A stretch of 64,000 bases of DNA. Origin: a virus. Where the stretch lies: positions 1 to 64,000 of the IMG/VR virus record IMGVR_UViG_3300002835_006866, one strand, 5' to 3'. Under the pieces are notes generated by a model. It was not told where the DNA came from and ran no database searches. It was given only the letters and a program-made list of their open reading frames with translations. The stretch's first letter is position 1; every line of letters begins with the position of its first letter. This document shows positions 1 to 64,000 of the stretch, piece by piece. A program made the translations under genes and the position numbers.

Positions 1-446
1 GTGGCGGTGCTGGCTCAGCGGGAACAGCAGCAGTCACTTCTCCTATTTGGACCGGAGGACCAGGAGGTTCTGGATTAGCCTATTCTATTACAGGCGTTTC
101 CACAACTTATGCTGGTGGTGGCGGAGGAGCTTATGACGCTAGAGGATCTGGAGTAGGAGGAACGGGTGGACCTGGCGGCGGAGGTAATGGAGTAGGAGGC
201 GATTCAATTGCTGCTGGTGATGGAACAGATGGTCTTGGAGGAGGTGGAGGAGGAAGTTACTTTGGTCCAGGACTAACTAATGGTAGAACAGGAAATGGTG
301 GAAACGGTGTTGTAATTATAGCCTATTCTGGATTGGCAGCTACAAATGTCTATGGAGCAAATTTAGTTTATACTTTAGATACAACAACGAGGGGTGGATT
401 TAATGTTTATAAATTTACTGCCGGTATTGGAACAATTACTTTTTAA
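1..446 (+). CDS. Glycine-rich tail-fibre/adhesin protein, C-terminal part
   Basis: Open from the left edge in the frame whose first full codon is at base 3; the stop is TAA at 444-446, so about 147 C-terminal residues are visible. The first ~95 residues are dominated by Gly, with runs of GGGGG and GGxG mixed with Ser, Thr, Ala and Asn. A short hydrophobic segment (NGVVIIAYSG) and a compact, non-glycine tail ending in AGIGTITF follow. This composition is typical of phage receptor-binding tips and large tail-fibre proteins, whose polyglycine sandwiches present host-specific loops. It heads the fibre block that continues to 2323 and is followed by a late-promoter box. The N-terminus and total length are unknown. 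Structural role likely; exact receptor role inferred. Confidence 0.7.
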   Translation, partial: GGAGSAGTAAVTSPIWTGGPGGSGLAYSITGVSTTYAGGGGGAYDARGSGVGGTGGPGGGGNGVGGDSIAAGDGTDGLGGGGGGSYFGPGLTNGRTGNGGNGVVIIAYSGLAATNVYGANLVYTLDTTTRGGFNVYKFTAGIGTITF

Positions 447-450
447 TTGA

Positions 451-458
451 AATAAATA
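451..458 (+). promoter_or_regulatory. T4-type late promoter box (AATAAATA)
   Basis: AATAAATA differs from the T4 late consensus TATAAATA by one base. If it lies at -13 to -6, transcription starts near 464, leaving a ~19-base leader before the ATG at 483. It sits just after the stop of the glycine-rich gene. The match is imperfect in AT-rich DNA, so confidence is moderate. Confidence 0.45.
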
Positions 459-482
459 TACGATCAGTTTTAGAGAAAAATA

Positions 483-959
483 ATGTCACTAAATTTCCCA
501 TCAAATCCAACGGCCAACGATATCTATTCCATAAGTGGAAAAAGCTGGGTCTATAACGGCTATGGATGGGAATTACAAGGTGTTACTTCTGTCGAATCGG
601 TTGCAGTTTCAACCTTTAATGGTACCGGTACAGGATCACAAGATACTTTCAATTTAGGTTTTAATCCTATATCAGCGCCATCTTTGTTTGTTACAATTGA
701 TGGTGTTGTTCAGCCCGAGTCTACTTACACGGTAAACACTTCGGCAAACACAATAACTTTTTCTACGAGCCCAGGATTAAATGAATCTGTTAGGGTTATG
801 ACTTTTTTTGCTAGAGTTAACCCTTATAACTTAGGAGACGGAACAATAACATTATCTAAATTTGATCCAGAGGTAAATGTTTATATACAAAATTATGTCA
901 ACACTCAAGTATCCGCAGCCGAAAGTTCTGCTCTTGCCCTTGCTATTGCTTTAGGATAA
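483..959 (+). CDS. Virion structural protein, tail-fibre-like
   Basis: 158 residues. The N-terminal ~35 residues (starting MSLNFPSNPTANDIY, then GKSWVYNGYGWEL) match the short SNPT...W.YNG.GW module common at the start of marine phage fibre and collar proteins. The middle is Thr/Ser/Asn-rich beta-type sequence, and the last ~35 residues (NTQVSAAESSALALAIALG) look helical and could trimerise. It is the first gene after the late-promoter box at 451, three bases ahead of the next fibre gene. No enzymatic motif is visible. Role in the tail fibre or neck appendage is inferred from composition and context. Confidence 0.6.
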   Translation: MSLNFPSNPTANDIYSISGKSWVYNGYGWELQGVTSVESVAVSTFNGTGTGSQDTFNLGFNPISAPSLFVTIDGVVQPESTYTVNTSANTITFSTSPGLNESVRVMTFFARVNPYNLGDGTITLSKFDPEVNVYIQNYVNTQVSAAESSALALAIALG

Positions 960-962
960 AAA

Positions 963-1817
963 ATGACTACACAAAGAGTCGGCACAAATCGAATTGCTAA
1001 TAATTCTATAACCACAGAAAAGTTATGGGCTGAAATACCGAACAGAATAAATGCAGCCTTTGACGCTGCAAATAATGCTACAGACACGTATGTAAGAAAT
1101 CATGCTAACGCCGCCTTTGATGCAGCGAATACGAAGTTACCTTTATCTGGAGGCACCGTAACAGGTGATTTAAGTGTTTCTGGCAACTTAACGGTAACAG
1201 GAAACACTTTCACTTTAAATGTAGGAACTCTTGTATCAAATGATAGTGTGATTCTATTAGCGGCTGGTAATTACACAACAGACCTTTTGGATATTGGTGT
1301 CATTGCACATTATAATGCTGGCACCAATGCTCATACTGGATTTGTTCGAGATCATATAACAAAAGAATGGTATTTGTTTAAAGAATACGTTCCAGAAATT
1401 GGAGCCAATAATAATATTAATACAAATGATCCCTCTTTCAGATTAGATACGCTAAATGCAAATGTAAAATCAAATACTATTTCCTCAAATACTGTTACAT
1501 TTAGAACTGAATACGATAATGGTAATTCTGGAACAGCAATAACAATTAATTTTGGTGTCAATCAAAAACAAAAGCTTACACTCAATGCAAACACTACTTT
1601 GACCTTTACTGCTCCTCCAGGTGTAGGTAACTTTTTACTAAAGATCGTTCAAGATGGAACAGGAGGAAGATTAATTACTTGGCCAAATACAATTAGATGG
1701 ACTTTAAATGCTAGGCCTATTTTAACGTCTAATGCAAACGCTATTGACATAGTATCATTCTACTATGACGGAACAAACTATTTTGGTGTAACTAGTTTTA
1801 ATTTTGCGGCACCATAA
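963..1817 (+). CDS. Tail-fibre protein
   Basis: 284 residues. It opens with VGTNRIANNSITTEKL, a motif typical of long-fibre or fibre-adaptor proteins. Two near-repeats follow: INAAFDAANNATDTYVRNHA and NAAFDAANTKL. Around residues 60-80 is PLSGGTVTGDLSVSGNLTV, the hallmark repeat unit of phage tail fibres ahead of a C-terminal tip domain. The C-terminal half is beta-rich and Asn/Thr-rich. It follows the previous gene after three bases and overlaps the next by one base (TAATG), so the fibre genes are translationally coupled. It probably forms a host-recognition fibre segment; the partner order cannot be derived from sequence. Confidence 0.75.
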   Translation: MTTQRVGTNRIANNSITTEKLWAEIPNRINAAFDAANNATDTYVRNHANAAFDAANTKLPLSGGTVTGDLSVSGNLTVTGNTFTLNVGTLVSNDSVILLAAGNYTTDLLDIGVIAHYNAGTNAHTGFVRDHITKEWYLFKEYVPEIGANNNINTNDPSFRLDTLNANVKSNTISSNTVTFRTEYDNGNSGTAITINFGVNQKQKLTLNANTTLTFTAPPGVGNFLLKIVQDGTGGRLITWPNTIRWTLNARPILTSNANAIDIVSFYYDGTNYFGVTSFNFAAP

Positions 1818-2323
1818 TGTCAATTGTTGCTACACCATATACGTACACCACCAACGATGTACAAACTGAGAGTTGGGTATATAACTTTGCTGTTGGATCA
1901 CTAACAAGAACAAATACTGCAACTGTAGATACTGATATAAGAACAACAATAAATGTATTTAATAATGGCTTAGCAAATATCAATATCTCATCAGTAACAA
2001 CAATAACAAGATCAGGAACAGATCCTGGTGCTTTCACCTACACAGCGGCCCCCGTTTTAAGATTTAATTCTGGAGGTGTAGATTTTACTTACTACTCCAC
2101 ATCTGGTTCTGTAAGTGTTGGAGGAAATGCTACTGGAACAGTTTCATTTCTTTCGACATTTAATATACTTTTGCCTGGTAATTTTTTGAATAAATTATGG
2201 ACATCAAATCACTCTGTCACAGTAACAGAAACCAATACAGCTAGAGTTGATTCTGGGTTTTTGGTTAGTCCCGGTTTTCTAATACCATCTCACACTTCTA
2301 CATTTTTTGGATCTAATTTTTAA
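1817..2323 (+). CDS. Putative virion structural protein, beta-rich
   Basis: 168 residues, almost entirely Thr/Ser/Asn/Val beta-strand sequence with alternating hydrophobic residues (for example SVSVGGNATGTVSFLS). No signal peptide, catalytic motif or recognised family. Both ends overlap neighbours by one base in TAATG junctions. The upstream side is fibre genes; the downstream side is the ParB-like gene that starts the sugar-chemistry cassette. Composition and coupling suggest a small fibre or fibre-tip subunit. A function other than structural cannot be excluded. Confidence 0.5.
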   Translation: MSIVATPYTYTTNDVQTESWVYNFAVGSLTRTNTATVDTDIRTTINVFNNGLANINISSVTTITRSGTDPGAFTYTAAPVLRFNSGGVDFTYYSTSGSVSVGGNATGTVSFLSTFNILLPGNFLNKLWTSNHSVTVTETNTARVDSGFLVSPGFLIPSHTSTFFGSNF

Positions 2324-3354
2324 TGAGTTATAGTGACAAGATTTTCATCTTTTATAATAAAAAAACTCTAGACATAATTTTCATACAAGAACCTTTAGGA
2401 ACTAATCTGACACCAGAAAAGTTTCTGGAAGAAAGATATGCTATTGAAAGTAAATGTAGAGGTTTTCCTTTTGAAGATTTTGGCGTAATTATTGGTGACA
2501 GAGAAAACTATCAAAAATTTTTAAAAGATATTAATTCTTATTTTTTAAGAATTGACAGTGAAAAGAATGAAGTTGAATATGTTTTAAAAAAAAGAGACAT
2601 TCTAAATCCAACTTACAATAGTCAAGATATAAAAAGACTATTTACTCCAGAACAAGTTGGAGAAATGTACCATGATGATTATGTAAATTTTAATTTAAAG
2701 AATTTCCTAAAAACAAATTACGCTGAGGCTGCATTTTTACCTTTAAATGAAATCAACATAAGCCTTCATATGTTGAATAAGAACTGGAAATATTTTTATA
2801 GTGACCAGTTTCTTTCCGATTCTCATGAGGATAAAAGAATTTTAGGCCAAAATATCTATCAAAATGGAACTTATTGGCCAATTATTTTATCTCCGTTATA
2901 CGGCCACGATTCAAATCATTCATATGTTTATGAAGGCACACATAGAATTATATCTCTGAAGTTAAATCAAAAAGAAGGGCTCATACCACCAGATTATAAA
3001 ATACTTTGTATAAAATATAAAGAGTGTTATGAGGTACTTTTAAACTCCAAAAGATTTATGCCCGTTTCTAACTCTTATAGAGCTAGAACTTTAATAGAAA
3101 TTCTTTATGGTAATAATGTAATCATTGATGAGGAAAAATATAATGCCTGTGTGCAAGATTGTTTGGCAAATAACGGTAAAGTAAAAAACGAATATACTCT
3201 AGAGTGGAATGTCAACACAACTGGAGAAAGTATCTTTGCCTTACAAACTTATCCACATTGGCTCAGAGATTTGATTTATCCAATTACAGATATAGTTAAA
3301 CCTAGTCCAATATTAAATGATGAAAAACTTTTTATGGAATGGTTGAATGAATAG
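2323..3354 (+). CDS. ParB-like domain protein of unknown function
   Basis: 343 residues, not confidently assigned. Around residues 183-225, NGTYWPIILSP followed by YVYEGTHRIISLKL resembles the ParB N-terminal (sulfiredoxin-like) fold, where a 'xGxxxPIxv...xxGxxRxxAxx' pattern binds CTP or nucleotide. The N-terminal ~180 residues and the C-terminal ~110 residues match nothing I recognise. It overlaps the fibre gene before it (1 base) and the radical SAM gene after it (8 bases). ParB-like domains in phage modification clusters can be nucleotide-binding kinases or nucleases; which applies here is unknown. Base composition is markedly AT-richer than in the virion genes, consistent with acquired DNA. 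Confidence 0.45.
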   Translation: MSYSDKIFIFYNKKTLDIIFIQEPLGTNLTPEKFLEERYAIESKCRGFPFEDFGVIIGDRENYQKFLKDINSYFLRIDSEKNEVEYVLKKRDILNPTYNSQDIKRLFTPEQVGEMYHDDYVNFNLKNFLKTNYAEAAFLPLNEINISLHMLNKNWKYFYSDQFLSDSHEDKRILGQNIYQNGTYWPIILSPLYGHDSNHSYVYEGTHRIISLKLNQKEGLIPPDYKILCIKYKECYEVLLNSKRFMPVSNSYRARTLIEILYGNNVIIDEEKYNACVQDCLANNGKVKNEYTLEWNVNTTGESIFALQTYPHWLRDLIYPITDIVKPSPILNDEKLFMEWLNE

Positions 3355-4366
3355 TTTAAGGCATATTAGACGAGTTGATATAGAACTACAATCTTTTTGT
3401 AATAGAACCTGTGATTGGTGTCCAAACAAAGAATATCTAAGAGACAAAAGTATTGTTTTAGAAGATGTCTATTACACAAAAATACTTTCCGAATTGAATC
3501 AATTTGAATTTGCTTTAGATAGAAAGTTTCCAATTATTACTACCAATTTGGACATGGTAGAGTTTAACGAAGATTTTTATAGAGATCAACCTACAATATC
3601 ATTTATGGGATTTCAAGAACCCATGGCTGATATTAAGTTATTGAAAAGAAGGGTTCTTGAAGCAAAAGAAACCTTGCCTCCTTACGTTGTTTTAAGTACA
3701 AACACAAATGGTGATTATTTCACAAAGAAAAATCTAGACGGTCTTTTTCTTACCGTTTTAAATGTAATGGATTATGATTGCAAAGGCAAAGACTACTGGA
3801 TTAAAACTTTAGAAGAAAATGACTGTATGGTTATTGACGATCCAGGCAAACAATACCAAGGAATATTAGCTATACACAAAAATATTAATTTAATTAAAGT
3901 TATGTATGATTGGCCAAAACAAATATTTTTGGAAAATAGAGGTGGCGTTTTAAGTAAAGAAGAACAATCACTAAAATTCATCAAGTGGAAAAATGATAGT
4001 AATAAAAGAATTGTTCCTTGTCCCGAGCCATCTTATTATATCAATATTACATTTGATGGTAGTGTTATGCCATGCTGCCATATCCGTTCTGATATACCCA
4101 TACATAAAGATTATATTTTAGGAAATGTAAAAGAAAATACACTGAAAGAAATATTGAATTCTCCAAAAGCGATAGAGTTCAGGCAGAGATTAACTGTTGA
4201 AAATGGAGATTATCCTGATCCATGTAAATATTGCCAAAAAATAAGGTCGAATGTTTGCACTGGTGCACCTAATGGCTTTAATTACATTGGCAAAAAATAC
4301 ATGGATAATAAAATAAATGAGAATGTGAGATTTATAAATGATTTCAGCCCAAGTCAACAGTCTTAA
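3347..4366 (+). CDS. Radical SAM enzyme with SPASM-like C-terminal cysteine cluster
   Basis: 339 residues. The radical SAM [4Fe-4S] triad is Cys18-x3-Cys22-x2-Cys25 in SFCNRTCDWCPN. C-terminal cysteines at 225, 243, 244, 293, 296 and 304 (CPEPSYY, MPCCHIRSD, DPCKYCQ) form a SPASM-like auxiliary iron-sulfur site, and ILGNVKENTLKEIL between them is typical of SPASM proteins. Such enzymes start 5'-deoxyadenosyl radical chemistry on peptides or, less often, sugars. The start overlaps the previous stop by 8 bases and the end overlaps the next radical SAM gene by 29 bases. The two enzymes share layout and probably act in sequence on related substrates. Substrate unknown; the neighbouring sugar-acid genes suggest glycan chemistry. 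Confidence 0.75.
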   Translation: MNSLRHIRRVDIELQSFCNRTCDWCPNKEYLRDKSIVLEDVYYTKILSELNQFEFALDRKFPIITTNLDMVEFNEDFYRDQPTISFMGFQEPMADIKLLKRRVLEAKETLPPYVVLSTNTNGDYFTKKNLDGLFLTVLNVMDYDCKGKDYWIKTLEENDCMVIDDPGKQYQGILAIHKNINLIKVMYDWPKQIFLENRGGVLSKEEQSLKFIKWKNDSNKRIVPCPEPSYYINITFDGSVMPCCHIRSDIPIHKDYILGNVKENTLKEILNSPKAIEFRQRLTVENGDYPDPCKYCQKIRSNVCTGAPNGFNYIGKKYMDNKINENVRFINDFSPSQQS

Positions 4367-5201
4367 ATTAGTAGAAATAGAAATCTATAACTACTGTAAT
4401 CGACGTTGCGATTTTTGTCCTAATTCTCTAGTAACATCAAGGCAAGATAAAAAAAATCCAACAATTATGGATTTTGAGTTGTTCAAAAAAACAATTGATG
4501 AATTGGTAGTTTTGAATTACAGTGGTGTAATTTCTTTTTCTAGATATAATGAACCACTTGCTTTCGATAAACTAACCAAAAAGTATGTTGATTATGTGAA
4601 ACAAAGAACAAAAAATAAAGTTGTTGCTAATACAAACGGCGACTTTTTGAATAAAAATAGTATTGAAATTTTTGATGAGTTGACAGTCATGGATTACTCT
4701 GGTAAGAGTCCTTATTGGTGGCAAAACAGAATGTCAAAACTGAATTGTAATTACATTCAAGAAAAAAGTAATGATGAGTTTTTATTTTTTAAAACACCGA
4801 ATAATAAAGATATACTACTTTTTCTAGACTTCAAAAAAAACGCCACAGTCGAAGATAGGGGTGGCATAATACAGACTTCGATAGTAAAGTTCAAGAATAA
4901 TAAAGACAAGAGACAAAGACCCTGTTTTGAGCCACAGAAGTTTTTAGGTATCGACTATAATGGACATGTTACAATTTGTTGCAATATGAATAGTGAGTTT
5001 CATTTGCAACATACAATAGGTAATACCTTCACCGAATCAATCTCTGATATATTAAGTTCTTCAAAAAGAAAAAAGTATATTGAAATTATGTCATCAGAAA
5101 ATTTTGAAAACTATCTTGATTCCTGTAAGTTTTGTCAAAAAGATCCAGGTAGATACACAAGAGATAATCCAGGAATATTTTATAATGGTGAACGCAAATG
5201 A
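4338..5201 (+). CDS. Second radical SAM/SPASM-like enzyme
   Basis: 287 residues. The triad is Cys20-x3-Cys24-x2-Cys27 in YNYCNRRCDFCPN. Further cysteines at 196, 214, 215, 263 and 266 (RPCFEPQ, TICCNMN, SCKFCQKD) match the auxiliary site of the preceding gene one for one except that gene's last Cys. The shared VEDRGG/LENRGG and NTNGD segments indicate the two are paralogues. The ATG lies inside the upstream gene (29-base overlap), and the 3' end overlaps the cytidylyltransferase gene by 4 bases (ATGA). As with its partner, the reaction is unknown; maturation of a sugar or peptide in a surface-modification pathway is an inference. Confidence 0.72.
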   Translation: MISAQVNSLKLVEIEIYNYCNRRCDFCPNSLVTSRQDKKNPTIMDFELFKKTIDELVVLNYSGVISFSRYNEPLAFDKLTKKYVDYVKQRTKNKVVANTNGDFLNKNSIEIFDELTVMDYSGKSPYWWQNRMSKLNCNYIQEKSNDEFLFFKTPNNKDILLFLDFKKNATVEDRGGIIQTSIVKFKNNKDKRQRPCFEPQKFLGIDYNGHVTICCNMNSEFHLQHTIGNTFTESISDILSSSKRKKYIEIMSSENFENYLDSCKFCQKDPGRYTRDNPGIFYNGERK

Positions 5202-5854
5202 AAAAAATAGGAGTTTTTATTCCGGGCCGTTTGAAGAGTGAAAGATTGCCAAACAAATTAGTTTTACCTTTAGGCGATTCAAATCTGTGGGATATGGCAT
5301 GTAAAAAGCTGAATGAATTGCCCGAAGAGTATAACAAATATGTTCTTTGTTATGATGAAGAATTGATTCACATAGCAAGTAAATATTCAAATCTTCAAAT
5401 TATTGTGAGAGATAAATCAACAACTGAAGTTGACGGACCACTCACATACATATTCAAAGAGCTGAAAGATTTATCAGATGAATATCTAATGTTTTTGAAT
5501 CCTTGTTTAAGTTTTTTAAACTTGGAAACAATTGTTAGTTCTCTGCAACAATTTGAAAGTTCCAATTTTGAATACGCCACTAGCGTAAAAGAATATAAAA
5601 ACTGGCTTTGGAATATGAATAAAGACAGTTTGACTCCTATTGATTATGAATCTTTATCAACAAAAAGCATTCCTGTTCACTATGAAGCTGCTCACTGTTT
5701 TCATATTTTTAATAGAAAAATTTTTTTTAAAACAGGCAAAATGTTAGATAAAAATTTACAACATATTTTAATATCAAATAACGAAGTCATTGATGTTGAT
5801 ACACATCAAGATTACCTATATGTAAAATGGAGGTATGAAGTTGTTTTCGAATAA
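5198..5854 (+). CDS. neuA-like: CMP-sugar (acylneuraminate-type) cytidylyltransferase
   Basis: 218 residues, the usual length for the NeuA/KdsB family, which activates nonulosonic acids with CTP to CMP-sugars. The N-terminal nucleotide-binding motif is GRLKSERLPNKLVLPLG (family pattern R-x-x-S-x-R-x-x-x-K). STTEVDGPLTYI and the aspartate/asparagine-rich NPCLSFL segment correspond to the later active-site strands. It overlaps the upstream radical SAM gene (4 bases) and the following oxygenase gene (20 bases). With the NeuB-like synthase at 6541 it forms a synthase/activator pair for a sialic-, legionaminic- or pseudaminic-like sugar. The exact sugar cannot be read from sequence. Confidence 0.75.
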   Translation: MKKIGVFIPGRLKSERLPNKLVLPLGDSNLWDMACKKLNELPEEYNKYVLCYDEELIHIASKYSNLQIIVRDKSTTEVDGPLTYIFKELKDLSDEYLMFLNPCLSFLNLETIVSSLQQFESSNFEYATSVKEYKNWLWNMNKDSLTPIDYESLSTKSIPVHYEAAHCFHIFNRKIFFKTGKMLDKNLQHILISNNEVIDVDTHQDYLYVKWRYEVVFE

Positions 5855-6539
5855 AGATACAGTTTTACCTTTTTATGAAGGTAATCGAATTAACTTTGTA
5901 GATAATAATTTTTATGATGTTTTGCCAGAATTTTTTAAAGGCGACTCACCTTCTCCTTTTCGAAATATGGGACTGTTATATAAAGATATGATAGAGCCTT
6001 ATGTCGATGAGATTGTTGACTGTTTAAATGATCCTGAAAAAACAGAGGTAAAACAAACTCATAATGGTAATCCTGTTAGAGCTTTATTAAAAGATAAAAC
6101 AGTAGTAAAATATATTGTTGAATATTTTGAAAATCTGTTTAATGATAAAGTTAATGAGATTCAAGTAAATCGAAACTTTGTGACAGATGTTCCTAGTTAT
6201 CTTGATGTGGAAGAATGTAACAAAGATAATTATTGGATATCACAATATTGGCATATAGACAACTATCTACACAAAAACTTTTCTGTTGGAATTTATCTAA
6301 ACGATGTTGAAGATGGTGGCGGTCAGTTTGAATATTTAAATAATCCAGAATACTATTTTTATAATTCAAAAATAGGTAATTGGAAAACAAGTAGATTTAA
6401 TTTATTACAACCATCAGAAGATGAGATAACAAAAATTTTAGGCCCCAGATGTACAACTTTCTTTTTTATACCAAACTTTATACATCGAGGCACTTTTTCG
6501 AGAACAAAACAACGTGACTTTATAAGACTTTTATTTTGA
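5835..6539 (+). CDS. 2-oxoglutarate/Fe(II)-dependent oxygenase
   Basis: 234 residues. The iron facial triad is visible as His140-x-Asp142 (QYWHIDNYLH) and His217 (FIPNFIHRGTF), followed by Arg227 for 2-oxoglutarate binding. GIYLNDVEDGGGQFEYL is the typical central strand of the prolyl-hydroxylase/phytanoyl-like double-stranded beta helix. Start choice: GGAGG at 5829-5833 is only one base from the ATG at 5835, whereas an in-frame TTG at 5841 has ideal spacing, so translation might begin two codons later. Placed between NeuA-like and NeuB-like genes, it probably hydroxylates the sugar or a carrier; this is inference. Confidence 0.72.
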   Translation: MKLFSNKDTVLPFYEGNRINFVDNNFYDVLPEFFKGDSPSPFRNMGLLYKDMIEPYVDEIVDCLNDPEKTEVKQTHNGNPVRALLKDKTVVKYIVEYFENLFNDKVNEIQVNRNFVTDVPSYLDVEECNKDNYWISQYWHIDNYLHKNFSVGIYLNDVEDGGGQFEYLNNPEYYFYNSKIGNWKTSRFNLLQPSEDEITKILGPRCTTFFFIPNFIHRGTFSRTKQRDFIRLLF

Positions 6540-6540
6540 T

Positions 6541-7371
6541 ATGATAAAATTTATTGCAGAAATTGGAATCAATCACAATGGCAGTTTAGATACTGCCTTA
6601 GAACTGATACAAAAATCTAAGGATGCCGGAGTTGACTGTGTAAAGTTTCAAAAAAGAACTCCTGATATTTGTGTGCCTGAAGAACAGAAATCTAAGTTAA
6701 GAGATACTCCTTGGGGTAAGATAACTTATCTAGAATACAAAAAGAAAATTGAGTTCGAGAGAAAAGAATATGACTTTATCGATTCGTATTGTAAAAGAAT
6801 AGGCATACAGTGGACTGCCAGTGTTTGGGACATACCTAGCTTTCATTTTATAAACTCGTATAATGTTCCGTACATTAAAATTCCAAGTGCTTGTATAACT
6901 GACGATTCACTTTTGGTTGAGATGAATGAGAATAGTTCAAAACCCATAATGATATCAACAGGAATGAGTACAATTGGCCAAGTAAAAAGGTGTGTATCGA
7001 TTCTTGATTCTAAAGTTGATTCCATTCTTCTTTGCAACAGTTCCTATCCTTCAGACTATTCAGAAATAGATTTAAATGCTTTATCATTTTTGAGAGAACA
7101 GTTTCCTCATTTGACGGTTGGATACAGTGGTCATGAAATCGATCTCTTACCTTCGATTTTAGCCTGCGGAGCTGGTGCCAAAATTATAGAAAGGCACGTT
7201 ACTTTAGATAAAAACATGTGGGGAACCGATCATAAATCCAGCTTGGACATCTTACAGTTAAAAGAATTAGTCAGTATTGTTCGACAGTCTGAAGTAATCA
7301 TGGGTAAAAACTATCTGTTTGTTTATGAGAAAGAAAAAGAGATGGCAAAGAAACTCAGAAAAGAAACTTAA
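6541..7371 (+). CDS. neuB-like: NeuB-like nonulosonic acid synthase lacking the SAF domain
   Basis: 276 residues. NeuB-family enzymes condense phosphoenolpyruvate with a hexosamine to give a nine-carbon sugar acid. Family signatures are present: EIGINHNGS at the N-terminus, CVKFQKRTPD, ISTGMST, LCNSSYPSDYSEID and VGYSGHEID, then IIERHVTLDK. These cover the whole TIM barrel. The usual C-terminal antifreeze-like (SAF) domain of ~60-70 residues, which in characterised NeuB completes the neighbour's active site, is absent: the protein ends at KKLRKET. It starts one base after the oxygenase stop and is the last gene of the cassette, just before the gene 13 late promoter. Barrel assignment is strong; substrate unknown. 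Confidence 0.8.
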   Translation: MIKFIAEIGINHNGSLDTALELIQKSKDAGVDCVKFQKRTPDICVPEEQKSKLRDTPWGKITYLEYKKKIEFERKEYDFIDSYCKRIGIQWTASVWDIPSFHFINSYNVPYIKIPSACITDDSLLVEMNENSSKPIMISTGMSTIGQVKRCVSILDSKVDSILLCNSSYPSDYSEIDLNALSFLREQFPHLTVGYSGHEIDLLPSILACGAGAKIIERHVTLDKNMWGTDHKSSLDILQLKELVSIVRQSEVIMGKNYLFVYEKEKEMAKKLRKET

Positions 7372-7376
7372 AATAA

Positions 7377-7384
7377 GATAAATA
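7377..7384 (+). promoter_or_regulatory. T4-type late promoter box (GATAAATA)
   Basis: One mismatch to TATAAATA. Standard spacing puts the RNA start at about 7390 and the gene 13 ATG at 7392, so the leader would be about two bases. No Shine-Dalgarno sequence lies upstream of that ATG, which fits near-leaderless translation. Confidence 0.6.
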
Positions 7385-7391
7385 CACCACT

Positions 7392-8345
7392 ATGGCAAAA
7401 CCTACTAACAGAAAACAGTTCAAAGAATACTGCCTACGCCGCATTGGCTGGCCAGTTATTGATATCAACGTCGATGAAGATCAAATAGAAGATCGAATCG
7501 ATGACGCTTTGTCCTTCTGGAATGACTATCATTTTGATGGCACCGAGAAGATGTTTATGAAGCATCGTATTACGGCTGAAGATATTAATCGTCGTTGGAT
7601 TTATTGTCCAGACGCTGTTTTGTTTGTCACCGGTATTTTTCCTTTTGATGAATCGAACTCGTCGATTAATATGTTCGACCTTCGTTATCAACTAAGACTT
7701 CATGACTTGTATGATTTTACATCCGTTTCATATGTTTCGTATGAAATCACGATGCAACATATTCGCACTTTGAATCTTCTATTCTCTGGTACTCCACAGT
7801 TTAGATTTAATCGCCATCAAAATAAAGTATTTTTAGATATAGATTGGGATAGAGATGTTGACGTTGGTGATTATGTCATCGTCGAATGTTATCGTAAATT
7901 AATTCCAGACACAATCACTTTAACTGGCACAATGAGTGCCAATACCACATCGAATACTGTAACTGGAGTAGGAACAATATTCGATCAAGAGATATTGGAG
8001 AATGATATCATAGCCATTGGTGGTGAAGAAGTAACAGTTAAAAAAATTGTTTCTCCAACTGAAATAGAAACAAGAGGTCCTGTTACCTCAAATAAGTCTG
8101 GAGTTACCGCTACAAAAGAAGGATATAGTGATGTTTGGAATGACCGATTCTTAAAGATGTATGCTACTGCCAAGATCAAACAACAATGGGGAAGTAATCT
8201 TAAAAAGTTTGGCAACATTCAAATGCCAGGTGGAGTTGTATTAAATGGTCAACAAATATACGATGAGGCTTCAGCTGAACTAGCAAAAATAGAAGAAGAG
8301 ATGCAATCTTACAATGTGTTGCCAAACGATATGTACATGGGATGA
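7392..8345 (+). CDS. gp13: Neck protein gp13 (head completion)
   Basis: 317 residues (T4 gp13 is 309). T4 gp13 and gp14 form the neck that closes the DNA-filled head and docks the tail. The N-terminus (RKQFKEYCLRRIGWPVIDIN, then DDALSFWNDYHFDG) is highly characteristic of gp13 in aquatic T4-like phages, and genes 14, 15, 16 and 17 follow in T4 order. A GTGTIFDQEILENDIIAIGG segment near residue 200 adds a small beta domain. The start follows the late-promoter box at 7377 by seven bases without a ribosome-binding site. Four bases separate it from gene 14. Confidence 0.88.
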   Translation: MAKPTNRKQFKEYCLRRIGWPVIDINVDEDQIEDRIDDALSFWNDYHFDGTEKMFMKHRITAEDINRRWIYCPDAVLFVTGIFPFDESNSSINMFDLRYQLRLHDLYDFTSVSYVSYEITMQHIRTLNLLFSGTPQFRFNRHQNKVFLDIDWDRDVDVGDYVIVECYRKLIPDTITLTGTMSANTTSNTVTGVGTIFDQEILENDIIAIGGEEVTVKKIVSPTEIETRGPVTSNKSGVTATKEGYSDVWNDRFLKMYATAKIKQQWGSNLKKFGNIQMPGGVVLNGQQIYDEASAELAKIEEEMQSYNVLPNDMYMG

Positions 8346-8348
8346 TGA

Positions 8349-9230
8349 ATGGCGACCAATGTATATTTCAATCATTTTCCAAAAAATGTAACCTCTGAGC
8401 AACTGCTCATAGAAGATTTAGTTATCGAAGCCATAAAAATTTATGGCATGGATGTTTATTACCTTCCTAGATCGAGTCGTGATGAGGTAGACTATTTGTT
8501 TGGTGAAGATCCAATCAAACAATACACTTCTGCATATCCAATTGAACTGTACTTAGAAAACGTCACCGGCATGGATGGCGAACAAGACTTTATATCTAAA
8601 TTCGGTTTGGAAATTCGTGATGAAATTGGCCTGTTAATGGCTCGCCGCAGATTTAAACAAGTGGTGCCAATGACGAGGCCACTAGAAGGCGATCTAATTT
8701 ATGTTCCTTTGGTAACTAGTTTTTTTGAAATAATGCATGTTGAGCATGAAAATGACCAGGCTATGTTCTTCACATTAGGCCGTGGTCGTGCCGCTAATGT
8801 ATATGTTTATGCTTTAAAACTCAAACAATATGTATTCTCAAATGAGATTGTGAACACTGGCGTAAAAGAGATTGACGACAATATAAGAAATTATTATCCA
8901 AAAACCAGAATATCTTTAACATCCGGATCTGGAAAATTTGTTAATGATGAGATTGTTTATCAGGGAACAAGTCTATCTTCCGCAGCTGCACAAGCAATTG
9001 TTTTTGATTTTGTTCCCAATTCTCACATCGATATAATTCGAGTTCAAGGCTCCTTTACTTCTGGTAATGTAAAAGGAAATACCAGTTCTGCTCAATGGAT
9101 TATTAATACCATCTCAGACACTTCAACAATGAATACGGCATTTGAAGATATTATTGACAATGCTCGAATAGAATCTGAAGCGGATGGTATTATGGATTGG
9201 ACAGAAACTAACCCATTTGGTGGTGATTAA
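8349..9230 (+). CDS. gp14: Neck protein gp14
   Basis: 293 residues (T4 gp14 is 256). Together with gp13 it forms the connector between portal and tail. The N-terminal block with TSEQLLIEDLVIEAIKIYG and DVYYLPR is the recognisable conserved part of aquatic phage gp14, followed by LEIRDEIGLLMARRRF and EGDLIYVPL. It starts at ATG 8349, four bases after the gene 13 stop; an earlier out-of-frame ATG at 8345 is ignored. The 3' end overlaps gene 15 by one base (TAATG). Likely co-transcribed with genes 13 and 15-17. Confidence 0.87.
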   Translation: MATNVYFNHFPKNVTSEQLLIEDLVIEAIKIYGMDVYYLPRSSRDEVDYLFGEDPIKQYTSAYPIELYLENVTGMDGEQDFISKFGLEIRDEIGLLMARRRFKQVVPMTRPLEGDLIYVPLVTSFFEIMHVEHENDQAMFFTLGRGRAANVYVYALKLKQYVFSNEIVNTGVKEIDDNIRNYYPKTRISLTSGSGKFVNDEIVYQGTSLSSAAAQAIVFDFVPNSHIDIIRVQGSFTSGNVKGNTSSAQWIINTISDTSTMNTAFEDIIDNARIESEADGIMDWTETNPFGGD

Positions 9231-10255
9231 TGTTAGGTAATTCACATTTCTATAATCGAACAATCCGCAAAATTGTTGTGGCTTTTGGTTCAATGTTTAA
9301 CGACATTACTCTTGTTCGCTACAATAAAGATGGTACTATTCCTAAAGAATCGTTTAAAGTTCCTTTATCTTACGGACCAAAAGAAAAATATTTAACTAAA
9401 TTAACTTCTGATCCAAATTTAGTTAAGTCAGTTAATACTGTTGTTCCTAGAATATCATTTGAATTGGTTTCTATGGAATATGATCCAACTAGAAAGTTAT
9501 TAACAACAAACCAACACTTTGCTAAAGACACAGCATCATCGTTAAAGACTCAGTATTCTCCTATTCCTTATAACTTCGAATTTAATCTTTCTGTTTATGT
9601 TCGAAACACAGAAGATGGAACACAGATTATAGAACAAATACTTCCGTTTTTTACTCCAGATTTTATCGTTACTGTTGATCTGATATCGTCAATGAATAAG
9701 AAGTATGATATTCCTGTTATTTTAAATTCAGTAACAACAAATGTTGAATACGAAGGTGATAGTTATACCACTAGATTAATTACTTGGGATTTATCTTTTA
9801 CCGTCAAGGGTTATATTTTCCCACCAGTAAAAACTGGCGGTAAAATTATTGGTGCCTACAATGCAAACACTGGTACATATGGATCGGCCAATACAAATAT
9901 TTACATTGATACAAGAGATAGAGATTCTCAAAAGGTATATGTCTGGTTTGCTAACGGTACCGGCGTATTTACCACTGGCGAAACAATTCGAGTAAACAGA
10001 AGAAACCTTTTTGGAGAAATCGTTTATTTCAGTAACTCCAACAATGGAGTTCTTGTTGCAACTGGATTAAATAAACTTTTAGAAGTTGGTGACAAGATTA
10101 CTGGCGACTACTCTAACGCTTCTTTTGTGGTTAAAACTGTAGACAATGCACCAATTAAAGCTTTAGCTGTAGTTACACGGGTTGATCCTCTAACAGCAGA
10201 AATAGATGATGAATTTGGTTTCTCGGAGACCATTACTAACTGGCCTAATACTTGA
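9230..10255 (+). CDS. gp15: Tail sheath stabiliser / tail terminator gp15
   Basis: 341 residues, longer than T4 gp15 (272). In T4 it forms the hexameric ring at the top of the tail that stabilises the sheath and binds the neck. Diagnostic sequence: HFYNRTIRKIVVAFGSMFND at the N-terminus, then RISFELVSMEYDPTRKL and PYNFEFNLSVYVRNTEDGTQ. The extra C-terminal ~80 residues (from about YNANTGTYGSANTN) are Gly/Asn/Thr-rich, resembling a surface beta domain. Located between gene 14 and gene 16 as in T4. Confidence 0.87.
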   Translation: MLGNSHFYNRTIRKIVVAFGSMFNDITLVRYNKDGTIPKESFKVPLSYGPKEKYLTKLTSDPNLVKSVNTVVPRISFELVSMEYDPTRKLLTTNQHFAKDTASSLKTQYSPIPYNFEFNLSVYVRNTEDGTQIIEQILPFFTPDFIVTVDLISSMNKKYDIPVILNSVTTNVEYEGDSYTTRLITWDLSFTVKGYIFPPVKTGGKIIGAYNANTGTYGSANTNIYIDTRDRDSQKVYVWFANGTGVFTTGETIRVNRRNLFGEIVYFSNSNNGVLVATGLNKLLEVGDKITGDYSNASFVVKTVDNAPIKALAVVTRVDPLTAEIDDEFGFSETITNWPNT

Positions 10256-10256
10256 T

Positions 10257-10649
10257 ATGAATAAGTTGAATGAAAAACTATCTGAGGTTCTAGATGTTGA
10301 ACCCATACCCGTAGAAGAACCAGAAGTTTTACCTGCTGTTTTCAATTCGGTTGAAGATGACGCTGAGTATGCCAGAAAGAATATTCGTACTCTGATAGAA
10401 AAAGGTAATCTCGCCGTTGATGGTATTTTGCATGTTGCCAAAGCATCAGATCATCCAAGAGCTTATGAAGTTGCGGCAGGTTTAATTAAAAATCTATCGG
10501 AGTTAAATAAAGATTTGATGGACATCCAGAAAAAGAAACAAGAATTAAATCCACAAGAGAAACAACAAAAGAATGGTATTAGTGTTGACAAGGCAGTTTT
10601 TGTAGGCTCTACTACCGAATTATTTAAACTTTTGAAAAATAGCAAATAA
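10257..10649 (+). CDS. gp16: Terminase small subunit gp16
   Basis: 130 residues from ATG 10257. This start is preferred over an in-frame ATG 51 bases earlier because it follows the gene 15 stop directly (TGATATG) and gives MNKLNEKLSEVLDVEP, the usual gp16 N-terminus in aquatic T4-like phages. The small terminase recognises concatemer DNA and regulates the large subunit. The central helices (DDAEYARKNIRTLIEKGNLA, then HPRAYEVAAGLIKNLSELN) and the Lys/Gln-rich coil fit the family. It is separated from gp17 by a Dps-like gene, which is unusual. Confidence 0.82.
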   Translation: MNKLNEKLSEVLDVEPIPVEEPEVLPAVFNSVEDDAEYARKNIRTLIEKGNLAVDGILHVAKASDHPRAYEVAAGLIKNLSELNKDLMDIQKKKQELNPQEKQQKNGISVDKAVFVGSTTELFKLLKNSK

Positions 10650-10658
10650 GGAATAGAG

Positions 10659-11093
10659 ATGGACACTTTAGTAGAAATGATGCGTAAGGTACTTGCCGAC
10701 ACCTTTGCAATGTACTTGAAGGCACATAACTATCACTGGAATGTGGAAGGCCCAAATTTTCCACAATACCACGAATTTTTTGGAAATCTTTATGAAGAGC
10801 TTCATGGTGCTATAGACCCTATCGCCGAACAGATTCGTGCTTTGGATGCCTATGCACCAGGTTCATTTTCTCGTTACATGGAATTATCCGATATTCAAGA
10901 TGAATTGAATGTTCCTATGGGAATTGAAATGGCAAATAGATTAATGCTTGATAATGAAATTGTTTTAAATAGTTTGAATATGGCATTTAAATTGGCCGAT
11001 CAATTCGATAAACAAGGTTTAGCGGACTTCTTAGCAGGTAGAATAGACGTTCATCACAAACATCGTTGGATGCTTCGTAGTATTACAAAATAA
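10659..11093 (+). CDS. dps-like: Dps-like ferritin
   Basis: 144 residues (cellular Dps is ~160). Dps proteins oxidise and store Fe(II) and protect DNA from peroxide. The signature AHNYHWNVEGPNFPQYHEFF carries His26 and His38 at the spacing of the E. coli Dps ferroxidase ligands, with Asp53 and Glu57 (AIDPIAEQI) completing the site. The position of the additional Asp ligand (E. coli Asp67) is Gly42 here. The protein begins almost at the ferritin helix A and lacks the Lys-rich DNA-binding tail of E. coli Dps. AAGGA lies 5' of the start, and the stop overlaps the gp17 start by one base. Sitting between terminase subunits, it is probably expressed late and could be packaged or protect DNA during packaging; that is inference. 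Confidence 0.85.
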   Translation: MDTLVEMMRKVLADTFAMYLKAHNYHWNVEGPNFPQYHEFFGNLYEELHGAIDPIAEQIRALDAYAPGSFSRYMELSDIQDELNVPMGIEMANRLMLDNEIVLNSLNMAFKLADQFDKQGLADFLAGRIDVHHKHRWMLRSITK

Positions 11094-12718
11094 TGAATGA
11101 TATTGGATACCTTGGTAATGCTAACATAAAAAAAGTAGGTGTAGAACTTCAATACACCGAAGAACAAGTAGCAGAAATAATTAAGTGTTCGAAAGACCCG
11201 GTCTATTTCATTAAGACTTATGTAAAGATTGTCAACGTAGATCGTGGTCTGATACCTTTTGAAATGTGGCCTTTTCAAGAAGGCATGGTTCGTGACTTTC
11301 ACGAAAATCGTTTTTGTATCTGTAAGATGCCACGCCAAGTTGGTAAAACTACTACGACAGTAGGTTATATGTTGTGGTCTGTTCTTTTTAACGATGATTA
11401 TAGCATTGCTATTTTAGCAAACAAAGGTTCTCTTGCTCGTGATATTTTAGGGAGAATTCAGTATGCTTATGAATATCTTCCTCTTTGGTTGCAACAAGGT
11501 GTCATTACTTGGAACAAAGGTAATATCGAGTTAGAGAACAAATCAAAAATAGCTGCTTATGCCACATCGGCAGCTGGTGTTCGAGGTGGTTCTTATAACT
11601 TAATTTTCCTTGATGAATTTGCCTTCGTTCCAAAAAACATGGCAGATGAATTCTTCACATCGACCTATCCAGTTATTTCTTCCGGTAAAACCACAAAGGT
11701 TATTATCGTTTCGACTCCTTATGGTTTGAACCATTTTTACAAGATGTGGGTTGATGCTTCAGAAGGCAGATCAACGTATAAACCAATTGAAGTTCATTGG
11801 TCTATGGTTCCAGGTAGAGATCAAGCCTGGAAAGAAGAAACGATTCGAAACACTTCTGAAGAACAGTTTAGACAAGAATTTGAAACCGAATTTATCGGTT
11901 CTTCAGCAACACTTATTTCTGGTGCTAAACTTAGATCATTGGCCTTTCATACTCCAATACATTCTGAAGAAGGTTTGGACATTTACGAACAACCTAAACC
12001 GGGTAGGCTATACATTGGTACTGTAGACTGCTCAGAGGGAGTTGAACAAGATTATTCAACAATTAATATTATTGATGTGTCTGAGGTTCCTTATAGGCAA
12101 GTAGCAAAGTACAGAAACAATAAATTGCCTTTATTGTTTTTTCCTACAATAATATATTCATTATGTAAGAGATATAATGAAGCGTATGCCCTAATCGAAA
12201 CAAATAATGTGGGTCAACAGGTTGTTGATATTCTACACTATGATCTAGAATATGAAAACATCTATAAGTTAGAACATCACCACATTAAAGGTCAAAGTAT
12301 TTCCGCAGGATTCAAAAGATCGACCTCTTTTGGTATTAAAACCACAAAGTCTGTTAAAAAGATTGGTTGTGCTAACTTAAAAACTCTCGTCGAAAATGAT
12401 AAGTTAATCATTTCCGATTTCGATACCATAGCAGAATTGAACACTTTCGTTCGCCAAAGAGACAGTTATATGGCAGAAGAAGGTAATAATGACGATCTGG
12501 TTATGGGATTAGTTCTGTTTTCTTGGTTGGCCGCACAGTCCTATTTCAAAGAAGCTACGAATATTGACATACGCAAGTATATGTTGGAAGAAAATAACAT
12601 GTTAGTTGAAGAAGATTTGACACCAGTTGGAATCATAGACGATGGCCGAAAAGAAGAGTATGTGCATGATGGCTCTGATATTTGGTCTGAAAAGGGTTAT
12701 CTTTCCTCAAATCTGTAA
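11093..12718 (+). CDS. gp17: Terminase large subunit gp17
   Basis: 541 residues (T4 gp17 is 610). It is the packaging motor with an N-terminal ATPase and a C-terminal RNase H-fold nuclease. Walker A is MPRQVGKTTTT at about residues 79-89; Walker B with catalytic Glu is LIFLDEFAF at 170-178. The nuclease acidic residues appear in GTVDCSEGVEQDYSTI near residue 310 and in GNNDDLVMGLVLFSW near 465. No intron or intein interrupts it. The start overlaps the Dps stop by one base. A late promoter for gene 18 lies just past its stop. Confidence 0.95.
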   Translation: MNDIGYLGNANIKKVGVELQYTEEQVAEIIKCSKDPVYFIKTYVKIVNVDRGLIPFEMWPFQEGMVRDFHENRFCICKMPRQVGKTTTTVGYMLWSVLFNDDYSIAILANKGSLARDILGRIQYAYEYLPLWLQQGVITWNKGNIELENKSKIAAYATSAAGVRGGSYNLIFLDEFAFVPKNMADEFFTSTYPVISSGKTTKVIIVSTPYGLNHFYKMWVDASEGRSTYKPIEVHWSMVPGRDQAWKEETIRNTSEEQFRQEFETEFIGSSATLISGAKLRSLAFHTPIHSEEGLDIYEQPKPGRLYIGTVDCSEGVEQDYSTINIIDVSEVPYRQVAKYRNNKLPLLFFPTIIYSLCKRYNEAYALIETNNVGQQVVDILHYDLEYENIYKLEHHHIKGQSISAGFKRSTSFGIKTTKSVKKIGCANLKTLVENDKLIISDFDTIAELNTFVRQRDSYMAEEGNNDDLVMGLVLFSWLAAQSYFKEATNIDIRKYMLEENNMLVEEDLTPVGIIDDGRKEEYVHDGSDIWSEKGYLSSNL

Positions 12719-12739
12719 AAAACTAAATAGATCATTAAT

Positions 12740-12747
12740 TATAAATA
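12740..12747 (+). promoter_or_regulatory. T4-type late promoter (exact TATAAATA)
   Basis: Exact consensus for recognition by the gp55 late sigma factor (encoded at 33285). The predicted start near 12753 leaves a ~25-base leader containing AAAGGAG before the gene 18 ATG at 12778. Confidence 0.8.
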
Positions 12748-12777
12748 CAATTGACCCAATAACAAAAGGAGAAATCC

Positions 12778-14691
12778 ATGGCATTTCAGCTATCACCTGG
12801 GGTAAATGTATCAGAGATCGATCTGACTACAATCGTCCCTTCAGTCGCCACTTCCATTGGCGCTTTTGCTGGTCCTTTTGCTTGGGGACCCGTTGGTGAA
12901 GTCACTACCATTTCTGATGAATCCCGTCTTGCGGATAGATTTGGTAAACCAGACAGTACAAATTATGAATACTGGTTCTCAGCAGCAAACTTTCTAGCAT
13001 ACTCAAACAATTTAAAAGTTGTTCGTGCGGCAAATACAACTTCCACATTAAATTCTAGTGCGAACGGCTCTGGAGTTTTAATTAAGAATGAAAGTGATTA
13101 CGCCGAAAACTGGTCAACATCAAATACAACACTAGGCCCAATGACAGCAAAGTGGGCTGGAGCTCTAGGAAATAGTTTAAGAGTTTCGGTCTGCGCTTCT
13201 TCTCAGGCTTTCTCTTCAAACTTGACAGTAACAGACTCTTTAAAGACTAATGTTGTAACTTCTGGCGCCACAGTAATTAATGTTCAAGGTAACGCCAACG
13301 CTGCAGCTAACTTACAGTCTGGCGATCTGATCTCTGTTGACGGTGGTACAACATACATTCGTGTAGCCTCAGTTAATGCAACAGCTATCGTAACAGCCAC
13401 AGCACCAGGAGCTGTAGAAGAAGGCAAAGCAATTCTTCGTAAGTGGCAATATGCTGACAACTTTGGTGTTGCACCAGCAACTTCAGACTTTGTTTCTTCA
13501 GCCGGTGGATCTGGTGACGAAATGCACATTATCGTTATTGACGAAGATGGCAAGTTTTCGAATGGTGTAGCAAACACTGTTCTTGAAAAATTCTCTTTCG
13601 TATCAAAGGCTTTCGACGCTAAGTTTGGTGACGGTTCGACAAACTACTATGTGAATGTTCTAAATGACCGTTCACGTTATGTATGGTGGACTTCACATGT
13701 ACCAGGTAATAGCAACTGGGGTAGCTTATCGGCAGGAACAACTTTCGATGGCGCAAACGGACTAAGAAATCCTTTCTATGCTTCTATGACTGGTGGTGCT
13801 GATGGAACAATTGGCAACTCTCAGATTGTAACTGCATATGATTACTTCGCTAATCCAGACTCAATCGATATTTCACTGATCGTTTCTGGTCCAGGTAATG
13901 CTACAATCGCTACTCATCTGATTTCGAATATCGCTGAAGTGCGTAAAGACTGCATGGTGTTCTTATCGCCAACAAAAGCATCTGTTGTAGATAATGCTGG
14001 TTCTGAATCGGCATCTGTCACAGCTTATCGTGATACACTTACATCATCGTCATACGCTGTAATAGATTCTGGTTATAAGTATCAGTACGACAAATACAAT
14101 GATGTATACCGTTGGGTTCCTCTGAACGGTGACATTGCGGGAACATGTGCTCGTACAGATTTAGAACGTGATCCATGGTTCTCACCTGGTGGTTTCAATC
14201 GTGGTCAAATCAAGAATGTAATTAAACTTTCTTGGAATCCAACAAAAGCGGAACGTGATGATCTGTATGTAAAAGGAATTAACCCTGTATCTACATTCCA
14301 GGGAGAAGGTACTGTTCTGTTTGGTGACAAGACTATGTTAAGTCGCCCATCAGTATTTGACCGTATTAATGTTCGCCGCCTGTTTATTGTTCTTGAAAAG
14401 GCAATTGCTCGTGCAGCTCGTTCTTCACTGTTCGAATTCAACGACCAATTCACAAGAGCACAGTTTGTTAACCTAGTTGAGCCTTATCTGCGTGATGTTC
14501 AAGGTCGTCGTGGTATTACAGACTTCCGTGTTGTCTGCGATGAAAGCAATAACACAGGTGAAGTTATTGATCGCAACGAGTTTGTTGGTGACATCTACAT
14601 CAAACCTGCTCGCTCAATTAACTTCATCCAACTTAACTTCGTTGCAGTACGCACAGGCGTAAGCTTTGAAGAAGTTGTTGGAAGATTCTAA
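12778..14691 (+). CDS. gp18: Tail sheath protein gp18
   Basis: 637 residues (T4 gp18 is 659). It polymerises around the tail tube and contracts on infection. The N-terminus FQLSPGVNVSEIDLTTIVPS is the classic sheath start (SPGV.V.E.D), followed by ATSIGAFAGPFAWGPVGEV. The conserved C-terminal domain is clear in YVKGINPVSTFQGEGTVLFGDKT..., INVRRLFIVLEKAIARAARS and the terminal NFIQLNFVAVRTGVSFEEVVG. Codon use is richer in G+C than in the adjoining accessory cassettes, as expected of a highly expressed core gene. A strong ribosome-binding site, AAAGGAG, precedes it. Confidence 0.95.
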   Translation: MAFQLSPGVNVSEIDLTTIVPSVATSIGAFAGPFAWGPVGEVTTISDESRLADRFGKPDSTNYEYWFSAANFLAYSNNLKVVRAANTTSTLNSSANGSGVLIKNESDYAENWSTSNTTLGPMTAKWAGALGNSLRVSVCASSQAFSSNLTVTDSLKTNVVTSGATVINVQGNANAAANLQSGDLISVDGGTTYIRVASVNATAIVTATAPGAVEEGKAILRKWQYADNFGVAPATSDFVSSAGGSGDEMHIIVIDEDGKFSNGVANTVLEKFSFVSKAFDAKFGDGSTNYYVNVLNDRSRYVWWTSHVPGNSNWGSLSAGTTFDGANGLRNPFYASMTGGADGTIGNSQIVTAYDYFANPDSIDISLIVSGPGNATIATHLISNIAEVRKDCMVFLSPTKASVVDNAGSESASVTAYRDTLTSSSYAVIDSGYKYQYDKYNDVYRWVPLNGDIAGTCARTDLERDPWFSPGGFNRGQIKNVIKLSWNPTKAERDDLYVKGINPVSTFQGEGTVLFGDKTMLSRPSVFDRINVRRLFIVLEKAIARAARSSLFEFNDQFTRAQFVNLVEPYLRDVQGRRGITDFRVVCDESNNTGEVIDRNEFVGDIYIKPARSINFIQLNFVAVRTGVSFEEVVGRF

Positions 14692-14697
14692 TAAATA
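14690..14697 (+). promoter_or_regulatory. T4-type late promoter box (AATAAATA)
   Basis: One mismatch to TATAAATA, overlapping the last base of the gene 18 stop region. The predicted RNA start near 14703 gives a short leader with CAGGAG before the gene 19 ATG at 14718. Confidence 0.6.
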
Positions 14698-14717
14698 GAG
14701 AAACAGGAGATAATTAA

Positions 14718-15263
14718 ATGGCTTTTAACGTAAACGAATTCCGTTCCCAGATGACTGGGGACGGTGCCCGTCCTAATCTATTTGAAGTTTCGTTGCCGTT
14801 TCCTGCGTTCTCAGCACCAGGAACCGCTCAAACAAAAACAACTTTCATGTGTAAAACAGCTCAACTTCCAGGATCAACCCTGGGAGTTGTACCTGTTCAA
14901 TATTTTGGTAGAGAGTTAAAGTTTGTTGGTAACAGAACTTTCGCCGATTGGACTATCACAATTATTAACGATGAAGATTTTGTCATTCGTAATGCTTTCG
15001 AAAGATGGATGAACGGCATTAACAGTCACAATCTGAATGTTCGAAATCCAGCCGCTCTTCTCCCAAGTGGTTATTCCGTTGACGGAGAAGTTACACAATA
15101 CGGCAAGCAAGGAAATGCAATCAAGAAATATAAATTTGTTGGTTTATTTCCTTCTGATATTACCCCTATTGATGTTGATTGGGGTTCAAACGACACAATC
15201 GAAGAGTTTTCTGTAACGCTTACCTATCAGTGGTGGGAATCCGTTTCAGACGGTGTAGTGTAA
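14718..15263 (+). CDS. gp19: Tail tube protein gp19
   Basis: 181 residues (T4 gp19 is 163). It forms the inner tube through which DNA passes. MAFNVNEFRSQMTGDGARPNLFEV and the later FMCKTAQLPGSTLGVVPVQYFGRELKF and WTITIINDEDFVIRNAFERW are characteristic of T4-like tube proteins. It follows the sheath gene, as in T4, with its own late box and a CAGGAG ribosome-binding site. A strong terminator follows the stop by a few bases, so sheath and tube transcripts probably end here. Confidence 0.93.
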   Translation: MAFNVNEFRSQMTGDGARPNLFEVSLPFPAFSAPGTAQTKTTFMCKTAQLPGSTLGVVPVQYFGRELKFVGNRTFADWTITIINDEDFVIRNAFERWMNGINSHNLNVRNPAALLPSGYSVDGEVTQYGKQGNAIKKYKFVGLFPSDITPIDVDWGSNDTIEEFSVTLTYQWWESVSDGVV

Positions 15264-15266
15264 TAG

Positions 15267-15295
15267 GGAAAGGCTTCGGCCTTTCCTTAATTTTT
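15267..15295 (+). terminator. Rho-independent terminator after gene 19
   Basis: Stem GGAAAGGC (15267-15274) pairs perfectly with GCCTTTCC (15279-15286) around a TTCG tetraloop, followed by TTAATTTTT. It lies between gene 19 and gene 20. Confidence 0.88.
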
Positions 15296-15309
15296 AGGAT
15301 GAATACTTA

Positions 15310-16968
15310 ATGGCTCTAAAACTATTCGGGTTTACACTCGGCAGTAAAGACATTGCTAAGGAACAACCACCTGAGCAACCATCTTTCACACTTCCAACTA
15401 ACGCTATGGATGATGGTGCTGTCACCATCACCCAAAACGCTTACTATGGAACCTATGTTGATTTAGAAGGTTCCGTCAGAAATGAATTAGAACTCATCAC
15501 ACGATATCGTGAAATGGCTAACCATCCAGAATTGGAAATGGCCATTGATGATATTGTAAATGAGGCAATTACACATGACGTTTCTGGTAGGACAGTTGAC
15601 ATTATCTTAGATAAACTAAAACAACCAGATTCTATTAAGAAAAAAATTCTTGAAGAGTTTGAAAATGTTTTAAAACTTTTAAACTTTAGCAATCTATCGG
15701 ATGACCTATTTAAAAGATGGTATATTGATGGTAGAATTTACTATCAAGTAGTTGTTGATGAAAGTAACCCTAAATCTGGTATTCAAGAATTAAGGTACAT
15801 TGATCCACGTAAAATTCGCAAAATCCGTGAAATTAAGAAGGATAAAGATCCAAGAACTGGCGCCATGGTTATTCAGTCTATTGCTGAATACTATGTGTAC
15901 AATGATCGTGGTACAACCACTCAGATGTACAGCGCTCAAGTATCACAAGGTATAAGAATTGCGCCAGAGTCAATTGTATATGTAACATCTGGTTTAATGG
16001 ATGCTAGAAATACTTTTGTTATTTCTTATCTACACAAAGCAATTAAGCCACTCAATCAATTAAGAATGATCGAAGATGCGGTTGTTATTTACCGTATCTC
16101 AAGAGCACCAGAACGCCGTATTTTCTACATCGACGTAGGTAATTTACCAAAAGGTAAAGCAGAACAATATCTACGTGATATTATGATTAAGTATCGTAAC
16201 AAAATGGTTTACGATGCATCAACAGGTGAACTAAGAGATGATCGTAAGCACATGTCGATGCTTGAAGATTTCTGGTTACCACGCCGTGAAGGTGGTAAAG
16301 GCACAGAAATCACCACACTTCCAGCAGGACAAAACCTTGGCGAAATGGAAGATGTAAAGTATTTTAGAACCAAACTTCTACAGTCACTCAATGTTCCAAT
16401 TTCAAGACTAGAACCACAACAAGGTGGTATGATTGGTCTTGGTAGAACAACTGAAGTTACTAGAGATGAAGTTAAGTTTACTAAGTTTATTATTCGTCTG
16501 CGTAATAAGTTTTCCCAAATTTTCGATCAAGCTTTAAAAACCCAACTTGTATTAAAAGGTATTTGTACCTCTGATGAGTGGGAAGAATTTAAAGAATCGA
16601 TCTATTACGATTATAAGAAAGATAATAACTTTACTGAAATGCGGGATGCAGAATTGCTTACCGCTAGAGTTCAAACTCTACAAACAGTTGATCCTTATAT
16701 TGGCAGATACTATTCTGCGGCTTGGGTCCGTAAAAACATTCTTCAAATGTCCGATGATGTTATACAACAAATGGACAAAGAAATTGCTGAAGAAGAGAAA
16801 AAAGGAACTGGTGGGCCAACAATGCAACCTCCTGGTTCTGAACCGCCAGCTAATCCAGAAGAGTATGCACCAGAGGATAATACGATTGACGACAATTCTA
16901 CCGAAACAAAAACGCCTATGTTAGATGCCGAGGTAGAAAGATATTCATCATTGATAAATAGGAGATAA
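15310..16968 (+). CDS. gp20: Portal vertex protein gp20
   Basis: 552 residues (T4 gp20 is 524). Twelve copies form the head portal that nucleates capsid assembly and holds the packaging motor. Conserved stretches include LEMAIDDIVNEAITHD, YYQVVVDESNPKSGI, LRYIDPRKIRKIREIKK and the central EDAVVIYRISRAPERRIFYIDVGNLPK (positions about 257-283), then FWLPRREGGKGTEITTLPAG. The C-terminal ~50 residues are Pro/Glu/Thr-rich and probably disordered. Genes 67, 68, 21, 22 and 23 follow in T4 order. Confidence 0.95.
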   Translation: MALKLFGFTLGSKDIAKEQPPEQPSFTLPTNAMDDGAVTITQNAYYGTYVDLEGSVRNELELITRYREMANHPELEMAIDDIVNEAITHDVSGRTVDIILDKLKQPDSIKKKILEEFENVLKLLNFSNLSDDLFKRWYIDGRIYYQVVVDESNPKSGIQELRYIDPRKIRKIREIKKDKDPRTGAMVIQSIAEYYVYNDRGTTTQMYSAQVSQGIRIAPESIVYVTSGLMDARNTFVISYLHKAIKPLNQLRMIEDAVVIYRISRAPERRIFYIDVGNLPKGKAEQYLRDIMIKYRNKMVYDASTGELRDDRKHMSMLEDFWLPRREGGKGTEITTLPAGQNLGEMEDVKYFRTKLLQSLNVPISRLEPQQGGMIGLGRTTEVTRDEVKFTKFIIRLRNKFSQIFDQALKTQLVLKGICTSDEWEEFKESIYYDYKKDNNFTEMRDAELLTARVQTLQTVDPYIGRYYSAAWVRKNILQMSDDVIQQMDKEIAEEEKKGTGGPTMQPPGSEPPANPEEYAPEDNTIDDNSTETKTPMLDAEVERYSSLINRR

Positions 16969-16976
16969 TAAAAATC

Positions 16977-17183
16977 ATGGACACAAGAGCATTTATTGAT
17001 AGTTTAGCTTCTGGCAATGCCGCAGAAGCAAAAGAAACATTGAGCAACTTAATTTCGGCAAAAGCATTTGATGCTTTAGAAGCTAAAAAGGTTGAAATTG
17101 CTCAAAATCTTTTTAGAGACCAAGAACAAGATCAAGAAGATACAGAAGAAGTACAGGGTGAAGAACAGACCGAAGAACAATGA
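16977..17183 (+). CDS. gp67: Prohead core protein, gp67-like
   Basis: 68 residues (T4 gp67 is 80). A short helical protein, DTRAFIDSLASGNAAEAKETL then AFDALEAKKVEIAQNLF, with a very acidic Glu/Gln/Asp tail. Prohead core proteins are internal scaffold components that gp21 protease later digests. Its place directly after the portal gene and before gene 68 matches T4. The stop overlaps the next gene by 4 bases (ATGA). Assigned from size, acidity and synteny rather than a catalytic motif. Confidence 0.75.
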   Translation: MDTRAFIDSLASGNAAEAKETLSNLISAKAFDALEAKKVEIAQNLFRDQEQDQEDTEEVQGEEQTEEQ

Positions 17184-17857
17184 AATCTTTACTAGAATTT
17201 AAAACTATTGTAGAAGAAGAAAAATCAGACTACTCAAAGTTTGATATTCTAGTACGAGCTGGTTTGGCAAACAAAGCCCAGTTACAAAGAATACATAGAA
17301 TCTTGGACAAAATGCAAGAGGAACGTCCTCAGTTTAATAATGCTGATCGAATGATTCTTCAAAATCTGTTTAATAAAATGGTAGATTTAATTACCTCGAA
17401 TAAGCAGATTTTTCAAAAAACAAGACAAGCGGTTAGAGAAGATGTAGAACTCAATGAGGCTCCAATTGATGGAGATCCTCCTCCAGTTCTTATGTTGAAA
17501 AGAAAATCTATTCGTTTGTATCCAGATAATACAAGAGTAGCTTTGTATTACAATGATAAATTAGATAAATATTTTTCGGTTCCTTATGGACCTAAAGTAG
17601 ATTCTGCTATACAAGCAGAACAAGTGCAGGAGTCTGTAATGGATTCTTTGCACGGTATTGTGAACAATAAACAGGCAAATACAGTTAAGTTTGCTGACGG
17701 TAAAACGGCTAAAGTCGATCACTTTACAGCTTCAGCTATTGTTCAGGTACACAAAGCTCTAAATGACGAAAACAAAAAGAAGTTCGCTGACATGGTTCAT
17801 AAGTCAAAGGACCATTTTGCCAGAGCTTCTGATTTTGCTTTTAGGCACACCAAATGA
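17180..17857 (+). CDS. Prohead-associated protein with a predicted gp21 cleavage site
   Basis: 225 residues, unnamed in T4 as far as I can tell. The N-terminal ~90 residues (SDYSKFDILVRAGLANKAQL, then LQNLFNKMVDLITSNKQIF) are a helical domain often seen at this locus in aquatic T4-like phages. Next comes Leu91-Asn92-Glu93|Ala94, matching the T4 prohead protease consensus (Leu/Ile)-x-Glu|. The second half has a small beta segment (KSIRLYPDNTRVALYYNDK) and a helical tail ending in SDFAFRHTK. It overlaps both neighbours by 4 bases. Probably an internal head or core protein processed during maturation. Confidence 0.55.
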   Translation: MKSLLEFKTIVEEEKSDYSKFDILVRAGLANKAQLQRIHRILDKMQEERPQFNNADRMILQNLFNKMVDLITSNKQIFQKTRQAVREDVELNEAPIDGDPPPVLMLKRKSIRLYPDNTRVALYYNDKLDKYFSVPYGPKVDSAIQAEQVQESVMDSLHGIVNNKQANTVKFADGKTAKVDHFTASAIVQVHKALNDENKKKFADMVHKSKDHFARASDFAFRHTK

Positions 17858-18285
17858 GTTTGGTAGATTTAATTATACAGAATAAACTTGATGAAGCAAA
17901 AGAAAAATTTTTTGCTTTATTAGAACAAAAGATTTCAAAACGCTTAGAAGAAGCTAAGCGTTACGTTGCAGCAGAAATTACTGGCGAAGTTAATGAAGCT
18001 CGTAATACAAACATTATTAAAATGGGCCGAGTTCAAAAGATTCGACGCCGTATTCGCCGCAACAAAAAAGGTAGAATTGTAGTTCAAAAGAATGTCAAGC
18101 GTTCTGGCGTTAAAGGTTATAGAATATCGGGTAATACGATCAAACGAATACCTGCTTCTGTAAGAATACACAAAGCTAGAATGTTAAAGCGTTCTTGGAA
18201 AACAACTAGAAGAGCTAAACTTCGCCGATCATTACTGAAAAGAAAAATGTCAATGCGTAGGCGTTCATCAATGGGACTAAGATAA
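17854..18285 (+). CDS. gp68: Prohead core protein, gp68-like, with arginine-rich tail
   Basis: 143 residues (T4 gp68 is 141). The N-terminal ~45 residues form an amphipathic helix, including NKLDEAKEKFFALLEQKI and KRLEEAKRYVA; LDE and LEE followed by Ala are potential gp21 cleavage sites. The C-terminal ~85 residues are extremely basic (RRRIRRNKKGR, RRAKLRRSLLKRKMSMRRR), so the processed tail would bind packaged DNA, as proposed for T4 internal head peptides. It sits between gp67-like and gp21 genes. Assigned by position, length and composition. Confidence 0.7.
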   Translation: MSLVDLIIQNKLDEAKEKFFALLEQKISKRLEEAKRYVAAEITGEVNEARNTNIIKMGRVQKIRRRIRRNKKGRIVVQKNVKRSGVKGYRISGNTIKRIPASVRIHKARMLKRSWKTTRRAKLRRSLLKRKMSMRRRSSMGLR

Positions 18286-18286
18286 C

Positions 18287-18652
18287 ATGCCACATGAAAT
18301 TGTAAATACGATAAGAGCTAAATCTTTAGTTAGAATTGTTGGTAACTCAGCAACACTAATTACTCTAAGCGATTTAGCCAAAGATTCGAGAGAAAATGTA
18401 CAACAGGCCATGATCGCTCAAGCATCTGGAGTAACTGATGGTGTCTGGAGAATTTATCGAGGCAATAATGCCAGTGGTGAAAAACTCCTAGAACTGCCAT
18501 CCTTTTCACATTTTGTTTTCTACGAATTCGATGCATCGTTGGCCAACAGCTCTACCTCAAATGTATACATAACTAATTCTGGAACAGTAGGCACTTTAAT
18601 ACTTCAACTAGCAAAAGTAGCCAAGTACGATCCTCCTTTAGAAGGAATGTAA
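18287..18652 (+). CDS. Conserved head-locus protein of unknown function
   Basis: 121 residues, beta-rich, with no catalytic motif. Visible features are SLVRIVGNSATLITLSDLA near the N-terminus, WRIYRGNNASGEKLLELP in the middle and a strand-rich TSNVYITNSGTVGTLILQL at the C-terminal third. It lies one base after the gp68-like gene and one base before gp21, so it is embedded in the head-assembly operon and probably encodes a minor capsid or decoration protein. That role is inferred from location only. Confidence 0.5.
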   Translation: MPHEIVNTIRAKSLVRIVGNSATLITLSDLAKDSRENVQQAMIAQASGVTDGVWRIYRGNNASGEKLLELPSFSHFVFYEFDASLANSSTSNVYITNSGTVGTLILQLAKVAKYDPPLEGM

Positions 18653-18653
18653 A

Positions 18654-19304
18654 ATGAAGTTAATCACAGAAACCGTAGAGAATGTAAAGTACATTACCGA
18701 AGCTTCAGAAAACGGTAAAAAGAACCTTTATATTGAAGGAACTTTTTTGGTTGGCGATACAGTCAATCGCAACAACCGCATGTACAGAATGGATACTTTA
18801 CGTAATGAAGTCAACCGTTATAATGAAGAATTTATCAAGACTAATAGAGCACTAGGTGAACTTGGACATCCAGATACACCATCTATTAACTTAGAAAGAG
18901 TTTCTCATAAGATTGTATCTTTATCGGAAGATGGCAATACTTTTTACGGCAAGGCTCTCGTTTTAGATACTCCTTATGGACAGATTGTTAAAAACATGAT
19001 CGATAATGGAGTTAATCTTGGTGTTTCATCTAGAGCTTTAGGTTCTGTTATGCAGACAAAAGAAGGTTATAACTTAGTTCAAGACGACCTCAGACTTGCT
19101 ACAGCGGCAGACATTGTTGCTGATCCTTCGGCTCCTGGCGCCTTTGTAAACGGCATCATGGAAAATAAAGAATGGTTGTTTGTCGAAGGTCGTTTTGTTG
19201 AGGCAGACTTTGACAGAACTAAGAGACAAATAAAGATGGCTTCCAAAAAACAAATAGAGGAAGTAGCTTTAAAATTATTCGAAAACTACCTGCGAAAAAT
19301 TTAA
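18654..19304 (+). CDS. gp21: Prohead core scaffold and protease gp21
   Basis: 216 residues (T4 gp21 is 212). It is the maturation protease that digests the scaffold and trims the capsid proteins. The fold resembles herpesvirus-type serine proteases: His72 in ALGELGHPDTP and the serine pair at 125-126 in NLGVSSRALG are the expected catalytic residues. TFLVGDTVNRNNRMYRMDTL is the conserved N-terminal strand. Substrate motifs matching its (Leu/Ile)-x-Glu specificity are visible in gp23 and the 17180 product. Its C-terminal FENYLRKI abuts a late promoter for gene 22. Confidence 0.93.
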   Translation: MKLITETVENVKYITEASENGKKNLYIEGTFLVGDTVNRNNRMYRMDTLRNEVNRYNEEFIKTNRALGELGHPDTPSINLERVSHKIVSLSEDGNTFYGKALVLDTPYGQIVKNMIDNGVNLGVSSRALGSVMQTKEGYNLVQDDLRLATAADIVADPSAPGAFVNGIMENKEWLFVEGRFVEADFDRTKRQIKMASKKQIEEVALKLFENYLRKI

Positions 19305-19308
19305 AATT

Positions 19309-19316
19309 TATAAATA
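19309..19316 (+). promoter_or_regulatory. T4-type late promoter (exact TATAAATA)
   Basis: Exact late consensus. The predicted start near 19322 gives a short leader with ATAAGGAG before the gene 22 ATG at 19340. Confidence 0.8.
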
Positions 19317-19339
19317 AGAAAATCATAAGGAGATTCCTA

Positions 19340-20389
19340 ATGGCACAAAGCAAACTAATGGAAGCCGCAGCAGAAATCCTTGCAAATAGCAAGAAATCCG
19401 CTACTGGCATGCCACCACAAAAATTACCTGGCGCTGACGCTGTAGACTTGGGTGGGCCAACACCTCAAGACTCTAAGCCTATGGACGATTCTAACAAAAT
19501 CGATGCCACAAAGGCGGCTAAAAGCGCTACTGCACCTACAACTAAACCATCTGCGGCTTCGCCTGATACCCAACTTCATATGAAGTCGGTAAAAGAAGAA
19601 GAAGAAGTTTCAGAAAATGAAGAAGTTCTCGACGAAACTTCGCATATGGATAAAATGAAGAAAAAAATGAAAGAAGATATCGACTCTTTATTTGCAGACG
19701 ACGATACAATTTCGGAAGATTTCAAAGTCAAAGCGGCAACAATTTTTGAAGCTCGTGTACTTGACCGTGTAAATCAAATTCAAGAAGAAATTGAATCGAA
19801 TTATGCTAAGATGCTCGAAGAAGCAGTTGAGTCAATCAAAGCTGACCTAACAGAAAAGATTGATGACTACATGAACTATGTCGTTGAACAGTGGATGGCA
19901 GAAAATGAAATCGCTATCGAATCTGGTCTACGTGCAGAACTTGCCGAAGATTTCATTAATGCTCTGAAGAATGTATTCGTTGAGCATTACATTGATGTTC
20001 CTTCGGATAAGGTTGATGTAGTTGATGAGCTTGCAACACAAGTTGAAGAACTGCAAAGCAAGCTTGACGAAGAAATTGAAAACAACATTAAGTTGAACAA
20101 AGCTTTAGTAGAAGCAGTTAAGAATGAAATTGCAAATGAAGTTTGCGAAGGTCTAACAGCTACACAATCTGAAAAAGTAAAATCGCTTGCAGAGAGCGTA
20201 GAATTTTCCACAGAGGAAGAGTACAGAGGAAAGCTGGAAACCATTCGTGAGAATTACTTCCCTTCTGGCACAAAGAAAGCCGAAGAAAAAGATTTACATG
20301 AGCAAGTAGAAGATGGTTCAGAAAAACAAATTTCTGCCGACCCATACGTTGCCTCTGTAATGAAAGCAATTTCCAAAACAAAAATTTAA
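19340..20389 (+). CDS. gp22: Major prohead scaffold protein gp22
   Basis: 349 residues (T4 gp22 is 269). Typical scaffold: an N-terminal low-complexity region rich in Pro/Ala/Ser/Thr (residues ~20-85) followed by long acidic coiled-coil helices (KMKKKMKEDIDSLFADDD, KAATIFEARVLDRVNQIQEE, and VDELATQVEELQSKLDEEIE). The KAATIFEARV segment is characteristic of T4-like gp22. Many (Leu/Ile)-x-Glu sites allow digestion by gp21. Own late promoter and AAGGAG ribosome-binding site; gene 23 follows after 18 bases. Confidence 0.9.
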   Translation: MAQSKLMEAAAEILANSKKSATGMPPQKLPGADAVDLGGPTPQDSKPMDDSNKIDATKAAKSATAPTTKPSAASPDTQLHMKSVKEEEEVSENEEVLDETSHMDKMKKKMKEDIDSLFADDDTISEDFKVKAATIFEARVLDRVNQIQEEIESNYAKMLEEAVESIKADLTEKIDDYMNYVVEQWMAENEIAIESGLRAELAEDFINALKNVFVEHYIDVPSDKVDVVDELATQVEELQSKLDEEIENNIKLNKALVEAVKNEIANEVCEGLTATQSEKVKSLAESVEFSTEEEYRGKLETIRENYFPSGTKKAEEKDLHEQVEDGSEKQISADPYVASVMKAISKTKI

Positions 20390-20407
20390 ATAAAAAAAGG
20401 AGTAAAT

Positions 20408-21751
20408 ATGTACTTGTCTGAAAATTTACAACAAAAATGGGAAGGCGTTTTGGATCACCCAGACCTGCCATCCATTAAAGACCCATATCGTAAGGCGGTC
20501 ACAGCAGTTGTTCTAGAAAACCAGATGGTTGAAATGCAAAAAGCCTCTGGCATGCTGAACGAAACTGGTGCACCAACTAACTCGATGGGTAGCACAAACG
20601 GTGGTTTTCAAGGTGGTTCTGCTGCTGCAGGTCCAGTTGCTGGTTTCGATCCAATTTTAATCTCGTTAGTTCGCCGTTCGCTGCCTAACCTGATTGCTTA
20701 TGACGTTTGCGGCGTTCAGCCAATGACTGGTCCTACAGGACTGATCTTCGCTATGCGTACCAAGTATGCATCACAGGGTGGTTCTGAAGCTTTCTACAAC
20801 GAAGCTAATACCGGTTTTGCTGGTCTAGGAACATCTGGTAATCAGCCTTTCACAGAAGGCACTTTGCCAACTGAAGTATTTACTGGTAACGCTGCACCAG
20901 TTGCTGCTATGACTACAGCTCGTGCTGAAGCTCTTGGCGATGGCGCTGCTGCTAACGCTTTCCAAGAAATGGCATTCTCGATTGAGAAAGTCACTGTTAC
21001 TGCTAAGACACGTGCTCTGAAAGCAGAATACTCGATGGAACTTGCACAAGACCTGAAAGCAGTTCATGGTCTGGACGCAGAAACAGAACTGGCTAACATT
21101 CTGTCATCAGAAATTCTTGCTGAAATCAACCGTGAAGTTATCCGTACAATCTATCAAGTTTCGAAGATTGGTGCTCAAGTCGGTACAACTACAGCAGGTG
21201 TATTCAACCTAGACACTGACTCGAACGGTCGCTGGATGGTTGAAAAAGTTAAAGGTCTGGCTTTCCAAATCGAACGTGAAGCTAACACTATTGCAAAGAC
21301 CACTCGTCGTGGTAAAGGTAACATCATGATCTGCTCGTCAGATGTTGCTTCTGCTCTTGCAATGGCTGGTATCCTTGACTACAACTCGGCTCTACAAGGT
21401 CAAGTATCTCTGACAGTTGATGATACTGGTAATACTTTTGCTGGTACAATCTTCGGTCGTATCAAGGTCTACATCGACCCATACTTCCCAGCAGGTTCTT
21501 CATCTGAGTTTGCTGTTGTTGGTTATAAGGGTTCGAACGCTTATGACGCTGGTATTTTCTACTGCCCATACGTTCCTCTGCAAATGGTTCGTGCAGTTGA
21601 TACTGGTACATTCCAGCCAAAGATTGGCTTCAAGACTCGTTACGGTCTAGTTGCTAACCCATTTGCTGAAGGTACTGACCAAGGTCTAGGTGCTCTGAAC
21701 GCTCAGAAGAACAACTACTACCGTGTGTTCCGTATCAGCAACTTGATGTAA
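20408..21751 (+). CDS. gp23: Major capsid protein gp23
   Basis: 447 residues (T4 gp23 is 521). Family signatures include PNLIAYDVCGVQPMTGPTGLIFAMR, the region around VTAKTRALKAEYSMELAQDL and NIMICSSDVASALAMAG, and the C-terminal KNNYYRVFRISNLM. Leu50-Asn51-Glu52|Thr53 matches the gp21 cleavage consensus and would remove a 52-residue propeptide, comparable to the 65 residues removed in T4. G+C and codon use are clearly higher than in the accessory islands. AAAAGGAG precedes the start, and a strong terminator follows. Confidence 0.96.
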   Translation: MYLSENLQQKWEGVLDHPDLPSIKDPYRKAVTAVVLENQMVEMQKASGMLNETGAPTNSMGSTNGGFQGGSAAAGPVAGFDPILISLVRRSLPNLIAYDVCGVQPMTGPTGLIFAMRTKYASQGGSEAFYNEANTGFAGLGTSGNQPFTEGTLPTEVFTGNAAPVAAMTTARAEALGDGAAANAFQEMAFSIEKVTVTAKTRALKAEYSMELAQDLKAVHGLDAETELANILSSEILAEINREVIRTIYQVSKIGAQVGTTTAGVFNLDTDSNGRWMVEKVKGLAFQIEREANTIAKTTRRGKGNIMICSSDVASALAMAGILDYNSALQGQVSLTVDDTGNTFAGTIFGRIKVYIDPYFPAGSSSEFAVVGYKGSNAYDAGIFYCPYVPLQMVRAVDTGTFQPKIGFKTRYGLVANPFAEGTDQGLGALNAQKNNYYRVFRISNLM

Positions 21752-21790
21752 TCTTTTAAAAGATGTACCCACCGTTAAGAGTGGAGACTT

Positions 21791-21820
21791 AAAGAGGCAC
21801 CTTCGGGTGCCTCTTTTTTT
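21791..21820 (+). terminator. Rho-independent terminator after gene 23
   Basis: An 11-bp perfect stem, AAAGAGGCACC (21791-21801) with GGTGCCTCTTT (21806-21816), closes a TTCG tetraloop and runs into seven T residues. It ends the head operon four bases before the next late promoter. Confidence 0.93.
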
Positions 21821-21824
21821 ATAT

Positions 21825-21832
21825 TATAAATA
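21825..21832 (+). promoter_or_regulatory. T4-type late promoter (exact TATAAATA) for a leaderless gene
   Basis: Exact late consensus. With the box at -13 to -6 the +1 position is 21838, the A of the downstream ATG itself. No Shine-Dalgarno sequence exists between box and ATG. Confidence 0.72.
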
Positions 21833-21837
21833 ACCGT

Positions 21838-22377
21838 ATGACAGCAATTAATAGAAACCCTAAAAACACCAGTTTTCTTCAACCGAATAAATTTCAGTTG
21901 AATTTTTCACGTTTACCTAACACCCAATTCTTTGTACAAAACTTGAGTGTTCCTGGTATATCTCTTTCTGAAATACCGGTTGCTACTCCATTTGTTGAGA
22001 TGTATTCTCCTGGTGAGAAAGCGATCTATGATTTATTTACGGTAACTTTTATCGTTGATGAAGATTTACAATCATGGAAAGAAATACATGATTGGATTCG
22101 AGCGATGACTTTCCCAACAGAATACAAAGAGTATAAAGATTTGCCTAGACTTAATAAGTATTCTACAAATCAAGTAAGTAAATTTCCACAATTTTCTGAT
22201 GCCACAGTAACTCTACTATCCTCGGCATTTAAACCAAATCTAGTCTTTAGATTTCACGATGTTTTCCCAGTTTCAATATCTTCCTTCATAATGAATGCCT
22301 TAGATGATTCAAACAGCCCTATCACAGCAGATGCCACATTTAGGTATACTTATTACGATGTTGAAAAAATAACTTGA
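21838..22377 (+). CDS. Tail-tube-fold (gp19-like) baseplate or tail protein
   Basis: 179 residues. The arrangement NKFQLNFSRLPNTQFFVQNLSVPGISL, then PFVEMYSPGEKAIYDLFTVTFIVDEDL and IHDWIRAMTFPTEY, parallels gp19 in this window (LPG motif, F.G or Y.PGE strand, strand ending in DED, then a W-containing helix). It therefore likely adopts the tail-tube fold shared by T4 gp19, gp48 and gp54 and could cap or initiate the tube. It follows the gene 23 terminator, has an exact late promoter and no ribosome-binding site. Its last codons overlap the uvsY promoter. Exact T4 counterpart uncertain. Confidence 0.65.
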   Translation: MTAINRNPKNTSFLQPNKFQLNFSRLPNTQFFVQNLSVPGISLSEIPVATPFVEMYSPGEKAIYDLFTVTFIVDEDLQSWKEIHDWIRAMTFPTEYKEYKDLPRLNKYSTNQVSKFPQFSDATVTLLSSAFKPNLVFRFHDVFPVSISSFIMNALDDSNSPITADATFRYTYYDVEKIT

Positions 22378-22402
22378 CATTTTAACCTCAATGGTATAAA
22401 AT
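22374..22402 (+). promoter_or_regulatory. Sigma70-type promoter for uvsY-uvsW
   Basis: TTGACA at 22374-22379, a 17-base spacer, then TAAAAT at 22397-22402 (one mismatch to TATAAT). The -35 box overlaps the stop codon of the preceding late gene. The leader carries AGGAGG (22410-22415) before the uvsY ATG at 22424. Confidence 0.8.
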
Positions 22403-22423
22403 TATATCAGGAGGTGTTATAAC

Positions 22424-22858
22424 ATGAAACAAATTGAAGAACTGCTTGAAATGTGGCGTAAAGATTCTGATATAGATCGAACAGAACCTGGAAAAGCCTT
22501 ATTAGATATTCCCAAACTTCATAGTAAGTATTTGAACATTCTTTCAAAGCACAGGTTGCTTGCCAAAGAATCCGAATTTAAGTATAATAAAATGAAGAAA
22601 CTCAAATGGGAATATTATACTGGTAAACTAGATGATGAGACATTGAAGAAATACGGTTGGGAACCATTTTCCCTTTTACTCAAGTCTGATATATCTCTCT
22701 ATATGGAAAGTGATGAAGATATGAACCGTTATCTAGCAAACAAAGCTATGCATGATGAGATTGTTGATCTTTGCACCAGTATTTTAAAAGAGCTAAATAG
22801 TAGGACATTCCAATTAAGGGACTTTATATCATGGGAAAGATTTATACAGGGTGCATGA
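22424..22858 (+). CDS. uvsY: Recombination mediator UvsY
   Basis: 144 residues (T4 UvsY is 137). UvsY loads the UvsX recombinase onto gp32-covered single-stranded DNA. MKQIEELLEMWRKDSDIDRT followed by IPKLHSKYLNILSKHRLL and KLKWEYYTGKLD are the conserved core of the family, and the C-terminal helix has the expected FQLRDFISWERFIQGA. A strong early/middle-type promoter and AGGAGG site precede it. The stop overlaps the uvsW start, so mediator and helicase are co-translated. Confidence 0.92.
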   Translation: MKQIEELLEMWRKDSDIDRTEPGKALLDIPKLHSKYLNILSKHRLLAKESEFKYNKMKKLKWEYYTGKLDDETLKKYGWEPFSLLLKSDISLYMESDEDMNRYLANKAMHDEIVDLCTSILKELNSRTFQLRDFISWERFIQGA

Positions 22859-24317
22859 TTTAAAATTATATAAAAAGGATGAAGTTTACATCCGTTTCGA
22901 ATGTGAAAAAAACTTAGCACAAGAGCTAAGTGACTACTTTACTTTCTATGTCCCAGGGTATCAATTCATTCCAGCCTATAAAAATAGGCTCTGGGATGGA
23001 AAGATTCGCCTCGCCGATTTAAGAACATATAATATTTACGGCGGTCTTTTACCGTACATTCAAAAGTTTTGTGATGAGAGAAAATATAATCTCTATATTG
23101 ATTCTCAATTAAATTCTACAGAAAACTTCTCTCTGATAGAAGCAAAAGAGTTTATTCAAACTTTAAATATTCCTTTTGAAGTTCGTGATTACCAATTAAA
23201 ATCTTTTGTGCAAGCGGTAAGAAACAAGAGGTTGTTGTTACTTTCACCTACTGCATCGGGAAAATCTTTAATATTATATACGATCATAAGATATTTACAG
23301 GCTTCAGATTTTAAAAAAGGTTTATTAATCGTTCCAACAACTTCACTTGTGGAACAAATGTATAAGGATTTTCAAGACTATGGGTACGATTCTGATTCTT
23401 TTTGTCATCGTCAGTATGCTGGTAAGGACAAGACCACGAAAAAATTCTTAACGATTACCACATGGCAATCAATTTATAAAAATGATTCAGAATATTTTGA
23501 ACAATATGATTTTGTATTAGGTGATGAGGCTCACCAGTTCAAAGCAAAGTCATTAACAACAATACTTTCAAATTGTACAACGGCTAGTTATAGAATTGGT
23601 ACAACAGGCACATTAGACGGAACTCAAACTCATAGATTGGTGTTAGAAGGCCTTTTTGGTCCAGTTTACAAAGCAACAACTACATCCGAGTTAATCGAAA
23701 AAGGTCAGTTAGCCAGTTTTAGAATAAAATGTTTGTTACTGAAATATCCTGATGAAATCTGTAAACAAGCCAAAACTTGGGATTACAACCAAGAAATGGA
23801 GTACATAGTAAAAAATAATGCTAGAAATGAATTCATAAAAAATCTTGCCATATCTCTAGAAGGTAATACACTAGTTCTTTTCCAGTTTGTGGAAAAACAT
23901 GGTAAAATGTTACATGAAATGATTTCTTCAAAGTGTGACAATAGAAAAGTATTTTTTGTTTACGGAGGAACAGATGTTGAGATACGTGAATCGGTTAGGT
24001 CGATTACTGAAAAAGAAAACAACGCTATCATCGTTGCTTCTTATGGCACTTTCTCTACTGGTGTCAATATTCGCAACCTACATAATATTATCTTCGCCAG
24101 TCCTTCGAAGTCCAGGGTTAGGAATTTACAGTCGATAGGCCGTGGACTAAGAATAGGCAACAATAAAGAAGAAGCGGTTTTGTTTGACATTGCCGATGAC
24201 TTTAGAATAGGTAAGTTTGTGAATTACACATTAAATCATTTTATTGAACGAGTAAAAATATACGATGAAGAAAAGTTTAACTATAAATTCTACAACATCG
24301 AGCTTAAAAATGCCTGA
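22851..24317 (+). CDS. uvsW: Recombination DNA/RNA helicase UvsW
   Basis: 488 residues (T4 UvsW is 503). A superfamily 2 helicase that branch-migrates and unwinds recombination intermediates and R-loops. Walker A is LSPTASGKSLIL; motif II is VLGDEAHQF; motif VI is QSIGRGLRIG. The N-terminal ~90-residue substrate-grip domain (FYVPGYQFIPAYKNRLWDGK) also matches. The start is GTG at 22851, overlapping the uvsY stop by eight bases; the nearby ATG at 22855 is out of frame. The C-terminus overlaps the next gene by eight bases. Confidence 0.94.
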   Translation: MHDLKLYKKDEVYIRFECEKNLAQELSDYFTFYVPGYQFIPAYKNRLWDGKIRLADLRTYNIYGGLLPYIQKFCDERKYNLYIDSQLNSTENFSLIEAKEFIQTLNIPFEVRDYQLKSFVQAVRNKRLLLLSPTASGKSLILYTIIRYLQASDFKKGLLIVPTTSLVEQMYKDFQDYGYDSDSFCHRQYAGKDKTTKKFLTITTWQSIYKNDSEYFEQYDFVLGDEAHQFKAKSLTTILSNCTTASYRIGTTGTLDGTQTHRLVLEGLFGPVYKATTTSELIEKGQLASFRIKCLLLKYPDEICKQAKTWDYNQEMEYIVKNNARNEFIKNLAISLEGNTLVLFQFVEKHGKMLHEMISSKCDNRKVFFVYGGTDVEIRESVRSITEKENNAIIVASYGTFSTGVNIRNLHNIIFASPSKSRVRNLQSIGRGLRIGNNKEEAVLFDIADDFRIGKFVNYTLNHFIERVKIYDEEKFNYKFYNIELKNA

Positions 24318-24729
24318 ATTCGAAAACATTAAAATCGTTCGACTACAAACCGGTGAAGATATCATTGCAGATTGTAAACAAGATGAAGAAAACTCTTCAG
24401 TGTTATTAAACAATCCTATGCACATAGTATTTAAAAGAATACCATCAGGAAGAACAGTCATGTTTATGATGCCTTGGCTTCCAATAGAATTGATTAAAGA
24501 AAATTCAGCTACCATATATGATTCTGACATTCTAACTGTTTTTGATCCTAAAGAAGATTTGATAGAGTATTATAGTCAACTTATAACAGATGAAGTTATG
24601 TCTGAGATTGGCGAACAATCTTTGAAAGGTGCTTTGTTTAGTTCAATGGAAGAAGCTGAAGAAGATGACATAGATGAAGAAGAACTTATGAACTTAATGA
24701 GAGAGAAAAGGAATAATAGGGTGCATTGA
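24310..24729 (+). CDS. Small LSm-like conserved phage protein
   Basis: 139 residues from ATG 24310 (overlapping the uvsW stop in ATGCCTGA). An earlier in-frame ATG at 24265 would add 15 residues deep inside uvsW and is less likely. The N-terminal part, IKIVRLQTGEDIIADC, and the later SSVLLNNPMHIVF fit the short five-strand pattern of Sm/LSm-like proteins often found near T4 replication genes. The C-terminal third is highly acidic (EEAEEDDIDEEEL). The gene at 50777 has the same pattern and may be a distant paralogue. Function unknown; RNA binding is a guess. Confidence 0.5.
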   Translation: MPEFENIKIVRLQTGEDIIADCKQDEENSSVLLNNPMHIVFKRIPSGRTVMFMMPWLPIELIKENSATIYDSDILTVFDPKEDLIEYYSQLITDEVMSEIGEQSLKGALFSSMEEAEEDDIDEEELMNLMREKRNNRVH

Positions 24730-25382
24730 TGAATTATGATGATATAGTTGTAAAGAAACCTTGGGGTAAAGAATACCTTTGTTATAGAAATAATGAAGTT
24801 GCTATATGGTATCTTCATATTGAACAAGACAAAGAAACTTCGATGCATTGCCATCCAAATAAGAACACTGGATTTGTTGTATTAAAAGGTAAAGCAAAAC
24901 TTTCTTTTCTCAGAAATTCTGTTGATCTAGAAGGTTTAGATAAGATACACATTTTTAGATCAAGGTTTCATTCAACAAGAGCTGTAACAGATTCTTTTAT
25001 ATTTGAGATTGAAACGCCTGAAGATAAACACGATCTTGTTCGCTTAGACGATGCTTATGGTCGAGCAGGTAAAGAATACGAAGGACAAAATTACCATTTA
25101 CCAAAAGATGAATCTTGTTTTTGGATTGAAGAGGCTTCAGAAAATCCAAAATTAATGTTTATAAATGGTTGTTCGGTAAGACATTTAAAAACATCCAATA
25201 AAGAATTATTGCTAAATAAAGATGAGTCTGAATTGTTTGTCATAACAAGTGGTGGTGTAATTACCGAAAAAAATCAAAAGGTAGTTTGGCCAGGAGATGT
25301 CATAGACGGCAAAACATTAAATAGATTACTTAATTCTTTTGATGTAGAAAAGGACACAACCGTAATACACGTTACTAAGTGA
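24729..25382 (+). CDS. Cupin protein (sugar isomerase-like)
   Basis: 217 residues from ATG 24729, which overlaps the previous stop (TGATG). VKKPWGKEYLCYRN, HIEQDKETSMHCHPNKNTGFVVLKG and IHIFRSRFHSTRAV form the conserved cupin barrel of mannose-6-phosphate isomerase type II/WbuC-like proteins: PWG start, then a metal-binding H-x-H-x(n)-H arrangement. A second, weaker cupin half follows (ELFVITSGGVITEKNQ, VWPGDVI), so this may be a bicupin. It opens the metabolic island and probably acts on a phosphorylated or nucleotide-linked sugar. Reaction not determinable. Confidence 0.68.
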   Translation: MNYDDIVVKKPWGKEYLCYRNNEVAIWYLHIEQDKETSMHCHPNKNTGFVVLKGKAKLSFLRNSVDLEGLDKIHIFRSRFHSTRAVTDSFIFEIETPEDKHDLVRLDDAYGRAGKEYEGQNYHLPKDESCFWIEEASENPKLMFINGCSVRHLKTSNKELLLNKDESELFVITSGGVITEKNQKVVWPGDVIDGKTLNRLLNSFDVEKDTTVIHVTK

Positions 25383-25389
25383 GTTGAAA

Positions 25390-26904
25390 ATGATTGATAT
25401 ATTATTTGTACATCCTAACGCTTCTGAAAAAATTTATCAAGGCCTTGCTAAGAATAACTCCGCTATAGAACCTCCAATCTGGGCAGCCATGTTGGCAAAT
25501 AGTGTGAGAGCAAAAGGGTTTAGACCAGAGATTCTTGATGCTGAAGTTGAAGGCCTAGATTACCTATCTGCTGCCAGAAGAATCACTGAATATAAAGCCA
25601 AAGTTGTTTGTTTTGTTGTATATGGCCAACAACCATCTGCATCTTCCCAAAACATGGAAGGTGCCACTGCAACAGCAAGAGAATTAAAAAATCTACAACC
25701 AAATACATTCGTTGTGTTTGTTGGTGGTCATGTTGCTGCATTGCCTATTGAAACGATGAAACAAGAAACATTCATCGATGCTGTTTGTCAAAACGAAGGT
25801 GTGTATACACTTCATTCTCTTCTGTCGTTACCAAATCTAGAAGAACAATCACTAAAGAAAGTAAAAGGTTTAGTCTTTAGAGATAATGATGGTAATATCA
25901 TTATGAATGAATCTTCACCTATTGTTCCTAAAGATATGCTTGAGCATGACCTGCCTGGTATGGCATGGGACTTATTAAGACCTCTTAGTGAATATAGAAC
26001 AGCAGGTTGGCACTCATGGTCAAATAATACTGAGAAACAACCTTTTGCTGCACTTTATACAAGTCTTGGTTGTCCATACAAATGTTCGTTCTGTATGATT
26101 AATATCATCAACCGAACTAAACAGGGTACAGATGTTGCAAGTGCCGATAGTAATGTTTTCCGTTGGTGGTCACCAGAGTTCATCATCAAACAGTTCGATG
26201 AGATAGCCCGACAAGGTGTTCGAAACATTAAAATTGCTGACGAACTTTTTGTTTTGAATCCTAGGCATTTTGAAGCCATTTGCGATTTGATTATAGAACG
26301 AGGTTATGATTTTAATATCTGGGCATATTCAAGAGTTGATACCTGTAAGCCTAAGTATCTTGATAAACTTGCCAAAGCTGGTGTAAAATGGTTAGGATTA
26401 GGTATTGAAAATCCAAATAATGAATTGAGGAAAGAAATTCATAAAGAAGGATTTCAAGAAGTCAAGGTTTTAGATTTAATCAATATGATTCGTGATGCAG
26501 GAATTAATGTAGGTGGTAATTATATCTTTGGACTTCCTTATGATACACATGAATCAATGCAAGCAACATTAGACTTTGCATTGGAAAATCCAACAGAAAT
26601 GGCTAACTTCTATTCTGCTATGGCATACCCAGGTAGTCCTCTTCATAATCAAGCTCGTATTCTTGGTTTAGATTTGCCTACAACCTATTCTGGTTATAGT
26701 CAACACTCTTATGATACCTTGAATCTTTCTAACGCTCACCTAAGTGCTGCTGAGATTTTGGCATTTAGAGACAAAGCCTGGGACACATATCACTCGAGCG
26801 ACAAATACCTTGGTTTGATGAAAACAAAATTTGGCCAAAAAGCCGTAGATGAACTTGATAGTACCAAAAAAGTTAAGTTGAAAAGAAAATTACTTGGAGA
26901 TTAA
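25390..26904 (+). CDS. B12-binding-type radical SAM enzyme
   Basis: 504 residues from ATG 25390; an upstream in-frame TTG at 25384 is less likely. The N-terminal ~150 residues (ILFVHPNASEKIYQG, FVVFVGGHVAALP) form the Rossmann-like domain typical of cobalamin-binding radical SAM proteins. The SAM triad is Cys228-x3-Cys232-x2-Cys235 in LGCPYKCSFCMIN. IADELFVLN, NIWAYSRVD, KWLGLGIENPN and GGNYIFGLPYDT are the standard following strands. These enzymes methylate or rearrange unactivated carbons, often on sugars, lipids or natural products. A downstream gene starts two bases after the stop. Whether the host supplies cobalamin is unknown. Confidence 0.82.
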   Translation: MIDILFVHPNASEKIYQGLAKNNSAIEPPIWAAMLANSVRAKGFRPEILDAEVEGLDYLSAARRITEYKAKVVCFVVYGQQPSASSQNMEGATATARELKNLQPNTFVVFVGGHVAALPIETMKQETFIDAVCQNEGVYTLHSLLSLPNLEEQSLKKVKGLVFRDNDGNIIMNESSPIVPKDMLEHDLPGMAWDLLRPLSEYRTAGWHSWSNNTEKQPFAALYTSLGCPYKCSFCMINIINRTKQGTDVASADSNVFRWWSPEFIIKQFDEIARQGVRNIKIADELFVLNPRHFEAICDLIIERGYDFNIWAYSRVDTCKPKYLDKLAKAGVKWLGLGIENPNNELRKEIHKEGFQEVKVLDLINMIRDAGINVGGNYIFGLPYDTHESMQATLDFALENPTEMANFYSAMAYPGSPLHNQARILGLDLPTTYSGYSQHSYDTLNLSNAHLSAAEILAFRDKAWDTYHSSDKYLGLMKTKFGQKAVDELDSTKKVKLKRKLLGD

Positions 26905-26905
26905 A

Positions 26906-27451
26906 ATGAAATCATTGATTATTACTTATGATAAGTTTCAAGACCATGAGGTTGTTTATCCTTTTTATCGTTTGAAAGAAGAAGGTGATGTTACCTTGAT
27001 GGCACACCAAATTGGAAAAATTTATGGTATTTTAGGTACTAATATGTTATCTAATGCTGTGACTGATGATCTTACTGATCCAATTTTTTCTAAAGAAATG
27101 ATAAGCAGATTTGACCTTCTAGTTATTCCTGGTGGTGTAAAAGCAATGGAAAAAATTAGACAAGAGAAACATGTTATAGATTTTATTTCAGCATGGCATA
27201 AAACAGGTAAAGTAATTGCAAGCACATGTTCTGGCGCCCAGCTATTAATTTCTGCGAAGATCGTAAAGGGAAAAAACATTAGCGCCTATTATGCTATGCA
27301 AGATGATGTTGAAAACGCTGGCGCTATATACTCTAGAGATCCAGTGGTTGTTGATGGCAATATCGTATCATCACCACACTACGATCATATGGGAATTTGG
27401 TTGAAAACTGCTATCGATATGGTGAAAGATGGACAAACAAACACTGCTTGA
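26906..27451 (+). CDS. DJ-1/PfpI family protein (glutamine-amidotransferase-like fold)
   Basis: 181 residues from ATG 26906, served by TTGGAG at 26894-26898; an in-frame TTG at 26894 is the alternative. The nucleophile elbow is IASTCSGAQLL with Cys108, preceded by LLVIPGG (the acidic/glycine strand) near residue 71. The family includes glyoxalases, deglycases, hydratases and chaperones; the typical histidine after Cys is replaced by Ser. It overlaps the E1-alpha-like gene by 23 bases, implying coupled expression with the thiamine enzyme. Detoxification of a reactive aldehyde intermediate is possible but unproven. Confidence 0.75.
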   Translation: MKSLIITYDKFQDHEVVYPFYRLKEEGDVTLMAHQIGKIYGILGTNMLSNAVTDDLTDPIFSKEMISRFDLLVIPGGVKAMEKIRQEKHVIDFISAWHKTGKVIASTCSGAQLLISAKIVKGKNISAYYAMQDDVENAGAIYSRDPVVVDGNIVSSPHYDHMGIWLKTAIDMVKDGQTNTA

Positions 27452-28250
27452 AATATACAAGAAAGCGGCTTTATGCCGTGCTTTCGAAGAAGAAGTCTAC
27501 AGACAGGTTGAGAACAAAAATGTTCGAATACCTGTTTATCTTTCTGCCGGTCAAGAATATATTTCCGCAACTTTGGCCGTATTACTTAAAGACATAGAAA
27601 AACAAATTTTTATTCAGCATCGAGGACATTCTACTTACCTTTCTTTTGGTGGTGATGTCGAACAATTAGTTCTCGAACTATTGGGAGACAAAAGAGGATG
27701 TGCTAACGGTATGGGTGGTTCTGCATCTATACAATCAAAAGAAAAAAACATCTATGGTCACGATGGTTTAATGGGTTCACACGGACCAATTGCTACAGGT
27801 ATGTGTTATGCCAATAAAAAGTTTACGTTATGTTTTACTGGTGACGCTGCAGCTGAAGAAGATTATTTTGTAACATCAATTGGTTGGGCATCAACTAAAA
27901 ACTTACCTATTTGGTATATTGTAGAAGATAACAATTATTCGATTCTAACCGAGAAAAAGGTTCGTCGTAATTGGGAAATGCATGATGTTGCCAAAGCCAT
28001 GAATATGGATGGTTTTAATGTTGAAGATGACCCAGAATCTATGTGGAATGTTATACAACAATGTAGTACAGAAAAACCTTTATTATTAAACATAAACACA
28101 ATTAGATTATTCTGGCATGCTGGTGCGGGTATCGATGACCCCAATGTGTTTGATCGACATAAAGTTTTTACTGAGATGTTTGGCAATGATATTAATCTTG
28201 AAGCTCAAGAACATGTGAAGGAGATTTGGTCAAAATGTCTGCAACGCTAA
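27429..28250 (+). CDS. Thiamine-diphosphate E1-alpha-like subunit
   Basis: 273 residues, shorter than cellular pyruvate/branched-chain E1-alpha (~330-370). The family pattern is clear: YLSAGQEYISATLA, GHSTYLSFGG, GCANGMGGSASI, and GHDGLMGSHGPIATGM. The thiamine-diphosphate/Mg motif starts at GDAAAEEDYF and ends ~25 residues later in VEDNNYSI. The first Gly-Asp is followed by Ala rather than Gly. No phosphorylation-loop insertion is visible. It overlaps the beta-like gene by 16 bases, giving an alpha/beta heterotetramer in equal amounts. In this sugar island it may transfer a two-carbon or acyl unit; the exact substrate is unknown. Confidence 0.82.
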   Translation: MDKQTLLEIYKKAALCRAFEEEVYRQVENKNVRIPVYLSAGQEYISATLAVLLKDIEKQIFIQHRGHSTYLSFGGDVEQLVLELLGDKRGCANGMGGSASIQSKEKNIYGHDGLMGSHGPIATGMCYANKKFTLCFTGDAAAEEDYFVTSIGWASTKNLPIWYIVEDNNYSILTEKKVRRNWEMHDVAKAMNMDGFNVEDDPESMWNVIQQCSTEKPLLLNINTIRLFWHAGAGIDDPNVFDRHKVFTEMFGNDINLEAQEHVKEIWSKCLQR

Positions 28251-29137
28251 GAGATGTAATTAAAGAAACTGTTAGACACCATTTAAAGGAAGAAAATGGT
28301 TTGGCTATGGGCCAGTGCCTAACAGCTGTTGGTTGGGTTGGTGGTACACTACCAGAACTATATGAAGAAGATGGTATGGTAGAAGTTTCTATGGCTGATG
28401 TAGCGGGTGGAGGTTTTGCTGTTGGCGCAGCATTGGCAGGAAGAAGGCCAATGTATATCATTCGTTATCAAGGATTCAATTGGTTTAATGCACCAATAAT
28501 TATCAACTATGCTGCCAAGTCTAAAGAGATTTGGGGTGTGCCATGTCCAATGTTTGTTCGTTCAATTGCTATGGAAGGTGGCATTGGTCCAGTTGCCGGT
28601 TCTTCTCACCACGCTTTATATTATAGAATGCCCGGTGTTCGAATCGTTTCACCAATGACACCAGGTGAATATAAAAAAGTTTATAAAGATTTTATGGAAA
28701 GTGATGAAGTCTTTTATGTTTCAGAACACCGAGGCGCTTACAACAATACAGAAGAACTAGAAGATATTAATGATTCTTTTCCAGATATTGTTTTATTTCC
28801 AACTTCTATTACTCGATTTGCTGCACAAGAAGCTGCAAAACAATTATTGAAAGAAGGTTACAGAGTTGCAGTTCACCATATAGTGCAAATAAAACCTTTT
28901 GAACCTAGTGATGAGTCTGTTGTTTCTTTACGCAGAGCTCAAAAAGGTATAGTTCTTGATGATGATTACGTAAATGGTGTTGCTAAATCTCTTGCCTTTG
29001 ATCTGATACAAAAAACAAATGCTACAGTTTATGTTATGGGTTTAGATGATCGCACCGCAGGTTTTTATCCAGAAGTTGATAATCTGCCACCTTCGAAAGA
29101 AAAGATTGTTGAATTTGCTAAAAGGATAATTCGATGA
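28235..29137 (+). CDS. Thiamine-diphosphate E1-beta-like subunit
   Basis: 300 residues from ATG 28235, with AAGGAGA at 28218-28224 upstream; an in-frame TTG at 28226 lies too close to that site. The pyrimidine-binding domain shows MVEVSMADVAGGGFAVGAALAG with the family glutamate in GMVEVSM, and MFVRSIAMEGGIGPVAGSSH. The transketolase C-terminal domain includes VAVHHIVQIKPFEPSD and GIVLDDDYVNGVAKSLA. Length is near the usual ~325. It pairs with the alpha-like gene before it and overlaps the GHMP kinase start by 4 bases. Lipoyl E2 and E3 partners are not encoded here, which argues against a complete dehydrogenase complex. Confidence 0.82.
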   Translation: MSATLRDVIKETVRHHLKEENGLAMGQCLTAVGWVGGTLPELYEEDGMVEVSMADVAGGGFAVGAALAGRRPMYIIRYQGFNWFNAPIIINYAAKSKEIWGVPCPMFVRSIAMEGGIGPVAGSSHHALYYRMPGVRIVSPMTPGEYKKVYKDFMESDEVFYVSEHRGAYNNTEELEDINDSFPDIVLFPTSITRFAAQEAAKQLLKEGYRVAVHHIVQIKPFEPSDESVVSLRRAQKGIVLDDDYVNGVAKSLAFDLIQKTNATVYVMGLDDRTAGFYPEVDNLPPSKEKIVEFAKRIIR

Positions 29138-30132
29138 ATATGTCTTTTTCTAAGACGCCTTATAGACTTTCTTTATTTGGAGGAGGCACGGATTACCCCG
29201 CTTGGTTTGAAAACAATCCTTGCAAAGTAATTTCAGCTTCAATGGCAAACTATAGTTATGTTCATGTCAAAGAATTGCCACCATTTTTTGAGCATAAGAT
29301 TTCAGTATCATATTCGAAAGTTGAACGAGTAAATTCCGTTGAAGAAATTGAACACCCTTCTGTACGAGCATGCCTTCAATATATGGACATAAAAGAAGGT
29401 GTGGTTATATCTTATGATGGAGATTTACCAGCAAGATCGGGGATAGGTTCAAGTTCATCTTTTACTGTGGGTCTTTTAAATGCTTTGTATAACTTTAAAG
29501 GTAAGTATGTTTCTCTAGAAGAGTTATCGAGACAGGCGATTTATATTGAGCAAGAAATGATCGGCGAAAATGTTGGTATTCAAGATCAAATTATGGCGGC
29601 TCATGGTGGTATAAGATTGATTGAAATGGGTCCAGGAAGAAATTGGAATTCTTATCCTTTATTTCTATCTCCTAACTATATGAAAGAATTAGAATCACAT
29701 ATCATGTTAGGGTTTTCAGGATTAAGTAGATATGCTGAAGTGCAATCTAAAAAACAGGTTGAAAACATCAAACAAAAAAATACCGATTTTTATTTGAAGT
29801 CTATGTCAGAACTAACCGAACATGCTCTTGAAGCTTTAATGGCAGGTAATGGAATGAACAAGATTGGTAATTTGTTAGATGCTGGTTGGAGATTAAAAAG
29901 AAACTTATCAGATAGTGTTACTGACAAGTGGATAGATAAGATATACAACAAAGCAATTAGCCTTGGCTCTCTTGGTGGAAAACTAATGGGTGCTGGCGGC
30001 GGTGGTTTTTTCTTATTTTTGGTTCCGCCAAATAGGCAAAAAGAATTTAAAGAACAGCTAGACGAAATAAAAGTTTGGGTTCCATTTAAATTCGATAAAG
30101 ATGGAAGTCACATAATTCATTTTTCAGATTGA
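29134..30132 (+). CDS. hddA-like: GHMP-family sugar kinase, heptose-7-phosphate kinase-like
   Basis: 332 residues (HddA-type kinases are ~340). The N-terminal motif SLFGGGTDYPAWF is diagnostic of D-glycero-D-manno-heptose 7-phosphate kinase and related GHMP sugar kinases. The ATP-binding loop is DLPARSGIGSSSSFTVG; GGKLMGAGGGGFFLF is the C-terminal motif 3. Two in-frame ATGs (29134 and 29140) could serve as the start. It overlaps the E1-beta-like gene by 4 bases (ATGA). It would phosphorylate the anomeric carbon of a sugar phosphate ahead of nucleotide activation. Confidence 0.83.
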   Translation: MNMSFSKTPYRLSLFGGGTDYPAWFENNPCKVISASMANYSYVHVKELPPFFEHKISVSYSKVERVNSVEEIEHPSVRACLQYMDIKEGVVISYDGDLPARSGIGSSSSFTVGLLNALYNFKGKYVSLEELSRQAIYIEQEMIGENVGIQDQIMAAHGGIRLIEMGPGRNWNSYPLFLSPNYMKELESHIMLGFSGLSRYAEVQSKKQVENIKQKNTDFYLKSMSELTEHALEALMAGNGMNKIGNLLDAGWRLKRNLSDSVTDKWIDKIYNKAISLGSLGGKLMGAGGGGFFLFLVPPNRQKEFKEQLDEIKVWVPFKFDKDGSHIIHFSD

Positions 30133-30139
30133 GGTCGTT

Positions 30140-31303
30140 ATGAAATATCCTTTGATGCGTAACAATATTCTTAGAGAAGATTTAGATGCCATGATTGAGC
30201 ATCTAAAACAAGATGATCCTATTTTAACAAATGGGCCAAATTGCAGGAAGTTTGAAGAAGAATGGTCTGAGTGGTTGGGTGTGAAGTATTCCGTATTTGT
30301 AAATTCTGGTGCATCAGCAAATTTACTTTCAATGACTGCACTTAAAATTATGCACCCATATGGAGGCGAGGTCATTGTTCCGCCTTTAACATGGATATCC
30401 GATGTTGCTTCAGTGATTCAATGTGGTTTCAAACCTGTGTTTGTAGATATTGATCTGAATACTTTAGGTATGAACACAGATAAAATTATCGCTGCAATTA
30501 CTCCACAAACAAAAGCAGTTTTTCTTTCCCACATTCAAGGGTATAATGCAATCACAGATAAACTTATATACGAATTAGAAAAAAGAAATATACCTTTAAT
30601 TGAAGATGTATGTGAATCTCATGGTGCTACGTACAAAGGTAAAAAATGTGGAAGTATTGGTTGGATGTCCAACTTTTCTTTCTACTATGCTCACCATATG
30701 ACTACGATTGAAGGTGGCATGATTAGCACCAATGACAAGAATCTTTACCATACACTTAGAATGTTGAGGTCACATGGTATGGTTCGTGAGTGTGATAGCC
30801 AAGAACTAAAACAAAACTATATTGAAAACAATTTTGATTTAAATCCAGATTTTATATTTTCTTATGCAGCATACAACATGAGAAACAATGAACTTGGTGG
30901 AATACTTGGTCGAAAGCAGTTGCCAAGGTTGGATGAAAATGTTAAAGTTAGAAACTACAATAACCATAGGTTGCTAAGTAAACTCAACGATAACTATTTC
31001 ACAGAGTTTAATTTAGAAGGTCAAAGTAATTATGCCTTCAACATCGTTTTGAAAAATAAAGATGATGATTTTATGAATAGATTGTCAACAAAACTACGTG
31101 AAAGTGGAGTTGAATTTAGAAGAGGTTCTGCTGGTGGTGGAAATCAATTAAGACAACCTTATTTAAAAGATGTTGTGAATGTCGATCTAAAAGATTTTCC
31201 AAATACCGAACATGTTCACTTTTATGGTCTGTACATTGGTAATTTTCCAACAATGGAAAAACAAGAAGTGGATGAAATCGTAAACATTTTAAACGGAGTA
31301 TAG
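30140..31303 (+). CDS. ColD/RfbH-like sugar 3-dehydrase of the DegT/DnrJ fold
   Basis: 387 residues. The fold-type I pattern is clear: SVFVNSGASANLLSM binds cofactor phosphate, IEDVCESHGA carries the cofactor-ring Asp, and SFYYAHHMTTIEGG is the active-site loop. The position that is Lys in DegT-family aminotransferases (six residues before the EGG glutamate) is His185. The same His replacement defines the PMP-dependent dehydrases ColD and CDP-hexulose-3-dehydrase E1/RfbH, which remove a 3-hydroxyl to make 3,6-dideoxy sugars. So I call it a dehydrase, not an aminotransferase. No ferredoxin-type partner is adjacent, which suits the ColD type. It lies between the GHMP kinase and an SDR gene. Confidence 0.75.
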   Translation: MKYPLMRNNILREDLDAMIEHLKQDDPILTNGPNCRKFEEEWSEWLGVKYSVFVNSGASANLLSMTALKIMHPYGGEVIVPPLTWISDVASVIQCGFKPVFVDIDLNTLGMNTDKIIAAITPQTKAVFLSHIQGYNAITDKLIYELEKRNIPLIEDVCESHGATYKGKKCGSIGWMSNFSFYYAHHMTTIEGGMISTNDKNLYHTLRMLRSHGMVRECDSQELKQNYIENNFDLNPDFIFSYAAYNMRNNELGGILGRKQLPRLDENVKVRNYNNHRLLSKLNDNYFTEFNLEGQSNYAFNIVLKNKDDDFMNRLSTKLRESGVEFRRGSAGGGNQLRQPYLKDVVNVDLKDFPNTEHVHFYGLYIGNFPTMEKQEVDEIVNILNGV

Positions 31304-31304
31304 T

Positions 31305-32246
31305 ATGGGAAATTTGAGAGTTCTAGTAACTGGTGGAGCTGGTTACATTGGTTGTATTTTGGTGGAATATCTACTACAAGTAGGTTATAGAGTTACCGTT
31401 ATTGACAACTTTATGTTTCGCCAAACGGGTCTAAATCATTTGTGTGAAAATAAAGACTTGACGATTGTAAATGGAGATATTCGTAATCCTTTACACATGG
31501 CACCATTACTAAAAGAAGCAGACATTATTATTCCTTTGGCTGCCTTGGTTGGTGCACCACTTTGTAATAAAGATGTTGTTGGTGCAGATACAACAAACAA
31601 AGATGCTGTATTTTGGATGCTAAATAATATTTCAAAAGAACAACGCATCATTATGCCTACTACAAATTCGGCATATGGTACAGGTGACGAAAACAATTTC
31701 TGTACAGAAGAATCTCCGTTACGACCAATTTCAAAATATGCGGTTGATAAGGTCGCTGTTGAAAAAGTTTTGATGGAACGGGAAAACTCCATCAGTTATA
31801 GATTGGCTACTGTATTTGGTATGTCACCACGTATGCGTACTGATTTGTTAGTAAACGATTTAACTTACCGTGCTGTTAATGATGGTTATGTCGTTATCTT
31901 TGAAGGACACTTTAAACGAAATTATATTCATGTTCGTGACGTTTGTGAGGCATTTCTACATGCTATCTACCAGTTTGAAGAAATGAAAGGTAACGTATAC
32001 AATGTTGGTCTTTCGTCTGCGAATGTTTCTAAGTTGGAGTTATGTGAAATAATTAAGAAACAACTACCAAACTTTACGATTGTAGAAGGCGATATCAAAA
32101 AGGATCCAGATCAAAGAAACTACATTGTATCTAATGCAAAATTAGAAGCAACTGGTTGGATGCCTTATTATACCATTGATAATGGTGTTGAAGAACTTAT
32201 CAAAGGTTACACTTATCTCAAAAATAATATCTATGGTAATGTTTGA
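31305..32246 (+). CDS. NAD-dependent epimerase/dehydratase (extended SDR)
   Basis: 313 residues. The Rossmann motif VTGGAGYIGCILVEYL lies at residues ~8-23; the catalytic Tyr-x3-Lys is in SKYAVDKVAVEKVL with the upstream TTNSAYG. IPLAALVGAP and RNYIHVRDVCEAFLHA are typical of nucleotide-sugar epimerases. It starts one base after the dehydrase stop and ends overlapping the next gene (TGATG), so it belongs to the same sugar operon. Likely acts on a nucleotide-activated sugar (epimerisation, dehydration or 4-keto reduction); which one cannot be told. Confidence 0.83.
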   Translation: MGNLRVLVTGGAGYIGCILVEYLLQVGYRVTVIDNFMFRQTGLNHLCENKDLTIVNGDIRNPLHMAPLLKEADIIIPLAALVGAPLCNKDVVGADTTNKDAVFWMLNNISKEQRIIMPTTNSAYGTGDENNFCTEESPLRPISKYAVDKVAVEKVLMERENSISYRLATVFGMSPRMRTDLLVNDLTYRAVNDGYVVIFEGHFKRNYIHVRDVCEAFLHAIYQFEEMKGNVYNVGLSSANVSKLELCEIIKKQLPNFTIVEGDIKKDPDQRNYIVSNAKLEATGWMPYYTIDNGVEELIKGYTYLKNNIYGNV

Positions 32247-32647
32247 TGGAGTATAATGAAAAGAACTTAAATCTGGTATCGGGTATAATTATGAAACACC
32301 TGACGCCAGATTTACTTCCTAAAAAATGGATTGAAAGAAACAAAACCAACCCAACATTTGGTCATTGTCACACGGCATCAGCCTGCTTACAGAAAATATT
32401 TGGTACTAAGAATTTAAAACTGTACCATGGATTGGATGAAGAAGGTATTTGGCATTGGTGGGTGATTGACCTAAATCAAAAATTGATTGATCTTACCTCA
32501 GACCAATACTACTCGCTAAATAAAATACCACCATACAATGTTGGTAAAAAGGCTTCAATGTTGGGGTTTGAATACAGGAAAAGGGTTTTAAGGTTATTGG
32601 ATAAGGTTAAGGAAGAGTTGTCATTAAACGGGACACCGCCATCATAG
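32246..32647 (+). CDS. Small YunG-like putative cysteine enzyme
   Basis: 133 residues from ATG 32246; an in-frame TTG three bases earlier is less likely. FGHCHTASACLQKIFG, then IWHWWVIDLNQKLIDLTSDQYYSL, gives a Cys...His...Asp arrangement reminiscent of YunG-like papain-fold proteins (C-x3-A, H-x-W, DLT-x-DQ). The C-terminal ~35 residues are basic and helical. It overlaps the SDR gene by one base and is followed by 41 non-coding bases. Catalysis is not demonstrated. Placement in the sugar island could mean amide or ester hydrolysis, but this is speculative. Confidence 0.45.
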   Translation: MEYNEKNLNLVSGIIMKHLTPDLLPKKWIERNKTNPTFGHCHTASACLQKIFGTKNLKLYHGLDEEGIWHWWVIDLNQKLIDLTSDQYYSLNKIPPYNVGKKASMLGFEYRKRVLRLLDKVKEELSLNGTPPS

Positions 32648-32688
32648 ATGTTGTCAAGAGCAAAGTCAAGCAAATTTATAGGTAAAGA

Positions 32689-33288
32689 ATGAAACATAAA
32701 GATATTTTCCAAGAACAAGGATATGTGTTCGTCAAAAATTTTATTGATCCTGCTGTAGCAGATTACCTTTTTGAGTATCTAAGGTTTTCTACACATGCTA
32801 TTGTATTATCAGGACAAAGTAAAGTAGCAATACAGGGAGATGAACAAGTTCCCGGTTCTTATGGTTCCCGACATGGTGATATGGCTTTTGATTCTTTAAT
32901 GAAGCATATGCGGCCAAGAATGGAAGAAGTTACGGGCCTAGAGTTGTATCCTACCTATACTTACACTCGACTATACAAACCAGGTAACGAGCTTAAAAAA
33001 CATACTGATAGGCCATCATGTGAAATCTCCTGTACATTGAAGCTTGGTGATACAGGAGAATATAATTGGCCTATTTGGATGAAAGATGCCGAATATAAGC
33101 TTGACAAAGGCGATGCAGTAGTGTACCGTGGTTGTGATTTGGAACATTGGCGAGAGGTGTGTGAAGGACCTCCTGAATATAGAATGGGTCAAGTATTCAT
33201 GCACTATGTCGATAAAAATGGACCATATCCTGATTACAAATATGATAGAAGAACAGCAATGGCAAAGTTATTTGAAAAAGACCTATGA
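32689..33288 (+). CDS. 2-oxoglutarate/Fe(II)-dependent oxygenase
   Basis: 199 residues. Iron ligands: His-x-Asp in LKKHTDRPSCEISC and the distal His in CDLEHWREV, followed by the basic Arg in YRMGQVF. The N-terminal FQEQGYVFVKNFIDPAVADYL is the usual lead helix of the family. The protein resembles the short hydroxylases common in aquatic myoviruses. It overlaps the gp55 start by 4 bases, which links the metabolic island to the late-transcription gene. Substrate unknown. Confidence 0.75.
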   Translation: MKHKDIFQEQGYVFVKNFIDPAVADYLFEYLRFSTHAIVLSGQSKVAIQGDEQVPGSYGSRHGDMAFDSLMKHMRPRMEEVTGLELYPTYTYTRLYKPGNELKKHTDRPSCEISCTLKLGDTGEYNWPIWMKDAEYKLDKGDAVVYRGCDLEHWREVCEGPPEYRMGQVFMHYVDKNGPYPDYKYDRRTAMAKLFEKDL

Positions 33289-33824
33289 CCACTAAAAAAA
33301 CAAAACACTATATCAACAACTCGGATTTTTTGGCAGCGTTGATTGAATACCAAAAACAATGTGACATTGCCAAAAAAGAAAAGAAAAACGATCCGCCTAT
33401 ACCGAATTATCTAGGTGAATGTTTCTTGAAAATTGCGGAACACTTATCAAGAAAACCAAACTTCATTTCTTATTCTTTCCGTGATGAGATGATTGCCGAT
33501 GGTATAGAAAATTGTTTAATGTATTTTCGTAACTTTGACCCGGTAAAGAGTAACAATCCATTTGCATATTTTACTCAAATCATATATTATGCTTTCTTAC
33601 GTCGAATTCAAAAAGAGAAAAAACAATTATATGTAAAGTATAAGGCAACTGAACAAATTGGTATTCTAGATGAGTTCGAAATGTTTGAAGATGCCGATGG
33701 ACACCAAAAACAATTTCAACTCTATGATAACATATCGGAGTTTATTCAGACGTTCGAGGAAAACAAACGTAAGAAAAAAGAAAACAAAACAAAAGGTCTA
33801 GAAAAATTTATTGATGAAATATGA
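33285..33824 (+). CDS. gp55: Late-transcription sigma factor gp55
   Basis: 179 residues (T4 gp55 is 185). gp55 replaces host sigma on RNA polymerase and recognises TATAAATA. Visible features: KKTKHYINNSDFLAALIEYQ at the N-terminus, the sigma region 2-like RDEMIADGIENCLMYFRNFD and NPFAYFTQIIYYAFLRRIQKEKKQ, and a C-terminal tail (GLEKFIDEI) that should contact the gp45 clamp flap-binding site as in T4. Its predicted sites are found at 12740, 19309 and 21825 (exact) and at several one-mismatch positions. Confidence 0.92.
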   Translation: MTTKKTKHYINNSDFLAALIEYQKQCDIAKKEKKNDPPIPNYLGECFLKIAEHLSRKPNFISYSFRDEMIADGIENCLMYFRNFDPVKSNNPFAYFTQIIYYAFLRRIQKEKKQLYVKYKATEQIGILDEFEMFEDADGHQKQFQLYDNISEFIQTFEENKRKKKENKTKGLEKFIDEI

Positions 33825-33843
33825 AAAAAGGCAATAAAATATT

Positions 33844-34917
33844 ATGAAATTATGTGTTCTCGGAGACACCCATTTTGGAGCTCGAGGTGATTCTTTAGAA
33901 TTTCACAAATACTTCCAAAAGTTTTATGATGAAGTATTTTTTCCATACCTTATCGAAAATGATATCAACTGTGTGGTACAACTAGGCGATTTGTTTGATC
34001 GCCGAAAGTTTATCAATTTCAATACACTACATCTATGCCGTCAATACTTTTTTGACCGATGCCAGACTTTAGGTATTAAAGTACACACACTTCTTGGTAA
34101 TCATGACATAGCATTTAAAAACACACTTGAGGTAAATTCAACAGGCTTGTTGTTGAACGAGTATGAAAATCTCGAATACTATGATGATTTTGATACATTA
34201 GAATTTGATGGTGTTTCTATTGATATTGTTCCTTGGATTTGTCCAGATAATGAGAATGAAATTTTTGAAAAAATAAAAAACAGTAAATCACAAATTTGTT
34301 TTGGTCATTTTGAGATAGATGGTTTTGAAATGGATCGAGGCAATGTTCATCAAGGTGGCCTTGACAGGAAAGCATTATCAAAGTATGATGTGGTGTTAAG
34401 TGGACACTTTCACCATAAATCTTCATCAGATAATATTACCTATGTTGGTACGCCATACGAAATGACATGGGCAGATTATAATGATCCAAAAGGATTTCAT
34501 ATCTTTGATACTGAAACAAGATCACTAGAATTCGTTGAAAACAAAAATCGAATGTTTTACAAACTAAACTACAAAGATGGTTTAGAACATTTTTCTGAAA
34601 ATTATAAATCATTCGATTATTCTATCTATGAAGGTTGTTACGTTAAAGTCATAGTGATAGAGAAGATGAATCCTTTTTTATTTGATATTGTTATAGATAA
34701 GATTTATAAAGCAGGCGCTTGTGATGTTTCAATCGTCGAAGATTTTACCGAAGTAATTGCTGATGATGATAAAGACATTGTTGACCAAGCTGAAGATACA
34801 ATGACAATCTTGTCCAAATATATTGACAATTTGCAGTTGCAAGTTGAATCGGATAAACTCAAGAATTTAATGAGAGAACTTTATGTGGAATCTCTCACGC
34901 TAGAAAAGGTAGAATGA
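33844..34917 (+). CDS. gp47: Recombination endonuclease subunit gp47 (Mre11/SbcD-like)
   Basis: 357 residues (T4 gp47 is 339). A metallophosphoesterase that works with gp46 to resect double-strand ends. Metal motifs: LGDTHFGARGD, VQLGDLFDRRKF, LLGNHDIAFK, then FGHFEIDGFE and SGHFHHKSSSDN. The C-terminal ~80 residues are acidic helices. The stop overlaps the next oxygenase gene by 4 bases, so an unrelated oxygenase separates gene 47 from gene 46. Confidence 0.95.
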   Translation: MKLCVLGDTHFGARGDSLEFHKYFQKFYDEVFFPYLIENDINCVVQLGDLFDRRKFINFNTLHLCRQYFFDRCQTLGIKVHTLLGNHDIAFKNTLEVNSTGLLLNEYENLEYYDDFDTLEFDGVSIDIVPWICPDNENEIFEKIKNSKSQICFGHFEIDGFEMDRGNVHQGGLDRKALSKYDVVLSGHFHHKSSSDNITYVGTPYEMTWADYNDPKGFHIFDTETRSLEFVENKNRMFYKLNYKDGLEHFSENYKSFDYSIYEGCYVKVIVIEKMNPFLFDIVIDKIYKAGACDVSIVEDFTEVIADDDKDIVDQAEDTMTILSKYIDNLQLQVESDKLKNLMRELYVESLTLEKVE

Positions 34918-35546
34918 TGTACAAGACAATCTATAATAATCCTGATGAAAGACGTAGAATTACTTACACTTGGTGTTATTGGGATAATGCTTTTACAAAA
35001 GAAGAATTGGACAAAATGTGCCAGTTTTTTACCTCAAACGGTGTTGAAAGGGGTACAACAGTAGGTGAACACACTAAACAATTGGTCAATGAAGATGTTC
35101 GTGTTTCAAATGTAAAGTTTTATAATTATGGTGAAAACACTGCTTGGATTTTTGAAAGAATTAATTGGGTCATCGAGAGTATCAATGAAAGATTCTTTAA
35201 TTACAATCTAAACGGATATGAATCTTTTCAGTACACTGAATATGAAGGTGATGAATTAGGTAAATACGATTTTCATCAAGATATGATTAATGGCAAAAAC
35301 ATGCCAGAAAATATGGATGAAACTAGAAAGTTATCCATGTCGCTGTTGTTAAACGAGCCTGGTGTAGACTTCGAGGGTGGAGAATTTCAAATAAATTCTG
35401 GCCAAGAATCTAATGCTGAAACTGTTGATTTGACCCGTGGTCGAATGATTTTCTTTCCTTCTTATGCCATACACAGAGTTGCTCCGGTGACAAAAGGCCG
35501 TAGAAAGTCTCTTGTTGTCTGGATTACTGGACCTAAATTTAAATAA
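34914..35546 (+). CDS. 2-oxoglutarate/Fe(II)-dependent prolyl-hydroxylase-like oxygenase
   Basis: 210 residues. His-x-Asp is in YDFHQDMINGKN; the strand LSMSLLLNEPGVDFEGGEFQ, the distal His in SYAIHRVAPVTKG and the following Arg-Lys (GRRKSLVVWITGP) complete a textbook P4Hc/PKHD-type oxygenase. Two adjacent ATGs at 34914 and 34917 could start it; the first overlaps the gp47 stop. Insertion between genes 47 and 46 is common in aquatic T4-like phages. In T4 itself these genes are separated by other small genes, so the locus is permissive. Substrate unknown. Confidence 0.8.
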   Translation: MMYKTIYNNPDERRRITYTWCYWDNAFTKEELDKMCQFFTSNGVERGTTVGEHTKQLVNEDVRVSNVKFYNYGENTAWIFERINWVIESINERFFNYNLNGYESFQYTEYEGDELGKYDFHQDMINGKNMPENMDETRKLSMSLLLNEPGVDFEGGEFQINSGQESNAETVDLTRGRMIFFPSYAIHRVAPVTKGRRKSLVVWITGPKFK

Positions 35547-37252
35547 TGATTGTTTTTCGTAATGTAAGATGGCGAAATCTCTTAAGCACAGGCAATACGT
35601 TTACAGAGGTTAAGTTAAACGCCAACACAAACACACTTATTGTTGGAGAAAATGGCTCAGGTAAAAGCACAATGCTAGACGCTTTGTGCTTTGGTTTATT
35701 TGGTAAAGCGTTTCGCAATATCAATAAACCTCAGCTTGTAAATTCAATTAACGGTAAAGAATGTGTTGTAGAAGTGGAGTTTGATGTTGGTAATAAGTCA
35801 TTCAAGATAATTCGTGGTATAAAACCAAGTGTATTTGAAATCTATCAGAATGGCGAACTGTTAAATCAAGATGCAGCTTCTAGAGACTATCAAGAATACT
35901 TAGAAAAGTTTATTCTCAAGCTAAACTACAAGTCTTTTACACAGATTGTAATTCTTGGTTCAGCATCTTTTACTCCTTTCATGCAGTTATCTGCTGCTGA
36001 CCGTCGAGCCATTATTGAAGATTTGTTAGACATTCAAATCTTCTCAGTAATGAATAGTTTGGTAAAGAGTAAACTATCATCAAACAAAGATGAAATGGTT
36101 CAAAAGAAAAATGAGATTGAACTACTTAAACAGAAATATGATCTGAAGAAAGAACATCTAGATAAACTCAATCAGAATAACGAAGAGAAGGTAAAAGAGT
36201 ATGATGGTGAGATACAGAGTAATAGAGAAACCATTGGCACATTATCTGACGAGATTGACATATTGGTCGAACGACTGTCCAGTTTGGATGACACTGTTGC
36301 AAAAGCGCCTGAGATTGAGAACAAGATTGCTTCGTACAAGAAAGTTGAGTCTCAGATTGAAAGCAAGATATCCAAAGTTCGAAATGATACACAGTTCTAT
36401 GAACACAATGCTGATTGTCCAACTTGTAGGCAAGCCATTACCGTGGAGTTTAAAGAAACACTATGCTCTGAACTCTCATCGAAAGAGCATGAACTCAATG
36501 AGGCTCTCAAAGAATTACAAGCTAAGATAACGGCACATGAATCAATACTGAAGGTTGTTCGTAATGATGAAAAAGAAAGATCGAATGTTCGTATTGAATT
36601 GGCCACAACACAAACACTTATAAAAGGCTATAACGAAAACATCATTCGCCTTGAAAAAGAAATCAAAAATTTACAAACAAATAATGACAGTGTAGACCAG
36701 AGTGAACTTGTAAATCTACAAAATGAAATTAAAGAAACGCAATCTGAATTAAGGCAGTTACTTACTGATAAAACATACTATGATGCTGCATCTTTGTTAC
36801 TCAAAGATACTGGTATTAAAACTAAAATTATTAAACAGTATTTGCCAATTATCAATAAATTGGTAAACAAATACCTATCGTCGTTAAACTTTTTTGTGAA
36901 CTTTAATTTAGATGAATCTTTTAAAGAAACTATCAAGTCTCGCCATCGTGACGATTTTAGTTATCACAATTTTTCAGAAGGTGAAAAACAAAGAATTGAT
37001 ATGGCATTGATGTTGACTTGGCGTGCTGTGGCTAAGTTAAAGAATTCCGCAAATACAAATTTGTTGATACTTGATGAAACATTTGATTCTAGTTTAGATG
37101 TTGGTGGCACAGAAGAGTTGATGAAGATTCTTCACATGCTAGAGGGTGTAAATTTGTTTGTTATCAGCCACAAAGGTGATATCTTACAAGATAAATTTAT
37201 CACAGCTATTCGTTTTGCAAAAGAAAAAAACTTCTCAAAGGTGATGAGATGA
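35546..37252 (+). CDS. gp46: Recombination endonuclease subunit gp46 (Rad50/SbcC-like)
   Basis: 568 residues (T4 gp46 is 560). An SMC-type ATPase partner of gp47. Walker A is IVGENGSGKSTMLDALCFG; the signature motif is YHNFSEGEKQRIDMAL; Walker B is LLILDETFDSSLD. A long coiled coil (about residues 180-420) carries the zinc-hook cysteines in ADCPTCRQAITV, as in Rad50. It starts in a TAATG overlap with the oxygenase stop and ends overlapping a small gene (ATGA). Confidence 0.95.
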   Translation: MIVFRNVRWRNLLSTGNTFTEVKLNANTNTLIVGENGSGKSTMLDALCFGLFGKAFRNINKPQLVNSINGKECVVEVEFDVGNKSFKIIRGIKPSVFEIYQNGELLNQDAASRDYQEYLEKFILKLNYKSFTQIVILGSASFTPFMQLSAADRRAIIEDLLDIQIFSVMNSLVKSKLSSNKDEMVQKKNEIELLKQKYDLKKEHLDKLNQNNEEKVKEYDGEIQSNRETIGTLSDEIDILVERLSSLDDTVAKAPEIENKIASYKKVESQIESKISKVRNDTQFYEHNADCPTCRQAITVEFKETLCSELSSKEHELNEALKELQAKITAHESILKVVRNDEKERSNVRIELATTQTLIKGYNENIIRLEKEIKNLQTNNDSVDQSELVNLQNEIKETQSELRQLLTDKTYYDAASLLLKDTGIKTKIIKQYLPIINKLVNKYLSSLNFFVNFNLDESFKETIKSRHRDDFSYHNFSEGEKQRIDMALMLTWRAVAKLKNSANTNLLILDETFDSSLDVGGTEELMKILHMLEGVNLFVISHKGDILQDKFITAIRFAKEKNFSKVMR

Positions 37253-37425
37253 AATTGATAAGTGAATATATGAGTGAGAATGGCGAAAGGACTGCCAAGG
37301 TCTATGTGAACGAAGAAGAAAAGAAATTCGTAGTTTCATTTAAAGATGTTTTTGGAGTACACTATACATCCAAATTTACTAAACTACAATCAGCAGAAGA
37401 TTCTGCGGAGGATTATGTGCTATGA
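37249..37425 (+). CDS. Small conserved-type protein between gp46 and deformylase
   Basis: 58 residues, MKLISEYMSENGERTAKVYV... ending EDSAEDYVL. Translational coupling supports it as real: the ATG overlaps the gp46 stop in ATGA, and its own stop overlaps the deformylase start (CTATGAG). It has alternating charged and hydrophobic residues predicting two or three strands and a short helix. No motif or family recognised. Confidence 0.7.
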   Translation: MKLISEYMSENGERTAKVYVNEEEKKFVVSFKDVFGVHYTSKFTKLQSAEDSAEDYVL

Positions 37426-38012
37426 GTGATGATATTTTAAAGATTGATACATCCGTCAACTTGGGAAAAACAGAAGTAATTGAACCTTTACCAGTATACG
37501 ATGACAATTCTCCAATGTTAAGAATGGTAATGCCTGAGTATACAGACCCATTACCTTCACCAGCAATGAACAAGTTGATTAAACAACTTCATTTAACTCG
37601 ACAGAAGTATAAAGGCCTTGGTTTATCCGCTAATCAATGCGGCATAATGAAAAGAGTTTTTGTTATTGGTTATGAGGACATGGAACTTGCCTTTATTAAT
37701 CCAAAGGTAATCAATATGTCGGATGATTTGAAAAAAGAACCTGAAGGTTGCCTCTCTTACCCAGGTTTATTTCTTAAAATAAGCAGGCCTAGTTGGATTG
37801 AAGTAGAGTTTATCAATCAAAATGGTGAAACAAAAACTACTACACTGAGTGGTCTAACTGCCAGATGTTTCTTACATGAATTAGATCACATGAACGGTAT
37901 CAGATTTGTTGAACATGCAGGTTCATTAGCAATTAAAATGGCAAAGCAAAAACAACAAAAGATGCTTAAAAAGATAAAGAGAGCTGTGAAAAATAATGAG
38001 TTATCGATTTGA
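37422..38012 (+). CDS. def: Peptide deformylase
   Basis: 196 residues. Removes the formyl group from nascent proteins. All three signatures are present: motif 1 GLGLSANQCG, motif 2 EGCLSYPGLF with the metal Cys, and motif 3 CFLHELDHMNGIRF with the two metal His and catalytic Glu. A ~45-residue N-terminal extension precedes the usual start (MLRMVMPEYTDP), longer than in many phage deformylases. It overlaps both neighbours. In cyanophages such enzymes are thought to support processing of rapidly made host proteins; the same benefit is plausible here. Confidence 0.93.
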   Translation: MSDDILKIDTSVNLGKTEVIEPLPVYDDNSPMLRMVMPEYTDPLPSPAMNKLIKQLHLTRQKYKGLGLSANQCGIMKRVFVIGYEDMELAFINPKVINMSDDLKKEPEGCLSYPGLFLKISRPSWIEVEFINQNGETKTTTLSGLTARCFLHELDHMNGIRFVEHAGSLAIKMAKQKQQKMLKKIKRAVKNNELSI

Positions 38013-39273
38013 TCCAAAAGATGATGTAGAAACACAATGGGATAAATGGAGAGATTCCGGCATTGTGTATGAGAACATTGATGAGAGTGATCTTCGGGAG
38101 AGGGTCATTCGTGATTTGTCCTATGTTTCACAAATGGATGTTAAAGAGTATACTTTGTTCCAGAAATGGTGTGAAGTGCAAGATAGATATCCATCTATTG
38201 TGGTCAATGATTTGTGGGAAGGAGAGAAACGAGTCATCTCCGACCCGAATCAACAGAAGGCTATTGATGAAATCAAGAGCAACTTTTGGGTACAAAACGA
38301 TGTTGATGATTACTTAAACATTGAGCCAGAACTCCTATATACAAATAAAGAAGATGATTTACCTGAGTTGTGGAATTGTATACGTACATTTTCTTCAACG
38401 ATGAAAAACAATTCTAATATTGGTCGTAACTTAAATTTTGTTGTACGTGATAAAGTAACTAAAAAGTATCTTGGTGTTACTTGCATCAGTTCAGACTTTC
38501 TTGATTTAACACCAAGAGATAACTTTATTGGCTGGGAAAGAGAAAAGAAAACTCAGGGTGGTATGATTAATCATACAGCCATTGGTTCAACAATTGTTCC
38601 ACTACAACCTCTCGGTTTTAATTATGTTGGTGGTAAATTGTTAGCACTTCTTTGCTTGTCAACACCAATTCAAGAATTATGGGAAAACTTATATGGTGAT
38701 AAACTTGTTGGTATAACCACGACTTCTTTGTATGGTAAAACAAAGGCCGGTGGTCTGTCTCAATACGATAATCTAGATTTTTGGCAGCCAATGGGTTTTA
38801 CTTCAGGCTCAGTTTCATTTGAACCTCTGGCAGAAACACGTTACATGATTCGTGAGTGGTTAAAAACAAATCACACCAGAAAATATTTTGAGTGGTATGT
38901 TGCAAAGAAACCATCTGGTCAACCACATAAACGTGACCATAAAAACAGATCGCTGTCTTTTGCATACAACAAACTTTCTGTACCAAAAGAATTGATTCGT
39001 TCCGAACATGCAAGAGGAATTTATTTTTCGCCATTGTATGATAAGACTTGTGAATTTCTTCGTGGCGAAAATGATGGCAGTAACATGGTAAAATTATTTG
39101 ATACAAGTGTCGAGAATCTTACCAATGTTTGGAAACAAAAACATGCCAAACCGAGAATCAAACAATTGGCAAAGAAAGGTAGAATATCTACCGAAAACCT
39201 TTTTTATGATGATCTTGCCGTCTTAACCTGGCAAGAAACAAAAGATAAATATTTGCCTCAAGTGGGTCGATAA
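37996..39273 (+). CDS. Paralogue A of an unknown replication-locus family (DruA/DUF4338-like?)
   Basis: 425 residues. The core near residues 195-255 reads VPLQPLGFNYVGGKLLALLC, then ITTTSLYGKTKAGGLSQYDN. The gene at 57872 has the same core (VPAQPFGFNYLGGKLMASIC, ETTSLYGSTKA, SQYDG), so the two are paralogues. The order of a short IVP strand, an A-rich GGKL helix and a TTSLYG-like strand recalls the DUF4338/DruA family linked to Druantia defence, but I cannot confirm this. The N-terminal ~120 residues (DVETQWDKWRDSGIVY) are unique to this copy. Its start overlaps the deformylase end by 17 bases. No function assigned. Confidence 0.45.
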   Translation: MSYRFDPKDDVETQWDKWRDSGIVYENIDESDLRERVIRDLSYVSQMDVKEYTLFQKWCEVQDRYPSIVVNDLWEGEKRVISDPNQQKAIDEIKSNFWVQNDVDDYLNIEPELLYTNKEDDLPELWNCIRTFSSTMKNNSNIGRNLNFVVRDKVTKKYLGVTCISSDFLDLTPRDNFIGWEREKKTQGGMINHTAIGSTIVPLQPLGFNYVGGKLLALLCLSTPIQELWENLYGDKLVGITTTSLYGKTKAGGLSQYDNLDFWQPMGFTSGSVSFEPLAETRYMIREWLKTNHTRKYFEWYVAKKPSGQPHKRDHKNRSLSFAYNKLSVPKELIRSEHARGIYFSPLYDKTCEFLRGENDGSNMVKLFDTSVENLTNVWKQKHAKPRIKQLAKKGRISTENLFYDDLAVLTWQETKDKYLPQVGR

Positions 39274-39275
39274 TC

Positions 39276-39284
39276 TGATATAAT
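39276..39284 (+). promoter_or_regulatory. Extended -10 promoter (TGATATAAT) ahead of a structured RNA
   Basis: TGA followed by a perfect TATAAT at 39279-39284 makes an extended -10 element; no good -35 box is seen at 16-18 bases. The predicted RNA start is about 39291-39292, immediately before the structured segment. It lies just after the stop at 39273. Confidence 0.6.
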
Positions 39285-39291
39285 CTTTTCT

Positions 39292-39357
39292 AGTGCGGTG
39301 AGTCCGAGACAGCCTTCCCCCGAAGGTAGAGAGGTTTAACTCCTCTGAACCGCTCCA
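39292..39357 (+). ncRNA. Candidate tRNA-like structured small RNA ending in CCA
   Basis: Three helices: GCGGT (39295-39299) with ACCGC (39349-39353); CCTTC (39313-39317) with GAAGG (39322-39326), loop CCCC; and AGAGG (39330-39334) with CCTCT (39342-39346), loop TTTAACT. The last is exactly a T-arm in size (5 bp, 7-nt loop, T-T-x-A-A pattern). It is followed by seven acceptor-strand bases, one discriminator and CCA, as in a tRNA. The two inner acceptor pairs mismatch, and only 28 bases lie between acceptor and T-arm, too few for both D and anticodon arms. So it is not a normal tRNA. It could be a tRNA-like or degenerate tRNA, or a leader element. Confidence 0.42.
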
Positions 39358-39360
39358 CCC

Positions 39361-39396
39361 TTATCAAAGTGATAACTGTTGCAAATACCGCAACAG
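39361..39396 (+). other. Tandem hairpins downstream of the structured RNA
   Basis: TTATCA (39361-39366) pairs with TGATAA (39370-39375), and directly after it CTGTTGC (39376-39382) pairs with GCAACAG (39390-39396). Neither is followed by a T-run, so they are not simple terminators. They abut the TTGACA box at 39398 and may be processing or protein-binding sites. Confidence 0.5.
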
Positions 39397-39397
39397 G

Positions 39398-39426
39398 TTG
39401 ACAAACCTCCACTTTTGTGTTACCAT
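39398..39426 (+). promoter_or_regulatory. Probable sigma70-type promoter for the peptidase/VWA gene
   Basis: Perfect TTGACA at 39398-39403 with a weak TACCAT at 17-base spacing (39421-39426). A better -10, TATACT at 39432, is too far for this -35. An AAAGG ribosome-binding site (39441-39445) precedes the ATG at 39454. Confidence 0.45.
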
Positions 39427-39453
39427 TAACCTATACTGACAAAGGTTAACGAT

Positions 39454-41709
39454 ATGACAACTTTTACTGTTGAACAAAAGTCTCAGCTTGCTAAACTTAT
39501 GGCAACTGAGAACCTTACGGTCGAACACCAAAAAATTCGAACTGCTATGTTCGATACAAAAAACCGTGTTCTCTACTTGCCAATTTGGCAAAATATGTCT
39601 GGCCACCTTTATGACCTTTTGACCGGTCATGAAGTTGGCCATGCTTTGTACACTCCTGCGGAAGGTTGGCATGATGTTGCTACCGACAAGTCTAAAGGCA
39701 AAGGATACAAATCATTCCTAAATGTTCTCGAAGATGCTCGAATCGAGAAAAAAGTAATTCGTAAATACCCCGGTCTTCGGCTTTCTTTCCGCAAAGCTTT
39801 CAATGACCTATTTGAGCGTGATTTCTTTGGCATTAAAGATCAAAACATTGACAGCCTTTCCTTTATTGATCGATTGAATTTGTACACCAAGAGCCAATAC
39901 TCTTTAGATATCGGTTTTACCGATGAAGAGCAATTGATGGTTCAAGAAGTACAAGCTCTAGAAACTTGGGAAGATGTAGTAAAACTAGCCGATAAAATTT
40001 ACCAATATTCTAAAGAAGAGCAATACCAACTGGAAACGATTCAAGATTTTTCCAATTCCAACGGCTCTTATGATGGTGAAGAAGAATTTGATTTCGATGA
40101 TATTGAATCTGAAGAAGATGAAACCGATGGTGAACCAGATTCAACTTCTGAAGGTGGTGATAAAAACTCCAATCCGGAAAATTCTGAAAACTCCCAAGAT
40201 GATTTCAATTCTGAAGGTGAAAAATCCAATGGATCAAATCTAGAATCTAGAAAAGAATCACAAAATTCTTTTGATAATGGCTTCGATGATTTTTCACCTG
40301 GATGCCAAACAGATGAACAGTATCGCAAGAATGAAGATAAACTTTTGGATGAAAAATGCAAACCTTACTTGTATTTGAATATGCCAACTCCGAATTTGGA
40401 TGTCATTGTTACTCCTGCAAAGCGAGTACAACAACTTCTATCGGATAGTTTTGCTTCACAGATTGCTATAAATCGGTTCACGGCAAATGATGTAAACAAA
40501 TTTGTTCAAGATTTCAAAACCAAAAACGAAAAGTATATCAACCTTTTGGTGAAAGAGTTTGAAATGCGTAAGGCTGCAAAAGCTTTTAGCAAATCAAAAC
40601 AATCGGATACTGGTGATATTGATGTTTCCAAATTGTCTCTTTACAAGTTTGATGATAATATTTTCCGTAAACTTACGATTGTGCCAAAAGGCAAATCGCA
40701 TGGCATGATTCTTCTTTTGGATTATTCTGGTTCCATGTCACAAAACATGGCCGGCTCGATTGAACAAATTCTTGTTTTATCTTTGTTTTGCCGTAAAGTG
40801 AATATTCCTTTTCATGTTTATGCGTTTTCAAATTGCACAGCCACATGGTATATTGATAACGAAAAATCTTATGATGTAAGAAAGCCAGAATCTTTTAGTC
40901 AAAATCTAAATGAATTTGGTTCCTCTGATCTTATTCTTCGTGAATACTTGAACTCAAATATGGGAAATGCTGAGTTTAACAAAGCATTGAAGAATATGAT
41001 TTTGCTGAAAATGTCGTATGCTGGTCGTGGCACTCGGTATATTATGCGGCCACAAAGTGAATCGTTATCAAATACACCAATGAATGAGGCGATCATAGCA
41101 ATGAAACCTATTATGGAAAAATTCAAGAAAACCAATAACTTGGATATTACAAATTTGGTCATTGTTCATGACGGTGAATCTGATGATATCAATCGCTATC
41201 ACAAAGAGCCCAATGAAGAAAATTCTGGGTATACTGGTTGGTACAATACTACTTCACAAAACGTGATTATGCAGGATAAAAAAATAAAGTTTCAATCAAA
41301 AATTGAAACTAATTTGAATCAATCTCTTTTGAAGTGGTTTTCACAAACGACTGGTTCTAAAATTTTTGGTTTCTTTATTGTTCCACCAACCAACATTAGT
41401 CGGGTATTGATGTCAAAATACTGTGATAAGAATGGTAATCATTTGCCTTACAATGCCGATATGTGGGATATAAAGAAAGAATTAGCTAAAAAATTCAGAA
41501 AAGAAAAATACCTTCTTTCTAAGAACCCTGGATTTGATTCATTTTTCTTTATAAATGGTGGTGATGATCTTTTGGCTGAAGATGAGGAACTTGAAATTGA
41601 AGGTAAAATAACTTCGGCTAAATTGAAAAATGCCTTCATGAAATATAATAAGAGCAAACAAATCAATCGAATTCTTGTTTCTAAATTCATTGAAGGTATT
41701 GCAACTTGA
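39454..41709 (+). CDS. cobT-like: CobT-like protein: HExxH metallopeptidase-like N-terminus plus VWA domain
   Basis: 751 residues. Near the N-terminus TGHEVGHAL holds HExxH at residues 59-63, and NVLEDARIE supplies Glu93 about 30 residues later, a gluzincin-like zinc site. Residues ~200-290 are a low-complexity acidic Ser/Asn/Glu/Asp linker. The C-terminal half is a von Willebrand A domain whose MIDAS motif is LLLDYSGSM (Asp423, Ser425, Ser427). Similar phage proteins are often named CobT after a cobaltochelatase subunit, but no other cobalamin gene is here. Pairing with the MoxR-type ATPase at 41792 suggests an ATPase-VWA remodelling or protease machine. Confidence 0.75.
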   Translation: MTTFTVEQKSQLAKLMATENLTVEHQKIRTAMFDTKNRVLYLPIWQNMSGHLYDLLTGHEVGHALYTPAEGWHDVATDKSKGKGYKSFLNVLEDARIEKKVIRKYPGLRLSFRKAFNDLFERDFFGIKDQNIDSLSFIDRLNLYTKSQYSLDIGFTDEEQLMVQEVQALETWEDVVKLADKIYQYSKEEQYQLETIQDFSNSNGSYDGEEEFDFDDIESEEDETDGEPDSTSEGGDKNSNPENSENSQDDFNSEGEKSNGSNLESRKESQNSFDNGFDDFSPGCQTDEQYRKNEDKLLDEKCKPYLYLNMPTPNLDVIVTPAKRVQQLLSDSFASQIAINRFTANDVNKFVQDFKTKNEKYINLLVKEFEMRKAAKAFSKSKQSDTGDIDVSKLSLYKFDDNIFRKLTIVPKGKSHGMILLLDYSGSMSQNMAGSIEQILVLSLFCRKVNIPFHVYAFSNCTATWYIDNEKSYDVRKPESFSQNLNEFGSSDLILREYLNSNMGNAEFNKALKNMILLKMSYAGRGTRYIMRPQSESLSNTPMNEAIIAMKPIMEKFKKTNNLDITNLVIVHDGESDDINRYHKEPNEENSGYTGWYNTTSQNVIMQDKKIKFQSKIETNLNQSLLKWFSQTTGSKIFGFFIVPPTNISRVLMSKYCDKNGNHLPYNADMWDIKKELAKKFRKEKYLLSKNPGFDSFFFINGGDDLLAEDEELEIEGKITSAKLKNAFMKYNKSKQINRILVSKFIEGIAT

Positions 41710-41723
41710 TGTTGTTTATTGGC

Positions 41724-41752
41724 AACAGCCCTTGACAAAGGGCTGTTTTTTT
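41724..41752 (+). terminator. Rho-independent terminator with the next -35 box in its loop
   Basis: AACAGCCC (41724-41731) pairs perfectly with GGGCTGTT (41740-41747), followed by a T-run to 41752. The eight-base loop is TTGACAAA, so its first six bases are the -35 element of the following promoter. Confidence 0.88.
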
Positions 41753-41760
41753 GATATAAT
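41732..41760 (+). promoter_or_regulatory. Consensus sigma70 promoter for the MoxR/CobS-like gene
   Basis: Perfect TTGACA (41732-41737), 17-base spacer, perfect TATAAT (41755-41760). The spacer is the 3' half of the terminator stem and its T-run. Just downstream is the palindrome TGTTGTACAACA (41761-41772), at or beside the predicted start, a possible operator. GGAG at 41776-41779 is the ribosome-binding site for the ATG at 41792. Confidence 0.9.
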
Positions 41761-41791
41761 TGTTGTACAACATTGATATGGAGTTTACATT

Positions 41792-42964
41792 ATGACTAAG
41801 CGTGAAATGACCCGTCAAAAGTTTCTAGAAGCTCTCCAAGGTCTGGGTAAAGCCCAAGTGACTAAAACGGAGATTAAGCAAGTGTGTGAAACTTTGGGAA
41901 TTTCTGGTGCTTCATGGTTTACTAAAGAAGAAACAAACAAAGTTTCCCGTGGCCTTTACCGAGTTCCTGCTGCCACTGTTGATACTGTTAATATGCAGGC
42001 TCAAGTTATTCCTATGACCAAAGCCATGGAAAAATCCACAAACAAAATCGTTAATGTTCAAACTGATTTGGACAGCGTTGATTTGATTCCTAAACAATAC
42101 AAAAACTATGTTCCTTTTGGTGATTTTGAGGATATTGTTTCGATTGTTTCTTCGAAAAAGTTTTTCCCTGTTTTCGTTACTGGTCATTCTGGTAACGGTA
42201 AAACCATGAGCATCGAACAAGCCTGTGCAAAGGCAAAACGAAAATTCATTTGTATTTCGATGACACCTGAAACCGATGAAGGTGATCTTCTTGGTAATTA
42301 TGTTCTGATTAATGGCAATATGGAATGGCGTGATGGTCCTGTGACCACTGCTGCTCGTCAAGGTGCTGTTCTGTGTATCGATGAGATTGACTATGGTGCT
42401 CAGAATCTATCTTGCCTTCAGCGTGTTCTAGAAGGTAAACCTTTCATGCTCAAAAAGAAAGGTGAACTGATTGTTCCTGCTGAAGGGTTCACTATCTTTG
42501 CTACCGCAAATACTAAAGGTAAAGGTTCTGATGACGGTCGTTATATGTTCACCAATGTTCTGAACGAAGCATTTCTTGAGCGTTTTCTGAACACTTACGA
42601 ACAGAAGTGGCCTCCTGTTAAAATCGAAAAGAAAATCATCGAAAAGGAACTACAATCTGTTGGTCGTGAAGATGCCGATTTCTCTGATAAATTGGTATTG
42701 TGGGCTGATACAATTCGCCGAACTTTCGATGATGGTGGTTGTGATGAAGTGATTTCTACTCGCCGTTTGGTGCATATCGTAAATACTTATGGTATTCACG
42801 GTGATAAAATGAAATCAATTTCGCTCTGCCTAAATCGCTTTGATGAAGATACTAAGGCAAGTTTTCTCGATCTGTATAGCAAAATTGATGCCGGTGTTAA
42901 TCCTGAAGAAATAACACCTGCTCCGGAAGTTTCAGCTCCTGTTGAACCAGAACAACCTTTCTAA
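41792..42964 (+). CDS. cobS-like: MoxR/CobS-like AAA+ ATPase
   Basis: 390 residues. Walker A is VTGHSGNGKTMS near residue 130; Walker B is VLCIDEIDYG; sensor 1 is FTIFATANTKGKG; the arginine region is FLERFLNTY. The N-terminal ~75 residues (KFLEALQGLGKAQVTKTEI) form a small helical domain typical of phage CobS-like proteins. The Pro/Glu-rich C-terminus is probably flexible. It is divergently related to CobS of cobaltochelatase and is a known accessory gene of aquatic T4-like phages. Encoded directly after its likely VWA partner but from its own consensus promoter. A terminator follows. Confidence 0.85.
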   Translation: MTKREMTRQKFLEALQGLGKAQVTKTEIKQVCETLGISGASWFTKEETNKVSRGLYRVPAATVDTVNMQAQVIPMTKAMEKSTNKIVNVQTDLDSVDLIPKQYKNYVPFGDFEDIVSIVSSKKFFPVFVTGHSGNGKTMSIEQACAKAKRKFICISMTPETDEGDLLGNYVLINGNMEWRDGPVTTAARQGAVLCIDEIDYGAQNLSCLQRVLEGKPFMLKKKGELIVPAEGFTIFATANTKGKGSDDGRYMFTNVLNEAFLERFLNTYEQKWPPVKIEKKIIEKELQSVGREDADFSDKLVLWADTIRRTFDDGGCDEVISTRRLVHIVNTYGIHGDKMKSISLCLNRFDEDTKASFLDLYSKIDAGVNPEEITPAPEVSAPVEPEQPF

Positions 42965-42972
42965 TCAATTTC

Positions 42973-43002
42973 AGCCCATCGGTTAAGATGGGCTATTTTT
43001 TT
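42973..43002 (+). terminator. Rho-independent terminator after the ATPase gene
   Basis: AGCCCATC (42973-42980) pairs with GATGGGCT (42987-42994) around GGTTAA, followed by ATTTTTTTAT. Confidence 0.9.
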
Positions 43003-43022
43003 ATCTTTTACCTGACTAACTG

Positions 43023-43051
43023 TTGACAAACAAAGAAGGTAAGTTTATAAT
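43023..43051 (+). promoter_or_regulatory. Consensus sigma70 promoter
   Basis: Perfect TTGACA (43023-43028), 17-base spacer, perfect TATAAT (43046-43051). The predicted start is near 43058, at the beginning of a structured leader. Confidence 0.9.
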
Positions 43052-43057
43052 TGTCAA

Positions 43058-43100
43058 CTTGAGAGAACGGTCTCCTCTCAACCGTTTTTAATGTGAGACC
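43058..43100 (+). promoter_or_regulatory. Structured 5' leader with overlapping alternative helices
   Basis: TTGAGAG (43059-43065) can pair with CTCTCAA (43075-43081). AACGG (43066-43070) can pair with CCGTT (43082-43086), which precedes TTT. GGTCTC (43069-43074) can pair with GAGACC (43095-43100). The first two helices interleave as in an H-type pseudoknot; the second and third exclude each other. This layout suits a switch or a binding site for a regulator acting on the winged-helix gene. No known riboswitch consensus recognised. Confidence 0.5.
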
Positions 43101-43117
43101 AATTTATGGAGTTTGTT

Positions 43118-43408
43118 ATGCCTAACTATTCTAACATGTCTGCAAAAGAAAAAATCCTTGCTTATCTTTCGAAAGAAGATGGCTACAACACTTTGACCGT
43201 TGCACAAGCTCGTGCTCGCTTCAAAATCGATAATGTGACTGCCCGTATCGATGAACTCCGCAAAGAGGGATATGCGATTTATACCAATCGTAAAACTCTC
43301 GCCGATGGCCGCAAGATTCAATACTACAAACTAGGCAAGCCAACTAAGAAAGTTGTCGCCGCTGGTGTAGAATATCTTCGTATGCAAGGTATCAATGCTT
43401 TTGCCTAA
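43118..43408 (+). CDS. Small winged-helix DNA-binding protein
   Basis: 96 residues from ATG 43118. This start is preferred over the in-frame ATG at 43106 because GGAG (43108-43111) sits seven bases before it, and that upstream ATG overlaps the GGAG itself. KEKILAYLSKEDGYNTLTVAQARARFKID then VTARIDELRKEGYAIYTNRK is a clear winged-helix pattern: helix, turn, recognition helix, then a beta wing. The C-terminus is basic. It is a monocistronic gene between its own consensus promoter and a terminator, with a structured leader, so autoregulation or a host-takeover regulatory role is plausible. Confidence 0.7.
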   Translation: MPNYSNMSAKEKILAYLSKEDGYNTLTVAQARARFKIDNVTARIDELRKEGYAIYTNRKTLADGRKIQYYKLGKPTKKVVAAGVEYLRMQGINAFA

Positions 43409-43428
43409 TTTGGGCTAGAAAAAGCATC

Positions 43429-43470
43429 GAGGAAGTAATACATATAGGTGTTACTTCCTCTTTTTATTTT
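43429..43470 (+). terminator. Rho-independent terminator after the winged-helix gene
   Basis: GAGGAAGTAA (43429-43438) pairs perfectly with TTACTTCCTC (43451-43460) around a 12-base loop, followed by TTTTTATTTT. Confidence 0.88.
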
Positions 43471-43481
43471 ATGGGTGAATT

Positions 43482-44297
43482 ATGGAAATTGAAGTTAAGA
43501 TTGATGATTTGAAGAAAAATAAAATATTTGTTGCTACGCCGATGTATGGCGGTATGTCACATGGACTGTATGTAAAGTCCTGCCTCGATTTACAAACAGT
43601 TATGACACAATACGGTGTAGAAACCAAATTTTCATTTCTGTTTAATGAATCACTCATTACCAGAGCAAGAAATTATTTGGTAGACGAGTTTCTCCGCTCA
43701 GGTTACACACACTTACTTTTCATTGACTCGGATATTCATTACAATCCGCAAGATGTTTTAGCTCTGTTGGCATTAGATAAGGATGTTATTGGTGCTCCTT
43801 ATCCAAAAAAATCTATTAACTGGGGTAATGTGGCTACAGCTGCACGAACACACCCAAATATGGAACCAAAAGAACTTGAAAACCTTGTTGGTGAATATGT
43901 ATTCAATGTAGTGAAAGGCACACAACACTTTCAAGTTACCGAACCCTTAGAAGTGATGGAAATTGGAACAGGTTTCATGTTGGTAAAACGTAACGTGTTT
44001 GAAAGAATGGAAGTGGAATATCCAAACATTCGATACAAGCCAGATCATGTTGGTCAAGCCAACTTTGATGGATCACGTTACATTCATGCCTACTTTGATA
44101 CAGTAATTGACCACAAAGATTCTATCACTGGTGGTGGATCAGAACGCTATCTATCAGAAGATTACATGTTCTGCCAAATGTGGCGTAAAATGGGCGGTAA
44201 AATCTATCTGTGTCCTTGGATGAGAACACAACATATTGGTACTTACGCTTTCACAGGTAATATGCCTGCTGTTGCTCAATTCACTGGAAGGCTGTAA
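43482..44297 (+). CDS. Glycosyltransferase-like protein, GT-A fold
   Basis: 271 residues. KIFVATPMYGGMSHGLYVKS begins a Rossmann-like domain; LLFIDSDIHYNPQDVLALL contains the Asp-Ser-Asp metal motif and NPQDVL helix typical of GT-A nucleotide-sugar transferases. IGTGFMLVKRNVFERM is the acceptor-side strand, and SEDYMFCQMWRKMGGKIYLCPW resembles the second half of such enzymes. Similar genes recur in aquatic T4-like phages at this locus. It could modify phage DNA, virion or host surface. The stop overlaps the next gene by one base. Confidence 0.75.
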   Translation: MEIEVKIDDLKKNKIFVATPMYGGMSHGLYVKSCLDLQTVMTQYGVETKFSFLFNESLITRARNYLVDEFLRSGYTHLLFIDSDIHYNPQDVLALLALDKDVIGAPYPKKSINWGNVATAARTHPNMEPKELENLVGEYVFNVVKGTQHFQVTEPLEVMEIGTGFMLVKRNVFERMEVEYPNIRYKPDHVGQANFDGSRYIHAYFDTVIDHKDSITGGGSERYLSEDYMFCQMWRKMGGKIYLCPWMRTQHIGTYAFTGNMPAVAQFTGRL

Positions 44298-44602
44298 TGC
44301 AAGAGCAAGGTCGTAAATTTGATGGAGGCAAACTAGAATATGGTTTGCTTCCACCTTTGGCTTTAAAAGCCACAGTTGATGTTCTTACCTTTGGTGCTCA
44401 AAAGTATGAACGTGATAATTGGAAAAAAGTTTCTGATTCCAAACGTAGATACTTTGATGCCATGCAAAGACATATCTGGGCATGGAAAGAAGGTGAAGTA
44501 AATGATCCTGAATCTGGTCGCCATCACTTAGCTCATGCTATGTGTTGCCTCATGTTTCTGTATGAACATGATATACTATATTCAGTAGATGACAATTCTT
44601 AA
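44297..44602 (+). CDS. dATP/dGTP diphosphohydrolase-like protein (MazG-type)
   Basis: 101 residues. KFDGGKLEYGLLPPLAL, VLTFGAQKYERDNWKK, RRYFDAMQRHIWAWKEGE and DPESGRHHLAHAMCCLMFL are the successive motifs of the phage dATP/dGTP diphosphohydrolase family: Lys-Asp at the start, GA-x-KY, RH, then HLAHA. These enzymes trim purine deoxynucleotide pools and can favour modified-base synthesis. No adenylosuccinate synthase PurZ is present in the window, so a 2-aminoadenine genome is not implied. It precedes the sliding clamp gene by 14 bases. Confidence 0.78.
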   Translation: MQEQGRKFDGGKLEYGLLPPLALKATVDVLTFGAQKYERDNWKKVSDSKRRYFDAMQRHIWAWKEGEVNDPESGRHHLAHAMCCLMFLYEHDILYSVDDNS

Positions 44603-44616
44603 TTATGGAGTAAAAC

Positions 44617-45306
44617 ATGAAGTTATCAAATGATACCCTTTCTGTACTAAAAAACTTTGGTTCTATCAATCAAGGTTTGTTTTTCAAAAAAGGTAACACA
44701 CTAAAGACAGTTTCTTCTCATAAAAATATTCTCGCTCAAGTGGATATTAAAGAAGATATTCCTACTGATTTTGGTGTTTATGACCTAAACAATTTTCTTT
44801 CTGTAGTTTCTCTACACAAAGATGACCCGTCTTTCGATTTCGACGACAAGCATGTGGTGATCGTTGGTAATAAAGGTCGTAGTAAAATCAAATATCGTTT
44901 TTGTGATCCAAAAATGATTAACACACCACCCGAAAAAGATATTGCAATGCCAGAACCAGAAATCAAGTTCGAATTTTCTTCGGAAGATTTCGAATGGATT
45001 CTACGTGCTGCGTCTGTTCTATCTTCTCCTCATGTGGCTATTCAATCTGATGGTGAAGAAGTTCATATCGTCACACTCGACCTTCAAAATGACTCTTCGC
45101 ATACCGACTCTCTTAAACTAAATGTTAAGGGTGATGGTAACAAATACAAGATGATTTTCAAAACAGAAAACATCACTAAAGTTATGCCCGGTTCTTATGA
45201 TGTTTTTATTTCTTCAAAAGGAATCTCCCGTTGGAATAACAAAAACATCGCTCTAAAATACTGGATCACTACTGAATCTGGAAGCAAATTCGAAAGGTCT
45301 GAATAA
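44617..45306 (+). CDS. gp45: Sliding clamp gp45
   Basis: 229 residues (T4 gp45 is 228). Trimeric ring that tethers DNA polymerase and activates late transcription with gp55. MKLSNDTLSVLKNFGSINQG is the conserved N-terminus, with FDFDDKHVVIVGNKGRSKIKYRF and the C-terminal LKYWITTES strands as expected. A GGAG site precedes the start; the stop overlaps a small gene by one base (TAATG). It heads the replisome order 45-44-62-regA-43. Confidence 0.93.
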   Translation: MKLSNDTLSVLKNFGSINQGLFFKKGNTLKTVSSHKNILAQVDIKEDIPTDFGVYDLNNFLSVVSLHKDDPSFDFDDKHVVIVGNKGRSKIKYRFCDPKMINTPPEKDIAMPEPEIKFEFSSEDFEWILRAASVLSSPHVAIQSDGEEVHIVTLDLQNDSSHTDSLKLNVKGDGNKYKMIFKTENITKVMPGSYDVFISSKGISRWNNKNIALKYWITTESGSKFERSE

Positions 45307-45524
45307 TGGCTTTATATAACTTTACAAATGTTTTTGAAGGTAATGCATCAGACACTATCGCTATCAACTCTGACTATGTTGTAGCCGTGTATGAAACATT
45401 GTATCCTAATCCTGATACAAATGAACTTGATGCTGTCACGAATATTTTTACCTCAAATAGTATTACATACCAAGTTAGAGAGAATTACTTAACTGTAATT
45501 GCCACATTAAACTCTAACAACTGA
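45306..45524 (+). CDS. Small unknown protein between gp45 and gp44
   Basis: 72 residues. ALYNFTNVFEGNASDTIAI and SDYVVAVYETLYPN, then NSITYQVRENYLTVIATLN, suggest a compact beta protein with no cysteine, no membrane segment and no catalytic motif. It overlaps the clamp stop by one base and is followed by 39 non-coding bases before gene 44. Possibly a modulator of clamp or loader; no direct evidence. Confidence 0.5.
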   Translation: MALYNFTNVFEGNASDTIAINSDYVVAVYETLYPNPDTNELDAVTNIFTSNSITYQVRENYLTVIATLNSNN

Positions 45525-45563
45525 TACAATTACACTTTATTATGATTTACGTGAGGACTAAAA

Positions 45564-46496
45564 ATGGAACATCTATTGTGGACAGAGAAGTATCGTCCCA
45601 AAACCATCGAAGATTGTATTCTCCCGGAACGGCTAAAGAAGCCGTTTCAGGAGTACGTCAATCAACAAAACATTCCAAATCTTCTCTTGAGTGGTGGAGC
45701 GGGCGTTGGGAAAACAACAGTAGCGAAAGCTCTGTGCAACGAGATCGGCTGCGACTACATCGTAATCAATGGTTCTGATGAAAGAAACATCGACACATTT
45801 CGTGTAACGATTAAGAACTATGCTTCATCTATGTCTTTGTCTGGTGGCCGCAAGGTCATCATCATTGATGAAGCTGATTATCTGAATCCAAATTCGACAC
45901 AGCCTGCTCTTCGTAATGCTATAGAAGAGTTTGCAAGTAATTGCTCTTTCATCTTTACTTGTAACTACAAGAATCGAATCATTGAGCCGTTGCATAGTCG
46001 CTGTGCTGTCGTTGAATTCAATTTGAAGAATGGTGAGAAGGCTAAGATGGCTTCTCTCTTTTTCATGAGAATTCAATCGATTTTGCAAAGTGAAAAAGTC
46101 GAGTATGATGACAAGGTCCTGGCTGAGCTCATCAAGAAACACTTTCCAGACTTTCGCCGTATCATCAATGAGCTGCAGCGTTACTCTCAGTTTGGTAAGA
46201 TCGATACTGGTATCCTGTCGCAGATTGGTGATATAACCCTTACTGAGCTGATTGGCTACCTGAAGTCGAAAGACTTTTCTAATGTCCGGAAGTGGGTGGC
46301 CAGCCATGACATTGATCCTGCCACCATGTACAGGAAGATTTACGATTCGCTAAATGAGTTGCTAAAGCCGCAATCCGTTCCGCAGGCCATAATTATTTTA
46401 GCGGATTATCAGTATAAAGCGGCATTTGTCGCTGACCAGGAGATAAATACTTTGGCTATGCTCACGGAAATCATGGTCGATTGCGAGTTTTTATGA
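45564..46496 (+). CDS. gp44: Clamp-loader ATPase gp44
   Basis: 310 residues (T4 gp44 is 319). AAA+ subunit that opens and closes gp45 with gp62. N-terminal LLWTEKYRPKTIEDCILP, Walker A LSGGAGVGKTTVAKAL, Walker B VIIIDEADYL, sensor 1 FIFTCNY and the SRC motif (LHSRCAVVEF) are all present. By hand count, two sequence lines are ~45-48% G+C, higher than ~33% in the following gene, hinting at a different history or expression level. Translation of the next gene overlaps its stop (ATGA). Confidence 0.95.
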   Translation: MEHLLWTEKYRPKTIEDCILPERLKKPFQEYVNQQNIPNLLLSGGAGVGKTTVAKALCNEIGCDYIVINGSDERNIDTFRVTIKNYASSMSLSGGRKVIIIDEADYLNPNSTQPALRNAIEEFASNCSFIFTCNYKNRIIEPLHSRCAVVEFNLKNGEKAKMASLFFMRIQSILQSEKVEYDDKVLAELIKKHFPDFRRIINELQRYSQFGKIDTGILSQIGDITLTELIGYLKSKDFSNVRKWVASHDIDPATMYRKIYDSLNELLKPQSVPQAIIILADYQYKAAFVADQEINTLAMLTEIMVDCEFL

Positions 46497-46972
46497 GTTT
46501 ACACAGAAGCGATATCACAATTGAAGAAGGTTTAAAAGTATTTGACGAACCTGCTAAAAGACTTGCTAAGTTGGTGATTCCAAAAATCATTGACTCGATA
46601 GTTGAAGTTCAAGAGCACCCAAACAAATACAGTATAGATTTGATTGGATATCAAAGTGAAGATTCTCCTGTGGCCTACATTGAGGTTGAAACTTCCCACT
46701 CTTGGAAAACTGTAAATTTCCCTTGGAAAAGACTATCGTATCTTGAAGAGAGAAAGGGTCGATACCTCTACAAAGAAGAGTATCTTAATTTGAATATGTA
46801 CTTTGTAATGTTCAATAAAGATTTTACAAGTTTTGCCATCACAGACAGAAATTCTATATTAAAATCTCCTGTGGAATCACATGTCAGAACTTGGAGAGGA
46901 AAAGAGCCAGAGAAGTTTAGAATGATTGACCGAAAAGACTTCGATGTTTATATCGTGAAAGATTTGTTGTGA
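46493..46972 (+). CDS. Unknown protein with nuclease-like strand pattern
   Basis: 159 residues from ATG 46493, overlapping the gp44 stop; an in-frame TTG at 46481 is less likely. KYSIDLIGYQ then PVAYIEVETSHSW (Asp49, Glu64, Glu66) loosely resembles the D...ExK strands of PD-(D/E)XK proteins, but the final residue is Glu, not Lys. KYLNLNMYFVMFNKDFTSFAI-like strands and the basic C-terminus add no clear family. It is embedded between gp44 and a membrane protein, overlapping both. Function unknown. Confidence 0.45.
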   Translation: MSLHRSDITIEEGLKVFDEPAKRLAKLVIPKIIDSIVEVQEHPNKYSIDLIGYQSEDSPVAYIEVETSHSWKTVNFPWKRLSYLEERKGRYLYKEEYLNLNMYFVMFNKDFTSFAITDRNSILKSPVESHVRTWRGKEPEKFRMIDRKDFDVYIVKDLL

Positions 46973-47256
46973 AGGGAGAAACCAATGCTATTTTCCAATG
47001 GATACGTGATGACTTTGATTCCCATCCTGCCCGTTTTGTCATTGAGCTTTTGGCTTGGGGCATTAGCATTGGGTGTAGCCTTACTATGGCGATCACAGTC
47101 CCTAATCCTCCACTCCTCACTCTTTACCCTGCTTGGATTACTGGCTGCATCATGTATTCTTGGGCTGCTTATTCTAGGAAATCGTTTGGCATGCTGGCTA
47201 ACTATTTGCTCATAACTGCAATAGATACATTTGGACTGATTAGGATGTTGACATGA
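46969..47256 (+). CDS. Small membrane protein at the clamp-loader locus
   Basis: 95 residues from GTG 46969, overlapping the previous stop (TGTGA). After a short charged N-terminus (WIRDDFDSHPARFVIE) come three hydrophobic segments: LLAWGISIGCSLTMAITV, LLTLYPAWITGCIMYSWAA and FGMLANYLLITAIDTFGLI. This frame resembles a membrane protein frequently seen beside gene 62 in aquatic T4-like phages. The start is unusual: the best ribosome-binding site (GGGAG, 46974-46978) lies inside it and serves ATG 46985 in another frame, which encodes a second hydrophobic peptide. The stop overlaps gene 62 by 4 bases. Confidence 0.65.
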   Translation: MKGETNAIFQWIRDDFDSHPARFVIELLAWGISIGCSLTMAITVPNPPLLTLYPAWITGCIMYSWAAYSRKSFGMLANYLLITAIDTFGLIRMLT

Positions 47257-47636
47257 ACCCTTTTGATTATGTAAATGCTATATTAAAGAGTAAAGAAAAA
47301 CTAATTGTTGATGATATAACTGAGAAAGGATACGAACCATTTCTAGTAAACCGATCTTTGTCTTATCATAAAGACTGTGTGTTCTATGCAAATGAGATGA
47401 ATCGGAGGCACCATTTAGATAAAAAATTACAAAATGATTTCCTTCTAAATACCATCAGGTCCCAGAAAAGGACTTTTGCTAAGTGGGTTAAGCGTGAAAA
47501 AAGTGAAGATATAGAATGTGTTAAATTAGTCTATGGTTTCTCTGACTCAAAATCCCGTGAGGCATTACGCCTACTTAGCAATGAACAAATCCAACAACTA
47601 AAAGAACAAACCGAGATCGGTGGATTAAGGAAATGA
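47253..47636 (+). CDS. gp62: Clamp-loader small subunit gp62
   Basis: 127 residues, much shorter than T4 gp62 (187) but like its aquatic-phage relatives. NPFDYVNAILKSKEKLIVDD and EPFLVNRSLSYHKDCVFYANEMN are the conserved core; RRHHLDKKLQNDFLLNTIRS and KRTFAKWVKRE follow. It lacks ATPase motifs, as expected for the stator subunit that combines with four gp44 copies. Overlaps the membrane-protein gene (ATGA) and precedes regA by one base. Confidence 0.88.
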   Translation: MNPFDYVNAILKSKEKLIVDDITEKGYEPFLVNRSLSYHKDCVFYANEMNRRHHLDKKLQNDFLLNTIRSQKRTFAKWVKREKSEDIECVKLVYGFSDSKSREALRLLSNEQIQQLKEQTEIGGLRK

Positions 47637-47637
47637 T

Positions 47638-48042
47638 ATGGTTGATTTATCCAAGTTTGTTGAGGTGAAACTCAACGAACAGGACGATTTTCTAAAGGTA
47701 AGAGAAACTTTGACTAGGATTGGAGTATCATCCAGAAAAGAAAAAGTCCTGTATCAGTCTTGCCACATTTTACATAAACAAGGCAAGTATTACATTGTAC
47801 ATTTTAAAGAGTTATTTGCATTAGATGGTAAACCCTCAAATCTCTCTGAAAATGATATACAAAGAAGAAATGCAATTGCTAATTTGCTAGAAGAGTGGGG
47901 TTTAGTTAAAATTATGAACCGATCTATTTTAGAAAATAATATAGCACCACTGCATCAAATTAAAATTATCTCTTTTAAAGAGAAAGATCAGTGGGAACTG
48001 ATAACAAAATATAATATAGGCAAAAAATCACAAGATTACTAA
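47638..48042 (+). CDS. regA: Translational repressor RegA
   Basis: 134 residues (T4 RegA is 122). The core DDFLKVRETLTRIGVSSRKEK, VLYQSCHILHKQGKYYIVHF and NAIANLLEEWGLVKI is nearly superimposable on T4 RegA. RegA binds AU-rich initiation regions of early mRNAs and blocks their translation, including its own. The gene lies in the standard 44-62-regA order. Candidate targets here are the AU-rich starts of the replication genes; no specific operator can be fixed by eye. Confidence 0.93.
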   Translation: MVDLSKFVEVKLNEQDDFLKVRETLTRIGVSSRKEKVLYQSCHILHKQGKYYIVHFKELFALDGKPSNLSENDIQRRNAIANLLEEWGLVKIMNRSILENNIAPLHQIKIISFKEKDQWELITKYNIGKKSQDY

Positions 48043-48056
48043 TATGGTGATTAATT

Positions 48057-48239
48057 ATGACAAAAGTGAAAAACAAATCTATCAAGTTAGTGAATAAATA
48101 TACTAAAGAAGAAGTGTACACAAGAGACTATGATAATGTGGTTAAAGACGGCAACAACGAGTTTATTCGTGTTTTCGAATCACATAATCCTAACCGAACT
48201 TTTCTTGTCAACCGACAGGCTTTTGTGGTTGTCAAGTAA
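48057..48239 (+). CDS. Small basic protein of unknown function
   Basis: 60 residues. KNKSIKLVNKYTKEEVYTRDY then NEFIRVFESHNPNRTFLVNR forms a short beta-type sequence rich in Lys, Arg and Asn. No motif is recognised. A GGTGA at 48046-48050 could be its ribosome-binding site. It follows regA by 14 bases and is followed by a weak hairpin. Probably genuine because coding continuity is otherwise high, but unsupported by a known family. Confidence 0.5.
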   Translation: MTKVKNKSIKLVNKYTKEEVYTRDYDNVVKDGNNEFIRVFESHNPNRTFLVNRQAFVVVK

Positions 48240-48241
48240 GT

Positions 48242-48265
48242 AGTGGCGCCTAATGGGCCACTTTA
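48242..48265 (+). terminator. Weak hairpin, possible terminator
   Basis: AGTGGC (48242-48247) pairs with GCCACT (48257-48262) around nine bases, followed by only TTA before further sequence. Six pairs and a short T-run make it a weak terminator at best. Confidence 0.4.
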
Positions 48266-48292
48266 TTAACTTGCTTAAAAAAAGGAGAAAAT

Positions 48293-48772
48293 ATGACTAT
48301 TACTGGTCGATTTGGTCCAATGGTTCTTAATCAGACATTGGGTTTTGAAAATTTTATTCGTGACGTTGAAGCAATTCTAAATGATTCTAGACCAACAAAC
48401 AATTTTCCACCACATAACATCATCAAAGCAGATGAAAACAAATATGTGGTAGAACTTGCTGTTGCTGGTTTTAGTAAAGACGAAATTGATATCGAAGTGC
48501 AGGATAATACTTTGACTATCAAAGGTGATAAGAAAGTCGGTACACCCGATGTTCAATACCTACACCGTGGAATTGGCACACGATCTTTTACTAAAGCAAT
48601 CACAATCGCTGACACCATTGAAGTAAAAGGTGCAGAGTTCAAAGATGGTATTCTACGCATTGGACTTGAGAACATCATTCCAGAGCATAAGAAACCACGT
48701 AAGATTGAAATTGGCAATGAACTAAAGACGTTTGAACCTCAACTTCTACAAGAAGAAAAACAAACGGCTTAA
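48293..48772 (+). CDS. hsp20-like: Small heat-shock protein Hsp20
   Basis: 159 residues. ATP-independent holdase. The alpha-crystallin domain spans about residues 38-140: NIIKADENKYVVELAVAGF, DIEVQDNTLTIKGDKK, and FTKAITIADTIEVKGAEFKDGILRI, including the family's final G-I-L-R strand. N-terminal ITGRFGPMVLNQTLGFENF is the short aromatic arm; the tail holds an I-x-I-like KIEIGN. Hsp20 genes are hallmarks of cyanophage-like T4 relatives. A strong AAAGGAG site precedes it and a TTCG-loop hairpin follows. Confidence 0.93.
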   Translation: MTITGRFGPMVLNQTLGFENFIRDVEAILNDSRPTNNFPPHNIIKADENKYVVELAVAGFSKDEIDIEVQDNTLTIKGDKKVGTPDVQYLHRGIGTRSFTKAITIADTIEVKGAEFKDGILRIGLENIIPEHKKPRKIEIGNELKTFEPQLLQEEKQTA

Positions 48773-48777
48773 TTTCT

Positions 48778-48801
48778 TGGGGCTTCGGCCTCATCTATAT
48801 T
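48778..48801 (+). terminator. TTCG-loop hairpin after hsp20
   Basis: TGGGGC (48778-48783) pairs with GCCTCA (48788-48793) with one G-T pair around a TTCG tetraloop. The trailing TCTATATT is a poor U-tract, so termination may be partial. Confidence 0.6.
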
Positions 48802-49635
48802 ATGAACACACCAATAACAATGCTGGTTCATACTCATAAAGAGTACGCTTTCAATTTTGATTCGAAGTGGGTTAAGTATTTCTACGCCGCATCTTCCGAT
48901 CCAAATGAATGGCATCCTTCTGTTGGTAATTTTACCAATGTGTACGAAGGAGAAAACACCATTAAGAAATTTTACAAGTATTATTCACACATAAGTGAAT
49001 TAGAATTTCTTAAAGCTATGGGTCAACAATCAACAGAATATTATGCTGCTAATCACATAGATTCTGATTACATTGGATGTGGTTCATATAGAAGATATTT
49101 GGCAGTTGAGAATGGTGTTGGTTATACAGGAGAAAAATTAGAAGTTCCTGCTAATGAAGATTCATGCAGGTTTTTAACTTCTGATTCTCAGATGAATCGT
49201 GCTCTAGATTATCTACAATCTGCTGATGTAGTTTGTAGTAGATTTAGAATGATGCACAATTCAATTGAAAGACAATATTTGGAATCACAACTTCCAGAAT
49301 ATTGGTTTCTTTTCAAACAAGGTATAGAAACTCTTTTTCCTGAATACAAACGACATATGATTTGGTTCACAGATTATAGTATCTGTAACTATGAATGTGT
49401 TTATGTAATGCCAAAATCATGGTTCAAGAAAATGTTTGGTGAATATTTTGCCATCATGGAATATATTTGGCAAAATTGCGAAGAAGTATATCCGGATAAA
49501 AACAAGAGGAGTTGGCACTGCTCTGAACCTTTTCCATGGAGATATCCTGGATTTCTAAATGAAAGGTTCGTTCCGTTCTTTATGTACGCTAATGGGCTAA
49601 GGAAAATCGAAGTTCCTTTAGCGTTTTTATCATGA
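48802..49635 (+). CDS. DUF4422-like glycosyltransferase-type protein
   Basis: 277 residues. ITMLVHTHKEYAFNFDSKW at the N-terminus and ISELEFLKAMGQQSTEYYAANHIDSD... leading into DYIGCGSYRRYLAV match the DUF4422 pattern (element ending in D-Y-I-G-x-x-x-Y-R-R-Y), found in capsule and LPS glycosyltransferase loci. The second half has aromatic-rich segments (WFTDYSICNYECVYVMPK, HCSEPFPWRYPGF) common in this family. It sits between hsp20 and a dCMP deaminase, whose start overlaps its stop by 4 bases. The acceptor is unknown; surface glycan or DNA-linked sugar both possible. Confidence 0.6.
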   Translation: MNTPITMLVHTHKEYAFNFDSKWVKYFYAASSDPNEWHPSVGNFTNVYEGENTIKKFYKYYSHISELEFLKAMGQQSTEYYAANHIDSDYIGCGSYRRYLAVENGVGYTGEKLEVPANEDSCRFLTSDSQMNRALDYLQSADVVCSRFRMMHNSIERQYLESQLPEYWFLFKQGIETLFPEYKRHMIWFTDYSICNYECVYVMPKSWFKKMFGEYFAIMEYIWQNCEEVYPDKNKRSWHCSEPFPWRYPGFLNERFVPFFMYANGLRKIEVPLAFLS

Positions 49636-50048
49636 AAGAAAAATATCTTGAATCTTATATGGGTGTGGCTGAAATCTTTGCTAGACAGTCATCGGCAAAG
49701 AGATTGCAAGTTGGTGCCATTGTAGTCAAAGATGATCGTATCATTAGTATAGGTTACAATGGAATGCCATCAGGTTGGGATAATGTGTGTGAAAATATTA
49801 ATGAAGATGGTACGTTAAAAACAAAACCAGAGGTGCTTCATGCTGAAATGAATGCTATAGCCAAATTAGCAAGAAGTAACGAATCTGGTTTAAACTCCAC
49901 TATGTTCATCACACATGCACCATGCATTGAGTGTGCTAAATTGATATATCAATCTGGCATTAAAAAAGTTTTTTATAAAAATGAATACAGATCACAAGAT
50001 GGTATAGATTTTCTTAAAAAATGTAATATCGATATTAATAAACTATAA
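49632..50048 (+). CDS. dCMP deaminase-like nucleotide deaminase
   Basis: 138 residues. Zinc motifs: HAEMNAIAKLA (His and catalytic Glu) and THAPCIECAKLIYQSG (P-C-x2-C). KRLQVGAIVVKDDRIISIGYNG is the conserved N-terminal strand-turn, as in phage and bacterial deoxycytidylate deaminases, which convert dCMP to dUMP for thymidylate synthesis. The T4 enzyme is longer (193 residues) with an allosteric segment; this one is minimal. Overlaps the preceding gene (ATGA). Nine bases separate it from rubrerythrin. Confidence 0.88.
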   Translation: MKEKYLESYMGVAEIFARQSSAKRLQVGAIVVKDDRIISIGYNGMPSGWDNVCENINEDGTLKTKPEVLHAEMNAIAKLARSNESGLNSTMFITHAPCIECAKLIYQSGIKKVFYKNEYRSQDGIDFLKKCNIDINKL

Positions 50049-50057
50049 GGAGAAGTT

Positions 50058-50498
50058 ATGTCGCAGGTAAAAGGTACTAAAACTGAATTGAATTTGAAAG
50101 AAGCATTTGCTGGTGAATCGCAGGCGAATCGTCGTTATTTGTATTTCGCTAACATGTGTGATATTGCTGGCGCTCAAGAAGTAGCAGCTGTTTTCCGCCA
50201 TACTGCTGAGGGAGAAACAGGTCATGCTCACGGTCATATGGAATACTTGATCGAAGGCGGTGCTGGTGATCCTGCAACAGGAATGCCTGCAAAGAGCATT
50301 GTTCAGGCTCTCGAATCATCCATCGAAGGTGAAACTCATGAATATACCGACATGTATCCAGGTATGGCTAAAACTGCTCGTGAAGAAGGCTTCGAAGAAA
50401 TTGCCGATTGGTTTGAAACTCTAGCAAAAGCAGAACGCAGCCATGCAGGTAAGTTTAAGAAAACTCTTGAGGCATACAAACAAGAAATTGGTGCTTAA
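50058..50498 (+). CDS. Rubrerythrin (ferritin-like diiron domain)
   Basis: 146 residues. Two helical repeats carry the diiron ligands: [14 protein letters not shown] and [15 protein letters not shown] (E-x2-H), then [16 protein letters not shown] and [12 protein letters not shown] (E-x2-H). The C-terminal rubredoxin domain (CxxC pairs) of classic rubrerythrin is missing, so it needs an external electron donor. Probable function: peroxide reduction. AAGGAG lies ahead of the ATG. Base composition is richer in G+C than its neighbours, compatible with recent capture from a host. With the Dps-like protein it makes two iron/peroxide proteins on one phage. Confidence 0.9.
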
Positions 50499-50524
50499 TT
50501 GCCACTTTTTTGAATTGTATATTG

Positions 50525-50530
50525 TATAAT
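50525..50530 (+). promoter_or_regulatory. Possible -10 box (TATAAT)
   Basis: Perfect TATAAT in the gap after rubrerythrin, but no matching -35 at 16-18 bases (TTGCCA lies 20 bases upstream). Would drive the small gene at 50556 and gene 43. Tentative. Confidence 0.35.
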
Positions 50531-50555
50531 ATTATTTTTATTGTTAAGGAAAAAT

Positions 50556-50780
50556 ATGAACATTCGTGAACTAGCAAAAAAACTTGCTATCGATAACAAA
50601 ATGATTCATGCTGAAAAGTATGATTTATATTATCGTGATTATGATAACATGGTAGAAGTTTTGGGTTGGGTTCAAGACCCTTTGATTAATGCTTCTGATT
50701 TCAATGGAAGAGAAATGCTCATTCCAAATCGGTGGGTTACATTGGGAGTTCTAGATGCTAATATGGGAGTCAATGTATGA
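50556..50780 (+). CDS. Small protein of unknown function upstream of gene 43
   Basis: 74 residues from ATG 50556, with AAGGA upstream; an in-frame TTG at 50541 lies before that site. NIRELAKKLAIDNKMIHAEKY is a helix resembling small phage helix-turn-helix starts; YDLYYRDYDNMVEVLGWVQ and REMLIPNRWVTLGVLD follow. No recognised family. The stop overlaps the LSm-like gene by 4 bases (ATGA). Likely part of the polymerase operon. Confidence 0.5.
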   Translation: MNIRELAKKLAIDNKMIHAEKYDLYYRDYDNMVEVLGWVQDPLINASDFNGREMLIPNRWVTLGVLDANMGVNV

Positions 50781-51076
50781 CCGTTAAATTAATTACACTT
50801 AAAACTAACCACACTCTCATCGGAGAAATTGTTGATGAAGGTAATGTTGGTGTAAAAATAAAACAACCAGTTCAAGTTGTTGTTCAGCCAACAAAAGATG
50901 GCCCAATGATGGGTTTTGTTCCGTTTGTTGACTTTAGTGAGGACTTTAAAACTGGATTTGTAATTAATAATAACGACATTTTATTTACAAGTTCGCCTGT
51001 AAGAGAACTCGAAAATCAGTATAATAAGATGTTCGGTTCTGGTATCGAAATCGCTTCTTCAATTCCTAAATTATAA
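50777..51076 (+). CDS. Small LSm-like conserved phage protein
   Basis: 99 residues. VKLITLKTNHTLIGEIVDEGN then GVKIKQPVQVVVQPTKDG and GFVPFVDFSED follow the Sm-like order of strands seen also in the gene at 24310 (xxIVxLxTGExIIxxx). Such short proteins commonly lie just upstream of gene 43 in aquatic T4-like phages. The C-terminal 35 residues are a charged helix. Function unknown; the position suggests a role in polymerase expression or replication. Confidence 0.5.
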   Translation: MTVKLITLKTNHTLIGEIVDEGNVGVKIKQPVQVVVQPTKDGPMMGFVPFVDFSEDFKTGFVINNNDILFTSSPVRELENQYNKMFGSGIEIASSIPKL

Positions 51077-51079
51077 TGA

Positions 51080-53632
51080 ATGACAAATAATTATTATACA
51101 AATGTTTCATGCCTCGGAAGTAATATTCTCTTCCGAGGTGTTAAAGACGGCCGGCGTGTTAAGTATAAAGTTGCTTACACGCCGACTTTGTTTTTGAAAT
51201 CAAATAAACCTAGCAAGTATAAATCTCTTGATGGTTTGAGTTTAGAGACAATAAAGTTTCAGACCATTCGTGAATCGAGAGACTTTGTTCGTCAGTATAA
51301 TGACGTTGAAGGATTTAAAATCTTTGGTAATGACCGTTATGAATACGCTTTCATTGCTGATACATTCAAAGGTGACATTAATTGGAACTTTGATGATCTT
51401 TCTATTGCTATAATCGATATTGAAGTTGGATCAGAAAATGGTTTTCCTGACCCATACAAAGTCACAGAGCCTATCACTGCCATTGGAATAAAATATATTA
51501 ATGGAAAAATGATTGTCTATGGTTGTGGTGACTATGACAATCAACGTGATGATGTTACCTACATCAAGTGTAAGAGTGAAATCGACCTGTGTAAAAAATT
51601 CATCGATGATTGGCAACAAAACTGTCCTGATGCAATCAGTGGATGGAATATTCGTTTCTTTGATATTCCATATCTGGTCAATCGAATCAATAACCTTTTG
51701 GGTGAAGAAGAAGTAAAGAAACTTTCACCATGGGGTATCATAAACACAAAAAAGATTACAAAGATTAATCGTGACCTTGATGTTTATGATTTACTTGGTG
51801 TTCCAACACTAGATTATATCGAACTGTATAGATGGTACGCTCCGGCTGGTAAGTCACAAGAATCTTATCGGCTAGATCACATCGCCAGCGTTGAACTGAA
51901 TGAGAACAAACTTTCATATGACGAATATGAAAACTTACATTCATTATATCGTTTAAACTTTCAAAAGTTTATTGATTATAACATTAAAGACGTTGAGCTT
52001 GTACTGAAGTTGGAAGAAAAACTTAAATTGATTGAATTGGGTTTGACTTTGGCTTACGATACAAAAACAAACTATGAGGACATTTTCGCACAAACGAGAA
52101 TGTGGGATTCTTTGATCTATAATTATCTTTTAGACAAAGATATCATTGTTCCACCAAAAACGGTAAAAAATAAGAGTTCGGCTTTTGAGGGTGCTTATGT
52201 GAAAGAACCCCAAGTCGGTGTTCATGAATATGTTGCTTCATTTGACTTGAACTCTCTCTATCCACACTTGATGATGATGTACAACATTTCACCAGAAACT
52301 CTTATTGATACAGAGGATTACACGGATGAAATGCGTGATATTCTTTCAGCAGGCGTAAATGTCGAGAAACTATTAATGAGACAGGTTGACACTTCAAAAC
52401 TCATTGATGCTACAATTACACCAAACGGTCAACTTTTTAGAACTGACTTTCAAGGTTTTCTTCCTAAGATGTTGGAAGAAATGTATGAAGGTCGTAAAAA
52501 ATTTAAGAAGATGATGTTGCAGGCGAAACAAGAATATGAAAAAGAAAATGACGATGAAAAGAAATATGAAATCGAAAAAAGAATTGCACGATATGATAAT
52601 CTTCAACTAGCGAAGAAAGTCTCCCTCAATTCTGCTTACGGTGCTCTTGGTAGTCAATACTTCCGTTTTTATGATTTGAGAATGGCACTTGGCGTTACTA
52701 CAGCGGGCCAATTATCCATTCGTTGGATTGAAAATAAACTAAATGAATATTTAAATAAGTTATTAAGTACAAATAATGAAGATTACGTTATCGCCTCAGA
52801 CACAGATTCGATTTATCTTAATCTTGGTCCGCTTGTTAAAAAGGTGTATGTTGCGGGAGAAAAAGTTCCTTCATCTAGAATCAAGATCATCGAGTTCATG
52901 GATAAAGTCTGCGAGCAGAAGATACAACCGTTCATTGATGAAAGTTACAAGGATCTTGCTACGTATGTTCGTGCATACGCCCAAAAAATGCAAATGAAAC
53001 GTGAAGCATTATCTGATCGTGGCATTTGGACTGCAAAGAAAAGATATATTCTAAACGTACACAACAATGAAGGTGTTCAATATAAAGAACCTCAAATGAA
53101 AGTTATGGGTATGGAGATGGTTAAATCTTCAACGCCTGCTGCTATTCGGGAAAAAATGAAACAGGCTATTCACATTATGTTGAATGGTAAAGAAGGTGAT
53201 ATTCATGACTTCATTGAAGAATTTAGAGAGAAGTTTAAACAATTGCCTCCTGAAGAAGTATCTTTTCCCAGAGGATTGAATGGTTTGAAAGATTATTCTG
53301 ATACCGCTACTCTATATAAAAAAGGGACACCGATTCATGTCAAGGGTGCTTTACTATACAACAATCGGTTGGAATCTTTGAAGTTAGATAAAAAATATCC
53401 AAGGATTCAAGAAGGTGAGAAAATTAAATTTACTTACCTAAAACAACCGAATCCTTTAAAAGATATGGTCATTTCTTATCCAACGAGATTGCCACCAGAG
53501 TTTGGTCTCCATGATTTTGTTGATTATGATACGCAGTTTGAAAAGTCATTTTTGGAACCAATTAAAGTGATTCTCGACTGTATGGGATGGACAACAGAAA
53601 AAACCAATTCATTAGACAGCTTTTTCTCATGA
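51080..53632 (+). CDS. gp43: DNA polymerase gp43 (family B)
   Basis: 850 residues (T4 gp43 is 898). The 3'-5' exonuclease motif I is SIAIIDIEVGSENG; polymerase motif A is DLNSLYPHLMMMYNI; motif B is KVSLNSAYGALGSQYF; motif C is IASDTDSIYL. All catalytic carboxylates are present. The C-terminal DSFFS is a short clamp-binding-like tail as in T4. Three bases follow the LSm-like gene; the stop overlaps the next gene by 4 bases (ATGA). No intein or split is seen. Confidence 0.97.
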   Translation: MTNNYYTNVSCLGSNILFRGVKDGRRVKYKVAYTPTLFLKSNKPSKYKSLDGLSLETIKFQTIRESRDFVRQYNDVEGFKIFGNDRYEYAFIADTFKGDINWNFDDLSIAIIDIEVGSENGFPDPYKVTEPITAIGIKYINGKMIVYGCGDYDNQRDDVTYIKCKSEIDLCKKFIDDWQQNCPDAISGWNIRFFDIPYLVNRINNLLGEEEVKKLSPWGIINTKKITKINRDLDVYDLLGVPTLDYIELYRWYAPAGKSQESYRLDHIASVELNENKLSYDEYENLHSLYRLNFQKFIDYNIKDVELVLKLEEKLKLIELGLTLAYDTKTNYEDIFAQTRMWDSLIYNYLLDKDIIVPPKTVKNKSSAFEGAYVKEPQVGVHEYVASFDLNSLYPHLMMMYNISPETLIDTEDYTDEMRDILSAGVNVEKLLMRQVDTSKLIDATITPNGQLFRTDFQGFLPKMLEEMYEGRKKFKKMMLQAKQEYEKENDDEKKYEIEKRIARYDNLQLAKKVSLNSAYGALGSQYFRFYDLRMALGVTTAGQLSIRWIENKLNEYLNKLLSTNNEDYVIASDTDSIYLNLGPLVKKVYVAGEKVPSSRIKIIEFMDKVCEQKIQPFIDESYKDLATYVRAYAQKMQMKREALSDRGIWTAKKRYILNVHNNEGVQYKEPQMKVMGMEMVKSSTPAAIREKMKQAIHIMLNGKEGDIHDFIEEFREKFKQLPPEEVSFPRGLNGLKDYSDTATLYKKGTPIHVKGALLYNNRLESLKLDKKYPRIQEGEKIKFTYLKQPNPLKDMVISYPTRLPPEFGLHDFVDYDTQFEKSFLEPIKVILDCMGWTTEKTNSLDSFFS

Positions 53633-54537
53633 CACAATTTATATTACCTTTTTTGACCGCCATTGCTCTTTCGGGCGTGGCGGCTTATTATTCGGTAATA
53701 GGACTTGCACAGATATTTCCTGGATCTTATTGGCCGGTTATAATCATGGGCACAGTTTTAGAAATAGCAAAATTGGTGACAGTATCATGGTTACATAATC
53801 ATTGGAAAGAAACATTCTCTGCACTCAAGTTTTATTTTTTGATTGCAGTGATATTGCTTATGGCAATTACTTCAATGGGTATTTTTGGTTACCTATCAAA
53901 GGCCCATATTGAACACTCATCAAACATATCACCTTTAGCCGCAAAGGTAGAAATTTATGACAAAAAGATTGAAGCACTCCAAGCGACCATTGAGAGGAAT
54001 GACAAGAACCTTAGTCAGTATGATGCATCTGTCGATGAAATTATGGGCAGGTCGAAAGACGAAAGGGGCGCCGAGAGGGCATCACAGATACGCAAGGCCC
54101 AACAGAAAGACCGTGAGAGAATCGCTTCTGAAAATGCAAGGCTTCAAAAAGAAATACAAAACCTCACGGAAGAAAAACTCCCTTTATCCTTGGAAGTTAA
54201 GAAGGCTGAATCAGATTTGGGACCTATCAAATACGTGGCAGAAGTAGTATATGGTACACAAGACCGTGATTTGATTGATAAAGCAGTTCGACTGGTAATT
54301 TTTATTATTATTATCGTGTTTGATCCACTTGCTGTTTTGCTGTTAGTAGCATCAAATCAAACTTATAGAAAATATGCAGCTGATAAAGTGGACATTTTAC
54401 CAGAAATTAAGGCAAGAAAGAGGAAAAAGATTGACAAACAGCCCGCTAATAGTTTAGACTCTTTTTTTGTTGATACAGAACACGAAGTAATACACAAATC
54501 AAAAATTGCCAATTTTGAGGATGATTCAAAACCATGA
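53629..54537 (+). CDS. Membrane protein with central coiled coil
   Basis: 302 residues from ATG 53629, overlapping the gene 43 stop; a start at 53587 within the polymerase is possible but less likely. Three N-terminal membrane segments (FILPFLTAIALSGVAAYYSV, SYWPVIIMGTVLEIAKLV, FYFLIAVILLMAITSMGIFG) precede a ~110-residue Lys/Glu/Arg-rich coiled coil (KVEIYDKKIEALQATIERND...). A fourth membrane segment is VIFIIIIVFDPLAVLLLVA, followed by a basic tail. Similar proteins occur next to gene 43 in aquatic T4-like phages. Perhaps a membrane anchor for replication; function unknown. Confidence 0.65.
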   Translation: MTQFILPFLTAIALSGVAAYYSVIGLAQIFPGSYWPVIIMGTVLEIAKLVTVSWLHNHWKETFSALKFYFLIAVILLMAITSMGIFGYLSKAHIEHSSNISPLAAKVEIYDKKIEALQATIERNDKNLSQYDASVDEIMGRSKDERGAERASQIRKAQQKDRERIASENARLQKEIQNLTEEKLPLSLEVKKAESDLGPIKYVAEVVYGTQDRDLIDKAVRLVIFIIIIVFDPLAVLLLVASNQTYRKYAADKVDILPEIKARKRKKIDKQPANSLDSFFVDTEHEVIHKSKIANFEDDSKP

Positions 54538-55148
54538 GGGAAGTAATTGAACTTTTTCCTGTTCCTCTGTATAGAAATAATATTTTCGTTGATGAGGACA
54601 CAAGACGCTTTGTAATGAACTGTAAATACGTAAGAAACGATAATGGTTTGTTCACTGATGCCAAACTTCTCGATCTTCCAGAACTTTCTGATCTCAAACA
54701 CCTGATTCTCAGAGAAGTTGAATATTATGTATATGATTATTTGAAAGTTGTAAAAAATGTTGAGGTATACATTACATCATCATGGGCAGTAAAACACCAG
54801 AGAGGTGATTGGGCACAACCACATCACCATAGTAATAGTATTTTCAGTGGTGTTTTATATGTTAATGTCGATGAAAAAAGTGGTAACATAAAGTTTGTTC
54901 GTGATTCTAGGGCATATAATGTTTGGCCAATTTCTGTTTGTCCTGATGTTGAGGAAGAAAACAGAATTAGTTCTGTTGATTGGGTTGTAACGCCAAAAAT
55001 AAATGACATACTAATTTTTCCATCTCATCTAACACACGAAGTTTCGAGAAATATTTCAGGTATCGAAAGATGTGTTATCGCCTTTAATATTTTCTTTAAA
55101 GGAACTCTTGGTGATACGGAAACTTTACTGATTCTAAACGGAGAATAA
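54534..55148 (+). CDS. 2-oxoglutarate/Fe(II)-dependent oxygenase (TIGR02466-like)
   Basis: 204 residues. ELFPVPLYRNNI opens as in the family that begins F.tPl. The iron site is in WAQPHHHSNSIFSGVLYVN and the distal IFPSHLTHEVSRNI, where His-Leu-Thr-His is typical; IERCVIAFNIFFKG follows. It lies between the membrane protein and uvsX; the start overlaps the previous stop by 4 bases. This is the fourth iron oxygenase of the window. Substrate unknown. Confidence 0.75.
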   Translation: MREVIELFPVPLYRNNIFVDEDTRRFVMNCKYVRNDNGLFTDAKLLDLPELSDLKHLILREVEYYVYDYLKVVKNVEVYITSSWAVKHQRGDWAQPHHHSNSIFSGVLYVNVDEKSGNIKFVRDSRAYNVWPISVCPDVEEENRISSVDWVVTPKINDILIFPSHLTHEVSRNISGIERCVIAFNIFFKGTLGDTETLLILNGE

Positions 55149-55149
55149 A

Positions 55150-56211
55150 ATGAGTTTACTTGAAAAGATTAAAAAGAATTCTACAATCAAAGATAGTTCT
55201 ATTCTATCTAAATCAAAGTTGTTTACAGAAAAAGATATGATTCCAACTGCCATTCCTATGGTGAATGTTGCTTTGTCAGGAAGATTGGATGGTGGTCTTA
55301 CTCCTGGTTTAACAATGTGGGCAGGTCCCTCTAAACACTTTAAGACAGCCTTCTCTTTGTTGATGGCTAAGTCCTATATGGACAAGTATGATGAATCTGT
55401 TTTGTTGTTTTATGATTCCGAATTTGGAACTCCACAGTCATACTTTGATACCTTTGGTATTGACACTGACAGAGTGATTCATTCACCAATTACTGATATT
55501 GAACAATTAAAGTTTGATATTATGGCTCAGTTGGAAAATATCAATCGAGGTGATCGTGTTATCATTGTCATTGATTCGATTGGTAATCTCGCATCAAAGA
55601 AAGAAGTTGAAGATGCTCTTGAACAGAAGTCTGTTGCTGATATGTCACGAGCAAAACAAGTAAAAAGTTTATTCCGCATGATTACACCACATTTAAATCT
55701 AAAAGATATTCCTATGGTTGTGGTGAATCACACTTATAAAGAAATCGGAATGTTTCCTAAAGATATCGTTGGTGGTGGAACAGGTTCTTACTATTCTGCT
55801 GACAATATCTTCATTTTAGGTCGTCAACAAGAAAAAGAAGGATCAGAAATTGTTGGATACAATTTCATCATTAACGTAGAGAAATCAAGATATGTTCGAG
55901 AAAAATCTAAAATACCTGTTACTGTATCTTTTGATGGTGGTATTAACAAGTGGTCTGGCCTTATGGATATCGCTCTCGAAGGCAATTTTGTAACCAAACC
56001 AAGTAATGGTTGGTATGCTAAAGTTGACCAGGAGACTGGTGAAGTCTTAGATAAGAAACGCTTTGCTGATACACAAACAGAAGAATTTTGGAGAGATATT
56101 TTAGAAAATAATTCATTCAAAGACTATGTGAAGAAAAGATATGAAATCACTTATAGCAGTATTATGGGACAAGATGACATTTTGGAAGAAGTCGAAGAAA
56201 ATGAAGCTTGA
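55150..56211 (+). CDS. uvsX: RecA-like recombinase UvsX
   Basis: 353 residues (T4 UvsX is 391). Catalyses strand exchange with UvsY and gp32. Walker A is WAGPSKHFKTAFSLL; Walker B is IIVIDSIGNLA; the VVVNHTYKEIGMFP loop and GGGTGSYYSADNIF belong to the L2/ATP-binding region. It follows an oxygenase gene after one base and overlaps the next small gene by 11 bases. In T4, uvsX, 40, 41 are contiguous; here a small unknown gene takes the place of gene 40. Confidence 0.95.
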   Translation: MSLLEKIKKNSTIKDSSILSKSKLFTEKDMIPTAIPMVNVALSGRLDGGLTPGLTMWAGPSKHFKTAFSLLMAKSYMDKYDESVLLFYDSEFGTPQSYFDTFGIDTDRVIHSPITDIEQLKFDIMAQLENINRGDRVIIVIDSIGNLASKKEVEDALEQKSVADMSRAKQVKSLFRMITPHLNLKDIPMVVVNHTYKEIGMFPKDIVGGGTGSYYSADNIFILGRQQEKEGSEIVGYNFIINVEKSRYVREKSKIPVTVSFDGGINKWSGLMDIALEGNFVTKPSNGWYAKVDQETGEVLDKKRFADTQTEEFWRDILENNSFKDYVKKRYEITYSSIMGQDDILEEVEENEA

Positions 56212-56518
56212 AGAAGATATTGATTATAAATTCATAAACTTCAGTCATACCGAAGTTATTGGTATAGAGTTGTTAATGGAAGAATATCAAGGTACAATGT
56301 ACCATTACCATAAAGTTGGTGCAGTTGAAGATGAAGGTGTAGCTAAACTTAGATTCAGTTATGTCATCATCACTCCTGGAAAACATGAGATGCAGGCCTT
56401 GTTAGAAGATGAAAATTTTCATACAATAATGGGGGATATTCTCAGTAAAATTATTTTGGATTATAAACAACATGAATCGACTGGAACAAACGATACTGAA
56501 GAATTTGATATACAATGA
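56201..56518 (+). CDS. Small conserved-type protein between uvsX and gene 41
   Basis: 105 residues from ATG 56201. The overlap with uvsX is then 11 bases, more plausible than the 71-base overlap of the ATG at 56141. KLEEDIDYKFINFSHTEVIGIELLMEEYQGT begins a mixed alpha/beta sequence ending in acidic ESTGTNDTEEFDIQ. No motif is recognised. It occupies the position of T4 gene 40 (a head-assembly/replication-linked protein) but I see no resemblance. Overlaps gene 41 by 47 bases. Confidence 0.5.
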   Translation: MKLEEDIDYKFINFSHTEVIGIELLMEEYQGTMYHYHKVGAVEDEGVAKLRFSYVIITPGKHEMQALLEDENFHTIMGDILSKIILDYKQHESTGTNDTEEFDIQ

Positions 56519-57875
56519 GGCCTATACCAGAAAAGTATTACCATTCATAAGATCAGATTATTTTTCAGACAACACAGAAAAAATTGTATTCAAAGAAGTT
56601 TTTGATTTTGTAAACAAGTATAAAAATCTTCCAACATACGAATCCCTTGTAATCAATTTTACCGAAAGTAAAACTCTTACTGGCGACCAGGTCAAAGGAT
56701 CAATAGACTTACTAAAAGAACTCCACTCTAATCGAGAAGAAAAAGTCGAAGAAAAATGGCTTATTGAACAAACTGAAAAATTTTGTCAAGATAAAGCCAT
56801 TTACAATGCTATCATGGAATCTGTCCAGATTCTTGATGATAGAAACAAAGGTAAAACAAAAGGAGAAATTCCAAAACTTCTGAGTGATGCCCTTGGCGTT
56901 TCTTTTGACCAACACATCGGTCATGATTACATGAATGACTACGATTCACGATATGATTTTTATCATAAAGTAGAAGCTAAAGTTCCATTCGATCTCGATA
57001 TATTCAATAAAATTACAAAGGGTGGCTTACCGGTCAAAACTTTGAACATTGCTTTGGCTGGCACAGGCGTTGGTAAATCTTTATTCATGTGTCATGTGGC
57101 CGCATCTTGTTTATCTCAGGGTAAAAATGTTTTATATATTACTCTTGAAATGGCCGAAGAAAGAATTGCTGAAAGAATTGATGCAAATCTTTTAAATATT
57201 GATTTGAATGAACTGAGAACAATCAGTAAAACAGACTACGACAAAAAGTTTCAAGTATTAAGAAACAAGGCAAATGGCAAATTAATCATCAAAGAATATC
57301 CAACTGCTTCTGCCTCTGCTCTACATTTCAGGGCTTTGCTTAATGAATTGGCTCTGAAAAAGAATTTTACTCCAGAAATTATCTTCATTGATTATTTGAA
57401 CATCTGTTCATCTTCTAGAATAAAACCTGGCGGAAGTGTAAACTCTTACACATATGTAAAATCTATTGCTGAAGAGCTTCGTGGCTTGGCAGTTGAATTC
57501 AATGTGCCAATTGTATCTGCAACACAAACCACAAGAAGTGGTTTTACAAACTCTGATCCAGGTCTTGAAGATACTTCAGAATCTTTTGGTTTGCCTGCAA
57601 CTGCTGACTTTATGTTTGCTTTGATTACAAATGAAGAGTTGCAACAATTGAATCAAATTATGGTAAAACAATTGAAAAATCGTTATTCTGACCCAAATGA
57701 TTATAAAAGATTTGTTGTGGGGGTTGACAGGGCTAAAATGAGACTGTATGATACGGAGCCTGATGCACAAAATGGAATTACAGATTCGGGGCAACCTGAT
57801 GATACGCCTCCGTTGAATACATTTGGTAATCGTGAACGTAAATTTAATAAAAATTTTGGTGGTCTAAAAGTATGA
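56472..57875 (+). CDS. gp41: Replicative DNA helicase gp41
   Basis: 467 residues (T4 gp41 is 475). DnaB-like hexameric helicase that moves on the lagging strand and recruits primase gp61. MNRLEQTILKNLIYNEAYTRK is the typical N-terminus. Walker A is LAGTGVGKSLFMCH; Walker B is IIFIDYLNIC; the sensor-like SATQTTRSG and KNRYSDPNDYKRF (arginine finger) are present. No primase (gp61) gene is seen in this window. The stop overlaps the unknown paralogue gene (ATGA). Confidence 0.95.
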   Translation: MNRLEQTILKNLIYNEAYTRKVLPFIRSDYFSDNTEKIVFKEVFDFVNKYKNLPTYESLVINFTESKTLTGDQVKGSIDLLKELHSNREEKVEEKWLIEQTEKFCQDKAIYNAIMESVQILDDRNKGKTKGEIPKLLSDALGVSFDQHIGHDYMNDYDSRYDFYHKVEAKVPFDLDIFNKITKGGLPVKTLNIALAGTGVGKSLFMCHVAASCLSQGKNVLYITLEMAEERIAERIDANLLNIDLNELRTISKTDYDKKFQVLRNKANGKLIIKEYPTASASALHFRALLNELALKKNFTPEIIFIDYLNICSSSRIKPGGSVNSYTYVKSIAEELRGLAVEFNVPIVSATQTTRSGFTNSDPGLEDTSESFGLPATADFMFALITNEELQQLNQIMVKQLKNRYSDPNDYKRFVVGVDRAKMRLYDTEPDAQNGITDSGQPDDTPPLNTFGNRERKFNKNFGGLKV

Positions 57876-58987
57876 GTTTGACTAAGGAACAGGCAGTTTA
57901 CTGTGCAAATGTTTTTTCAAACTATTTCGATAAGTTTTCGAGAATAGATGAGTACATGAGAGAACAGAAAAAGGCTTCTATGGCAGAGAGGCCTTTTGTT
58001 TTGCCTGGTATGGGACCAGAAGAAGATTTGTTTTCCGATTTTTCTGTTTCGCCAGAGAAAATGAATTTCGAAATTGTAGAACTGCCTCAAGAGAGATGGG
58101 ACATTTATTTGAATATGATTTCTTCACATTCAAACATGACCAATATTCCCGGTCGATCCCTCAGATTGGCAGTCTTAGAAACTACAACGAACAAGTGGTG
58201 TGGTTTTATTCGTCTTGGTTCTCCTGTAATTAACTGTAAACCAAGAAATGAGATGTTGGGTCAAGTGTTCACACAAGTCGATGGTGGTGCTCAAAGATTC
58301 AATCAATGTGCTATGATGGGTTTTGTGATTGTACCCGCACAGCCTTTTGGATTTAATTATCTTGGTGGTAAATTGATGGCATCTATTTGCACGACACATG
58401 AAGTTCGTGAAATGCTAAATAAAAAATACAATATGACCACATGTTTGTTTGAAACGACTAGTCTGTATGGTTCTACTAAGGCCGTATCACAGTATGATGG
58501 CATGAAACCTTATATTCGTTATAAAGGTTTGACCGACAGTGATTTTCTTCCCATGTTACATGGTAAAACTTATACAGACCTAAAAGAGTATATTGAAAAT
58601 ATAATTGGTGAGCCATTGGCACCAGAAAGTGCCTCTAGTAGAAAACTGAAAATATCTAATGCAATCGTTTCACATATCAATGTTGCTCTGAAGGGAACAC
58701 CAGAGGGTGCTAAGTTTAAACAGACGATTGAAAATGCCAAAAATCTAAACGAACAAAAGAGATATTATGTTTCAGATTATGGATTCAGTAACATGATTGA
58801 CTTTGTGAATGGTAAATCGAATACCTTGACTAAAGGTGAAAACTATGATAAATTCTATCTGAAGAATGTGATTGAATGGTGGAGAAAAAAGGCCACGACA
58901 AGATACGAAAATCTCAAAACGGAGAATCGTCTGAGAAATGATATTGAAGTCTGGACTGGCGACACTGAACTAGACATTATACGATAG
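57872..58987 (+). CDS. Paralogue B of an unknown replication-locus family (DruA/DUF4338-like?)
   Basis: 371 residues. Core near residues 155-205: VPAQPFGFNYLGGKLMASIC, then LFETTSLYGSTKAVSQYDG. This is the same core as the 37996 product. GRSLRLAVLETTTNKWCGFIRLGS and EMLGQVFTQVDGGAQRFNQCA precede it. The N-terminal ~60 residues (NVFSNYFDKFSRIDEYMREQ) differ from copy A. The start overlaps gene 41 by 4 bases, and a late-type box follows the stop. Whether it acts in replication or counter-defence is unknown; resemblance to DruA is only in order of motifs. Confidence 0.45.
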   Translation: MSLTKEQAVYCANVFSNYFDKFSRIDEYMREQKKASMAERPFVLPGMGPEEDLFSDFSVSPEKMNFEIVELPQERWDIYLNMISSHSNMTNIPGRSLRLAVLETTTNKWCGFIRLGSPVINCKPRNEMLGQVFTQVDGGAQRFNQCAMMGFVIVPAQPFGFNYLGGKLMASICTTHEVREMLNKKYNMTTCLFETTSLYGSTKAVSQYDGMKPYIRYKGLTDSDFLPMLHGKTYTDLKEYIENIIGEPLAPESASSRKLKISNAIVSHINVALKGTPEGAKFKQTIENAKNLNEQKRYYVSDYGFSNMIDFVNGKSNTLTKGENYDKFYLKNVIEWWRKKATTRYENLKTENRLRNDIEVWTGDTELDIIR

Positions 58988-58988
58988 G

Positions 58989-58996
58989 CATAAATA
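58989..58996 (+). promoter_or_regulatory. T4-type late promoter box (CATAAATA)
   Basis: One mismatch to TATAAATA. The predicted start near 59002 gives an 18-base leader with TAGGAG before the ATG at 59020. Confidence 0.6.
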
Positions 58997-59019
58997 CATA
59001 AAACTCTTTAGGAGACTTC

Positions 59020-59748
59020 ATGAGTGTTGCTTCAGATAAATTCGAACAAGATGTAGCAAAGTCTATCAATAAACTTCCGGGAATAAAAGCCACTAGGCCA
59101 AAAGTAAGTACAGAATACTCGGATGTAAAAGTTGAATATAAAAACATAAAAACTTGGGTGGAAGTTAAAATGTCACATACTGACAATCTTTCTAACCCAA
59201 GAGTTTATTATGAGGGTGGTAAATGGAAAACTACGTATAAAACACCCACAGCCAAAGCTGCTGTAGATATCTTAAATAAGTCTGCACAGGCCAAGGCCTT
59301 TATAAAAGCTATTTCTAAATTTTCTGGCATTCCGGAAAAACAGATAAAAATTCCAACTACAAAATCCGGACTCAAAGAGCCTGGTGCTGTACCACTTCAT
59401 GTTATGAAGTCTTATTTTGATCAGCCAAGTATTAACCGTTATATTGCTAATGATGAAAATAGAGACTTAGGACAATTGGTGACGGAGCATTACACAGAAG
59501 GTAAAGCTGAGCCTGCATACTACATGCAAGCAGGAGATGATTTCTATTTAATCTCAAAAACAAATCCTCTGAAGTTAACGGGTGTTCCTCTTTTAAGTGG
59601 TTCTGGTGATTTTAAAGTTCGTGTAGCGACCCGCTCTGAGTTTTATGAAGTTCAAGCAGAAATTAAAATTAAAAAAATGCCAAACAGTAAATACTCTGTA
59701 GCACCAGGCACAAAGAAAACAAATCCATTCATGAACATGAAAAAATGA
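59020..59748 (+). CDS. Putative PD-(D/E)XK nuclease-fold protein
   Basis: 242 residues. KFEQDVAKSINKLPGIKATR then EYSDVKVEYKNIKTWVEVKM puts Asp35 and Glu48-x-Lys50 in the D...ExK order of the PD-(D/E)XK superfamily, with the expected N-terminal helix. The rest (NPRVYYEGGKWKTTYKTPT, PGAVPLHVMKSYFDQPSINRY) is a specific C-terminal module. Late-promoter expression suggests packaging, resolution or virion-associated cleavage, but catalytic function is inferred. Overlaps the next gene by 4 bases (ATGA). Confidence 0.6.
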   Translation: MSVASDKFEQDVAKSINKLPGIKATRPKVSTEYSDVKVEYKNIKTWVEVKMSHTDNLSNPRVYYEGGKWKTTYKTPTAKAAVDILNKSAQAKAFIKAISKFSGIPEKQIKIPTTKSGLKEPGAVPLHVMKSYFDQPSINRYIANDENRDLGQLVTEHYTEGKAEPAYYMQAGDDFYLISKTNPLKLTGVPLLSGSGDFKVRVATRSEFYEVQAEIKIKKMPNSKYSVAPGTKKTNPFMNMKK

Positions 59749-60974
59749 AATTCACAGAATTTTTAAAAGAAGGAAAAGAAGGTAAAAACCTGCATCTGGA
59801 ACATCTCGAAGATGAGGTTCTCAATGGCGGTGTTGTTGGTGCCAGAAGTGCTATAAACTTTCTACAATCTCTACGTGACATGTTAGCAGGAAAATCCTCA
59901 ACTAAAATAAATGTCACAACAAAATGGGATGGATCACCAGCCATATTTGCAGGAGTTAATCCCGAAAATGGTAAATTTTTTGTTGGCACAAAAGGTGTGT
60001 TTGCTAAAAACGCCAAACTAAACTACACTGAAGAAGATATCGATAACAACCATCCTGCTGAAGGATTGAATCATAAACTCAAAGTTGCTTTAAGATATTT
60101 ACCCAAACTAGGAATAAAAGGTGTTCTTCAAGGTGATATGCTTTTCACCAAAGGTGACATAAAGAAACAAAATATTGATGGCATGCAATATGCTATTTTT
60201 CAGCCAAATACAATTGTTTATGCAGTACCTTTCGATTCACCTTTGGCTTTTAAAATGATGACAGCACAATTAGGAGTTGTCTTTCATACTTCATACACTG
60301 GTAAAACCATGGAAGATATGAAGGCATCTTTTAACATTGATATTGGTCATCTAACGCATACAAAAGATGTTTGGTTCAGAGATGCTACATTTACTGATGC
60401 ATCTGGTATGGCATCTTTTACCGAAAAAGAAACTGAAGATTTAACAAAAATATTATCTTCAGCAGGCAAAACATTTAACACAATAAATTCTTTGACATTA
60501 AATCGAATTGCTACAAGTGATGTGTTTAAAAATTACATCAAAACATTTAATAATGCAAAGATAAGAGCCGGTTCACAAATCAAAGACCCGAGAGCTCATA
60601 CTTTAGAGTTAATTCGTTATGTAGAAGATAAATTAAACAAAGAAGTTTTATCTGCAAAAAAAGAAGATACACGAAAGAAAAGAATCAAAGAAAAAACGGA
60701 TGTCATGAGATTTTTCAGAGGTTCTGCTTCCGATTTAATTCAGATATTTACACTAATGAATCTTTTAGTTGACTCTAAAAATAGAATCATTAAAAAACTT
60801 CAAGAGATGAAACAAGTAACACACACTTTCTTGAGAACAGAAAATGGTTTTAAAGTAACCGATCCAGAAGGATTTGTTGCTGTATCAACAATAACTGGTG
60901 GTGCTGTTAAACTTGTCGATAGACTAGAGTTTAGTCAGGCCAATTTTAATGCAGCAAAGGCATGGGACAAATAA
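59745..60974 (+). CDS. Ligase-fold nucleotidyltransferase-like protein (DUF6267-type)
   Basis: 409 residues. INVTTKWDGSPAIFAGVN near residue 65 matches the Lys-x-Asp-Gly core of covalent nucleotidyltransferases (DNA/RNA ligases, capping enzymes), followed by KFFVGTKGVFAKN and GVLQGDMLFTKGD (like motifs III and IV). GMQYAIFQPNTIVYAVP and the helical C-terminal half are shared with large phage proteins of this type. No obvious OB-fold domain follows. It could ligate, adenylylate or sense nucleic acid ends. It precedes a small gene by zero bases (TAAATG). Confidence 0.6.
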   Translation: MKFTEFLKEGKEGKNLHLEHLEDEVLNGGVVGARSAINFLQSLRDMLAGKSSTKINVTTKWDGSPAIFAGVNPENGKFFVGTKGVFAKNAKLNYTEEDIDNNHPAEGLNHKLKVALRYLPKLGIKGVLQGDMLFTKGDIKKQNIDGMQYAIFQPNTIVYAVPFDSPLAFKMMTAQLGVVFHTSYTGKTMEDMKASFNIDIGHLTHTKDVWFRDATFTDASGMASFTEKETEDLTKILSSAGKTFNTINSLTLNRIATSDVFKNYIKTFNNAKIRAGSQIKDPRAHTLELIRYVEDKLNKEVLSAKKEDTRKKRIKEKTDVMRFFRGSASDLIQIFTLMNLLVDSKNRIIKKLQEMKQVTHTFLRTENGFKVTDPEGFVAVSTITGGAVKLVDRLEFSQANFNAAKAWDK

Positions 60975-61253
60975 ATGGAAAAGAAATTTGATCTAACGGC
61001 CATCTTGGCTGAATACGACGAAGATGATTTTGGTTTTACCGCCATCGACGAAGAAGAGTATACTTCAGTAATTGCGGAAAAAGAAGAGACTGTGGAAGAA
61101 TACAAAGAAAGACTAGTACAAGTTGAAAAACTTATTCTTCCGTTTTTAACCAAACTTCTCAAAACTGCGGATCAGCCAATCATCAAATGGCCAAACAGAA
61201 GGCCAATTCTTGAAGCACAGATTCAGAAGATTCTAAATTTGACAAGAGGTTAA
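60975..61253 (+). CDS. Small acidic protein of unknown function
   Basis: 92 residues. The N-terminus [26 protein letters not shown] is very acidic, followed by a helix ([25 protein letters not shown]) and a basic C-terminus ([18 protein letters not shown]). No cysteines or catalytic motif. It starts immediately after the nucleotidyltransferase stop and two bases before the iron-sulfur gene. It may bind the nucleotidyltransferase or nucleic acid; unproven. Confidence 0.5.
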
Positions 61254-61255
61254 AA

Positions 61256-61579
61256 TTGGTAGAAATAACTTCTGGTGCTGCGAAAAAAATTAAATCTGTA
61301 ATCGACGAAGAAAATCCAGATTTAAAGTTAAGAATATTTGTTCAGGGTGGAGGCTGCTCAGGATTTCAGTATGGGTTTTCAATAGAAGAATTACCCCCAG
61401 AACATGATGACTTTGTATTTGAAAAAGATGGTGTTGGTGTTATCATAGATAGTATGAGTATGCAGTATTTGAATGAAGCTGTAATCGATTATGAAGAAAC
61501 GCTTATGGGATCCAATTTTAGTATTAAAAATCCTAACGTAACCGCAACTTGTGGTTGTGGTTCTTCATTTACAATCTAA
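61256..61579 (+). CDS. A-type iron-sulfur carrier (IscA/ErpA/HesB-like)
   Basis: 107 residues. [15 protein letters not shown] gives the first cysteine, and [11 protein letters not shown] gives the terminal Cys-x-Cys: the three conserved cysteines of A-type carriers that deliver [2Fe-2S] or [4Fe-4S] clusters. The start is TTG at 61256 (AGAGG upstream, about seven bases away); there is no ATG in frame near it. A phage carrier could support the three radical SAM enzymes and other iron proteins encoded here. The stop lies one base before a small gene. Confidence 0.9.
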
Positions 61580-61580
61580 C

Positions 61581-61751
61581 ATGATAAGAATACCTAGACC
61601 CAAAAAAGAAATTAGGCAAAATATAAAGCCTGATATTCTACCAAAATCTGGTGCAGGCCAATGGGGCACCAAAGAATTGGCAGACACTTATAGAAAAGAT
61701 ACACCTGGACAAAGTATAACTAAATTCAAAGACTACAAGACAACTAAGTAA
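61581..61751 (+). CDS. Small basic protein after the iron-sulfur gene
   Basis: 56 residues from ATG 61581. RIPRPKKEIRQNIKPDILPK is basic and Pro-rich, followed by SGAGQWGTKELADTYRKDTPGQS. No motif or membrane segment. It begins one base after the preceding stop, as expected in the operon. Real but uncharacterised; possibly a nucleic-acid-binding or accessory protein. Confidence 0.55.
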   Translation: MIRIPRPKKEIRQNIKPDILPKSGAGQWGTKELADTYRKDTPGQSITKFKDYKTTK

Positions 61752-61768
61752 TATAATGGAGATTTGTT

Positions 61769-62602
61769 ATGAAAGATTTGATTATTGGTGCCAGTACCAA
61801 TTACGATTGGCCTAAACTAAAATACTGGATAAACTCCATCAACCAATCTGGTTTTGATGGCGATAAAGTTCTTATTCTGATGAACTGTGATGCTGACACA
61901 GTGAAAAAGGTCAGCGAAGCAGGATTTAAAATCATCGGTTTCAATCAAGACAACGAAGGCAATCTTCGTTACGAATCAAAAATTCCTGTTCATGTTGAAA
62001 GATTTGGCCACATTTATGAGTATCTAAGAAATAATGACTATCGTTATGTGATAACAACGGATGTTAAAGATGTTATCTTTCAACAAAATCCAATTGATTG
62101 GTTAGAAGCCAATCTCATTTCAAAACATTTAGTTTTTTCATCTGAAAGTATGCTTTACAAGGATGAACCATGGGGTAATCAGAATCTATATGAGACATAC
62201 GGTGATTATATACACAGTATTTTTAAGCATAATGAAATTTTTAATGTTGGCGTTCTTGCTGGTCACGGCTTTGCGATACGTGATTTAGCAATAAACATTT
62301 TCTCTACTGCCATAAACAGACCTATACCAATTTGTGACCAATCTACATTTAACTTTTTAATCTCAATGCATCCATATAAAACGACCAGTCAATATTGTAG
62401 GTCAGAAGATGGTTGGGCATGCCAATTAGGTACAACAGTAGATCCATCAAAAGTAGAAAGTTTTAGGCCTTTCTTGTTGGAAGAATCGCCTATATTAAAG
62501 GATGACATTGTAACTACATCAAAAGGAAATCCTTACTACATTGTTCACCAGTACGATAGGGTTCCAGAATGGCGTAAAATTATTGAGGCGAAATATGGCT
62601 AA
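61769..62602 (+). CDS. Glycosyltransferase-like protein (GT-A type)
   Basis: 277 residues. DLIIGASTNYDWPKLKYWINSINQSGFDGDKVLI is a nucleotide-sugar-binding start; YVITTDVKDVIFQQNPIDWL holds the Asp-x2-Asp-type metal motif; NVGVLAGHGFAIRDLA and PICDQSTFNFLISMHP are later active-site-like strands. GGAG at 61758-61761 precedes the ATG. It is the first of three glycan-related genes at the right edge, supporting a surface- or DNA-glycosylation locus. Acceptor unknown. Confidence 0.65.
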   Translation: MKDLIIGASTNYDWPKLKYWINSINQSGFDGDKVLILMNCDADTVKKVSEAGFKIIGFNQDNEGNLRYESKIPVHVERFGHIYEYLRNNDYRYVITTDVKDVIFQQNPIDWLEANLISKHLVFSSESMLYKDEPWGNQNLYETYGDYIHSIFKHNEIFNVGVLAGHGFAIRDLAINIFSTAINRPIPICDQSTFNFLISMHPYKTTSQYCRSEDGWACQLGTTVDPSKVESFRPFLLEESPILKDDIVTTSKGNPYYIVHQYDRVPEWRKIIEAKYG

Positions 62603-63305
62603 TGCACTTGTTATATCAGGACATCTAAGAACTTTCAGAAACATCTGTGAAGAATTGAAACATTTCATTTCTTTAAATGAACTCGATGTTTATATGTACG
62701 TTTGGGATGAAGGCAATCAAGAAGATATTGATTATGCGGTAAAATATTTAAATCCAGTAAAATGGGCTGCAGAAAGAAATGAAATCTATGCACAGGAATT
62801 TTTAGATGCGGAATCTAGAATCTCTGAAAAAAATCCAAAAGATTTAATTACTCCAGATAGGAATCATGTTACTCTATCAATGCATTTTGCTCGCAGAAAA
62901 GCATTTGAGTTGATCGATAAAGAATATGATAATGTAGTTTTTACCAGATTTGATACGCATTTGTATCCTTTTAAAGTGAGAAATATGGTAGAAACTTATC
63001 CTGATGTTGTGGTCACACCTACAAATGAACAGTACGGAATGGTTTCGGATATTTTTGCCATTATTCCTTGGAAATATGCCAATAACTACTTCTTTTATCC
63101 GAGAGCAGAAAAGATACTTTCTACAAGATTCAGTAAAAAGTATAAAGAATGGCTCTCAGTAAAGTTTTGGTGGGAAAATGGTCAAAGAGATATAAAACTA
63201 CATGATGAGAATCGATATTGTCCTCATATGCTGTGTATGAGAAATTACTTTGAAACAGATACGCCATACATAGTTGTAGATTTACCAGTCATGATTAAAA
63301 GGTGA
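62595..63305 (+). CDS. Glycosyltransferase-locus protein of unknown family
   Basis: 236 residues from ATG 62595, overlapping the previous stop by eight bases. ANALVISGHLRTFRNICEEL and ELDVYMYVWDEGNQEDIDYAVKYLNP resemble the start of the next gene (CLSGQARCFDKVYEY, ITVFCHVWDFSG): xxSGxxRxF, then an aromatic V/W-D strand. The two may be paralogues. NVVFTRFDTHLYPFKVRN contains an R-x-D motif. Likely a glycosyltransferase-type enzyme acting with its neighbours; not confirmed. Confidence 0.5.
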   Translation: MANALVISGHLRTFRNICEELKHFISLNELDVYMYVWDEGNQEDIDYAVKYLNPVKWAAERNEIYAQEFLDAESRISEKNPKDLITPDRNHVTLSMHFARRKAFELIDKEYDNVVFTRFDTHLYPFKVRNMVETYPDVVVTPTNEQYGMVSDIFAIIPWKYANNYFFYPRAEKILSTRFSKKYKEWLSVKFWWENGQRDIKLHDENRYCPHMLCMRNYFETDTPYIVVDLPVMIKR

Positions 63306-63308
63306 AAA

Positions 63309-64000
63309 ATGAAAATTGCATTATGTCTATCTGGGCAAGCCAGATGCTTTGACAAAGTATATGAATACGTAAAGAAAAACCTTTTAGATAAACACGATAT
63401 CACTGTTTTTTGCCACGTATGGGATTTCTCTGGTGTTGAAAAGTTAAAAGAACTTTACAAGCCACAAAACATAATTGTGGAACCACCTATTACGCCAGAC
63501 TTATCAAAGTACACTAGAGTTCCACCACCACAACCAAACTGGAAAGTTAAAGATCCAGCTCTTTCAACTTATGCTCAATTTTATTCGCTGAATATGGCAA
63601 ATAAATTGAAGATGCAATATGAGAAAGAAAATAAAATGGTGTTTGATTGGGTCATTCGTTCGAGATATGACTTTACTTTGAATGTAGAAATTCTTTTTGA
63701 AGAATTAGACAATCAAAAACTTTACATACCGAATTGTAGAAGAACACCAGGTCGAGATTTTGGAAATGACCAGTTTGCTTTTTCTTCTTCAAGAAACATG
63801 GACAAATACTGTAATGTTTTTAACCGCATCGATGAGTTTTATGATTTAGGTACAACGATGATCGGTGAAGAGATGATGAGCATGAATTGGAAAACAACTG
63901 GCCTTGTTGGTGAGAACTTAGTTTATTGTGATATGAATCATCCTTTTCCACCAGGTCCACACAATGGAACTTGGCACTCACTAATGAGAGATGATTTTGA
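63309..64000 (+). CDS. Glycosyltransferase-locus protein, 3' end cut by window
   Basis: Open to the right edge; 230 full codons visible. KIALCLSGQARCFDKVYEYV and HDITVFCHVWDFSGVEKLKELYKPQNI share the SGxxRxF and VWD pattern of the preceding gene. WVIRSRYDFTLNVEILFEEL carries an R-S-R-Y-D motif like the R-F-D of its neighbour, and RRTPGRDFGNDQFAFSSSRNMDKY includes a NDQFAFSS strand seen in glycan-modifying families. It starts three bases after the previous stop. The downstream end and exact family are undetermined. Confidence 0.5.
   Translation, partial: MKIALCLSGQARCFDKVYEYVKKNLLDKHDITVFCHVWDFSGVEKLKELYKPQNIIVEPPITPDLSKYTRVPPPQPNWKVKDPALSTYAQFYSLNMANKLKMQYEKENKMVFDWVIRSRYDFTLNVEILFEELDNQKLYIPNCRRTPGRDFGNDQFAFSSSRNMDKYCNVFNRIDEFYDLGTTMIGEEMMSMNWKTTGLVGENLVYCDMNHPFPPGPHNGTWHSLMRDDF

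Follow-up and report, generated by a model that had tools for sequence, protein, structure and literature searches.

The locus described here is closest in setting to the host recognition cluster of pelagimyophages and cyanomyophages, where sugar genes lie at the same place, between the tail fibres and the neck genes; the freshwater genomes of that study were without LPS-related genes and radical SAM proteins (PMC7029224). NeuA and KdsA are encoded by a TARA virus (PMC5332604). In bacteria, the nonulosonic acid pathways (NeuB/NeuA and PseI/PseF) follow the logic of a PEP-dependent synthase joined to a CMP transferase, and flagellin O-glycosylation uses a nonulosonic acid on a self-assembling surface protein (PMC7591256). 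BtrN, the 2-deoxy-scyllo-inosamine dehydrogenase (PDB 4M7S/4M7T), oxidises its substrate by two electrons (PMC9012708), and in its BtrN-type/SPASM subfamily sequence predicts function poorly (PMC6231123). Serine kinases (SerK and SbnI) are found among ParB folds, as are binders of CTP, ATP or GTP, and phage ATP-binding ParB folds are fused to DUF1983, which is common at the ends of receptor-binding proteins (PMC12704722). Among open-licence papers, none was found to join SPASM enzymes with nonulosonic acids in phages or to describe a set of ParB-like, radical SAM, cytidylyltransferase and NeuB genes. Sugar genes in a tail-fibre/neck island are already known (PMC7029224); the recurrence of this four-family set as a module is new here.

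The window, i.e. the whole stretch of 64,000 nucleotides that was analysed, belongs to a virus record of 95,851 bases whose gene content is T4-like, with terminase, sheath, portal and capsid genes recognised by reading the ORFs. ORF calling placed six plus-strand ORFs packed end to end at 2323-7371, and together with PHROG matches it confirmed the initial annotation in its description of six coupled genes that separate the fibre block from a neck gene. The features are as follows.

963-1817, upstream flank: tail-fibre-type gene (PHROG tail fibre, E 3e-13)
1817-2323, plus strand: S/T-rich structural-type protein of 168 aa (S/T 30%), candidate acceptor or partner
2323-3354, plus strand: g1, 343 aa, ParB-CTPase/sulfiredoxin-like predicted fold with an invariant G-x-H-R
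3347-4366, plus strand: g2, radical SAM/SPASM enzyme, long version (SPASM, E 1e-15)
4338-5201, plus strand: g3, BtrN-like radical SAM/SPASM enzyme (SPASM, E 8e-10; Radical_SAM, E 3e-8)
5198-5854, plus strand: g4, CMP-sugar-type cytidylyltransferase (PF02348, 35 bits, cut-off 22.6)
5835-6539, plus strand: g5, Fe(II)/2-oxoglutarate (2OG) oxygenase by predicted fold (double-stranded beta-helix, HxD...H)
6541-7371, plus strand: g6, NeuB-family PEP-dependent synthase, barrel only (PF03102, 220 bits, cut-off 22.1)
7392-8345, downstream flank: head-tail adaptor/neck gene (PHROG 211, E 4e-40)

The start codon of g1 lies within the TAATG stop of the S/T-rich gene (2321-2325, one shared base), and the following junctions are overlaps of 8, 29, 4 and 20 bases and then a 1-base gap; 20 bases separate the end of the cassette from the neck-type gene. 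These are real, same-strand genes, translationally coupled to one another and to the preceding S/T-rich gene. A search for the T4 late promoter TATAAATA or sigma-70 sites serving the cassette gave nothing informative. Elsewhere in this genome, the range 24726-32647 holds another sugar cassette, and genes of glycan type were located at 43482, at 48802 and around 64.7-66.8 kb.

Low G+C had been taken at first as a sign of acquisition. Lines of 15-25% G+C do exist, but they are not typical: lines at or below 25% make up 23% of the cassette, which averages 30.2% against 35.6% for the window, and the 46-47% per line used for comparison is typical of gene 23 only. The GC3 of the cassette (0.17-0.30) overlaps that of the flanking structural genes (0.19-0.31), so that composition is no proof of acquisition, and the argument from G+C to a recent acquisition was rejected on this ground.

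The NeuB family assignment of g6 held (Pfam NeuB, E 5e-65). Measured against the active-site residue list of the Neisseria meningitidis enzyme (PMC6795526), g6 is identical at E25, Q55, K129, Y186, S213, H215 and E234, and additionally at H236, and is substituted at four positions (N74 to T, T110 to S, F112 to W and N184 to S). The metal and PEP-site core is thereby kept, where the initial annotation had asked whether all catalytic residues were lacking, and g6 is predicted to be a PEP-dependent synthase. Its chain stops after the barrel: the SAF domain with F288 and Arg314, the latter essential in Neisseria NeuB (PMC6795526), is absent from g6 and from the aligned short phage relatives. Such a short chain has a precedent, since the PDB matches include 6ncs, a chain of only 290 residues named sialic acid synthetase. 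A true NeuB/PseI identity found no support: besides the missing SAF domain and Arg314, g6 scores 217.7 bits for TIGR03569 (cut-off 399.65) and 159.1 bits for TIGR03586 (cut-off 340.25). The NeuA-like family of g4 was likewise upheld (CTP_transf_3, E 1e-8), and in its PGRLKSERLPNK loop (R-x-x-S-x-R-L-P-x-K) the residues R11, S14, R16, P18 and K20 are invariant in ten phages. PseF is the nearest equivalog family, yet its score of 40 bits is far under the cut-off of 205.7, and a true NeuA/PseF identity likewise found no support. The NeuB/NeuA pathway proposed at the outset thus survives as a well-supported ulosonic-acid pathway, but not in these specific assignments.

The two radical SAM/SPASM calls were borne out by the Pfam matches listed above. 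The sole match of g3 among PDB sequences is BtrN (E 6e-14), with R174 aligned to chain residue 152; Arg152 of BtrN is an active-site residue. Eight residues (C20, C24, C27, R174, C196, C214, C263 and C266) are invariant in 14 intact phage homologues, and g2 also retains the CxxxCxxC motif, the BtrN-Arg152-type arginine and auxiliary-cluster cysteines. Both are BtrN-like radical SAM enzymes, for which two-electron oxidation of a sugar alcohol is predicted; in L119, one member of the pair is degenerate. For g5, a sequence search gave no match, and it was the predicted fold (AF2 pLDDT 83) that upheld the early guess of a 2OG oxygenase: 178 PDB folds match at E<=1e-3 (best 2.5e-6), those listed being 2OG oxygenases. 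Its motif consists of H140, D142 and H217, with A in place of D142 in locus L108.

The ParB-like label of g1 holds tentatively at the level of predicted fold and fails at that of sequence, as no Pfam family, ParB included, was matched. The g1 model (AF2 pLDDT 85) has KorB, Noc and ParB-N as its six best PDB matches, all weak (E 0.09-0.25, probability up to 0.87), and many ParB/Srx/Dnd-like matches in the viral library BFVD with a probability of about 1.0. As ParB folds comprise kinases and nucleotide binders, g1 could be, as a guess, a kinase or a binder of CTP or CMP-sugar.

These genes constitute a recurrent phage module. About a dozen other uncultured phages carry all or some of it, in most cases beside tail or lysis genes. 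Its order is ParB-like, one or two radical SAM, cytidylyltransferase, a variable slot and NeuB. The ordered module is present in loci L004, L107, L108, L117, L119, L112 and L137, and partial copies also occur. The slot before NeuB holds a 2OG gene in L004, L005, L107 and L108, a HAD gene in L117, a HAD-cupin fusion in L119 and a cupin in L112. No module-type HAD was found elsewhere in the window's own record by profile search. L005 and L003 end at contig ends; the L002 contig, 100% identical, is the same virus and no independent case, L113-L115 repeat L112, and L110-L111 repeat L109. Homologues of g1 occur in L004, L107, L108, L112, L117, L119, L137, L006, L109 and L182. A further gene adjoins NeuB in L107 and L108, and in L007 a gene resembling MptE scores 38.5 bits against a cut-off of 34.6.

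Co-occurrence extends beyond linkage. Among the eight phages with a module-type NeuB, unlinked cases included, all carry the module-type cytidylyltransferase and seven the BtrN-like radical SAM gene. In a 203-kb phage, radical SAM, cytidylyltransferase and HAD genes stand by tail genes (L023), with NeuB about 98 kb off (L130), and a second site combines tail-type genes, two ParB-like and three radical SAM genes. In the L006 phage, ParB-like and NeuB genes are near fibre-like genes, and the radical SAM, cytidylyltransferase and HAD-cupin genes are at 90-92 kb. That the parts occur together even when unlinked speaks for a single pathway. With the short NeuB as query, 577 stretches from viruses and at least 546 from bacteria or archaea were found, 80 from each group being retained. 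A cytidylyltransferase or HAD gene lies within 5 kb in 58 of 74 non-redundant viral loci and in 10 of 68 genome loci. The latter count is too low for bacterial NeuA partners because the profiles were built from phage proteins, and it should not be taken to mean that short NeuBs of bacteria come without a CMP transferase. Indeed, bacterial relatives of the short NeuB adjoin NeuA-type genes, sometimes as NeuA-HAD fusions.

The module appears to have a lineage of its own. In a tree of 132 NeuB sequences, all twelve module NeuBs group with that of L006 in a single clade that contains no bacterial sequence (support 0.97), although nearer bacterial relatives are possible, the genome side being the best 80 of at least 546 matches. 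Relatives of g1, g2 and g3 were not found by tblastn in these 80 bacterial or archaeal loci, two of which gave weak radical SAM profile matches, and a first genome scan with g4 returned none. Across 50,697 GenBank phages there were no DNA-level relatives and no tblastn match to g1, g3 or g4; the only protein-level match was NeuB, in three records. Compared with L004, dS is 0.20-0.24 for g3-g4 (g3 being 95% identical), about 1.0-1.3 for g1 and g2, and saturated for g6 and gene 13, and g5 is a different allele with 39% identity. These uneven values and the different allele indicate that recombination between phages has reshuffled the cassette; dN/dS stays at 0.03-0.33 wherever computable.

The link with tail genes is also recurrent. 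In the window, L004, L107, L108 and L117, the start of the ParB-like gene and the end of a structural gene are at most 6 bases apart, and tail, virion or endolysin genes are neighbours in L108, L117, L119, L023, L112 and L137; the exception is the radical SAM-cytidylyltransferase part of L006, away from tail genes. The 168-aa S/T-rich protein, without a convincing Pfam or PHROG match, belongs to a family that in the screened loci is confined to module carriers. It lies directly upstream of g1 in L002, L004, L107 and L108, and in L117 it matches the N-terminal portion of a 422-aa protein encoded immediately after NeuB (E 3e-8); no homologue was detected in the L112, L119, L137 and L109 loci. 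A gene set mostly right behind tail genes suggests that the phage may decorate its own tail proteins with the sugar, and the 168-aa product is, from gene neighbourhood, the first candidate acceptor. The initial annotation had hesitated between host surface, virion and DNA; with a module of phage lineage that recurs beside tail genes, the balance of likelihood moves to the virion.

NeuB, HAD and cytidylyltransferase together follow the logic of CMP-ulosonate synthesis, as in the Neu5Ac-9-P and Kdo-8-P routes. The cassette is likely to encode a phage route to an ulosonic acid that is tailored by radical SAM enzymes and activated with CMP, a reading supported by the bacterial NeuB relatives beside NeuA-type and NeuA-HAD genes, and the sugar plausibly goes on the phage's own tail protein and not only on the host surface. 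Taken as a whole, a phage-lineage CMP-ulosonic acid pathway whose likeliest use is tail or fibre decoration is the best explanation, and we give it about even chances. It builds on the families, residues, gene order, recurrence, co-occurrence and NeuB clade observed above, and presumes a substrate, a reaction order, a role for g1, a transferase and a final acceptor. NeuB would condense PEP with a sugar aldehyde or aldehyde phosphate; the two BtrN-like enzymes would oxidise a hydroxyl, and the 2OG oxygenase would hydroxylate or epimerise, acting on precursor or product; in other phages, the HAD phosphatase would strip a phosphate. The cytidylyltransferase would then activate the product with CTP, with g1 serving as a small-molecule kinase within the pathway or, alternatively, as a factor that handles CTP or CMP-sugar and connects the pathway with the tail, and a tail or fibre protein, perhaps the 168-aa product, would be decorated. 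Against this explanation stand the lack of a glycosyltransferase in the cassette itself, the lack of amino-sugar genes next to NeuB, the missing SAF domain and Arg314, and the weak PDB fold match of g1.

The same type of sugar could instead be put on host LPS or capsule by host or phage glycosyltransferases, blocking superinfection or altering the receptor during infection. This is the accepted reading for similar phages, and the cassette occupies the position of the pelagimyophage cluster, which is rich in LPS genes (PMC7029224); the second sugar cassette (24726-32647) and the glycan-type genes elsewhere in the genome also speak for it. It is tentatively retained as the less probable course, as the module comes without transferase, flippase or polymerase and, in widely differing phages, keeps recurring beside tail genes and a single family of structural genes. 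A more specific version of tail decoration, in which a CMP-ulosonic acid made by radical SAM chemistry would be O-linked to serine or threonine residues of the neighbouring structural protein, g1 being the CMP-sugar-using transferase or its specificity factor, is unlikely; if true, it would reveal phage-specific tail glycosylation and O-glycosyltransferases or targeting factors of a new class. Direct modification of side chains in the adjacent tail protein by the SPASM, ParB-like and 2OG proteins, with NeuB and cytidylyltransferase as a separate unit, is quite improbable. SPASM enzymes often act on peptides (PMC9012708, PMC6231123), and ParB-like and radical SAM units without cytidylyltransferase do lie beside tail genes in L182 and L117, but the sole PDB match is the small-molecule enzyme BtrN, even if similarity calls for caution here (PMC6231123). 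Moreover, the radical SAM and cytidylyltransferase genes stay together even with NeuB elsewhere. Finally, phages do make odd sugars for DNA, and a Dnd-like (sulfur-modification) ParB-fold protein is among the fold matches of g1, but a sugar made for hypermodified DNA is very improbable, for the module has no DNA-modifying partner, the cassette lies in a run of tail genes and CMP-ulosonates are not known to serve as sugar donors for DNA.

The common view of sugar genes in phages is that of scattered auxiliary genes resembling those of hosts. The module described here departs from it: a multi-enzyme set of its own lineage, it recurs across very different phages in association with tail genes. 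Should the tail proteins turn out to carry the sugar, phages would have a novel means of tuning host recognition or masking the virion, and radical-SAM-tailored sialic-like sugars a natural source. The module also offers a testable role for phage ParB-fold proteins beyond DNA segregation.

The comparison with known systems can now be drawn. The pelagimyophage cluster carries glycosyltransferases and deoxysugar genes (PMC7029224), whereas the set described here is a defined one that also occurs in non-T4-like phages. Relative to the bacterial pathways, g6 is devoid of the SAF domain, g6 and g4 remain below equivalog cut-offs, and the cassette adds radical SAM and ParB-like partners without a FlmG/Maf-type transferase. 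With BtrN, the phage enzymes share CxxxCxxC, the aligned Arg152 and four aligned auxiliary-cluster cysteines, but they add a conserved adjacent cysteine (C215) and a SPASM-type Pfam match, and two paralogues stand side by side. With SerK, SbnI, Srx and the DUF1983 fusions (PMC12704722), g1 has in common the G-x-H-R motif and, as the predicted fold suggests, probably a ParB-like core; it differs by having no Pfam ParB match, and the ParB-like genes of these phages follow structural genes in the company of radical SAM or NeuB genes.

The first of the two radical SAM genes of the viral locus L119 (6954-7775) lacks CxxxCxxC and keeps SPASM, and an intact radical SAM gene adjoins it. The former looks like a dead radical SAM partner, and its position beside an intact one hints that g2 and g3 may form heterodimers. 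At another locus, L117, a third radical SAM gene (14356-15045) is found downstream of tail genes and is preceded by the second ParB-like gene of this locus; its product is devoid of the auxiliary-cluster cysteines.

In L109 (39-6505), three ParB-like genes alternate with other radical SAM-type genes, and this array lies upstream of the cytidylyltransferase, HAD phosphatase and NeuB genes. The 203-kb phage carries a second, shorter NeuB-like gene (L182:4316-4939, 207 aa) near ParB/radical SAM repeats.

Apart from the 2323-7371 cassette, the same record contains a second sugar cassette and further sugar-type genes:

Window 24726-32647: second sugar cassette, with a cupin-like ORF, B12-binding radical SAM, PfpI-like ORF, E1 dehydrogenase alpha/beta, GHMP kinase, DegT aminotransferase and NAD epimerase
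Record about 64.0-68.2 kb (L025:1005-5159): APH-like kinase, nucleotidyltransferase-HAD fusion, NAD epimerase and methyltransferase

Other products were read from the ORFs: Dps/ferritin-like (window 10659-11093, between neck and terminase genes), rubrerythrin-like (window 50058-50498), and PstS-like and porin-like (L026:5110-7551).

The T4-late-promoter-like sequence TATAAATA occurs at only three sites in the window (12740, 19309 and 21825), a count below chance expectation, and all three are located 5-31 bases upstream of structural ORFs (at 12778, 19340 and 21838).
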